Shown here in pieces: positions 1 through 38,363 of a stretch of DNA of 38,363 nucleotides (position 1 is its first letter; each line of letters opens with the position of its first letter). The stretch spans positions 1 to 38,363 of the forward strand of contig JALWVW010000335.1 of the NCBI GenBank assembly GCA_027079365.1. Direction: 5' to 3'. Below the pieces are notes generated by a model, which saw only the letters and a program-made list of their open reading frames with translations, was not told the origin of the DNA and ran no database searches. The position numbers and the translations under genes were made by a program. Source of the stretch: Campylobacteraceae bacterium. Lineage in GTDB: Bacteria > Campylobacterota > Campylobacteria > Campylobacterales > Sulfurovaceae.

Positions 1-2
1 AT

Positions 3-392
3 GAAGTTGTTCTCTCACGGGCAGGTGAGGACAAGCAGTCTTCAGCCTATTGGGGCACCTATAGGGCGCTACTTGCAAATATCATGGAGGGTCTGGACAA
101 AGGTTTCAAGAAATCTTTGGAGATCAACGGTGTAGGCTACAGGGCGGCTGTCAATGGTAAAATACTTGAACTTCAACTTGGTTTCTCTCATCCGATCAAC
201 TTTGAGATCCCTGAGGGTATCACTGTTGCCGTAGAGAAAAACCTTATCCATATCAGTGGAATAGATAAGCAGGTTGTGGGTCAAGTCGCAGCCGAGATCA
301 GAGCGTTCAGACCACCAGAGCCTTATAAAGGCAAAGGCGTGAAGTATACTGATGAGACAATCATCAGAAAAGCCGGTAAAACAGCGAGTTAA
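3..392 (+). CDS. rplF: 50S ribosomal protein L6, 3' part (start lies outside the window)
   Basis: Frame stays open upstream of the listed ORF ([30 protein letters not shown]...); L6 C-terminal motif [13 protein letters not shown]; followed by rplR. Confidence 0.97.
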
Positions 393-401
393 GGAGCCTA
401 A

Positions 402-758
402 ATGTTAAAAAGTATTCAAAAAAGAAAGAATAGAGTCGCTGCTCAACGAAAGAAAAGAGTCAGAGCAAAGATTCATGGTACAGCAGCGCTTCCGAGACTT
501 ACTGTTTTCAGATCGAACAAGCATTTTTATGCACAGGCGGTCAATGATGACATGGGAACTACTATAGCGCATGCTGATGGTAGAAAACTTGGTCTTAGAG
601 CAACGAAAGAAGATGTCAAGAAAGTAGCTATAGATATGGCAGAAAAACTTAAAGCGGCAAATGTAGAGTCTGTTGTCTTTGACAGAAATGGTTACCTCTA
701 TCATGGTATTGTAGCGTCATTCGCGGATGCACTTAGAGAATCCGGCATCAAGTTTTAA
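402..758 (+). CDS. rplR: 50S ribosomal protein L18
   Basis: 118 aa; RLTVFRSNKHFYAQ and FDRNGYLYHGIVASFADALRESGIKF. Confidence 0.97.
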   Translation: MLKSIQKRKNRVAAQRKKRVRAKIHGTAALPRLTVFRSNKHFYAQAVNDDMGTTIAHADGRKLGLRATKEDVKKVAIDMAEKLKAANVESVVFDRNGYLYHGIVASFADALRESGIKF

Positions 759-768
759 GGGAAGCTAA

Positions 769-1212
769 ATGGAAAATATAAACAGAGAAGACTTCGAAGA
801 AGCAATCGTAAATATTGGCCGTGTGACCAAAGTCGTCAAGGGTGGTAGAAGATTTAGATTTACTGCATTGGTCGTTGTCGGTGACAAGAATGGTACAGTA
901 GGGTATGGTTTTGGTAAAGCAAAAGAGGTACCTGATGCGATCAAAAAAGCAGTAGATGATGCCTTTAAGCAGCTTGTAAAGGTGAACATTAAGGGGACAA
1001 CGATTGCCCATGATATCGAGCATAAATTCAAAGCAAGTCGTATCATTCTTAAGCCAGCCAGTGAGGGTACAGGTACCATAGCAGGTGGTGCGGCAAGACC
1101 AGTGATCGAATTGGCAGGTATTAAAGATGTGATCGCCAAATCAATTGGATCTAACAATCCAAACAACCTAGTAAGATGTACTATAGAAGCACTTACTAGA
1201 ATTAAAGGTTAA
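769..1212 (+). CDS. rpsE: 30S ribosomal protein S5
   Basis: 147 aa; [40 protein letters not shown]. Confidence 0.98.
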
Positions 1213-1221
1213 GGAGCAGTT

Positions 1222-1620
1222 ATGGGTTTGCATAATTTACAGCCGGCGCCAGGCTCTACTCGCAATAGAAAAAGAGTAGGTCGTGGTCAAGGTTCAGGCA
1301 CAGGCAAGACAGCCGGACGCGGTAATAAGGGTCAGAAAGCAAGATCTGGTTATAGCCAGAAAAGAGGCTTCGAAGGCGGTCAGATGCCATTGATCAAAAG
1401 GGTTCCGAAGGTAGGATTTACATCAAGAGTCATCAAGCCATATGTCATTAATGTGGAGAAGATCAAGGCAGTGGCAGCACTGGAAGAGATCACACTCGAA
1501 AGTATCGCTTCTGTTCATAAGCTTGCCAAGACAGTAAAGCGGGTGAAATTGATTGGTGCCAGTGCAAAAGGATTGGCTTCCAAGATCAAAGACGACGCAG
1601 TAACCACAAGCGGTAACTAA
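1222..1620 (+). CDS. rplO: 50S ribosomal protein L15
   Basis: 132 aa; [28 protein letters not shown] and GFEGGQMPL. Confidence 0.98.
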
Positions 1621-1622
1621 AG

Positions 1623-2882
1623 ATGGGAAATGCGCTAACTCAAAAAATCCTTATTACTTTGGGCTTCCTTTTTGCCTATAGAGTTTTAGCCTATATCCCT
1701 GTTCCAGGCGTTGACCTGGATGTGATCAAAAGCTTTTTTGATCAAAACTCAAATAACGGTTTGGGCCTAGCCAATATGTTTAGTGGCGGTGCCGTAAAAC
1801 GATTTAGTGTTATCTCTCTGGGGGTTATGCCTTACATTACAGCTTCTATCGTGATGGAACTACTTGCGGCAACCTTCCCTGCACTTGGACAGATGAAAAA
1901 AGAGCGCGACGGTATGCAGAAATATATGCAGATTATCCGATATTTTACTATCTTTATTACTGTTGTGCAAGCAATTGGTGTCTCTATCGGACTTCGTTCT
2001 ATGGGTTCTGGTGGACAAGGTGCGATCATGATAGATCAGACGACCTTTACAGTTCTTGCTACGTTCTCAATGCTGACAGGTACGATGCTATTGATGTGGA
2101 TCGGTGAGCAGATCACACAGAAAGGTATCGGTAACGGTATTTCGCTGATTATTTTTGCAGGAATTGTTTCCGGTATTCCACGAGCTATAGGTAATACGAT
2201 CAGCTCGGTTAATGCAGGCACCATGAGCTTCCTTTCTGTGCTGGCTATTGCAGCTATTATGCTGGTTACTATTCTGGTCATTATCTATGTGGAGCTGGGA
2301 GAGAGAAGGGTGCCTATCAGCTATTCGCGCAAAACGATCATGCAGAATCAAAATAAGAGAGTCATGAACTATATCCCGGTCAGGGTCAATATCTCAGGGG
2401 TGATTCCCCCGATCTTTGCAAGTGCGGTGTTGATGTTTCCTCTGACAATGCTGCAGGCGAGTACCAACAGTACGGTCACTGCGATTGCGGATCTCTTGGC
2501 ACCAGGCGGCGTGGTCTTTAATGTCGCCACCTTCTTGATGATCATTTTCTTTGCATTCTTTTATGCATCGATTCAGTTCAATGCCAAGGATATTGCAGAC
2601 AATCTCAAGCGACAGGGCGGTTTCATCCCAGGTGTGCGTCCAGGCGAGCATACCAGAGAGTTCCTGAATGAAGTGGCCAGTAGACTGACTGTTACCGGTG
2701 CGATCTATCTGGCACTTATCTCTACGCTGCCATTTATGTTCATTAACGGTTTGGGCGCCTCTTTCTACTTTGGTGGTACAGCCGTATTGATCATCGTGCA
2801 GGTGGCTCTTGATACGATGCGTAAAATAGAAGCACAGCGAACCATGAACCAATATGAAGTCTTAGGAAATGTAGGTCTCTAA
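1623..2882 (+). CDS. secY: Preprotein translocase subunit SecY
   Basis: 419 aa, multi-TM; NMFSGGAVKRFSVISLGVMPYITASI; IYVELGERRVPI; GGFIPGVRPG. Confidence 0.98.
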   Translation: MGNALTQKILITLGFLFAYRVLAYIPVPGVDLDVIKSFFDQNSNNGLGLANMFSGGAVKRFSVISLGVMPYITASIVMELLAATFPALGQMKKERDGMQKYMQIIRYFTIFITVVQAIGVSIGLRSMGSGGQGAIMIDQTTFTVLATFSMLTGTMLLMWIGEQITQKGIGNGISLIIFAGIVSGIPRAIGNTISSVNAGTMSFLSVLAIAAIMLVTILVIIYVELGERRVPISYSRKTIMQNQNKRVMNYIPVRVNISGVIPPIFASAVLMFPLTMLQASTNSTVTAIADLLAPGGVVFNVATFLMIIFFAFFYASIQFNAKDIADNLKRQGGFIPGVRPGEHTREFLNEVASRLTVTGAIYLALISTLPFMFINGLGASFYFGGTAVLIIVQVALDTMRKIEAQRTMNQYEVLGNVGL

Positions 2883-3637
2883 TGGCGATTGCACTACGCA
2901 AGCCCAACGAAATCGAGAAGCTCAAAAGGGCTGGCTCGATTGTTGGCAAGACACTCCAGCATTTACAATCCATTGTCAAGCCGGGCATGACGCTCAAAGA
3001 GATAGATGAGATAGGCGAAGCATATCTGCGAGATTTGGGAGCCGAACCCTCTTTTTTGGGTCTTTATGGCTTTACCGGATCTGTCTGCACCTCTTTGAAT
3101 GAAGTCTGCATCCATGGCGTACCAGACGACACTGTGATACAGGAAAGTGATATTCTTGGATTGGATATCGGTACCAAGCTTGACGGCTACTACGGTGATG
3201 CGGCGATCACTATGGCAGTGGGTGAGATCTCTACAGAAGATGAGGCACTGATTGCTTGCTCCAAAGATGCACTCTATCATGCGATAGAGAGTATTCGTGA
3301 AGGTATGCGATTCAAGGAGCTCACCAAGATACTGGAGGACTTTATCACTTCCAGAGGCTTTGTGCCTCTGCGTGATTATTGCGGCCATGGCATCGGAACA
3401 AAGCCTCATGATGAGCCTAATATTCCCAATTACCTAGAGGGCAAAGCAAAGCAGGGCCCAAAAATAAAAAATGGCATGGTTTTCTGTCTTGAGCCTATGG
3501 TCTGCCAGACGAGCGGCACACCTGTACTGCTGGAGGATGAGTGGTCTGTCGTCAGTGATGACGGCTTGCGTAGCTCCCACTATGAGCATCAGGTAGCAGT
3601 GGTAGATGGCAAGGCAGTGATCTTGACAGAGGCGTAG
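2882..3637 (+). CDS. map: Methionine aminopeptidase type I
   Basis: 251 aa; NEVCIHGVPD, LGLDIGTKLDGYYGDAAIT, CGHGIGTKPHDEPNIPNY. Start overlaps the secY stop. Confidence 0.97.
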   Translation: MAIALRKPNEIEKLKRAGSIVGKTLQHLQSIVKPGMTLKEIDEIGEAYLRDLGAEPSFLGLYGFTGSVCTSLNEVCIHGVPDDTVIQESDILGLDIGTKLDGYYGDAAITMAVGEISTEDEALIACSKDALYHAIESIREGMRFKELTKILEDFITSRGFVPLRDYCGHGIGTKPHDEPNIPNYLEGKAKQGPKIKNGMVFCLEPMVCQTSGTPVLLEDEWSVVSDDGLRSSHYEHQVAVVDGKAVILTEA

Positions 3638-3696
3638 ACTTTCACAGTCTATACACGATAGCGTGATATAACTAGAAAATTCAAAAAAGGAACACG

Positions 3697-3915
3697 ATGG
3701 CAAAAGATGACGTAATTGAGATTGATGGCAAAGTGGTAGAGGCATTACCTAATGCAACATTCAGGGTAGAGTTGGAGAATGGGCATATCATTCTTTGTCA
3801 TATTGCCGGAAAGATGAGAATGCACTATATTAAAATTCTTCCTGGCGACAAGGTCAAGGTAGAGCTTACTCCCTATAGTCTTGATAAGGGGCGTATCACA
3901 TTTAGATACAAGTAG
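3697..3915 (+). CDS. infA: Translation initiation factor IF-1
   Basis: 72 aa; [66 protein letters not shown]. Confidence 0.98.
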
Positions 3916-3921
3916 CCTCCA

Positions 3922-3947
3922 GGCATTTGGTGCTGAAGCCAAATGTC
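3922..3947. terminator. Candidate bidirectional stem-loop between convergent infA and the acyl-CoA synthetase gene
   Basis: GGCATTTGG-TGCTGAAG-CCAAATGTC, 9-bp stem (one G-U) in a convergent intergenic gap; no strong U tract. Confidence 0.4.
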
Positions 3948-3956
3948 TGATACAGT

Positions 3957-5846
3957 TTACTTTAATAGTCTATCAATCACTTCTCTATATTTTTTCTCTA
4001 TGACATGACGCTTTTTCTTAAAAGTATTAGTCAGCTCCTCACCAAGCTTGAACTCTTCCTCTAAAAAATGGATATTTTGTAGCTTTTCAAAGGGCTTAAA
4101 TCCTTTTTTATAATCTAGCAATTCATTCATATCTTTCTTGATCTGCGCAGTGATCTTCTTGTCCTCTTTGATATGCTCGATGCTCTCTATTGCCTTATGG
4201 AAGTGTTCCTTGACATAGCTTTTGAGGTTTTCAAGATCAGGTACGATCAAAATCCCCAACCCTTTTTTGTCTTGCCCCACCAACATGGCATCTGCGACAA
4301 AGGGCAGCATTGCGATCGTAGATTCGATACGGCTGGGGTCAATATTCTCTCCATTGGCCAGGACGATGATCTCTTTGGAGCGCCCTGTAATGATCAGCTC
4401 TTTTCTGACAGTAAATTTCCCTAAATCCCCTGTCTTGAGGTATCCATCCTCAGTGAAGGCTTTCTGGTTCTCCTCCTCATTGAGGTAGTAGCCGGGCGTC
4501 ACCTGATCCCCTCTGACCAGTATCTCTCCTATCTCGCCGGGAGCCAGATCCTCTCCCACATCGTTTACAATGCGCAGATCAGTTCCTCCGACTGCTGGTC
4601 CCAAAGTGCCAAAGGTGTTGCAATTGAGCGCGCGACCTGCGATAGCAGGTGCACATTCAGTCATGCCATAGGCGTTGACGATACGGATACCGATGGCATC
4701 GATCCACTCATCAATGAAATCAGGCAAAGAGCCACCTCCACTGATAGCCAATCGTAGTCTGCCACCAAACTTTTCCTGCACAGCCTGGAGTTTCTTCTTG
4801 GCAAGGAGATTCAGCGGATAGAGAGGAAGAAGCTTGAGCAGGGCAACAAAACGCCTCGCTCTGGAGGTAAGAAAGCGCTCCTGGGAAAATCTTGGTAGCT
4901 CGTCATTAAGTGCCCTTAGATGATAGTTGTACCGCGTAGAGATGCTTACGAGTTTTTTGAATATCTTTGCTTTTTTAGAATCCTGTTTTTGGAGTGTGTT
5001 GTTGATCTTGGTGTACATGGATTCCCATAGCCTTGGCACAGTGGCAACCAAAGTAGGTTTGTAGGTTTCCAGATCTTTGGCGAAAGTCTTAATAGAGGAG
5101 TAGACAGTACAGCAACCTTGAGAGATAGCCGCATACTCTACAGCACGCTCGAAAATATGCCATGAGGGCAGGATAGAGACCCAGAGGTCATCAGATTTGA
5201 GATCAATAAGGTCAGGAATCACTTTGAGGTTGTGCATAATGTTTTTATGGGTGAGGATCACCCCTTTGGGTTTACCAGTAGTGCCAGAGGTGTAGATGAT
5301 GGTGAAAATATCCTCTGTGTTCAACTTCTCTCTCTGCTTACAAAATGTATCAATTTCATTGTCATAGATCTTTCTTTGTTTGAGGAGATCCTGATAGGAG
5401 TAGACAGCAGTAAATATCGTATGCATCTTTTGGGCTTCGATGACAAAAGTACCTTTGAGTTTGAGGCCATCTAGCATCTTTTTGTGTGCCTCATACAGTA
5501 CCTCGCTTTCCAGAATAAGAAAGTCTGCTTGGGCATGGACAAGTATGAACTCCAACTCTTGTGTCGGAGTATCGCTCCCTCGTGGGATGCTGATAGCCCC
5601 CAGAGAAACCAATGCCAGATCCGTGACGATCCATTCATATCTGTTATCGCAGAGAAACATCACTTTGATACCTCGTTTGACACCTTTAGCTTCAAAGGCT
5701 CTGGAGAGAATAAGTACATCTTCAAAGAGCTTTTCGTAGCTCACTTCAAACGCTTTATCTTCTATCTTGTATACAAAGGCAGTTTTTTCCTTATGATGCT
5801 TGCAGGTGTCCAAAAACATGGCAAAAAGTGTATTATGCATTTTCAT
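3957..5846 (-). CDS. AMP-dependent long-chain acyl-CoA synthetase (FAA1/FadD-like)
   Basis: 629 aa; IIYTSGTTGKPKGVILTHKN; LWVSILPSWHIFERAVEY; NAYGMTECAPAIAGR; YLKTGDLGKF. Confidence 0.92.
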   Translation of the reverse strand: MKMHNTLFAMFLDTCKHHKEKTAFVYKIEDKAFEVSYEKLFEDVLILSRAFEAKGVKRGIKVMFLCDNRYEWIVTDLALVSLGAISIPRGSDTPTQELEFILVHAQADFLILESEVLYEAHKKMLDGLKLKGTFVIEAQKMHTIFTAVYSYQDLLKQRKIYDNEIDTFCKQREKLNTEDIFTIIYTSGTTGKPKGVILTHKNIMHNLKVIPDLIDLKSDDLWVSILPSWHIFERAVEYAAISQGCCTVYSSIKTFAKDLETYKPTLVATVPRLWESMYTKINNTLQKQDSKKAKIFKKLVSISTRYNYHLRALNDELPRFSQERFLTSRARRFVALLKLLPLYPLNLLAKKKLQAVQEKFGGRLRLAISGGGSLPDFIDEWIDAIGIRIVNAYGMTECAPAIAGRALNCNTFGTLGPAVGGTDLRIVNDVGEDLAPGEIGEILVRGDQVTPGYYLNEEENQKAFTEDGYLKTGDLGKFTVRKELIITGRSKEIIVLANGENIDPSRIESTIAMLPFVADAMLVGQDKKGLGILIVPDLENLKSYVKEHFHKAIESIEHIKEDKKITAQIKKDMNELLDYKKGFKPFEKLQNIHFLEEEFKLGEELTNTFKKKRHVIEKKYREVIDRLLK

Positions 5847-5853
5847 GGGATTA

Positions 5854-5859
5854 ATTATA
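5854..5859 (-). promoter_or_regulatory. Candidate -10 box for the acyl-CoA synthetase gene
   Basis: Exact TATAAT on the minus strand, 7 nt before the ATG at 5846. Confidence 0.4.
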
Positions 5860-6004
5860 GCTTGGTTCCCTTAAGAGCATCAACTAGAGGTTTCCTGAAG
5901 CGTGAATGGGGCATAAAAAAGCAGATGTCAGAGAATCTTAATAAACATTTCGATATAATCCTCCTCCCTATCCCAAAAAGGTAGCGGAACACTGCGTGAA
6001 GAAT

Positions 6005-6034
6005 CTTTGAGTAAGTAGCACTGATTACTCAAGG
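6005..6034 (+). promoter_or_regulatory. Stem-loop in the leader of the rpmJ-rplQ (alpha) segment
   Basis: CTTTGAGTAA-N10-TTACTCAAGG, 10-bp stem, about 90 nt upstream of rpmJ. Confidence 0.4.
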
Positions 6035-6120
6035 ATTGGTAGGACAATACATCGTCTTGCCACGCGAAATAATGGCTATCACACTGTGATGCCTGAGTGC
6101 AAAAATATACAGGAGTAACC

Positions 6121-6234
6121 ATGAAGGTTAGACCATCAGTTAAAAAAATGTGTGATGATTGCCAAGTAATCAAGCGCAAGGGTGTCGTGAGAGTGATTTG
6201 TAAAAATCCAAAACATAAACAGAGACAAGGATAA
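6121..6234 (+). CDS. rpmJ: 50S ribosomal protein L36
   Basis: 37 aa, [37 protein letters not shown], read directly from sequence; not in the supplied ORF list. Confidence 0.98.
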
Positions 6235-6236
6235 GC

Positions 6237-6599
6237 ATGGCTCGTATAGCAGGGGTTGATTTACCTAAGAAGAAGAGAATGGAGTATGCACTTACTTACA
6301 TTTTCGGTATAGGTTTGCACAGTTCAAGAAAGATTCTTGATGCAACAGGCGTTGATTACAACAAGAGGGTTCATGAGCTAAGCGATGCAGAAGCAGCAAC
6401 GATCCGTAATGAAATTCAGGAGAACTTTATGGTGGAAGGTGACCTTCGAAAGAAAGTCATGCTTGACATCAAGTCATTAATGGATCTAGGTAGTTATAGA
6501 GGCTTGAGACACAGAAGAGGACTTCCTGTTCGTGGTCAAAAGACGAAAACAAATGCGCGTACCAGAAAAGGTAAGCGTAAAACTGTTGGCGCGGCGTAA
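6237..6599 (+). CDS. rpsM: 30S ribosomal protein S13
   Basis: 120 aa; [53 protein letters not shown]. Confidence 0.98.
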
Positions 6600-6613
6600 G
6601 GGAGTAGAAACAG

Positions 6614-6988
6614 ATGGCTAAGAAAAAATCAAAAAAGAATATTGCCAAAGGTGTAGTGTATGTCGCTGCCACTTTTAACAATACGGTAATTACAGTAACA
6701 GATGAGATGGGCAATGTCCTTGCTTGGAGCAGTGCTGGCGCATTGGGCTTCAAAGGTAGTAAGAAATCAACACCTTTTGCCGCACAGGAAGCTGTGGAAG
6801 ACGCGATGGCAAAAGCCAAAGAGCATGGTATCAAAGAGGTAGGTATCAAAGTACAGGGGCCAGGCTCAGGTAGAGATACAGCTGTCAAAGCGATCGGTGC
6901 AATAGAGGGCATTAGAGTTTATTCACTCAAAGATATTACGCCGCTTCCCCATAATGGATGCAGACCTCCTAAAAAGCGTAGAGTATAA
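6614..6988 (+). CDS. rpsK: 30S ribosomal protein S11
   Basis: 124 aa; [55 protein letters not shown]. Confidence 0.98.
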
Positions 6989-7021
6989 TTCATTCTCACT
7001 GAGTATGAGCGATTGCGGTAT

Positions 7022-7038
7022 GCATTGCGTGGCAATGC
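7022..7038 (+). promoter_or_regulatory. Stem-loop in the rpsK-rpsD intergenic region
   Basis: GCATTGC-GTG-GCAATGC, perfect 7-bp stem. Confidence 0.4.
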
Positions 7039-7073
7039 TTGATATTTGATTCACATAGTTAAAGGTAAATGAT

Positions 7074-7700
7074 ATGGCAAGATATACAGGCCCCGTAGAG
7101 AAACTTGAGAGACGATTGGGCACAGACCTTGGTCTCAAGGGTGAAAGAAGACTGGCAGGCAAAAGTGCGCTCGAGAAGCGTCCGTATGCACCTGGTCAGC
7201 ACGGACAGAGAAGAACAAAGATAAGTGAATATGGTCAGCAGCTTCAAGAGAAGCAGAAGGCCAGATTTATGTATGGCGTAGGTGAAAAGCAGTTTAGAGC
7301 ACTCTATAAAGAGGCCAACAGAAGAGAAGGAAATACCGGTTCTGTACTGATCCAGCTGCTTGAGCAGAGACTGGATAATGTGGTATACAGAATGGGCTTT
7401 GCAAGTACAAGAGCATTTGCACGACAGCTTGTCAACCATGGACATATCCTTGTCAATGGTAAAAGAGTGGATATTCCTTCTTTCCGTGTCAAAGCGGGTG
7501 ATAAGGTAGAGGTTCGCGAAAAGAGTAAAAATAATGTACAGATTGTGAGAGCGATGGAGCTTACCAATCAGACAGGTATGGTTGAATGGGTAGATGTAGA
7601 GAAAGAGAAACTTTTTGGACTCTTTACCCGTATTCCGGAGAGAGATGAGGTATCGATCCCAGTTGAAGAGCGTCTGATTGTCGAACTCTACTCCAAATAA
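7074..7700 (+). CDS. rpsD: 30S ribosomal protein S4
   Basis: 208 aa; [65 protein letters not shown]. Confidence 0.98.
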
Positions 7701-7723
7701 TAACTAAAGCAAAGGGCTAGTAC

Positions 7724-8725
7724 ATGAAAAAAATAAAAGTCGCGCCATTTTTGCCTACAGAGGTAGAGGTCAATGAAGTAAGTGAGACAAGAGCAGAGGT
7801 GATTGCCTATCCTTTTGAGGATGGGTATGCAGTGACGCTGGCTCACCCACTGAGAAGATTGGTACTGGGTAGCTCTATAGGATATGCTCCTATTTCACTC
7901 AAAATCGAAGGTGCTGCACATGAGTTTGATTCAGTAAGAGGGATGCATGAAGATGTCGCCGTTTTTATTATCAATCTCAAGAGCATCCGATTTAAGATCA
8001 GAGATGATATTGACAGGGTAAGTAGCAGTTATAGTTTCCAAGGACCCAGAGAGGTCATTGCATCCGACCTGAACAATGATCAGCTTGAGGTCATCAATGG
8101 TGATGTAGTACTTGCTACACTTAATGAGGATGCCGAGCTAAATTTCACGGTTGAGATCGCCAAGGGTATCGGGTATGTACCAAGTGAAAACCTTCGAGAC
8201 GATGTAGACAGTGAATCCATTGCTCTGGATGCATTTTTTACACCAGTCAGAAAGGCAAACTACAAGATAGAGAATGTTCTTGTAGAGGATAGCCCAAATT
8301 ATGAGAAGATTATCTTTGATATCGAGACTGATGGGCAGATTACACCAGTGGAAGCATTTACCAACGCTCTGGAAACCATGAGCAAGCAGCTCTCTGTTTT
8401 TAATGGCGTACTAGATATAGATCTTGATAGTGCCCCCACAAGAAAAGCCTCTAACGGTAATGAGCTGAAGGCCTATCTGGTAAGTGTTGATGCACTGGGA
8501 CTGAGTGCCAGAAGCTTCAACTCTCTGGATCGTGCAGGCATCAAGTATCTTGGAGAGCTGGTATTGATGAGTGCCAACGAGTTAAAAAATATTAAAAACC
8601 TTGGCAAAAAATCATTGGATGAGATACAGGAGTGCCTGACAGAGCATGGCTTCGGAAAAGATTCTGAGCTGGATGATACTGTCAGGGTCAATCTTGTTAA
8701 AAAACTAGAACAACTAAAAGCATAA
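7724..8725 (+). CDS. rpoA: DNA-directed RNA polymerase subunit alpha
   Basis: 333 aa; PFEDGYAVTLAHPLRRLVLGSSIGYAP; C-terminal domain LSARSFNSLDRAGIKYLGELVLMSANELKNIKNLGKKSLDEI. Confidence 0.98.
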   Translation: MKKIKVAPFLPTEVEVNEVSETRAEVIAYPFEDGYAVTLAHPLRRLVLGSSIGYAPISLKIEGAAHEFDSVRGMHEDVAVFIINLKSIRFKIRDDIDRVSSSYSFQGPREVIASDLNNDQLEVINGDVVLATLNEDAELNFTVEIAKGIGYVPSENLRDDVDSESIALDAFFTPVRKANYKIENVLVEDSPNYEKIIFDIETDGQITPVEAFTNALETMSKQLSVFNGVLDIDLDSAPTRKASNGNELKAYLVSVDALGLSARSFNSLDRAGIKYLGELVLMSANELKNIKNLGKKSLDEIQECLTEHGFGKDSELDDTVRVNLVKKLEQLKA

Positions 8726-8734
8726 AGGACACCC

Positions 8735-9085
8735 ATGAGACATAAACATGGATATCGTAAGCTGAACAGAACATCAGCACACAGGAAAGCACTGCTCAAG
8801 AACCTTGCCATTGCTATGACGGAGCACGGAAAGATGGAGACTACTTTGGCGAAAGCCAAAGAGCTTAGAAGTTACTATGAGAAACTAATCAGCAAAGCAG
8901 CTGCCGGTGACTCCAACGCGCATAGAGCAGTGTTTGCTATGCTCCAGTGCAAAGCATCTACCAACAAGCTGGTTAATGAGATTGCACCACGGTACGCAGA
9001 GAGAAACGGGGGATATACCCGTATCATCAAAACACGTATCCGTAGAGGCGATGCAACCACAATGGCAATTATTGAACTCGTATAG
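8735..9085 (+). CDS. rplQ: 50S ribosomal protein L17
   Basis: 116 aa; [37 protein letters not shown]. Confidence 0.98.
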
Positions 9086-9127
9086 CTGACCAATCGCACT
9101 TCGCCTATCATGTAGGGCTTTTGGCCT

Positions 9128-9151
9128 TGCCTGATCAGGCACCTTTCTTTT
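9128..9151 (+). terminator. Candidate terminator of the ribosomal protein cluster
   Basis: Palindrome TGCCTGATCAGGCA followed by a T-rich stretch (CCTTTCTTTT), 3' of rplQ. Confidence 0.45.
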
Positions 9152-9250
9152 CTACCTAACTTTTACCACTCCCTATTTTCTCTCAAGCATTTTAGCTATT
9201 ACGCCACAAACTAAGCATCTAAAAATTTGATAGAGCGAGATGAGACGTGT

Positions 9251-9406
9251 GTGAAAAAACCTGAAAGACTGGACAGAATCAACGCAAAGATTTTGAGCCA
9301 AAGCAAGATTTTGCAACAGGGTATGGATAGCACTACAGAGATCATCCTGTCTTATATCTGTTTGGTTGATTGTGAGCAAGCCTATTATGGGGGGGGATTG
9401 ATATAG
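9251..9406 (+). CDS. Possible small ORF (51 aa, GTG start) ending at a G8 tract; coding status uncertain
   Basis: Read directly: VKKPERLDRINAKILSQSKILQQGMDSTTEIILSYICLVDCEQAYYGGGLI*. No clear RBS or recognised family. Confidence 0.2.
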   Translation: MKKPERLDRINAKILSQSKILQQGMDSTTEIILSYICLVDCEQAYYGGGLI

Positions 9407-9461
9407 GACAAACTAAGAAATAAAGTGTAAAATAGTAATGAATTTTAAAAATAAATGAAGG

Positions 9462-9536
9462 TGGTGACCCCACGGAGACTCGAACTCCGGTAACATGGAT
9501 GAAAACCATGGATCCTAACCGCTAGACGATGGGGCC
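9462..9536 (-). tRNA. tRNA-Glu (anticodon UUC)
   Basis: Reverse complement GGCCCCATCGTCTAGCGGTTAGGATCCATGGTTTTCATCCATGTTACCGGAGTTCGAGTCTCCGTGGGGTCACCA folds as a cloverleaf; encoded CCA; anticodon loop GTTTTCA. Confidence 0.96.
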
Positions 9537-9556
9537 ACTGTTAATTGGTGGTCGCA

Positions 9557-9562
9557 ATTATA
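9557..9562 (-). promoter_or_regulatory. Candidate -10 box for tRNA-Glu
   Basis: TATAAT on the minus strand about 20 nt upstream of the tRNA 5' end. Confidence 0.45.
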
Positions 9563-9602
9563 CATAGGGAATGCTTAAATAAATATTAAAAAGGATAGAA
9601 AA

Positions 9603-10109
9603 ATGTGGATTTCAAAAAAAACAGCTTTTGGGCTAATGGTAGCAGTGCTGCTTCCCGGTTGCCTATCAGTGCAGCCGACGCCCCAAGGTAGAGAGAGGAG
9701 CACCTTCGTAGTGATGAAAACACCCGTACTTAGCTATGCCGATCAAGGCTTTATTAGTAAGAGTGCTGATGCTGTCATGCTGGAGATTTATGCCAGTGGA
9801 GTTGCTGTTATGAAGTTAAAGATCAGCAATGGTCAGGTATGCAATGGTACAGGACTCTTCTCCTGTATGCCCAAGGAAGAATTTAACAAGCGGTACCTTT
9901 CGACCAGCTATCCTGCAGATACCTTTGAGAAGATACTGCGAGGTGAGCCGATCTTCGGAGGACGAAATCTAGAGCAGATGAAAGGTGGGTTTAGCCAGAG
10001 ACTCACACAAAGGGGTAGCTATGCGATAGTTTATAAAGTTTTCAACCATGCCATAGCTTTCCATGATACAATCTCACATATTATAATCAAGGTGAAGGAA
10101 AACAGATGA
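9603..10109 (+). CDS. Hypothetical lipoprotein
   Basis: 168 aa; N-terminal hydrophobic segment with lipobox LLPGC; stop overlaps the nfo start (ATGA). Confidence 0.75.
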
Positions 10110-11002
10110 GGAAATTTGTAGGAGCACATGTGAGTGCCAGTGGCGGAGTAGACAAGGCGCCTCTTAACGCGATGAAGATAGGAGCGAAAGCATTTGCACT
10201 TTTTGTCAAAAACCAAAGGCAGTGGACCGCCAAGCCTTTAGAGACAAAAGTCATCGATGCCTTCAAAAAAAACCTGGAAGAGAGCGGTATCGCACCCAAA
10301 CATGTTCTTCCTCATGACAGCTATCTGATCAATCTGGGACATCCCGAACAGGAGAAGCTGGAGAAATCCAGGAGAGCCTTTATCGATGAGATAGAGCGAT
10401 GTAGACTTTTGGGTTTGGTCAAGCTCAACTTTCATCCTGGTAGCCATTTGGTAAAAATACCCAAAAAAGATCCAGACTATACAGAGAAGCTAGCGGAGGC
10501 TGAGAGGCACTGTCTGGATGTTATTGCGGAGTCTCTCAATGGTATTATCGAGAAGACAAAGGATTCAGGTGTCCAGCTAGTCATCGAAAATACGGCCGGA
10601 CAGGGTACCAATCTGGGGTATCGCTTTGAGCATCTGGCACATATTATCAGCAGAGTAGAGGACAAAAGCCGCATGGGTGTCTGCCTGGACACCTGCCATA
10701 CCTTTACTGCAGGATATGATTTGCGTACACGAGAGACCTATGAGGAGACTATGACACGCTTTGGCAAGATTGTCGGCTTTGAATATCTCGCAGGGATGCA
10801 TCTCAATGACTCAAAGCCAGAGCTAGGCTCAAGGGTGGATCGCCATGATTCTCTGGGCAAAGGAAAGATTGGTTGGGATGCCTTTAGGTTTATTATGAAT
10901 GATCCAAGAACGGATGATATCCCCATGGTGCTGGAGACCATTGATGAACGTATCTGGCCTGAAGAGATCCAGGCGCTGTATGGACTAATAGAGAACAGAT
11001 GA
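10106..11002 (+). CDS. nfo: Endonuclease IV (AP endonuclease)
   Basis: 298 aa; [84 protein letters not shown]. Confidence 0.97.
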
Positions 11003-11199
11003 GATTAATTTCATTTTCTTGCAGTCGCCATTTCATTACCACAATGATCAAATACCAAGATACTTGATGCGACAATTTCGCTTATTATTTTTTGACCACT
11101 TACTTGGTGCTGCAATAAATCCAAGAGGAATGCTAAGAACTAAAAGCTGATATGCTTTTTGGATGGGGACAGCAATCAGTATGTGGTTTTTGGAAATGG

Positions 11200-11205
11200 T
11201 ATAAT
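11200..11205 (+). promoter_or_regulatory. Candidate -10 box upstream of ORF 11242
   Basis: TATAAT 37 nt before the ATG, with RBS AGGAGG between them. Confidence 0.4.
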
Positions 11206-11241
11206 GTGACAATCTCGTATCTTTCAAAATAGGAGGATTCA

Positions 11242-11745
11242 ATGAAAATGAAAGCTGGGTTTGTTTCTTTGCTACTTCTTCTGCCCTTGGTGCTGCCTGC
11301 TGATTTTAATCTCAGCAAAAATGAAAAACTTATTTTCGGATTTAATACCCAAAAGGGGAAATCACTTTCCGTCGCGATCGACAAAAACCACAAATACATC
11401 ATTTATCGCTACTCAAAAGGGAAGAAGGTAGAGCTACAGTATCCCAAAGAGCTGACCAGTAGCTTTAAAAGATTTATCTACTCCTATTATATGCGTGGCG
11501 GCATGGGCAATGAAGGGGAGGACCTAAACTATCTACGCTTTCATATCGGACATATCCTTTATGTCATTTATGATGAATATAACTCAGGCGATGATAGTCG
11601 CCATATTGGAATCAGGGTTAAAGATGTAAAAAGTGGCAAAGATTGTGTTGATATCGAAGGGGATCCCAAGACAATGAAAGGTTCCCTTGTGGACTTTCGA
11701 GATGTGAATGTCAAAAAAGATGATCGCACTGACTTTGGGGAGTGA
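11242..11745 (+). CDS. Hypothetical exported protein
   Basis: 167 aa; N-terminal signal-peptide-like segment MKMKAGFVSLLLLLPLVLPA; strong RBS AGGAGG. Confidence 0.7.
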   Translation: MKMKAGFVSLLLLLPLVLPADFNLSKNEKLIFGFNTQKGKSLSVAIDKNHKYIIYRYSKGKKVELQYPKELTSSFKRFIYSYYMRGGMGNEGEDLNYLRFHIGHILYVIYDEYNSGDDSRHIGIRVKDVKSGKDCVDIEGDPKTMKGSLVDFRDVNVKKDDRTDFGE

Positions 11746-11749
11746 TGTT

Positions 11750-13006
11750 ATGTCAAATATGATTCGTTATTTTTTCTTTATGGGTGCAACAGTGCTGCTC
11801 CTGCATTCACAAGTTATACGATCCATAGATAATATTAAAGAGCAATACGGGTTTATCCATGAGCATCTCTCGAACTATACGAAACAGAGTATGGAATTGA
11901 ATGGTATATCGTCAGAAGGTGCTATCGCTGAGATATACAGGGATGGTAATGGCACTGTAAGACTGATAAAGGTTAATATCTTCGGTGAAATGGGAAAAGG
12001 CGAAGAGGTGTATTATTTTCACAACAATAAACTCTTCTTTTTCTATAATGTCGCTACCCAGTACAATGCACCTGTCTATGCCGAGTCGCAATTTGATCCG
12101 AAGCTATCAAAGGTCCTCCGTGATCGATGCTATTTTATCAACGGAAAAATGGAAAGATGGGTAAATAACGCCCATGAAAAGGTTTCCCCGGCAAGCAAGG
12201 TATTCAGAGAGAAGGAATTTAATATTCTAAATTTCGTAAAACGGAACTTCAAATTTCTACTGTTGTCATTGAGTAAAACCTTGGTCACTGATTATTCAGA
12301 GAGTTCTATTGAAAAACGCAAGAAACTACTCCATTGGGAGAGGACAGTGGGTAAAAAAGAGAACAGCGCTTTGCTCAAAGTGATTCAGAGTCATGCTGGT
12401 GGCTACCTGATTGCACTCAAACTTTCCCTCCCCAAAGAAGAGAGAACCAAACTCCTTTTCCTTAAGTTTGGCGCTGATGGCTCTTTGCTGTGGAAATATT
12501 CGCCGAAGAAAGCTGAGTGTAACAGTCTCTTTGAATTTCATGAGGAGAGGGATGGTTCTCTGTTCATATGCAGGGAGAATGAAACCGAAGGATACGCTAG
12601 CGTATGGATCGATAAGCTTTCGGTGAATGGGATTCTGCTTTGGAGGAAAGAGGTCGAAAAAGCCTACCCGGGTGTGCTGAGTGTCCTTGCCTGTATTCCA
12701 ATGAGGAGGAAGGGGTATATTGCTGCCGGAGATCGTACCATAGGCGGCATCGGTGAAAGTGATTTCTGGATAGAGCGTCTGGACTTCAGGGGGCGGAAGA
12801 TGTGGCATAAGCATTACACAAAGGCCCCGCAGGATCGAACACTCAAGGTTGAGACAACATTTGATGACGGCTTTATGGTGACAGGGTTTAGAGACAATAA
12901 AGATAGTGAAACCAATGTATGGGCTATGAAGCTTGATGCGTTCGGTAAAAAAGTGTGGGAAAAATATTTGGACAAACCAGATGGTTCAGCACGAATTGGG
13001 CAATGA
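11750..13006 (+). CDS. Hypothetical exported protein with a C-terminal beta-propeller-like repeat region
   Basis: ORF track start is 11708; ATG at 11750 is preferred because it gives an N-terminal signal-like segment (MSNMIRYFFFMGATVLLLHS) and does not overlap the previous gene. Repeats such as GGIGESDFWIERLDFRGRKMWHKHY and NKDSETNVWAMKLDAFGKKVWEKYL. Confidence 0.7.
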   Translation: MSNMIRYFFFMGATVLLLHSQVIRSIDNIKEQYGFIHEHLSNYTKQSMELNGISSEGAIAEIYRDGNGTVRLIKVNIFGEMGKGEEVYYFHNNKLFFFYNVATQYNAPVYAESQFDPKLSKVLRDRCYFINGKMERWVNNAHEKVSPASKVFREKEFNILNFVKRNFKFLLLSLSKTLVTDYSESSIEKRKKLLHWERTVGKKENSALLKVIQSHAGGYLIALKLSLPKEERTKLLFLKFGADGSLLWKYSPKKAECNSLFEFHEERDGSLFICRENETEGYASVWIDKLSVNGILLWRKEVEKAYPGVLSVLACIPMRRKGYIAAGDRTIGGIGESDFWIERLDFRGRKMWHKHYTKAPQDRTLKVETTFDDGFMVTGFRDNKDSETNVWAMKLDAFGKKVWEKYLDKPDGSARIGQ

Positions 13007-13202
13007 TACCCACTGATACCAAGATCCGGCCTTTGACATGGTAATAATTTTACCTCGTTGTGCAGCGATAGCTCCCGATGGTGAGATGAACTTCTCGGAT
13101 TTAAATTCATTGATAAGGAAAATAAGTACCAAAAATACAACTTTTTTGACTCTTTTAAACTAATCATGGTAAGATATGTGAATTTTACATGAATACAAAG
13201 GA

Positions 13203-14465
13203 GTGTGCGTGAAGTATCTATGGACGAGTGTGTTGGCAGCGGTGATGCTGCTTGTGACAGGATGTGGAGATCTGGCTCAGCCGGACAACCCTCAGGTGGA
13301 AGGGGGAGAGGTTGTAGTAAATTTCAGCCCAGAGTTGATGAAGAAAACACTGGTAAGCAAAGGCATTGTGGATGAGAACAAGACAGTGTTTGGTTATACA
13401 GCGTATAAAATTCCCTATACCACGACGGATGAAGAAGGCATGGAGGTTGCAGTTTCGGGAATGATGGTTGTGCCTACGGGACTACCCGAGGTTGTGACTG
13501 AGCGTATAGGGCTTTCTTTGGTCAGCGATGACCATGGTACGATCTTTGCCAATGACGAGGCTCCCGGAGTCATCGGAGAGAAGACCAGCGCCCCGGATGG
13601 CGCAGCGATTATTCTGACAGCTTTGGCAGGCTTTGTGACACTGCAGCCTGACTATATAGGTTTTGGCGACTCTAATGACCACTACCATCCTTTTGTACTC
13701 AAAAAATCTTTGGCTAATGCTACGGTTGATTTTATTGCGGCTGCCAAGCAGTTTGCTTCAGATAACAACATTAAGCTCAATGACCAGCTATTCCTCACCG
13801 GCTACAGTGAAGGTGGCTATGCAGCATTGGCAACGCTGCAGAAGATAGAGAAGGAGGGAGGCCCACAGGTGACAATCGCTGCACCAATGTCAGGCCCTTA
13901 CGCGATGAATGAAATGGCCATGGGGGTACTCAGCAAGCCTACGCTTGGCGTACCCTCTTTTATGGCGAATGTTGGGTATGCTTATGCCAAAACATATGGA
14001 AAACCTTTGACCGATGTTATCAATGAGCCTTATGCCTCAAAACTTCCTGCATTATTTGATGGCAGTTTGACCCGCACAGAGATCGACCCCCAACTAACGA
14101 CCAAAACCACAGGAGAGGATGGTTTGTTTAATCCATTGCTAGTTGGTAGTTTCTTTCAAGATCCAGATCATTGGTTTAAGCAGGCGATGCTGGAGAATGA
14201 TGTGCATAGGTGGGGACCGCAGACACCAGTCAAACTTGTCCACTGTATAGGCGATGATGTGATCCCTTTTGCGATATCACAATTGGCGGAAGGTACGATG
14301 AAAGCCTACCATGCAACAGACGTCAGTATTGTGCCTGTTGAGATAGCAATTACACAAGATCCAGGGACAGCTATAAGGTTTGGACATGCAGAGTGCGGTA
14401 AATATGCCTATGGCGTTGCAGCTAAAATTTTTGGTGCTGCCAGAGCAGCCGTATTTCATTACTAG
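13203..14465 (+). CDS. Lipoprotein, alpha/beta-hydrolase (secretory lipase-like)
   Basis: 420 aa; lipobox LLVTGC; nucleophile elbow GYSEGGYAALATLQ; GFVTLQPDYIGFGDSNDHYHPF; late H in FGHAECG. GTG start (alternative GTG at 13209). Confidence 0.8.
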   Translation: MCVKYLWTSVLAAVMLLVTGCGDLAQPDNPQVEGGEVVVNFSPELMKKTLVSKGIVDENKTVFGYTAYKIPYTTTDEEGMEVAVSGMMVVPTGLPEVVTERIGLSLVSDDHGTIFANDEAPGVIGEKTSAPDGAAIILTALAGFVTLQPDYIGFGDSNDHYHPFVLKKSLANATVDFIAAAKQFASDNNIKLNDQLFLTGYSEGGYAALATLQKIEKEGGPQVTIAAPMSGPYAMNEMAMGVLSKPTLGVPSFMANVGYAYAKTYGKPLTDVINEPYASKLPALFDGSLTRTEIDPQLTTKTTGEDGLFNPLLVGSFFQDPDHWFKQAMLENDVHRWGPQTPVKLVHCIGDDVIPFAISQLAEGTMKAYHATDVSIVPVEIAITQDPGTAIRFGHAECGKYAYGVAAKIFGAARAAVFHY

Positions 14466-14474
14466 GAGCCGAGC

Positions 14475-15725
14475 ATGAAAAAAAGTATACTACTTAGTAT
14501 GGCAGCGAGTACAATTTTGACAGCAGGAGCCTACAAGATTCCGGAGCAGTCACTCAACGGGATGGCGCTGGGGGCTGCCTATATTGCCCATACGACTGAT
14601 GCAGACACTGCGTATTATAATCCAGCCAATATGAGTTTTTTGGATCCGGAAGTGCGCTACTTCGAGACGGGTATCACACTGGCGCATTTGCCGTCCAATA
14701 CTTATGCGGGGATGCAGGTTTTGCCTGGTCCAGTTATGGTGCCTTCCGCAGTAGCCTCAGGAGAATCAGAAGTAGAAAATATTCCCATCCCTTATATGCA
14801 CTATGTTGCACCTGCTATGGGAAGATGGCGGTATGGTGTGAGTCTGGTAGCACCCGCAGGACTGACCAAGCGATGGAAATCTCCAGTGCAGAAACTGTTT
14901 GCTGAAGAGTTTACGCTGAAGAATGTAGAATTCAATCCAGTACTCTCCTACAGGGTCTCCGATACGCTTAGTATCGGTGGTGGATTGCGCGCGGTCTATA
15001 GTGAAGGAAAAGTATATGGGGACGGTACATTGATTGGTGTACCCATCAAGCGTGAAATGGAAGGGGATACGGTAGAGTTTGGTTACAATCTGGCAGTGGC
15101 ATGGCATCCTACCGATGATGTAGCAGTGGGTGTCACCTATCGCTCCAAGATTGATCTCAATGAAGAGGGGAAAGCAAATCTATATTTGAGTGGTATTGGT
15201 AGGCAGTTTGATGCCTCCGTCTCTGTACCGATCCCTGCAGCACTCAATATCGGTATTTCCAAGACATGGAATGATAAGCTCACCTTAGAGTTTGTCTATG
15301 AAAGAACTTTCTGGTCGGCCTATAAGACATTGGATTTTGAGTATGGCTCCCCTATCCAGCCTGCCTTGTACGATGCATTTGATAAATCTAAACCGAAGCT
15401 TTGGGAGGATACTAACACCTATAGGCTGGGGCTGACCTATCAATACAGTGATAAGCTGACACTGATGACAGGATACTCTTATGATGAGAGCCCGGTACCA
15501 GAGAAGCACATCAACTATGAGCTCCCAGACAGTGATGCCCATATCTTTTCTGCGGGATTTAAGTACAAGCAGACAGAGAATCTTAGTTGGGGTGCGGCCA
15601 TACTCTACGACAAGAAAACCAGCAGAAAGGTCAACAGTGCTGTGACTGGCGGAACAGGAATCATTGGTGAATTTTCTGATGGTGGCGCGGTGCTGATCAC
15701 GGCAGGGCTCTCTTATAAGTTCTAA
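14475..15725 (+). CDS. Outer membrane protein transport protein, FadL/OMPP1/TodX family
   Basis: 416 aa; signal peptide then AYKIPEQSLNGMALGAAYIAHTTDADTAYYNPANMSFL (FadL hallmark); C-terminal aromatic (YKF). Confidence 0.9.
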   Translation: MKKSILLSMAASTILTAGAYKIPEQSLNGMALGAAYIAHTTDADTAYYNPANMSFLDPEVRYFETGITLAHLPSNTYAGMQVLPGPVMVPSAVASGESEVENIPIPYMHYVAPAMGRWRYGVSLVAPAGLTKRWKSPVQKLFAEEFTLKNVEFNPVLSYRVSDTLSIGGGLRAVYSEGKVYGDGTLIGVPIKREMEGDTVEFGYNLAVAWHPTDDVAVGVTYRSKIDLNEEGKANLYLSGIGRQFDASVSVPIPAALNIGISKTWNDKLTLEFVYERTFWSAYKTLDFEYGSPIQPALYDAFDKSKPKLWEDTNTYRLGLTYQYSDKLTLMTGYSYDESPVPEKHINYELPDSDAHIFSAGFKYKQTENLSWGAAILYDKKTSRKVNSAVTGGTGIIGEFSDGGAVLITAGLSYKF

Positions 15726-15726
15726 G

Positions 15727-17283
15727 ATGGACTACCCTTACAATAACTTCTATGCGCTGATTCAGGCGCAGGCAAAAGATAGAGCCAAAAAAGTGGCTCT
15801 GTTTGATGGCGAGACCAAAATCAGCTACAGTGATATCCTCTATCGTGCAGACAAACTGGCTGCCACTATGGCTGATACCGGTATAGGCAGAGGGGACAGG
15901 GTAGCCCTTTTTCTCCGCAACTCTCCAGAGTTTATCTATGCTGTTTTTGCAATCTCCAAACTGGGCGCTGTTACTGTCCCCATCAATACCTTCCTGAAAG
16001 GGGAAGAACTTAGCTATATTTTAGAAGACAGCGGCAGCAAGCTACTGATCGCCTCTATGATTTACGAAAAGACTGTGCACACAAGCAGGGTGTCAGAGCT
16101 CTGTCTTATGACGATCTGGGAGGGGGAGATGACGCATACGGATACCCATAACATTCCTTTTGTTGAGGCGATCTCCACGACATTGGAGGTCGGAGCAGTC
16201 GCTTCTGGCCTGGATGATACTGCAGTGATCGTCTATACTTCGGGCACGACAGGCAAGCCCAAAGGCGCAATGCTGAGCTACCGTAATCTTCTCTCCAATG
16301 CAGAATCAGGGAGGCAGGCGATCGATGTGAGAGCCAAAGATCGCTCTATCGTCTTTTTGCCTATGTTTCACTCCTTTACCTTCACCATTGCGGTCATGCT
16401 CTTTCTCTATGTGGGAGCCAGTATCGTGATCATTCGTTCGCTTCAGCCTTTTTCCAATATCTTCAGACAGGTGTTGACCAAAAGGGTGACGATCTTCCTG
16501 GGTATTCCTGATGTCTATACGGCTTTGGCACGAGCCAAGCTCCCTTGGTACTTTCTGTGGTTTAATCGACTGCGTGTCTTTATCTCTGGTGCAGCAGCAC
16601 TACAACCAAAGACGCTTGACGCCATCTCTGCCAAATTTAAAAAAACAGTACTCTTGGAAGGCTATGGATTGAGTGAAGCCTCCCCTGTAGTCAGTGTCAA
16701 CAGGCGAGAAAAACAGAAACCCGGCTCTGTAGGACCTGCACTGGCAGGGTATGAGATCAAGGTTGTGGACGAAGCGATGGTAGAGCTGCCTCGAGGTACT
16801 GTAGGGGATATCATCACCAGAGGTGACAATATTATGCAGGGTTATTTGGGGCGTCCGGAAGCCACAGCAGAAACAATTGTTGGCGGTTGGCTATTGACGG
16901 GGGATATGGGCTATATGGATGAGGAGGATTTTCTCTTTATCGTGGATCGAAAGAAAGACCTGATCATCTCCAAGGGCATCAATATCTACCCGCGCGAACT
17001 GGAAGAGGTGATCGATCGCTTTGCTTGTGTACAGGCATCGGCAGTTATAGGTACGGCAGATGAAAAAAGCGGAGAGATACCTATCGTCTATATCGAGCTG
17101 GAAGAGGGATGTGAGGCACTGGACGAGCAGGCGCTGCGTCGCTATCTTCGGGAGCATTTGGCCAACTATAAGATTCCCAGGCAGATACATACGATATCCG
17201 AACTTCCGAAAAATGCTACAGGAAAGGTACTTAAGCGAGTACTCAAAGAGCAGTTGCGCATAGAGAAGAACAGCCTGGAATAG
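15727..17283 (+). CDS. AMP-binding acyl-CoA synthetase (long-chain fatty-acid-CoA ligase-like)
   Basis: 518 aa; VIVYTSGTTGKPKGAMLSYRN; LEGYGLSEASPVVSVNR; WLLTGDMGYMDEEDFLFIVDRKKDLIISKGINIYPRELEEV; ATGKVLKRVLKE. Confidence 0.93.
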   Translation: MDYPYNNFYALIQAQAKDRAKKVALFDGETKISYSDILYRADKLAATMADTGIGRGDRVALFLRNSPEFIYAVFAISKLGAVTVPINTFLKGEELSYILEDSGSKLLIASMIYEKTVHTSRVSELCLMTIWEGEMTHTDTHNIPFVEAISTTLEVGAVASGLDDTAVIVYTSGTTGKPKGAMLSYRNLLSNAESGRQAIDVRAKDRSIVFLPMFHSFTFTIAVMLFLYVGASIVIIRSLQPFSNIFRQVLTKRVTIFLGIPDVYTALARAKLPWYFLWFNRLRVFISGAAALQPKTLDAISAKFKKTVLLEGYGLSEASPVVSVNRREKQKPGSVGPALAGYEIKVVDEAMVELPRGTVGDIITRGDNIMQGYLGRPEATAETIVGGWLLTGDMGYMDEEDFLFIVDRKKDLIISKGINIYPRELEEVIDRFACVQASAVIGTADEKSGEIPIVYIELEEGCEALDEQALRRYLREHLANYKIPRQIHTISELPKNATGKVLKRVLKEQLRIEKNSLE

Positions 17284-17320
17284 CAGACTCTCTCGCGCAG
17301 AGATATTATTTCTATTATGC

Positions 17321-17326
17321 TATAAT
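17321..17326 (+). promoter_or_regulatory. Candidate -10 box for the AAA+ ATPase gene
   Basis: TATAAT 34 nt before the TTG start at 17361. Confidence 0.45.
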
Positions 17327-17360
17327 CCTCCCCCAAATATGCAAGAATCAGGAAAATTAT

Positions 17361-19094
17361 TTGAAATACCTTATCGAATTTATAGAGAGTGGGGATATAC
17401 GCAAAACAGCGATATACAAACATCTCAAGTGCCATAAAGCAGAAGCGGAGTTGATCCGTTTTGTCTGCCAGGGCTATGTCAAGGGACTTGAAGAGATCTC
17501 TGTACTTGATATGCTCAAGAGCCACTATTCCGACAAAACCTATACCTATCTTAAAAAGCTGCCACTGGTCAAGAAGCTGCTGGATCTGGGCTGGATCACA
17601 CAGATCAGCTTTGGACAGCTTAAGGCACACGAGAGCTCACAACTGGAGCTTCTTAATGCCTCTGTCACTCCTAGTATCGCGCTACTTAGGCTACTGGAAG
17701 AGGGCTCTTTGGAGATACAACTTCCTGATATCAAGCCCTATACAGACCATCTGGAATATCTTCAGGATCAGTTTGATATGGTTGAGCTGCTGCATCGTAT
17801 TGCTACTTTCAAGCAGGGAGCGGCTGACAGCTCACTCAGTATAGGTAGACTCAAGAACAAGTTGACACTTTTGACAACCCGCATTGAAGAGCGCCTTAAA
17901 GTAACGGATACACCTATTGTTGTGGAAGAGTTCTTTGAAGAAAAGGGATTGGATGAAAAGGAGAAGCGAATATTCCTGGCACTGCTCAAGGAGGAGTACA
18001 GTGGCGGGGAAGGACAGTTTCGTGATATGAATGTGCTGATCGAACTGATCAGTTTTGATGAGTATGAGAAAATCAAAAATCGTGCCTTGCTGGAGGAGGG
18101 TTCGCGCCTGATCACCGAAGGAGTGATCGATTATGAAGAGATTCTCAATATGTTTGGCGGTGTGAGCCGCTCTTTCTACCTACAGGATGAGGTGATGCAG
18201 CGGATCATTCATCCCAAGAAGAGCAAAAAGGTTACCAAGCTCAAACTGGATATGCTGGTCAAAGAGCAGGATCTGTTTGAGTACCTCAAGCCTGCTACTA
18301 CCCTAGATGATGTAGTGCTGCATCCCAAGACAAGAGAAACGCTGCAAACGGTTGTCAAGCAGGTTGACAAATCCGTTGCCAAAAAACTACGCGAATGGGG
18401 CATCAAGGGTAAAAGGAAAGGGATCGATGCGAGGATTATCTTTTATGGAGCCGCAGGTACAGGCAAGACCATGACTGCAATGAGTCTTGCCAAGACGCTA
18501 AAGAGACCGATACTCTCTTTTGACTGCTCCAAGATACTCTCCATGTATGTGGGGGAGAGTGAGAAGAATGTCCGGCGCATCTTTGATGATTTCAAAGAGT
18601 TGAGCACCAAAGCCAAAGTGGAGCCTATCTTGCTACTGAATGAGGCAGACCAGTTTCTTAGTTCGCGCAGTGAAGGCGCAGGAAGCTCTGCAGACAAAAT
18701 GCACAACCAGATGCAAAATATCTTTCTGGAGCAGATAGAGCAGTTTGAGGGGATACTGATCGCCACTACAAATCTTTTGGGAAATATTGACAAAGCATTT
18801 TCGCGGCGCTTTAACCATAAGATAGAGTTTAAAAAACCTGGAAAGAAGCAGCGCCTGAGACTCTGGCAGTTTATGCTGCCCGAAAATGCGGATTACGAGG
18901 AGGGCTTTGAGTTGTCACTGTTGACGCGTTATGAGTTGACAGGTGGACAGATCAACTTGATCATCAAGAATACGGCCTACAAAGTAGCCGTCAGAGCAGA
19001 GAGTGTGTTTGCTATGCAGGACTTTGTCGAGGAGATAGAAAAAGAGCTTGGTTCAAGTTTCGATGCTGCCAAGAGCATGGGCTTCAAAATCTAA
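17361..19094 (+). CDS. AAA+ family ATPase
   Basis: 577 aa, TTG start; Walker A GAAGTGKT; Walker B-like PILLLNEADQF; LLGNIDKAFSRRFNHKIEFKKP resembles sensor 1/Arg-finger regions of AAA proteins. Confidence 0.88.
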   Translation: MKYLIEFIESGDIRKTAIYKHLKCHKAEAELIRFVCQGYVKGLEEISVLDMLKSHYSDKTYTYLKKLPLVKKLLDLGWITQISFGQLKAHESSQLELLNASVTPSIALLRLLEEGSLEIQLPDIKPYTDHLEYLQDQFDMVELLHRIATFKQGAADSSLSIGRLKNKLTLLTTRIEERLKVTDTPIVVEEFFEEKGLDEKEKRIFLALLKEEYSGGEGQFRDMNVLIELISFDEYEKIKNRALLEEGSRLITEGVIDYEEILNMFGGVSRSFYLQDEVMQRIIHPKKSKKVTKLKLDMLVKEQDLFEYLKPATTLDDVVLHPKTRETLQTVVKQVDKSVAKKLREWGIKGKRKGIDARIIFYGAAGTGKTMTAMSLAKTLKRPILSFDCSKILSMYVGESEKNVRRIFDDFKELSTKAKVEPILLLNEADQFLSSRSEGAGSSADKMHNQMQNIFLEQIEQFEGILIATTNLLGNIDKAFSRRFNHKIEFKKPGKKQRLRLWQFMLPENADYEEGFELSLLTRYELTGGQINLIIKNTAYKVAVRAESVFAMQDFVEEIEKELGSSFDAAKSMGFKI

Positions 19095-19112
19095 GAGGCT
19101 ATTGGATTTTTT

Positions 19113-19179
19113 AACTGTTTCACATCGTTACAGTATGTGTGTTCTCGCGGAGGTTCCGCAAATCTTCAAACTGTTTCAC
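19113..19179 (+). promoter_or_regulatory. Two direct repeats AACTGTTTCAC upstream of nuoA
   Basis: Exact 11-mer at 19113-19123 and 19169-19179; the second overlaps the -35 region of a candidate promoter with -10 TATAAG at 19196-19201. Confidence 0.45.
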
Positions 19180-19229
19180 CTATATCTTTCGCTACTATAA
19201 GTCCAAATATTCTGATAATTAAAGGAGTG

Positions 19230-19622
19230 ATGATGACTCATGCGATTTCGACACATCCGTATTTCGGTATCTTTTTCCTGCTGGTACTTACCGCAGGTGC
19301 CTTTTACGGTGTTCTGGTACTGCAGCGACTGATCAGTCGCAAGCTCTCCAGACTCGACACAGAAAAGCTGAAAATGTCCCTCTATGAGTGTGGCCCCCGT
19401 GTCAATAAGCAGCCAAATAGTATCTCCATCCAGTTTTATTTGATAGCCCTGCTGTTTATTCTTTTTGATGTGGAGATCGTCTTTATGTTTCCCTGGGCGA
19501 TAGACTTTAAGCTGCTGGGTTGGTTTGGTTTTGTAGAGATGATACTTTTTATATTACTTTTGGCAATTGGATTTGCCTATGCATGGAAGAAAGGAGCACT
19601 TGAATGGCACAGCATCAAGTAA
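19230..19622 (+). CDS. nuoA: NADH-quinone oxidoreductase subunit A
   Basis: ORF track start is 19137; ATG at 19230 follows [51 protein letters not shown]. Confidence 0.95.
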
Positions 19623-20122
19623 ATTACGCCTCGGCAGCAGGACTGCCGGTAGCACTGACATCGGTAGACAAATTGATCAACTGGGGGCGATCCAACTCCC
19701 TCTGGCCTATGACCTATGGACTCGCCTGTTGTGCGATTGAGATGATGGCTACAGGTGCGAGTCGTTATGACTTTGACCGGATGGGGACGATCTTTAGGGC
19801 AAGCCCCAGGCAATCAGATGTCATGATCCTGGCAGGCACCCTTTCCAAAAAGCATGCGGAGTTTACCCGCAGACTCTATGACCAGATGATGGAGCCCAAG
19901 TGGGTGATCTCTATGGGATCCTGTGCCAACACAGGCGGGATGTTCAACACCTATTCGATCGTACAGGGCGTGGACAGGATCGTGCCTGTGGATATTTATC
20001 TCCCAGGCTGTGCCCCCAGACCAGAAACACTCCAATATGCACTGATGATGCTGCAGAAAAAGATTCGTAGAGAATCCGCAGATATGAACAAAAATACCAA
20101 GTCTAACCTGAGGATGCTATAA
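19604..20122 (+). CDS. nuoB: NADH-quinone oxidoreductase subunit B
   Basis: 172 aa; [55 protein letters not shown]. Confidence 0.98.
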
Positions 20123-20910
20123 TGAGAAAATATACCCCCAAAGACAATGTACAGGGCAAAGCATACCATACAGACAGATTTTGGGTTGCACCCTCTGTGC
20201 CGCGTACCGATGCCTCCGAAGATGCACACTTTGCGGCACTGCTGGAAAAGATCAAAGAAAGCATAGCGGTCAAAGATGCCTATATCCAGATTGGGCAGAT
20301 GGTCGTACATATCAACCCTGAAGACAATATCGCCGCGCTTAGACTTGTCAAAGAGGCGTGTGACTATGCCATGTGTACGGAGATCTCTGCAGTGGACTAT
20401 CTGGCACAAGAGGGCGAGTTTGAAGTCTTTTATCAGATGCTCAACCTCAAAAAGGCCAAACGCATCCGTATCGTAACCCGTCTCAAAGAGGGGCAAGCGA
20501 TCGAGAGTGTAGTGCCACTTTTCAACAGTGCCAATTTTGCCGAGAGAGAGATGTATGATATGTTTGGTATCGTGGCAAACAACCACCCCTTTATGAAGCG
20601 TATCTTGATGCCCGATGACTGGGAGGGACACCCGCTGCTCAAAACCTATCCGCTCCAGGGAGATGAAGCGGCATCCTGGTATGAAGTGGACAAGATCTTT
20701 GGCAAAGAGTACCGTGAGATCATCGGTGCAGAAAACAGAGATCCTTCCAAAATAGACCGATACGATACCAAGCGCTTCTCCAGAGTGGGCTATGAGGTGC
20801 CGTTTGATGCGGATATCTCGGAAGGCGAAAAAGAGACACCAATCGAGTACAGCGAAACACTGCTGGTCAATTACAATAAATCATCCAAGCAGTTGGATGA
20901 GCGAAGATAG
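20122..20910 (+). CDS. nuoC: NADH-quinone oxidoreductase subunit C
   Basis: 262 aa; SANFAEREMYDMFGIVANNHPFMKRILMPDDWEGHPLLKTYPL. Confidence 0.96.
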   Translation: MRKYTPKDNVQGKAYHTDRFWVAPSVPRTDASEDAHFAALLEKIKESIAVKDAYIQIGQMVVHINPEDNIAALRLVKEACDYAMCTEISAVDYLAQEGEFEVFYQMLNLKKAKRIRIVTRLKEGQAIESVVPLFNSANFAEREMYDMFGIVANNHPFMKRILMPDDWEGHPLLKTYPLQGDEAASWYEVDKIFGKEYREIIGAENRDPSKIDRYDTKRFSRVGYEVPFDADISEGEKETPIEYSETLLVNYNKSSKQLDERR

Positions 20911-20916
20911 GGGAAG

Positions 20917-22149
20917 ATGATGCAGCAACCTAACAAACTGGTACCATTTTTTGAGAACCTCAATTTTGAGAGAGATGACAATACCATGGTGGTCAACTTT
21001 GGACCCCAGCACCCTTCGGCACATGGACAGCTTCGATTGATGCTGGAGCTCGAAGGCGAGAAAGTGGTCAAGGCCTATCCTGATATCGGCTATCTCCATC
21101 GAGGGATCGAGAAGATGGCAGAAAATATGACCTACAATGAGTTCCTTCCTACTACAGACAGGCTGGACTATATCGCCTCCACAGCCAACAACTATGCCTA
21201 TGCGCATGCGGTAGAAAAGCTCTTGGGTATCGAAGCACCCAGAAGAGCACAGGCGATTCGTACGATGCTCCTGGAACTTAACCGTATCATTTCACACCTC
21301 TTCTTTATCGCAACCCATGCATTGGATGTCGGTGCGATGTCAGTTTTTCTCTATGCGTTCAGAGAGCGTGAGTTTGCTATGGACCTGATGGAGGACTACT
21401 GTGGTGCGAGACTGACACACTCCTCTGTGCGTATCGGTGGTGTACCTTTGGATCTTCCTGAAGGATGGTTAGCGCAGATGATGACCTTCTTGGACAAGAT
21501 GGAGCATGAGCTTGAGCATACCTATGAGGCACTTCTGACAGAGAACCGTATCTGGAAGATGCGTCTGGAGGATGTGGGGGTGATCGATGCAGAAGATGCC
21601 CTCTCCTGGGGTTGCACTGGTCCTATTCTCAGGGGTGCAGGCGTGCAGTATGATGTGCGCAAAGAGGAGCCCTATGAGCTCTATGGTGAGCTGGATTTTG
21701 ATATTCCGGTGAGTGATAGAAATGATGCCTATGGCAGATATATGCTGCATGTAGAGGAGATGCGCCAGTCTGCCAGAATTATCAGACAGGTGATGCCGAT
21801 CTATCGCAAGAGTGAACCGCAGCTGATGGCACATGCGCCTCAGTATCTCTCTGCCCCCAAAGAGGAGATTATGACGCAAAATTATGCACTGATGCAGCAC
21901 TTTGTACTGGTGACACAGGGTATGAGACCTCCCAAGGGAGAGGTGTATGCACCCACAGAGTCCCCCAAGGGAGAACTTGGATTTTATATCAAGTCAGAGG
22001 GTGAGCCCTATGCCTACAGGCTGAAGTGTAGGGCACCAAGCTTCTACCATACGGGTATTTTGCAGAAGGTGCTTGTGGGTACCTATCTGGCAGATGTAGT
22101 CACGATGATCAGTTCATCCAATATCGTCTTTGGCGAAGTAGATCGATAG
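20917..22149 (+). CDS. nuoD: NADH-quinone oxidoreductase subunit D
   Basis: 410 aa; [45 protein letters not shown]-terminal [20 protein letters not shown]. Confidence 0.98.
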
Positions 22150-22158
22150 GAGAAACAG

Positions 22159-22458
22159 ATGAAACGATTTGATTTAAGACACCTGAAAGATGATTTTTAT
22201 GACAGAATGGTTGCGCTGGTTGAGACAGAGACCAAGGTAGGAGAAGTGGCTATCTTTCTCTTTGAGGTGGGCGATTTCACTTCTATTCAGAAGAGTGCAG
22301 ACAGGATCAAGGAGAGTGGACATGAGCTGATGAACTCTCTGAAGTTCAATGAAGTGGACTGGACCATTGTGGTCAAAAGAGCCGACAGAGAGACGCAAAA
22401 AGCACGCCAAACGCATTATCAGGCAGCCAAAGCAGCAGCAGAGGAAGAGGAAAAATAG
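22159..22458 (+). CDS. Small acidic/basic protein in the nuoE position (NuoE replacement, Cj1575c-like by position)
   Basis: 99 aa; contains no cysteine, so it cannot be a canonical 2Fe-2S NuoE; lies between nuoD and the NuoF-like fusion. Confidence 0.75.
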   Translation: MKRFDLRHLKDDFYDRMVALVETETKVGEVAIFLFEVGDFTSIQKSADRIKESGHELMNSLKFNEVDWTIVVKRADRETQKARQTHYQAAKAAAEEEEK

Positions 22459-24470
22459 TGTCTGCAGTAGTTTTTTCGACATGGCAGGGCGAGTTTGTCG
22501 ACAATCGTCATGCCGAAGGCGATGCTGTTGCTCAGACGAGCTTCAAGTTACCAGTTTTGTATACAGCGGAGACGAAATCCAAAGCATTTATTGGCTGGGA
22601 TGGTGTGGCGATCTTTGATAGGGATATTGATGCGGTGAGGCTGGCTACAGAGTATGCTGCTCAGTACCAAGAATACTCCGAAGCCTGTGGTCGATGTGCT
22701 CCGGGAAGATGGGGAGGGCGCATTCTCTATGATATGTTGGATAAGATCGCCAGAGGCGAAGGAAGCTATGCAGATGTAGAGCACCTTCGTGAGGTGAGTC
22801 AGACGATGATGCTGACCTCAAAGTGTGAGATAGGTCGTACCGTTCCTAAGCCGATACTGGATCTACTAGAGCACTACAAGGAGCAGTTTGACAGCTGTAT
22901 CCTAGAGCAGAAGCCCTCCAGGCACTATCAGAGCGATATTGGTTATATTGCCAAGATCACAGCTCCCTGTATGGATGTCTGTCCGGCACATGTGGATATT
23001 CCTGCCTATATCGAGGGCGTCAGAGATATGCAGTTTAGTGAGTCACTGGCAGCGACCAGGCAGACCATGCCATTGGCACATACCTGTGGCAGAGTCTGTC
23101 CCCACCCCTGTGAGGATGCCTGTCGTAGAACCAATTTGGATGAGCCGATCTCTATTATGGAGCTTAAGCGACTGGGCGCAGACTATGAGGCAGACCATGC
23201 GCTCCCTTGGCAACACCCACACGCTCCCAAGCCTCCAAGGAATGATGGCAAAAAGGTAGCGATCGTCGGTGCAGGTCCTGCTGGACTGACAGCAGCTTAT
23301 TATCTGGGACTTGAAGGTATTCGGGTAGATATCTTTGAAGAGCTGCCTGTCAATGGGGGTGAAGTGGCAGTCGGTGTGCCAGAGTACCGTATGCCCATAG
23401 ATAAATACAACAAAGATATTGATTTGGTACTGGAGCTCCCCACTGTTTCCATACAGAATAATCATCGTGTGACTGCCGACAGGCTCAAAGAGCTCGATGC
23501 AGCGTATGACGCTGTTCTTTTGGGCTTTGGCGCACGACTCTCTAAGAAGGTCAGAGCAGACAACGAAAATCCTGATATGGGTGGCTATTGGGGAGCGATT
23601 TCAATGCTGGACAAGGTCAATCTCTGGCACAAGTACCAGATAGGCAGCCCTGCGAGCAATGAACTTAAGGGAAAGACAGTCGTTTGTGTAGGTGGGGGAT
23701 TTACCTCCATGGATGTCGTGCGTTGTGCGATCAGAGAAGGGGCCAAGAAGGTGACTATGCTCTACAGAAGAGACGAGAAGACCATTATTCGCAATACGAC
23801 TTATGAAGAGTACCATGAGGCAGTAGAAGAGGGGGTCGAGTTTATCTTCTACTCCTCTATCCGGGAGATTATAGATGATGGAAAACAGATTACCAAGTTG
23901 ATCGCAGATACCTTTGAGCTGGTACCTGATCCTGATGGCGGCAGACCACAGCTTCTCAAAGTAGAAGGAGGAGAGTTTGAGCTGGAGTGCGACTATCTTA
24001 TCCCCGCTGTTTCCCAGTCCTGCGATATGCAGCTCATCCCCGAAGAGTGGGATCTGAAGCTAACCTCTTGGGGTACGCTATTGACCAACGGCAAAGACTA
24101 TATGACCTCCAAAGAAGGGCTGTTTGCCGCAGGTGACTGCGAGTATGGTCCGATGACGATCGTCAATGCGGTGGGGCAGGCCAAAAGAGCGGCCTCTGTG
24201 ATCAGCAGATACCTCTATAACGGAGGAAAATGTACATTGACAGATGACGAGATCATGGAGGATCATCTCAACCAACTGAGGGTCTATAACAAAAATGAGA
24301 AGATCACAGGCTGGATGCCGGGACTGCCCAGAGAAGAGAGCGAGAAACTTAGTGTAGATGCACGCAAAACAAACAACAGAGAGGTCAACCTCGGCTTTAC
24401 GGGCGAAGAGGCCAGTGCAGAAGCAGAACGCTGTATGCGCTGCTACTATATCTCCATGGTTGCGGTATAG
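22458..24470 (+). CDS. NuoF-position fusion: N3-like Fe-S domain plus GltD-type FAD/NAD(P)H oxidoreductase
   Basis: 670 aa; ACGRCAPGRWGGRILYDMLDKIARGEG resembles the NuoF C-terminal N3 domain; then CMDVCPAHVDIPAYI, CGRVCPHPCEDACRR, VAIVGAGPAGLTAAYYLG and VVCVGGGFTSMDVVR, as in GltD. Confidence 0.88.
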   Translation: MSAVVFSTWQGEFVDNRHAEGDAVAQTSFKLPVLYTAETKSKAFIGWDGVAIFDRDIDAVRLATEYAAQYQEYSEACGRCAPGRWGGRILYDMLDKIARGEGSYADVEHLREVSQTMMLTSKCEIGRTVPKPILDLLEHYKEQFDSCILEQKPSRHYQSDIGYIAKITAPCMDVCPAHVDIPAYIEGVRDMQFSESLAATRQTMPLAHTCGRVCPHPCEDACRRTNLDEPISIMELKRLGADYEADHALPWQHPHAPKPPRNDGKKVAIVGAGPAGLTAAYYLGLEGIRVDIFEELPVNGGEVAVGVPEYRMPIDKYNKDIDLVLELPTVSIQNNHRVTADRLKELDAAYDAVLLGFGARLSKKVRADNENPDMGGYWGAISMLDKVNLWHKYQIGSPASNELKGKTVVCVGGGFTSMDVVRCAIREGAKKVTMLYRRDEKTIIRNTTYEEYHEAVEEGVEFIFYSSIREIIDDGKQITKLIADTFELVPDPDGGRPQLLKVEGGEFELECDYLIPAVSQSCDMQLIPEEWDLKLTSWGTLLTNGKDYMTSKEGLFAAGDCEYGPMTIVNAVGQAKRAASVISRYLYNGGKCTLTDDEIMEDHLNQLRVYNKNEKITGWMPGLPREESEKLSVDARKTNNREVNLGFTGEEASAEAERCMRCYYISMVAV

Positions 24471-24476
24471 GAGGGC

Positions 24477-26729
24477 ATGATGAGCAAAAGAGAAACAATG
24501 CCTTCCCTTGTGACAGTGACCATTGACGGGAAAGTGTGCCAAGGGCAACGGGGCCAAACCATCCTGGAGATCGCCAGAGCGCATGATATCTATATTCCTA
24601 CTATGTGCTACCTGACTAAAGTGATGCCAATCGCATCCTGTCGGATGTGTGTGGTGGCCGTAGAGGGTGTGGAGGGCATGATACTTTCTTGCCAAGAGAG
24701 AGCCGTTGAAGGTGCGGTGATCCATACCCAGAATGAGGCACTCTATCGTGAGCGACAGAATATCATGAAGCTCTATGGGGTCAACCATCCTCTGGAGTGC
24801 GGAGTCTGTGACAAAAGTGGTGAATGTGACCTGCAGAACAAAACACTGGAATTCCATGTTGACCAACAGCCTTTTGCCGCAAAAGATCAGCATAGACCTG
24901 TGCAGGATTGGGGATTTGTCTCCTATGATCCCTCTTTGTGTATCATGTGTGAGAAGTGTGTACGGGTCTCTAATGAAATTACAGGAAACGGTGCGTTGCA
25001 AATAGCCTCAGGTGGGTACAAATCCACCATTGTCAACACCAAAATGGACAAAAGCGATATGTCTTTGGGCGAATCTGCGGCAGTCTGTCCTGTGGGTGCA
25101 CTGGTTGCTACGGATTTCAAGTACAGCAGCAATGCCTGGGAGCTGGAGAAGATTCCGGCAAGCTGTAGCCATTGCAGTGCAGCCTGCCAGCTCTACTACG
25201 AGGTCAAAAATGAAAAGATCTATCGTGTGACCAACGCCTATGAGTTTGCTTCTCTGTGCGGGAGAGGAAGGTTTGATTTTGATTTTGCCAATAGTGGCGT
25301 AGTGAAAGATCAAGAAGCTTTTGATAAAGCAGTCAAGGCACTCTCGGAAGCAGATAGTGTGATCTTTGATTCCAGGATCACCAATGAAGAGGCACTGATT
25401 CTGCAAAAACTCAAAGAGAAACTGGGTTTCAGGCTGGTCAATCATGAGGCTAGAGCCTATCAGAAATTTACTGAGGCCTATAGCAGCATCTCTGGAAAAA
25501 CACTTTACAATGGTACTTTGAAGCAGGTAGCAGAAGCACGCGCTATCATCGTGCTTGGTACGCGACTCCATGATGACAATCCTCAGGTGGATTACCACAT
25601 CACCATGGCGAGCAAGCGACACAAGGCCAGAGTGGTCTATATGCATCCTATGGAAGATGGCAGGATGCAGGAGCGGGTGACACAGTTTGTCAAGTATGAG
25701 GTAGGCACAGAGGATGGTGTGGCTGCACTGCTTGCGCATACTCTGCTGACAGAAGCAGTACTTCCTGCCTCTATCAGAGAAGTGCTGGATGATCTGGATA
25801 TTGGAAACCTGAGTGCCGAAAGCAATATCGGGGAGGAGGAGTTGACTGATATCGCTGTGTCAATGCAGGGCAAAGCCCATCGTGTACTGATCGTGGGAAG
25901 TGATCTCTATGCACACCCCCGTGCCGCACAGATCGCCAAGCTGTTAGCACTGCTGGAGCGTTATGCCGGATTCAGTGTCATGCTGGTGCCGCCTTCAACC
26001 AATACACTGGGCGTCTCCCTGATCTGTACGCTGGATGATAGGACAGAGGGTAAAACCGTAGGCTACCACGCCAAGGCAGATTTTGTACTGAGCAGTAGCC
26101 AAGAGGGTGATCTGGATATGCCGGCACTCAATCAGCAGGAGGGCACTTTCACCCCTCTGGATAAATGTGTGGTGCCTACCCATGTGGCACTGCCCTACGG
26201 GGGGTTTGTGCTGAATGATCTTGCCTCTGCATTAGGTGTGAGGCAGCCTTATACGATAGCGTATACGGCAATGCTTCCGACAGACAAAGGATACCGGACG
26301 GAGCATTTTGATGCATTGCCTGACCACTATGATGCCACAGGGGAAGCGCACAGAGGATATCTTTTGCATGAGCAGACCTGTGCATCTCATCTCGAGATCG
26401 AAGAGGTTGAGGAGCTGGATGGATATGATGGTGTCGTCGTGTATCGCTGCGACAGTCAGGAGATACTTTCTGCCTCTATCCGACCGACAGAAGAAATGCA
26501 GTATATGCCCCTGAAAGGTTCACAGCAGTTTGCAACAGCAGCAAAACTAAAGGACGGAGAGGTGATAGAGTTTATGATTGATGGTGTCACAATGAAACGA
26601 GTGTTTAGGATTGATACATCTATGAAAGGAACAGTAGCACTAAATCCCCAGTTTGACATGGGATTAAGTACTCCTTTGCTATCCTCTTATAGATTTAGCA
26701 GGTTAAAGTTCCAAAGAGTGGAGAGCTGA
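24477..26729 (+). CDS. nuoG: NADH-quinone oxidoreductase subunit G, paralog 1
   Basis: 750 aa; N1b (CYL..SCRMC..SC), N5 (HPLECGVCDKSGEC), N4 (CIMCEKC...CPVGAL), N7 (CSHCSAAC...LCGRGRF). Confidence 0.93.
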   Translation: MMSKRETMPSLVTVTIDGKVCQGQRGQTILEIARAHDIYIPTMCYLTKVMPIASCRMCVVAVEGVEGMILSCQERAVEGAVIHTQNEALYRERQNIMKLYGVNHPLECGVCDKSGECDLQNKTLEFHVDQQPFAAKDQHRPVQDWGFVSYDPSLCIMCEKCVRVSNEITGNGALQIASGGYKSTIVNTKMDKSDMSLGESAAVCPVGALVATDFKYSSNAWELEKIPASCSHCSAACQLYYEVKNEKIYRVTNAYEFASLCGRGRFDFDFANSGVVKDQEAFDKAVKALSEADSVIFDSRITNEEALILQKLKEKLGFRLVNHEARAYQKFTEAYSSISGKTLYNGTLKQVAEARAIIVLGTRLHDDNPQVDYHITMASKRHKARVVYMHPMEDGRMQERVTQFVKYEVGTEDGVAALLAHTLLTEAVLPASIREVLDDLDIGNLSAESNIGEEELTDIAVSMQGKAHRVLIVGSDLYAHPRAAQIAKLLALLERYAGFSVMLVPPSTNTLGVSLICTLDDRTEGKTVGYHAKADFVLSSSQEGDLDMPALNQQEGTFTPLDKCVVPTHVALPYGGFVLNDLASALGVRQPYTIAYTAMLPTDKGYRTEHFDALPDHYDATGEAHRGYLLHEQTCASHLEIEEVEELDGYDGVVVYRCDSQEILSASIRPTEEMQYMPLKGSQQFATAAKLKDGEVIEFMIDGVTMKRVFRIDTSMKGTVALNPQFDMGLSTPLLSSYRFSRLKFQRVES
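26109..26146 (+). repeat. 38-bp exact repeat, copy 1 (in nuoG paralog 1)
   Basis: GATCTGGATATGCCGGCACTCAATCAGCAGGAGGGCAC, identical to 28579-28616. Confidence 0.97.
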
Positions 26730-26730
26730 T

Positions 26731-29190
26731 ATGAGCAGTATTACAATTACGATAGATGGTCAGGCGTGTCAGGCTAAAGAGGGTGAGTTTATTCTCAATA
26801 TTGCCAGAGCCAATGGGATATTTATCCCTGCAATTTGCTACTTGACGCGGTGTTCACCGACATTGGCATGCCGTATCTGTCTGGTTGAAGCAGACGGTAA
26901 GCGGGTCTACTCCTGTAATGCAAAAGCCAAAGACGGGATGAATATCGTTACAAAGAACGAAGAGATACTTGAAGAACGCAGGGCGATCATGGAAGTCTAT
27001 GATGTCAATCATCCTCTGCAGTGCGGTGTCTGTGACCAGAGCGGGGAGTGTGAACTGCAGAACTATACCTTGGAGCTTGGTGTTGATTCGCAGTCTTTTG
27101 CTATTCCCGATACCAAGAGAGAAGCAACCACCTGGAGCTCAGTGCTGCACTATGATCCGGGTCTGTGTATCGTGTGCGAACGATGTGTAACCGTCTGTAA
27201 AGATATGGTGGGTGATGCGGCACTCAGTACGGGTCCTCGTGGCGGAGAGAAGCTGAGCAAAGAGCTCAAGGAGATAGTCCCTAAAGATGCCTATGCCATG
27301 TGGAACAAGCTTCAGAAATCAGTCATCGTGCCCAGTAACGGTACAGGTGAGACCAACTGTAGCGACTGTGGTGAGTGTATCGCTGTCTGTCCTGTGGGTG
27401 CACTGGTCAGCAGGGATTTTCAGTATACCTCCAATGCCTGGGATCTGACACGCATCCCGGCAGTGTCTGCCCACTCCAGTGACGGGTTTCAGATCTACTA
27501 TGAAGTGAAGCCTACGTCTATCGCAGACAGAACACCCAAGATATACAGAGTAACTAATGAGTGGCACTATACTTCACTCGATGGTGCGGCTAGATTTGCC
27601 TATGATTTTGAAAATGGCAGCGCTCAAAAAGATCCTGTTGCTTTTGCCAAGGCAGTGGAGGCCTTGAAAAAGGCAGAGACCATACGCTTCAATGCGACGA
27701 TTACCAATGAAGAGGCATTGATGCTCCAGACACTCAAAGAGAAGCTGGGACTCAAGCTTTATAATCCTGAAGTGGGTGCTTACCAAAAGTTTCTTGCTTC
27801 CTATGCCAAGACAAGCGGTAACAGCCTCTACAGTGGGGATACGGACAAGATCATGAAGGAGAGTGATTTTGTGATTGCGGTGGGTACGCACCTCAGAAAT
27901 GAAGCACCAGGCAGCAGGCATGCCTTTAACAATGTACAGAAAATGAACAAAGGTGCCGGGCTCTATTTCCATCCTGTAGGAGATGCCCTTGTCCCTACCT
28001 TTGGTAAATCTGTCAGCCAGTTTGCGTATAGTCCTGGTCTGGAAGAGGCGGCACTCTATCTGATTCTTGATCTGTTTGCAGACAAGGAGAAACTCCCCAA
28101 AGAGGTTGCAGCATATCTAGAGGATTTCCACAGTACAGAGACAAAGACTGTCCAAGAGAAAGTCATGGTCGATGTGGTGGAGACTGTGGTGGACGAGGAG
28201 ACAGGTGAGAGCAAAGAGGTGACCAAAAAAGTACCTCAGATGGTGGAGAAAGAGATCGAAGTGGTGCGTAATGGACTGGTAGAACTTCTGGGTAAAAAGA
28301 GCGATACTTTCGCTGCAGAATTTGAGAAGATGCTCAAGAAAAAAGAGCGTTTCTCTCTGATGGTGGGAGAGGATCTCTATTATCACGAGAAGGCGGAAAA
28401 TCTTGCCAAACTGGTAGCACTTATCGAAAAAGCATGTGACTTTGATCTGGTGATCATCCCACCAAAATCCAATGCCTTAGGTGTCGCATTGATCTGTGCA
28501 CTGGATGACCAGGCCTCTGGCTACACGGTTGGGTACAATGAAAATGGTGACTTTAGACTCTCTGCACTGGGTGACGGAGATCTGGATATGCCGGCACTCA
28601 ATCAGCAGGAGGGCACACTGACCACACTTGGCAAAAGGATCGTACCCACCAACGCAGCACTGCCGTATCATGGATATGAGCTCAATGATCTTGTGCGAGA
28701 GCTTGTAGGTGCCCCTGCCGAGACGATTGACTGGACAGCAAAACTCCCCAAAAAGAGAGGCTACAAAGCAGTGGCATTTGATGCCCTCACCAATGCCTAC
28801 AGCAATGATGGTGTAGATCACAGAGGGTATCTTCTTGATACTGAGAGTAGAGAGGAGAAGCTTCCTGAAGTAGAAACTCCTGCAGTCTACAGTGCACTTG
28901 AGGGTGAGATCGCAGTGCGTCTCAACCCTGGCAGACAGTTCAGTGATTTTACAGACAAGGCACATCAGATATTTGAGCCCTTTGCGCTCTATACGAGTCC
29001 AGAGAAAGCAGCAGAGCTAGGCGCACGCGTTGAGGTGGTATTCAAAAACAGGGTGTTGAAACTGGATGTTATCGCCGATGACAAGATGGAGGGAGATATC
29101 GTCTGTGTGCCTGACTTTAAAAGCCGTGAAGATATCTATGGGCTCTTCGGCGATCGCCGCTATCAAACAGTAACACTAAGAAAGGGTTAG
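26731..29190 (+). CDS. nuoG: NADH-quinone oxidoreductase subunit G, paralog 2
   Basis: 819 aa; N1b and N5 motifs; CIVCERCVTVC...CSDCGECIAVCPVGAL (two 4Fe-4S clusters); N7 ligands absent (VSAHSSDGF, LDGAARF). Confidence 0.92.
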   Translation: MSSITITIDGQACQAKEGEFILNIARANGIFIPAICYLTRCSPTLACRICLVEADGKRVYSCNAKAKDGMNIVTKNEEILEERRAIMEVYDVNHPLQCGVCDQSGECELQNYTLELGVDSQSFAIPDTKREATTWSSVLHYDPGLCIVCERCVTVCKDMVGDAALSTGPRGGEKLSKELKEIVPKDAYAMWNKLQKSVIVPSNGTGETNCSDCGECIAVCPVGALVSRDFQYTSNAWDLTRIPAVSAHSSDGFQIYYEVKPTSIADRTPKIYRVTNEWHYTSLDGAARFAYDFENGSAQKDPVAFAKAVEALKKAETIRFNATITNEEALMLQTLKEKLGLKLYNPEVGAYQKFLASYAKTSGNSLYSGDTDKIMKESDFVIAVGTHLRNEAPGSRHAFNNVQKMNKGAGLYFHPVGDALVPTFGKSVSQFAYSPGLEEAALYLILDLFADKEKLPKEVAAYLEDFHSTETKTVQEKVMVDVVETVVDEETGESKEVTKKVPQMVEKEIEVVRNGLVELLGKKSDTFAAEFEKMLKKKERFSLMVGEDLYYHEKAENLAKLVALIEKACDFDLVIIPPKSNALGVALICALDDQASGYTVGYNENGDFRLSALGDGDLDMPALNQQEGTLTTLGKRIVPTNAALPYHGYELNDLVRELVGAPAETIDWTAKLPKKRGYKAVAFDALTNAYSNDGVDHRGYLLDTESREEKLPEVETPAVYSALEGEIAVRLNPGRQFSDFTDKAHQIFEPFALYTSPEKAAELGARVEVVFKNRVLKLDVIADDKMEGDIVCVPDFKSREDIYGLFGDRRYQTVTLRKG
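28579..28616 (+). repeat. 38-bp exact repeat, copy 2 (in nuoG paralog 2)
   Basis: Identical to 26109-26146. Confidence 0.97.
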
Positions 29191-29191
29191 T

Positions 29192-30226
29192 ATGGAAACA
29201 ACAATGATACATGAAGTGACCTGGATCGGCGCAGCGGTCAAAGCATTGATTGCTTTGCTGCTCGTTTCAGCGGTCGCAGGATTTGGTACCTATATAGAGA
29301 GGAAGGTGTTGGCATGGATGCAGCGACGACCCGGCCCTGCACATGTAGGGCCTTTCGGGCTGTTGCAACTGGCAGCGGATGGTATCAAACTCTTTACCAA
29401 AGAGGACTTTATCCCACAGTTTTCCAACCGCTTGATCTTCTCAATTGCACCTGTGATCACTGCAGGAACAGCCTTTATTGCGCTGGCAGCAGTGCCGCTT
29501 TTCCCTGACTTTACCTTTCCTTCGTGGATACCGCTGCTAGGAGGCGTATTTGTCCCTTCTATTGCATCTGATGTCAATATAGGGATACTCTTTATCCTCG
29601 CAGCGATGGCGGCAGGACTGTATGGTCCTCTGCTTGCAGGCATGTCTCAGCAAAACAAATGGGGGATTATCGGTGCAGCGAGAACAGCTGTACAGTTTCT
29701 CAGCTACGAGGTTGTCACCGGGCTTTCGCTGTTGGCACCTATTATGCTAGTCAGTTCCCTTTCTTTGGTGGACTTCAATAACTATCAGGCAGGCGGTATT
29801 GGCTCATGGATGCTTTGGCAGCAGCCTTTGGCATTTATTCTCTTTTTGATCGCAGGATTTGCAGAGACCAACCGTACACCCTTTGACCTGCTTGAGCATG
29901 AAGCAGAGATTGTTTCGGGCTTTGTGACGGAGTACAGTGGACTTCGCTGGGGACTCTTCTTTGTGGGTGAGTATGCCAACATGATCACGATCGGTGTACT
30001 TGCATCGGTGGTCTTTTGTGGTGGCTACAGTGACCTCTGGTTGATTCCGGGTTGGTTGATGATGGGGCTCAAGGTGAGCTTCTTCTTCTTTTTGATGTTG
30101 TGGGTAAGGGCTTCCTGGCCGCATATCAGACCTGACCAGTTGATGTGGTTGAGCTGGAAAGTATTGATGCCGCTGGCAGTTGTCAATGTAGTGATCACCG
30201 GTATCGTCATGATGGCGATGGCATAA
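29192..30226 (+). CDS. nuoH: NADH-quinone oxidoreductase subunit H
   Basis: 344 aa; YIERKVLAWMQRRPGPAHVGPFGLLQLAADGIKLFTKED; AETNRTPFDLLEHEAEIVSGFVTEYSG. Confidence 0.98.
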   Translation: METTMIHEVTWIGAAVKALIALLLVSAVAGFGTYIERKVLAWMQRRPGPAHVGPFGLLQLAADGIKLFTKEDFIPQFSNRLIFSIAPVITAGTAFIALAAVPLFPDFTFPSWIPLLGGVFVPSIASDVNIGILFILAAMAAGLYGPLLAGMSQQNKWGIIGAARTAVQFLSYEVVTGLSLLAPIMLVSSLSLVDFNNYQAGGIGSWMLWQQPLAFILFLIAGFAETNRTPFDLLEHEAEIVSGFVTEYSGLRWGLFFVGEYANMITIGVLASVVFCGGYSDLWLIPGWLMMGLKVSFFFFLMLWVRASWPHIRPDQLMWLSWKVLMPLAVVNVVITGIVMMAMA

Positions 30227-30235
30227 GGAGTAGCA

Positions 30236-30859
30236 ATGAGCTTAGAACAATTTAAAAATAGAAATGTAGGACAGCAGCAGTACCGTATGCTGGATCTAGG
30301 AAAGACGCCTGAGACAGGTTGGGGAAGATTCAAGCAGGTACTGGGCAGATCACTTAAGGTGGAGCTGCTGATAGGGTTGGGTGTAACTTTTGGTGTGATG
30401 ATCCGTACCCTCTTTCGCGGGGAGACCCATACGATCCGTTATCCTTTTGAGAAGATACCTATCTCCCGTAGATACCGCGCTATCCACGAGATGAAACGAC
30501 TGCTGGAGAGCGGACACTATCGCTGTATTGGATGTGGACTTTGTGAAAAGATCTGTATCTCCAACTGTATTACGATGGACACGCGCTATGATGAGAATCA
30601 GCGTAAAGAGGTTAGTGAATACAGCATCAATTTTGGTCGATGTATCTTCTGTGGGTATTGTGCAGAGGTCTGTCCGGAGCTTGCGATCGTACATGGAGAC
30701 AGATATGAGACAGCCTCCGAGCAGCGTGCGAGCTTCTCGCTCTTTGAGGACATGCTGACACCAATCGACAAGCTGAAGTCTCAACAAGAGTATCCAGGGT
30801 TTGGGGCAGTCTCCCCCAATGCGGATGAGAATATCAAAAAAACGCCATTAGCGTATTAA
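30236..30859 (+). CDS. nuoI: NADH-quinone oxidoreductase subunit I
   Basis: 207 aa; CIGCGLCEKICISNC and CIFCGYCAEVCPELAI. Confidence 0.97.
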   Translation: MSLEQFKNRNVGQQQYRMLDLGKTPETGWGRFKQVLGRSLKVELLIGLGVTFGVMIRTLFRGETHTIRYPFEKIPISRRYRAIHEMKRLLESGHYRCIGCGLCEKICISNCITMDTRYDENQRKEVSEYSINFGRCIFCGYCAEVCPELAIVHGDRYETASEQRASFSLFEDMLTPIDKLKSQQEYPGFGAVSPNADENIKKTPLAY

Positions 30860-30869
30860 GGGAGTATAG

Positions 30870-31427
30870 ATGATAACCATTGCTTTTTATTTCTTTGCTG
30901 TACTCATTACACTCCTCTTTTTGGTGACCGTAATGAGTAAAAACGTGCTGTATGCTATGACCTCTCTTGCAGCAGGTATGGTATTGATATCAGGACTCTT
31001 CTTTATCTTGGGTGCTGATTTCCTTGGTGTGGTGCAGCTGATCGTCTATGTGGGTGCCGTCATGGCACTGTACTCTTTTGCCATGATGTTCTTTGATGTC
31101 AATAAAGATGTCAAAGAGAAAAATGGCAGCGCTGCTACGGTATTTCTCTTAGGTGGTGCTATCGCATTGATGCTGGTGCTGGTCTTTTCTGCACCGATGA
31201 TCGGACAGGGGGCGGCTTCGCTATATCCTCAAGTGGCAGGCGCTACCAATCCTCAAGCAGTAGGTCTGGTACTGTTTACCAAGTATCTTGTGCCGTTTGA
31301 GGTGGCCGCAGTGATGTTGCTGGTAGCCATGATCGCTGGTATCATACTGGCAGGGAAGAAAATGGATCTGAGTCTCTCGACAACAGAAGAAGAGATCTTG
31401 GATGAGACACAAGGAGGTGACAAATGA
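30870..31427 (+). CDS. nuoJ: NADH-quinone oxidoreductase subunit J
   Basis: 185 aa; GADFLGVVQLIVYVGAVMALYSFAMMFF. Confidence 0.97.
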   Translation: MITIAFYFFAVLITLLFLVTVMSKNVLYAMTSLAAGMVLISGLFFILGADFLGVVQLIVYVGAVMALYSFAMMFFDVNKDVKEKNGSAATVFLLGGAIALMLVLVFSAPMIGQGAASLYPQVAGATNPQAVGLVLFTKYLVPFEVAAVMLLVAMIAGIILAGKKMDLSLSTTEEEILDETQGGDK

Positions 31428-31726
31428 TAGGGCTTAGCCATTACCTGATACTTTCAGGTATCCTGTTTTCGATAGGACTGATAGGGGTGCTAAGAAGAAA
31501 GAATCTGCTGATGCTCTTTTTTGCGACAGAGATTATGCTCAATGCGGCCAATATCGCTTTTGCTGCCATCTCCAGTCACTATCATGATATGGCAGGGCAG
31601 ATGTTTGCCTTCTTTGTCATAGCTGTAGCTGCAAGTGAAGTGGCCGTAGGACTTGGTTTGCTGGTGATACTGTACAAAAAGTATGGCACGCTTGACCTTG
31701 ATATGTATACAGTGATGAGGGGGTAA
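31424..31726 (+). CDS. nuoK: NADH-quinone oxidoreductase subunit K
   Basis: 100 aa; GVLRRKNLLMLFFATEIMLNAANIAF; ATGA overlap with nuoJ. Confidence 0.97.
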   Translation: MIGLSHYLILSGILFSIGLIGVLRRKNLLMLFFATEIMLNAANIAFAAISSHYHDMAGQMFAFFVIAVAASEVAVGLGLLVILYKKYGTLDLDMYTVMRG

Positions 31727-31728
31727 GG

Positions 31729-33651
31729 ATGGAAAATTTAGTCTATATCGCGCTCTTCGCACCGCTGGTTGGCTCGCTGTTTGCTGCACTGTTTGGGATG
31801 CAAAAGAAAAATGCTATTACCGGTATCGTGACATCTATGTTGCTTTTTATCTCTTTTGTCGCCTCTGCGATCCTTTTCAATCATGTGATGACCGTAGGGC
31901 CAGTTCATGTGAGAATGATGGACTGGATCATGGCAGGAGATATGCTGATCCCCTTTGGGTTCTTGGTTGATCAGGTTTCGGTAACGATGATGACAGTAGT
32001 GACACTGGTCTCTACTGTGGTACATATCTATTCCAACGGTTACATGGATCATGATAAGAGCTTCAATCGCTTTTTCTCCTATCTTTCTGCTTTCGTCTTC
32101 TCCATGATGGTGCTGGTCATGAGTGATAACTTTTTGGGGCTCTTTATCGGATGGGAAGGCGTGGGTGTCTGCTCATGGCTCCTGATCGGATTTTGGTATC
32201 ACAAAGAAGATGTCAGTAGAGAAGTTAACCCTTCGATCTCTCCTTCTTGGGCAGCCAATGAAGCATTTATCATGAACCGTATCGCTGACCTTGGCATGCT
32301 CATAGGTATCTTTATTCTGTACTGGAATATTGGCTCTTTGCAGTACGATGTTGTTTTTGCAGCATTGCCAAATCTCAGCGACGGCATATTGGTTGCGGCT
32401 GCGGTGGCACTCTTCATCGGCGCGATGGGTAAATCAGCACAGTTTCCTCTGCATACCTGGCTAACCGATGCGATGGAGGGTCCTACACCCGTCTCCGCAC
32501 TGATCCATGCTGCCACGATGGTGACAGCCGGTGTCTTCTTGGTGATTCGTGCCAATCCACTCTATAGTATGGAAGCAGTACACTGGGTGAGCTACTTTAT
32601 CGCCAGCCTGGGTACTTTTGTGGCGATTTTCGCTGCCTCCATGGCGCTGGTTAATCGTGATCTCAAGCGCATCATTGCCTTCTCCACACTGTCTCAGCTA
32701 GGGTATATGTTTGCCGCTGCCGGACTGGGTGCCTACTGGATCGCACTCTTCCATCTTGCAGCGCATGCCTTCTTCAAAGCACTGCTTTTCTTGGGTGCAG
32801 GTAATGTCATGCATGCGATGGATGGTGAGCTGGATATTTTCAAGATGGGAGGACTCAAAAAAGTGATGCGTTGGACCTATCTCTATATGGGACTTGCCTC
32901 TTTGGCACTGTCGGGGATTGGTATCGCCGGAATTGGTTTTGCCGGATACTTCTCCAAAGATGCGATCATAGAGACAGCCTTCAATGAGCATACCTATATT
33001 CTCTGGGTGATTCTGGTGGTGACTGCTGGTCTGACAGCATTTTACAGCTTCAGACAGGTGTTTTTGACCTTCCATGGCAATGAACGCTACCATGAGATTG
33101 GTGCCCATCCGCATGAGATGTATACCTATGTATTGATCGGTATGTCACCTCTTGCGATTCTTGCCGTGATTGCCGGATTCTTTCAGGACTGGTTTGAGCA
33201 CTTTGTCACAGCTTTGTTGCCGGAGTATCACATGAGTGAGCATACCCACCATCTCTCTTGGATATTAGGACTGATAGTGATTGCCTTTGCTGTAGGAGGC
33301 ATCGTGTTGGCCTATGTCAAATACAATAGAGGGCTTAAGCGCAACGAAAAGCTTGAGCATTCCTTTGTCTATAAACTCTTGGCAAATCAGTACTATATAC
33401 CAATATTGTATGAAAAGATCTTTTCCCAGCCTTATGCTGCACTTTCCAAGTTCTCATGGGCTGTACTGGATCAAAAAGTGGTTGATGCTACCGTGGACGG
33501 TATCGGCCATATCATCAAAAGCACAGGGGACAATACACGCAAGATCCAAACAGGAAACCTCTCAGACTACCTTAGATGGATGGCAGGTGGAGCCCTATTG
33601 CTTGTCGTGATTGCCTTTGTGGCGTTTAAACTCAGCCAAGGAGCTAACTAA
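31729..33651 (+). CDS. nuoL: NADH-quinone oxidoreductase subunit L
   Basis: 640 aa; GWEGVGVCSWLLIGFW; KSAQFPLHTWLTDAMEGPTPVSALIHAATMVTAGVFL. Confidence 0.98.
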   Translation: MENLVYIALFAPLVGSLFAALFGMQKKNAITGIVTSMLLFISFVASAILFNHVMTVGPVHVRMMDWIMAGDMLIPFGFLVDQVSVTMMTVVTLVSTVVHIYSNGYMDHDKSFNRFFSYLSAFVFSMMVLVMSDNFLGLFIGWEGVGVCSWLLIGFWYHKEDVSREVNPSISPSWAANEAFIMNRIADLGMLIGIFILYWNIGSLQYDVVFAALPNLSDGILVAAAVALFIGAMGKSAQFPLHTWLTDAMEGPTPVSALIHAATMVTAGVFLVIRANPLYSMEAVHWVSYFIASLGTFVAIFAASMALVNRDLKRIIAFSTLSQLGYMFAAAGLGAYWIALFHLAAHAFFKALLFLGAGNVMHAMDGELDIFKMGGLKKVMRWTYLYMGLASLALSGIGIAGIGFAGYFSKDAIIETAFNEHTYILWVILVVTAGLTAFYSFRQVFLTFHGNERYHEIGAHPHEMYTYVLIGMSPLAILAVIAGFFQDWFEHFVTALLPEYHMSEHTHHLSWILGLIVIAFAVGGIVLAYVKYNRGLKRNEKLEHSFVYKLLANQYYIPILYEKIFSQPYAALSKFSWAVLDQKVVDATVDGIGHIIKSTGDNTRKIQTGNLSDYLRWMAGGALLLVVIAFVAFKLSQGAN

Positions 33652-35177
33652 TGGATGGTATTTTAACAGTTTTACTTTTCTTTCCGCTACTTGCGGGACT
33701 GCTTGGCTTTGTGGTCAACAAGGACAGTATCAGAGCCTATGGTATAGCGGTGGCCTCTATAGAGTTTCTGCTCTCACTCTGGCTTTGGATGTCTTTTGAT
33801 GTCAGTCATGCAGGATTCCAGTTTGTAGAGAACATTCCGCTGGTTTCTGATTTTGGTATCAGTTACTATGTGGGTGTGGATGGGATCAGCCTCTTCATTA
33901 TTATTATGGCAACATTGATGACGCTGATAGGTATTGTTGCGCTCAATATTAAAAAAGATGTCAAAAATATGATTATCACGCTTCTCTTTTTGGAAGTGGC
34001 GATGGTCGGTGTCTTTATCTCTTTGGATGCGATTATCTTCTATCTTTTCTGGGAGTTTTCCCTGGTACCAATGCTCTATATTATTGGTGCCTGGGGCGGA
34101 GAGAGACGACTGTACGCAGCGGTCAAATTCTTTCTCTACACCTTTGCCGGCTCATTAATCATGCTAATAGGCATGCTGTATGTGGCTTATGTGTACCATT
34201 CCGTCTCTGGCTCTTGGAGCTTTGCGATCACGGACTGGTATGCGTTGATCCTGCCGCTAGATGTTGAGAAGTGGTTGTTCTGGGCATTCTTCCTTGGGTT
34301 TGCAATCAAGGTACCGATGTTCCCATTCCATACCTGGCTGCCCTATGCGCATGGTCAGGCACCGACAGTGGGTTCAGTCATCTTGGCAGCAGTGCTGCTC
34401 AAGATGGGTACCTATGGTTTTGTGAGATTCTCATTGCCGATGTTCCCTGATGCTTCCGTGCTCTATATTACGCCTGTAGCGATTCTAGCGATCATTATGA
34501 TCATCTATACGGCGATGGTCGCCTATGCGCAGGAGGACATGAAGCAGACGATCGCCTACTCCTCTGTATCGCATATGGGTGTGATCATTATCGGTACGTT
34601 TGCCATGAACGCAGAAGGAATCACTGGATCGATCTTCTTGATGCTTTCGCATGGTATCGTCTCGGGCGCACTCTTCCTCTTGGTAGGATCGATCTATGAC
34701 CGACGCCATACCAAGCTGATGAGTGAGTTTGGAGGGCTGGCTTCTGTGATGCCAAAGTATGCCGTGATCTACGGTATTATGCTGATGGCTTCTGTGGGTC
34801 TGCCACTGACAATTGGATTTGTAGGAGAGTATCTCTCTCTGGCAGGATTCTATAAGATATCACCAGTCATGACAGCCCTTGCAGGCACCTCGATCATCTT
34901 GGGAGCCGTGTATATGCTGAACCTCTACAAGCGTTCCTTCTTTGGCCCTGTGACCAATGAAGCAAATAAAAAACTGAATGACCTAGATGGCAAAGAGTTG
35001 GCAGCACTGGTGCCGCTGGTACTGATCGTTATCTGGCTGGGAGTCTATCCCAAGCCTGTATTGGTACCGATTGACAATTCGGTCAGGGCATTGACCAGCT
35101 TTATGCATGAAAAGGCACAGACAAAAACGGCAAAAGCCACCATACTGGTAAGCAAAAAAAATAAGGAGATGAAGTAA
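33651..35177 (+). CDS. nuoM: NADH-quinone oxidoreductase subunit M
   Basis: 508 aa; FWEFSLVPMLYIIGAWGGERR; KVPMFPFHTWLPYAHGQAPTVGSVILAAVLLKMGTYG. Confidence 0.98.
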   Translation: MDGILTVLLFFPLLAGLLGFVVNKDSIRAYGIAVASIEFLLSLWLWMSFDVSHAGFQFVENIPLVSDFGISYYVGVDGISLFIIIMATLMTLIGIVALNIKKDVKNMIITLLFLEVAMVGVFISLDAIIFYLFWEFSLVPMLYIIGAWGGERRLYAAVKFFLYTFAGSLIMLIGMLYVAYVYHSVSGSWSFAITDWYALILPLDVEKWLFWAFFLGFAIKVPMFPFHTWLPYAHGQAPTVGSVILAAVLLKMGTYGFVRFSLPMFPDASVLYITPVAILAIIMIIYTAMVAYAQEDMKQTIAYSSVSHMGVIIIGTFAMNAEGITGSIFLMLSHGIVSGALFLLVGSIYDRRHTKLMSEFGGLASVMPKYAVIYGIMLMASVGLPLTIGFVGEYLSLAGFYKISPVMTALAGTSIILGAVYMLNLYKRSFFGPVTNEANKKLNDLDGKELAALVPLVLIVIWLGVYPKPVLVPIDNSVRALTSFMHEKAQTKTAKATILVSKKNKEMK

Positions 35178-36697
35178 TGTTAGAGTCTATCTCAGTAAGT
35201 TTAGAATCCCTAAACCTGATCACACTTTCTCCCATGCTGATTGCTATTGTTGGTGCGTTGCTGATTCTCGTGATTGATCTTTTCAAAGAGAATTTGGACA
35301 AGACACTCTATGTGATGCTGACCATGCTGATACTGTTTGTAGATATTGGAGCAACCTATAGTCTCAATATCAACGAACGGGGATTTTTTGACCTGATGCT
35401 GGTAGATGGTATTTCAGTGGTGTCACAGCTGATCATTCTGATTGCATCACTGTTCTTTATTCCTCTGGCACTGACTGCGTCAAGTAAGCGTTTTCATGAA
35501 TATTCCTATCCTGAGTATTTTGCCCTCTTCCTCTTTATGGTGGCAGGATTCCAGTTTATGGTTTCGACGGATAATCTGATATTGATCTTTGTCGGACTGG
35601 AGACGGCATCACTCTCTCTGTACACTTTGATAGCGATGCACAATACCAAAGGCGCACATGAGGCAGCAGTAAAGTACTTTACTATGGGTGCGCTTGCAGC
35701 TGGCTTCTTCCTAATGGGTTCAGCAGCGATCTATGCCTTGACAGGCTCGGTTGAGCTATACGAAGTAGCCAAGATACTTCAGTCACAGGGAGCTGATAGT
35801 ACAGCCTTTATGCTGCCTGTACTGGGAGGCGTAGTGCTGATGTTGGTAGCCGTAGGATTCAAGGTTTCTCTCTTTCCTTTTCATATGTGGACACCGGATG
35901 TCTACGAGGGCTCCAGCGCACCTATGGCAGGCTATATGTCTATCGTACCAAAGTTGGCTATGGTGACAGTAGCGATGCGTATTTTCGGTATCTATATCAA
36001 TCTGGATATCGAGGCGGTCTCCTATCTGATTATTATCATTGCGGTGATCACCATGACGCTTTCCAATATGATGGCACTGGTACAGAAGGATGTCAAGCGG
36101 ATGCTTGCCTACAGCTCTATCTCTCATGCAGGCTTTATCATGGCGGCATTGGCATTGGGCACTACCAAAGCCAATAGCAGTATTTTCCTCTACTATGCGA
36201 TGTTTATGGTAACCAACCTAGGTGCCTTTGCCATGCTCTGGATCTCTCAGCATAAGAAAAAAAGCTTTGATGAGCGCTATGACCATCCCTTTGAGAAATT
36301 TTCCGGTATGATCTCGATCTCACCGATGGCAGCAGTGGTCATGGGTATCTTTATGCTCTCTCTGGCAGGTGTGCCTCCCTTCAGTCTCTTCTGGGGTAAA
36401 CTGTATCTAATCAGCTCGGTCGTGGATTTCGCTGTGGCAACAGCAGAGACCAAATATATGATCTTGGCGATCGTGATGGTGCTCAACTCTGCGATCGCGG
36501 CATACTATTACCTCAAGCTGATCGTGTATATGTTCCTCAGAGCACCCTCGACTTCTGAAACGGTCGTTTATGCCAACCAGTCCCGACCACTCAATGTAGT
36601 GATTGGTATTTTGGTGGTAATCACGATTACTTCGATCTTCTATGTACAGCCTCTGCTTGAGTTCATCTCCTATCTCGTAAGCTCCAGTGGATATTAA
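35177..36697 (+). CDS. nuoN: NADH-quinone oxidoreductase subunit N
   Basis: 506 aa; KVSLFPFHMWTPDVYEGSSAPMAGYMSIVPK; AYSSISHAGFIM. Confidence 0.97.
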   Translation: MLESISVSLESLNLITLSPMLIAIVGALLILVIDLFKENLDKTLYVMLTMLILFVDIGATYSLNINERGFFDLMLVDGISVVSQLIILIASLFFIPLALTASSKRFHEYSYPEYFALFLFMVAGFQFMVSTDNLILIFVGLETASLSLYTLIAMHNTKGAHEAAVKYFTMGALAAGFFLMGSAAIYALTGSVELYEVAKILQSQGADSTAFMLPVLGGVVLMLVAVGFKVSLFPFHMWTPDVYEGSSAPMAGYMSIVPKLAMVTVAMRIFGIYINLDIEAVSYLIIIIAVITMTLSNMMALVQKDVKRMLAYSSISHAGFIMAALALGTTKANSSIFLYYAMFMVTNLGAFAMLWISQHKKKSFDERYDHPFEKFSGMISISPMAAVVMGIFMLSLAGVPPFSLFWGKLYLISSVVDFAVATAETKYMILAIVMVLNSAIAAYYYLKLIVYMFLRAPSTSETVVYANQSRPLNVVIGILVVITITSIFYVQPLLEFISYLVSSSGY

Positions 36698-36706
36698 CAC
36701 GCTCCA

Positions 36707-36732
36707 AAGGATGTATGTATTCATACATCCTT
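36707..36732 (+). terminator. Terminator-like hairpin after the nuo operon
   Basis: AAGGATGTATG-TATT-CATACATCCTT, perfect 11-bp stem with 4-nt loop; followed by CCCCTCCCC rather than a clean U tract. Confidence 0.7.
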
Positions 36733-36808
36733 CCCCTCCCCTTATCTTGATTTAACCTGGCTCGGGATAGAATACCAGTATATCATCCAACTGTTCAAGG
36801 AATATTGA

Positions 36809-37339
36809 TTGAAAGAAATTACTTTAGAGACAAAGATCTACGATCTTCTCGGCGACTACCAAGGGATGAAAGAGATCCTGATAGGGATTAACCCCAAATT
36901 TAAAAAACTCAACAACCCGGTACTTCGTCGTACGCTTGGTAGGGTTGCTGGTGTGAGGCAAGCGGCTATTGTAGGTGGTATGGAGCCCATGGATCTGCTT
37001 AATCAGCTCCGTTTGGCAGTAGGACAAGAGTCTATTTGTGAGACCTGCACAGAAGAGTCAGAAGCATGTCATGTGCCTGCTGCAGTGCCAAGACCTAGTT
37101 GGCTACAGGGTGACCCTGCAGCTATACTCGATGCCAATCAGATCCTGGATGAGGATAAAAACCCCTTGGCACTTGCCCGAAAGGCACTAAAGTCTTTGGA
37201 GGCGGACAGATTTATCCTTCTTGTGGCTGATTTTCGCCCAGAGCCTCTGATTGATGAGTTTATCAAGGATGGCCATCTTGTCTATACCGAAGAGCACAAA
37301 GACACTCTGTTCTATACCTATGTCCAAAAAGTGTATTAG
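36809..37339 (+). CDS. DUF1858-like / DUF2249-like two-domain protein
   Basis: 176 aa, TTG start; N-terminal LETKIYDLLGDYQGMKEILIGINPKFKKLNNPVLRRTLGRVAGVRQAAIVGGM (DUF1858-like); C-terminal ILLVADFRPEPLIDEFIKDGHLVYTEEHKDTLFYTYVQKV (DUF2249-like). Confidence 0.75.
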   Translation: MKEITLETKIYDLLGDYQGMKEILIGINPKFKKLNNPVLRRTLGRVAGVRQAAIVGGMEPMDLLNQLRLAVGQESICETCTEESEACHVPAAVPRPSWLQGDPAAILDANQILDEDKNPLALARKALKSLEADRFILLVADFRPEPLIDEFIKDGHLVYTEEHKDTLFYTYVQKVY

Positions 37340-38223
37340 CAACAAATTTGTCGATAGATCTCTTCGGTACTCCCTGAGAATGTCACATCAAACTGTGAGT
37401 TGCTAAAGGTAGTCTGTCGTTTGGCTAGCTGGGCGGTATGGGTAGTTATCTGCTCCGCTAGTGTGCCTTTATTGTAGATACCATCTAGGTATGCCAGAGT
37501 CTCCTTGATCCCAATCGCTTTCATACTGTTGGGGGTACGACCGTAACTGTGCTCCAACATACAGACTTCATCGATCAGTCCAGCCTTTATCATACTGTGT
37601 GTCCGTGTAGCAATCCGCTCTCTCAGGAGGGCTCTCTCAATGGTGATTTGATAGAGAGGAAGCGCCCCTTGAATTACTGGTTTGGGGGGATGCTGCGCAA
37701 AATATGCAGAGGGGGTCAGTCCAGTTTCAAAGTAGATATCCAGTGCTTTCTCAATGCGATAGCGATCAGCTGACTTGATATGTCGCATGTAGTTCGGGTC
37801 AAGTGCCATGAGCATGGCATGGCTCTCTGCGAGATTTTGGAGGGCTTGACTGCTCTTGGCTCTGCTTTGGGAGGAGATGGCAGGGAGGTCACTGATACCC
37901 CCCAATAGCATTTTCAGATAAAATCCGGTACCACCGACAATAATAAGTGCTTTGCCTGCTTTTTGTGCATGAGAGAAAGCTTCCTGATAGAGAGTCATAT
38001 AGGTGGTCACGTCAAAAGGGGCATCAGGAGAAAGAATATCCATACCAAAATGGAGGATACCCTCCCGCTCTTCCATCGTAGGCTTGGCAGAGGCGATATC
38101 GATCTCTTTGTAGAGTGAGAGTGAATCCAGTGAGAGGATCATGGCATCCAGTTTTTTCGCAAGCATAACAGCAAGTGCAGTTTTTCCAGAAGCTGTAGGT
38201 CCGATCAGTGCAAATTGTTTCAT
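37336..38223 (-). CDS. miaA: tRNA dimethylallyltransferase
   Basis: ORF track extends to 38247; MKQFALIGPTASGKTALAVMLAKKLDAMILSLDSLSLYKEIDIASAKPT supports the start at 38223; IIVGGTGFYLKMLLGG. Confidence 0.95.
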   Translation of the reverse strand: MKQFALIGPTASGKTALAVMLAKKLDAMILSLDSLSLYKEIDIASAKPTMEEREGILHFGMDILSPDAPFDVTTYMTLYQEAFSHAQKAGKALIIVGGTGFYLKMLLGGISDLPAISSQSRAKSSQALQNLAESHAMLMALDPNYMRHIKSADRYRIEKALDIYFETGLTPSAYFAQHPPKPVIQGALPLYQITIERALLRERIATRTHSMIKAGLIDEVCMLEHSYGRTPNSMKAIGIKETLAYLDGIYNKGTLAEQITTHTAQLAKRQTTFSNSQFDVTFSGSTEEIYRQICC

Positions 38224-38311
38224 CTGCATATCATAACAAGATAGCACTAAGGGTTAAGTGCCAAAAGTGTAGAATACATGGAAAAGATCCGCTTACAAAA
38301 GAGAGGGAAAT

Positions 38312-38363
38312 ATGAACTTATATGATAAGCATAATCGTTTTAATCTTGCCAACCTTATTACCT
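38312..38363 (+). CDS. 5' end of an unidentified gene, possibly a CDP-alcohol phosphatidyltransferase
   Basis: ATG after GAGAGGGAAAT; MNLYDKHNRFNLANLIT... runs off the window. The FNLANLIT start resembles CDP-alcohol phosphatidyltransferases, but 17 residues are not enough to call. Confidence 0.4.
   Translation, partial: MNLYDKHNRFNLANLIT

Follow-up and report, generated by a model that had tools for sequence, protein, structure and literature searches.

Complex I is usually held to take its electrons from NADH by way of NuoEF or, where NuoEF is missing, from ferredoxin, flavodoxin or F420H2. For the Campylobacterota, a 2019 review of respiration places nuoXY in the position of nuoEF, with a likely coupling to flavodoxin or ferredoxin and with A. 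butzleri as the exception (PMC6682613); a genome survey of 2025 describes C. jejuni as having no functional N-module (PMC12361115). The genes that occupy this position are Cj1575c/Cj1574c in C. jejuni and HP1264/HP1265 in H. pylori.

Also relevant here are proteins with a GltD-like flavin module. In NfnB the distal cluster is held by Cys39, 42, 47 and 100, the proximal cluster by Cys51, 90, 96 and Glu117, and a YRR motif holds the 2′-phosphate of NADP; the same motif is characteristic of DsrL-2, which depends strictly on NADP(H) (PMC7596348). In StnC, electrons from NADPH run along clusters to NuoG- and NuoF-like proteins (StnB being the NuoF-like one), the FAD is reported as non-bifurcating and Lys170 stands at the FAD-side cluster (PMC10482914). 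Among the [FeFe]-hydrogenases, HydDB group A2 is labelled ‘glutamate synthase-linked (putative)’, its role being given there as undetermined (PMC5037454).

The window, that is, the whole stretch of 38,363 nucleotides that was analyzed, comes from the metagenome-derived genome of a sulfur-oxidising, vent-type, Sulfurovum-like bacterium of the Campylobacterota. Its ORFs include a complex I operon in the order nuoA-D, nuoX, a fusion gene, two nuoG genes, nuoH and on to at least nuoM. The order is that of the C. jejuni and H. pylori operons, which also share orthologues of nuoX and NuoG2 with the window; the NuoXY operons, however, are without the fusion and without the Fe-S half of NuoG1. In this bacterium and in many of its relatives the usual NADH entry subunit of complex I is replaced by a fused protein seemingly built for electron exchange with NADPH. 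We consider it probable that the fusion gene encodes the electron-input/output subunit of Campylobacterota complex I, that this subunit is NADP(H)-linked, and that in autotrophs it probably works in reverse, toward NADPH. The features on which the argument draws are as follows (residue numbers are those of the encoded proteins).

19604..22149, + strand: nuoB, nuoC and nuoD, connecting-module genes, upstream (ORFs, Pfam)
22159..22458, + strand: nuoX, 99 aa, FMN-binding-protein family PF16514 (Pfam E=8.5e-39), homologue of H. pylori HP1264 (PDB 2LXR; phmmer E=3.9e-25 to 2lxr)
22458..24470, + strand: N3-GltD fusion, 670 aa, GTG start, NuoF position (ORF, Pfam, curated models, AlphaFold, fold search)
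22515..22913, + strand: NuoF/HydB-derived part of the fusion, residues 20-152, end of SLBB and N3 helical domain (phmmer to HydB/NfnB/NuoF chains, best E=6.9e-19)
22686..22826, + strand: N3-type Fe-S site C77-x2-C80-x2-G83...C123, with Gly where the third Cys would stand (pattern C, C, G, C in each of 108 distinct homologues)
22959..23195, + strand: Fer4_20 domain (Pfam) with two [4Fe-4S] sites, C171, C175, C214, C218, C222 and Lys237 (codon 23166-23168), mapped on NfnB Cys47, 51, 90, 96, 100 and Glu117 and on StnC Lys170; invariant
23268..23309, + strand: FAD-binding Rossmann motif GAGPAGLTAAYYLG, residues 271-284 (Pfam, sequence)
23691..23771, + strand: NADP-binding Rossmann motif GGGFTSMD...LYRR, residues 412-438, with YRR at 436-438 (invariant in 108/108)
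24429..24443, + strand: C-terminal RCMRC, residues 658-662, counterpart in permuted position of the first two distal [4Fe-4S] ligands, aligned to the NfnB Cys39/Cys42 region and to the RCxxC past the Rossmann domains of StnC/NfnA (107/108, the other an alignment gap)
24477..26729, + strand: nuoG1, 750 aa, ligand sets for N1b, N5, N4 and N7 (Pfam, Cys conservation; nearest solved chains NuoG/HydA)
26731..29190, + strand: nuoG2, 819 aa, orthologue of the single Campylobacter/Helicobacter NuoG (PRK08493); N1b, N5 and two [4Fe-4S] sites, N7 lost (curated models, Cys conservation)
29192..35177, + strand: nuoH, I, J, K, L and M, downstream in the same operon (ORFs, gene order)

A fusion gene in the position of nuoF

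The start of the fusion gene overlaps the stop of nuoX by 1 base and nuoG1 begins 6 bases past its stop. Pfam divides the protein into NADH_4Fe-4S (the N3 region of NuoF, residues 67-145), Fer4_20 (the double-cluster domain of GltD and DPD, 168-246) and Pyr_redox_2 (265-575). The Complex1_51K/FMN domain (PF01512) has no Pfam match in the 670 residues, in agreement with a sequence-only reading of the window according to which the operon has no FMN/NADH-binding NuoF. That reading also had the SLBB region missing together with the FMN region, but residues ∼20-66 align with the stretch preceding N3 in HydB, NfnB and NuoF; by this alignment NuoF has lost no more than its FMN domain and the greater part of SLBB. 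Curated GltD-like models match residues 157-662 and NuoF models residues 29-146, all with scores far under their cut-offs; the protein is accordingly a NuoF/GltD chimera. The proposed outline, an N3-like region and then a GltD-like part with two groups of Cys, stands, except that there is a third group, the RCMRC near the C-terminus.

The gene is no chance ORF, given that it has 108 distinct full-length homologues, 49–96% identical to the window's protein (the nearest being the one at 96%), and that 142 of the 670 positions are invariant among them. The AlphaFold model is of fair confidence, with a pLDDT of 83 and a pTM of 0.82; its best PDB fold matches are NfnA of NfnABC and StnC, and these are also the best matches by sequence.

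Wherever flanking sequence is present, nuoX lies directly upstream of the fusion (129/129 loci) and nuoG directly downstream (107/107), these counts covering all fetched loci, in some cases with the same genome represented twice. The fusion therefore has a fixed place in the operon, beside the nuoE-position gene and nuoG, as does canonical NuoF. It occurs in one copy per genome in 81 of 298 Campylobacterota genomes and in 30 of 59 genera; nuoX is present in 242 of the 298. Immediately 5′ of the operon in the window is a gene for an AAA-type ATPase (577 aa, 17361-19094).

A search of the rest of the genome, which is 93% complete, returned neither NuoE (PF01257) nor FMN-type NuoF (PF01512), although it included positive controls; a hidden nuoE/nuoF, the genomic form of one condition named beforehand as overturning the proposal, was thus not observed in it. 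Among the Campylobacterota genomes, 59 of 298 carry a PF01512 protein; of the 81 with the fusion, 66 have none. The general statement that epsilonproteobacteria have no canonical nuoEF is hence too broad for the whole phylum. With no nuoE or nuoF found in the genome and the fusion beside nuo genes in every testable locus, the proposal of a chimeric FAD/NAD(P) subunit in place of NuoEF is sustained, and membership of the fusion in complex I is strongly supported by genomics.

Cofactor sites and related modules

The fusion shares with canonical NuoF (TIGR01959) its operon position and the N3 helical domain, but the FMN domain is gone, an FAD/NADP module has been added and the N3 site has three Cys rather than four. 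Canonical NuoF has CGxCxPC...C, and the solved-structure relatives that we compared residue by residue have CGxCxxCR...C, with Cys at the third position; the fusion has CGRCAPGR...C. The N3 domain recognized in the sequence-only reading is present, then, although without the CGxCxPCR...C motif. Because the third Cys is Gly (Gly83) in all 108 distinct homologues, the site has three Cys; beside its last Cys stands Glu124, as invariant as Gly83 (108/108). Such a site might fail to bind a functional cluster and so interrupt the wire there, a point against the mechanism proposed below.

The GltD half has the two Rossmann motifs reported before, the FAD motif at 271-284 and GGGFTSMDVVR at 412-422. 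With two Rossmann domains, FAD and NADP motifs and two [4Fe-4S] ligand sets (seven Cys and Lys237) it is a module of the GltD/NfnB/StnC type. From the alignment, the predicted ligands of the distal cluster are C659, C662, C171 and C222, and those of the proximal cluster C175, C214 and C218 with Lys237. Both sets, Lys237, Arg311 and YRR are conserved in the 108 distinct homologues, with one alignment gap at C659/C662. The Glu ligand of the proximal cluster in NfnB (Glu117) is absent from the fusion, where Lys237 is found in 108/108. These motifs point to NADP(H) over NAD(H), and the StnC-like Lys points to linear electron transfer over bifurcation of the NfnB type. Homology and motifs are likewise the ground on which we infer the FAD, its non-bifurcating character, the NADP(H) specificity and the order of the path. 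Four further residues of the NADP and FAD domains (Cys410, Cys423, Cys561 and Phe415) are invariant in the 108 homologues and absent from the aligned NfnB and StnC sequences; they may signal an altered nucleotide chemistry, which would count against the explanation preferred here.

The closest counterparts, StnC of the Stn transhydrogenase (PDB 8OH5) and NfnA of NfnABC (9BOV, 9N5U), resemble the fusion in their GltD-type FAD/NADPH module, in the RCxxC past the Rossmann domains and in working with NuoG- and NuoF-like partners; K170 of StnC is a Lys at the FAD-proximal cluster, as is Lys237. In StnC and NfnA, however, the module is set within a chain that resembles NuoG, and FMN is retained by the NuoF-like partner, whereas in the fusion it is joined to an N3 domain whose NuoF has otherwise disappeared. 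Unlike them, too, the fusion belongs to a quinone-linked proton pump. DsrL type 2 has a GltD-like FAD module with YRR, uses NADP(H) and is tied to a dissimilatory enzyme, all of which recall the fusion; its partner, however, is sulfite reductase, it has a C-terminal ferredoxin domain and it has no N3 domain.

The same joining of an N3 domain upstream of a permuted GltD, as in an [FeFe] group A2-type module, was met once outside the Campylobacterota. A tblastn search of plasmid records returned a protein of Collinsella aerofaciens (WP_195568673.1, 610 aa, L177:5857-9494) that is 31% identical to the fusion over 603 aligned positions, has the same domain order and ends in RCLRC (RCxRC), but has a four-Cys N3. 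Its gene directly adjoins a group A [FeFe]-hydrogenase with a NuoG-like N terminus; in the window the partner genes are nuoG1 and nuoG2, with no adjacent [FeFe]-hydrogenase. The Collinsella pair fits the HydDB description of group A2, and the locus probably encodes an NADPH-linked hydrogenase of this poorly known group. The NuoG-like start of the hydrogenase suggests that N3-GltD fusions are an input module common to proteins of the NuoG kind; on the basis of this one outside example the change from Cys to Gly appears to be specific to the complex I version. A scan of viral contigs added nothing.

Two operon architectures and the origin of NuoY

Campylobacterota complex I operons with nuoX (PF16514), the window's included, come in two forms. 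Fusion operons run nuoX, fusion, nuoG1 (∼750 aa), nuoG2 (∼825 aa), nuoH; the others run nuoX, nuoY (∼265 aa), nuoG, nuoH. In the window nuoX is followed by the fusion and a full-length nuoG1 and not by nuoY.

Profile comparison aligns NuoY with the molybdopterin-like C-terminal half of NuoG1 (hhalign E 6.6e-62, against 7.8e-22 for NuoG2), and the match persists when NuoY is taken from Helicobacter alone (1.1e-41) or from Campylobacter alone (3.1e-27). One of the loci, L152, has a NuoX identical to HP1264 at 73 of 74 positions, from which we take it to be H. pylori or nearly so and its NuoY to be HP1265 by position. By these profile matches NuoY (Cj1574c/HP1265; L147, L152, L121 and others) is a reduced NuoG1 that has kept the C-terminal molybdopterin-like domain and lost the Fe-S half. 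Cj1575c/Cj1574c had been put forward as standing in for the missing subunits. Of the two, Cj1575c/HP1264 is indeed the counterpart of the 99-aa gene, but Cj1574c/HP1265 is a NuoG1 remnant; the fusion as counterpart of Cj1574c/NuoY was rejected, given that NuoY aligns to the C-terminal half of NuoG1 and nests with NuoG1.

In a quick tree of all columns with NuoG2 as outgroup, NuoY falls among NuoG1 sequences on one branch, the Helicobacter branches being long. In a shorter, more careful tree, which leaves out Helicobacter and Campylobacter NuoY, a Sulfurovaceae NuoY (L143) lies inside Sulfurovaceae NuoG1 (100/99) and Arcobacteraceae NuoY nests with the NuoG1 of its own family; one common clade for NuoY is rejected (p-AU 0.012). 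The rejection makes repeated reduction likely, though the quick tree gave one branch: NuoG1 was probably reduced to NuoY more than once, the exact number being blurred by long branches and by possible lateral transfer (L079, L144). The NuoD tree shows at least six switches between the two architectures over well-supported branches. Both the nesting of NuoY and these switches suggest that the fusion type is probably the older, NuoXY having probably arisen repeatedly through loss of the fusion and of the redox half of NuoG1.

Some loci carry mixed signals. One Sulfurovaceae genome (G208) has two nuoX-nuoY operons (L143 and L144), one of them Sulfurospirillaceae-like, and L079 combines a Sulfurospirillaceae-like NuoD with a Sulfurovaceae-like NuoG1; at these three loci either lateral transfer or chimeric contigs may be responsible.

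Electron flow and competing explanations

If the subunit works as we propose, NADP(H) would bind to the second Rossmann domain and exchange hydride with FAD. Single electrons would then pass from FAD to the proximal [4Fe-4S] cluster (three Cys and Lys237), to the distal [4Fe-4S] cluster (C171, C222, C659, C662) and on to the unusual N3-type cluster with three Cys in the N-terminal domain derived from NuoF, whence the Fe-S wire of NuoG1 would lead to NuoG2, NuoI, NuoB and menaquinone. NuoX, which is related to HP1264, an FMN-binding protein, would be part of the same complex. In NuoG2 the four Cys of N7 are missing in the window (residues 246-284) and in ∼30% of the fusion-bearing relatives (∼70% keep them); NuoG1 retains its N7 set. 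A continuous path from the fusion through both NuoG proteins to NuoI and NuoB is possible by ligand content, because the other ligand sets are kept in NuoG1 and NuoG2.

The direction of flow is suggested by physiology only. The genome of the window encodes ATP-citrate lyase and so probably has the rTCA cycle; neither the PntB transhydrogenase nor flavodoxin (PF00258) has a match in it. Given these three findings, reverse transport to NADP+ would be the most economical role, and in rTCA-cycle autotrophs the net flow is likely to be reversed, quinol and proton-motive force yielding NADPH. The same genome also holds an NfnSL-like pair (L002, G000 contig C350), a possible alternative link between NADH, ferredoxin and NADPH and another possible source of NADPH, which weighs against the proposed role.

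Other explanations deserve consideration. Ferredoxin (or flavodoxin) could be the true partner, entering at NuoX/NuoG2, with the fusion as an extra outlet to NADP+ in a ferredoxin/quinone/NADP junction. The NuoXY genomes, reported flavodoxin or ferredoxin users, do retain nuoX and NuoG2 where no fusion is present, and NuoX is found in every fusion operon that has upstream sequence. Flavodoxin, however, was not found in 36 of the 81 fusion genomes, compared with 21 of 217 others (present in 45 and 196, respectively), counts that ignore kinship and do not cover ferredoxin; as with the missing flavodoxin of the window's genome, this tells against such a junction, which we think unlikely. A bifurcating or confurcating FAD, coupling NADPH, a low-potential carrier and quinone as in NfnB, strikes us as quite improbable: the GltD domain is a homologue of NfnB and retains, as Arg311, the Arg on the FAD side (NfnB R201), but this Arg does not discriminate, since StnC has it also, while the proximal position has the Lys of non-bifurcating StnC throughout the homologues, and the nuo loci examined contain no gene for an NfnA-type partner, the neighbors of the fusion being nuoX and nuoG1.

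That the gene encodes the small subunit of a glutamate synthase, or an NADPH oxidoreductase, which acts on its own and merely happens to sit in the nuo operon we regard as barely credible. Its best-scoring curated models are GltD-like, as such an enzyme would have it, yet the scores are far below GltD-type cut-offs and the protein bears a NuoF-type N3 domain. A true gltB-gltD pair is encoded elsewhere in the genome (L003), and no testable locus has the fusion away from nuo genes. Synteny and the separate GltBD thus reject the stand-alone GltD that the sequence-only reading had listed as fatal to its proposal.

If NADP(H) exchange is indeed the role of the fusion, a direct route from quinol to NADPH, driven by proton-motive force, would be open to many vent autotrophs, which would answer how Campylobacterota with the rTCA cycle can obtain NADPH; it would also account for NuoY, a hitherto unassigned subunit of Campylobacter and Helicobacter, and complex I and hydrogenases would draw on one common input module. 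A more encompassing version, which we offer tentatively, is that of an NADP(H)-specific complex I in which the FMN/NADH module has given way to an N3-GltD module shared with [FeFe]-hydrogenases, wired through a second NuoG with the three-Cys N3 as a possible redox gate, and serving mainly to make NADPH by reverse transport, the NuoXY complex I being its repeatedly reduced derivative. In the open literature we found no description of the fusion, of tandem NuoG with a fusion, of a three-Cys N3 or of the origin of NuoY (earlier mention in subscription papers is possible), and no biochemistry of the fusion protein.

The fusion also occurs in members of the Helicobacteraceae, among them probably Wolinella; it is therefore not confined to lithoautotrophs, a further consideration against the preferred explanation. 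In some Helicobacteraceae (L119:4812-7595, L168) it reaches 900–970 aa, with a low-complexity insert of ∼250 aa between the N3 and GltD parts.

Follow-up and report, generated by a model that had tools for sequence, protein, structure and literature searches.

The nuo operon in the stretch of Campylobacteraceae DNA analysed here (38,363 nucleotides in all, hereafter the window) encodes an epsilon-type complex I with a probable accessory arm of NuoG/GltD type, and carries two NuoG paralogues in tandem, G1 and G2. In the reading that we favor, to which we give a probability of roughly two in three, G2 is the core electron inlet, G1 together with an unusual NuoF-like protein (F) forms an extra NAD(P)H/ferredoxin arm, and Campylobacter and Helicobacter retain only a stub of G1. 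The identity of this stub is the most surprising part of the analysis.

The genes for F, G1, G2 and a small protein, E, lie between nuoD and nuoH, with neighbors overlapping or separated by a few bases (Table 1). A promoter scan returned matches at chance level (26 versus 25.5), and we claim no internal promoter; terminator-like matches were more frequent than in shuffled sequence (32 versus 12), but mostly fell within genes. Directly 5' of nuoA, at 17361-19094, is a gene for an AAA+ ATPase with a winged-helix domain. Homologues are found at this position in several other families, which raises the possibility of a link to the assembly or regulation of complex I. A DUF1858/DUF2249 protein is encoded immediately 3' of nuoN (36809-37339). 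Elsewhere in the window, a long-chain acyl-CoA synthetase gene (3957-5846, minus strand) sits within a ribosomal protein operon, between map/infA-like genes and rpsM.

Table 1. Features of the nuo operon, in window coordinates.
Feature	Position	Strand	Basis
nuoA-N operon, epsilon-type complex I (A, B, C, D, E-like, F-like, G1, G2, H, I, J, K, L, M, N)	19137..36697	+	Pfam/NCBIfam matches for each ORF examined; spacing tight or overlapping
E, 99 aa PF16514 protein (NuoX/HP1264 type), standing where canonical NuoE would	22159..22458	+	PF16514 E=8.5e-39; PDB 2LXR 4e-25
F, 670 aa: NuoF C-terminal part (N3 region, no FMN domain), Fer4_20 and GltD/NfnB-like FAD/NAD(P)H module	22458..24470	+	Pfam, NCBIfam and PDB matches
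G1, accessory NuoG paralogue (N1b, N5, N4, N7), 750 aa	24477..26729	+	NF006305 816 bits; ligand alignment
G2, core NuoG of epsilon-type complex I (N1b, N5, N4 and second 4Fe-4S; N7 lost), 819 aa	26731..29190	+	NF006305 1054 bits, full length; ligand alignment; monophyly with the single full-length NuoG of F-less lineages
G1 N4 ligand region and degenerate second 4Fe-4S site (S165, D194, L197, S200)	24939..25088	+	Ligand alignment
G1 N7 ligands C230/C233/C237/C261	25164..25259	+	Ligand alignment
G1 residues 351-504, segment retained in F-less stubs; holds G1-only signature at residue 441	25527..25988	+	Stub alignment, motif scan
G1 residues 630-750, second segment retained in F-less stubs	26364..26729	+	Stub alignment, profile comparison
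G2 two-cluster ferredoxin-like region (N4 C146/149/152/220; second cluster C156/210/213/216)	27166..27390	+	Ligand alignment
G2 degenerate N7 site (S246, S249, F253, D284)	27466..27582	+	Ligand alignment

In epsilon-Nuo, nuoE and nuoF are replaced by nuoXY, i.e., Cj1575c/Cj1574c (PMC6682613; PMC4178425). The window shares with this system its operon order, a PF16514 protein between nuoD and nuoG, and a G2-type NuoG. It differs in that NuoY there is a protein of 230-340 aa, whereas the window has F and a full-length second NuoG, of which NuoY is a degenerate form; the short NuoY (Cj1574c/HP1265) is absent from the window and was found only in operons without F. PF16514 occurs in 242 of 298 genomes from the phylum. 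The E of the window is related to H. pylori HP1264 (the protein of PDB 2LXR), which has been reported to bind FMN (PMC6269979), and could be a flavodoxin-facing flavin protein.

F matches NuoF at positions 293-408 only (profile search), that is, it covers just the C-terminal part of NuoF and therefore lacks the FMN domain. Its N3 region keeps cysteines C77, C80 and C123, and the third position is a glycine (Gly83) in 46/46 homologues. The terminal CxxC (C659, C662) is likewise found in all 46, and almost every one of them keeps the Fer4_20 cysteines and the glycine-rich nucleotide motifs. The three-cysteine N3-like site (residues 77-123) and the conserved CxxC (659-662) thus coexist in F, and might together build one unusual cluster. 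The operon does not encode a canonical NADH-oxidising N-module (NuoEFG), as F is without the FMN/NADH domain and has an incomplete N3 site, and E belongs to PF16514 and is not a 2Fe-2S NuoE.

The two NuoG reading frames are both intact and 1 nt apart, and the proteins share 47% identity across G2 residues 2-467 and 537-732. Both pass the Campylobacterota NuoG model NF006305/PRK08493 (cut-off 591 bits; scores in Table 1) and miss the cut-off of the general NuoG equivalog TIGR01973 (233 and 166 bits for G1 and G2, cut-off 470). By alignment, and in window numbering, G1 carries N1b (C44/55/58/72), N5 (H104, C108/111/117), N4 (C155/158/161/204) and N7, and G2 carries N1b (C36/47/50/62), N5 (H94, C98/101/107) and N4; the second 4Fe-4S site of the ferredoxin-like region is complete in G2 and lost in G1, and N7 is lost in G2 (Table 1). 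A first-pass annotation of the sequence had described just this arrangement, namely tandem paralogues that both keep N1b, N5 and N4, the first with N7 and a single ferredoxin-region cluster, the second with both such clusters and no N7 ligands, and the alignment bears it out, including the assignment of the cysteines, an error in which it had named as grounds for giving up its interpretation. N1b, N5, N4 and the molybdopterin-fold C-terminus are common to canonical NuoG/Nqo3 (E. coli, Thermus) and both window copies, and N7 to canonical NuoG/Nqo3 and G1; unlike the canonical proteins, G2 carries a second ferredoxin-type 4Fe-4S, as do HydA/HoxU and Aquifex NuoG. In the AlphaFold model of G1 (15 sequences) the Fe-S half has a pLDDT below 50, and cluster geometry was not taken from this model.

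The window genome is a fragmented 2.04 Mb draft of 391 contigs, as one might expect if the pair were an assembly artefact or a recent redundant duplication. We give this practically no credence: many families have the pair, and so do single-contig genomes (G022, G027), and an identity of only 47% does not befit a recent duplication. Its occurrence in closed genomes rules out an assembly artefact.

We surveyed the ligands in 42 full-length G1 and 68 full-length G2 sequences from relatives, and in 33 and 80, respectively, from named genomes, two sets that partly overlap. N1b (4 Cys), N5 (His and 3 Cys) and N4 (4 Cys) are intact in every copy of both sets (42/42 G1 and 68/68 G2 in the relatives alignment), and N7 is retained in 39/42 G1 and 44/68 G2 of the relatives. 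The second 4Fe-4S of G2 is present without exception (68/68 relatives and 80/80 named, or 148/148 together in partly overlapping samples), and that of G1 in 32/42 relatives and 25/33 named sequences. At the level of loci, 54 of the 72 having two full copies carry every cluster in both, and only 3 show the reciprocal pattern of the window (G1 second cluster lost, G2 N7 lost). Eight others have lost the G1 second cluster only, keeping N7 in both copies, one the G2 N7 only, and six the G1 second cluster plus N7 from both copies. Treated as traits on the tree, loss of the G1 second cluster and loss of the G2 N7 showed no significant association (independent-pairs test). The pattern of the window is the sum of two late, lineage-limited losses.

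These counts bear on the idea that G1 and G2 are complementary input arms sharing out one ligand set, of which G1 would have N7 and G2 the second cluster. The pattern does recur in the genus of the window (the window itself, L034, L035 and L037) and in genus g7 (L043), but the predominance of loci with all clusters in both copies, the rarity of reciprocal loci, the loss of N7 from both copies in six loci, and a locus (L232) with neither G1 nor the N7 of G2 make this idea improbable. Since the pattern is not general, it offers no argument for a division of labor, and the census rules out reciprocal ligand loss as a signal of a functional split. The division of labor that the first-pass annotation had read from the pattern nevertheless survives on other grounds: G1 and G2 probably hold different roles, because the Fe-S half of G1 occurs only alongside F, while there is no case of G2, or of its second cluster, being lost.

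The coupling of F and G1 was scored on a tree of G2 and NuoH, on which the presence of F coincides with a full-length G1 at 66/66 loci. F changes state seven times on this tree and G1 follows every time (7/7 independent pairs, p=0.016). Among named genomes, a sample that partly overlaps the former, 29 loci have F and a full G1, 40 have no F and a stub, 2 have no F and no G1, and none is discordant (71/71 scored loci); nine loci in which E lies beyond the contig edge were left unscored, and L035 and L037, whose contigs stop before F, were left out of F scoring. Across some 80 retrieved loci, operons with F all have a full-length G1 where the contig allows, and those without F have either nothing or a short ORF at the G1 position. 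This short ORF (the stub, 230-340 aa) matches the G1 profile at about positions 340-505 and 630-747 only, with no Fe-S domains left. Both states are found inside Sulfuricurvum (L190 versus L207 and L211) and inside genus g2 of the window's own family (L038 and L057 versus L048). There are also two intermediates, of 472 aa (L066) and 480 aa (Sulfurovum L231), in which F and the Fe-S half of G1 are missing but most of the remainder is kept. A tree of the stubs (145 columns) is too short alone to prove separate origins, hence the use of the G2 and NuoH tree. The loss series is a clear example of a redox module dropped from complex I repeatedly and in parallel.

In two drafts, of Sulfurovum and Sulfurimonas, E and G2 are kept but F is absent and nothing matches G1 (L232 3539-4971; L233 4977-4992). 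A Sulfurovaceae genome (G015) has two F-less nuo operons (L048, L049), and one of their stubs groups with family f19, which suggests horizontal transfer.

G2 is monophyletic (100/100), and its clade takes in the single full NuoG of F-less lineages. Being the only full NuoG there, G2 is inferred to be the core NuoG, which hands electrons to NuoI. G1 is paraphyletic under a long-branched outgroup, which leaves a single duplication unproved. A remnant of a standard NuoG from a second complex I was ruled out for G1, as standard NuoG-like proteins fall as the outgroup. The retention of N1b, N5 and N4 in every copy of both would suit interchangeable NuoG subunits giving rise to two complex I isoforms; yet only G1 is ever truncated, always with F, the two copies fall into separate old lineages, and the second cluster is invariably kept by G2 alone, so that isoforms seem to us a shade less probable still than a shared-out ligand set.

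We also considered that F and G1 might be a separate soluble NAD(P)H:ferredoxin/flavodoxin oxidoreductase of the Stn/Nfn kind, merely encoded in the nuo operon. The PDB matches of F are to Stn/Nfn/GltD chains, in addition to the C-terminus of NuoF/HydB, and its best structural relatives are thus soluble; moreover, Stn itself unites GltD and NuoG modules (PMC10482914). Against this, most lineages that lost F still have the C-terminal parts of G1 within their nuo operon, and Cj1574c has been assigned to complex I in earlier work (PMC4178425), both of which suggest contact between G1 and the complex; F is also without the FMN/HydB part of Stn. A separate enzyme is therefore unlikely in our estimation, though it is the strongest of the competing explanations. 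In StnC of the Stn transhydrogenase (PMC10482914) and in NfnAB, as in the window, a GltD-like FAD/NADPH module is joined to NuoG/NuoF-type Fe-S modules. Stn and NfnAB, however, are soluble, bifurcate electrons and have a HydB-type subunit with FMN, whereas the window has a GltD/Nfn-like FAD module in F, no HydB-type FMN subunit among its nuo genes, and thus an FMN-less module inside a complete nuo operon.

A further parallel comes from NUO-2 of Nitrospina gracilis and the Kuenenia complex, described as having an FMN-less NuoF with extra ferredoxin-like clusters and a NuoG with an extra 4Fe-4S, and proposed to run in reverse for the rTCA cycle (PMC3578206). Going by this published description, the window shares with NUO-2 the FMN-less NuoF and the NuoG with an additional 4Fe-4S; it differs in that its F has a GltD FAD/NAD(P)H module and no third N3 cysteine, and neither a tandem NuoG pair nor a truncation series has been reported for the Nitrospina and Kuenenia complexes.

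The stub links these observations to Campylobacter and Helicobacter. The C. jejuni operon (L159) has two ORFs between nuoD and a G2-type nuoG, and encodes an E of 75 aa, a stub of 230 aa, a G2 of 820 aa and NuoH. Cj1575c and Cj1574c are reported to occupy the places of nuoE and nuoF, and Cj1574c, probably with Cj1575c, has been credited with electron transfer from flavodoxin (PMC4178425; PMC6682613). For C. jejuni, the electron source has been described as flavodoxin/ferredoxin and not NADH. In genome G111, E (locus L126) is near-identical to H. pylori HP1264 (PDB 2LXR), so the adjoining 339 aa stub takes the position of HP1265; both Cj1574c and HP1265 were identified by position, not by locus tag. 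In profile comparisons (hhalign), Campylobacteraceae stubs matched G1 at 99.8% probability (E=1e-29), G2 at 85.8% (5e-6) and F, as a control, at 1%, and Helicobacteraceae stubs matched G1 at 100% (E=2e-40) and G2 at 99.0% (8e-18). A G1-only signature at about residue 441, LDxGYLSAESNxGEEE (D-x-G-x-L-S-x-E...GEEE), occurs in 31/42 full-length G1 and in 25/30 stubs; no G2 (0/68) carries it, nor does any other kind of ORF in a set of 3,789. The AlphaFold2 model of the C. jejuni stub (pLDDT 94) has formate dehydrogenase and NuoG/Nqo3 chains as its best Foldseek matches. In the curated libraries, stubs gave no convincing Pfam family, with one weak Molybdopterin match, and only sub-threshold matches to NF006305. 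As profile comparison, G1-only motif and predicted fold agree, the 'NuoF replacement' of Campylobacter and Helicobacter appears to be a truncated G1 without Fe-S ligands. Searching the literature for NuoG paralogues or a second NuoG gene turned up nothing on Campylobacterota, and the literature examined contains no statement of a NuoG ancestry for Cj1574c/HP1265, although earlier recognition elsewhere is possible.

Stubs also stand alone in three genomes without an E gene, hinting at a role outside complex I. Genome G031 (L063 6362-8877) has no PF16514 and a standard-type complex I only, and there a lone stub follows the AAA+ gene 12 bp on; the other orphans, L070 (7795-8505) and L067 (2723-3340), lie beside hemN-like and polA-like genes in genomes without an epsilon-type E.

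The homologies, the ligand sets, the coupling of F with G1, the descent of the stub and the monophyly of G2 are shown by this analysis. Taken together, these results suggest the following scheme, in which the placing of F, G1 and G2 in one complex, the electron path, its direction and the role of the stub are inferred from sequence. Electrons would pass through the G2 clusters (second 4Fe-4S, N4, N5) to NuoI and on to menaquinone. G1, putatively an older paralogue, would be an accessory redox subunit working with F, which would contribute a GltD/NfnB-like FAD and NAD(P)H site, two ferredoxin-like clusters and the three-cysteine N3-like site, and the two would form an extra arm joining NAD(P)H (or ferredoxin) to G2. 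As the redox half of G1 is kept only with F, electrons most likely travel through G1 between F and the remainder; the C-terminal parts of G1 probably contact the complex, since they outlast F and remain in the operon. On loss of F, the Fe-S half of G1 is lost too, leaving only molybdopterin-fold C-terminal parts, probably an assembly or docking piece, and this remaining stub appears to be Cj1574c/HP1265 (NuoY). The missing third cysteine of the N3-like site, in 46/46 homologues, counts against this scheme, as a path from F to G1 would not be the textbook one.

In autotrophs the arm would probably often run in reverse, supplying reductant for the reductive TCA cycle. ATP-citrate lyase is found in 40 of 44 genomes with F versus 4 of 27 without (Fisher p=8e-11), and that F-containing genomes mostly possess it fits reverse electron transport for this cycle. 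Four genomes with F have no ATP-citrate lyase gene, and with phylogeny controlled the association is not significant (median p 0.25, 0 pairs opposed), independent pairs being too few. A tie between F and autotrophy as an established fact was thus dropped, and we keep it as a hint.

More tentatively, and with somewhat less than even confidence, we propose a 'double-NuoG' complex I for the ancestral Campylobacterota: docked on G2 was an arm of F and G1, bringing a GltD-type FAD and about five additional clusters, which ran in reverse and provided NAD(P)H or ferredoxin to support carbon fixation. In Campylobacter, Helicobacter, Arcobacter and Sulfurospirillum the arm would have been lost in parallel, leaving a cofactor-less stub (Cj1574c/HP1265) that docks the flavodoxin inlet and does not carry electrons. 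The arm is a candidate route of reverse electron transport in abundant sulfur-oxidising autotrophs. How flavodoxin or ferredoxin enters complex I in Campylobacter and Helicobacter has long been open, with Cj1574c/HP1265, a protein of unrecognised family, cast as the electron acceptor. Should the stub indeed be a NuoG paralogue cut down to a form with no Fe-S ligands, a direct part for it in electron transfer becomes unlikely, and the second cluster of G2 and the FMN protein of the HP1264 type become the places to look.
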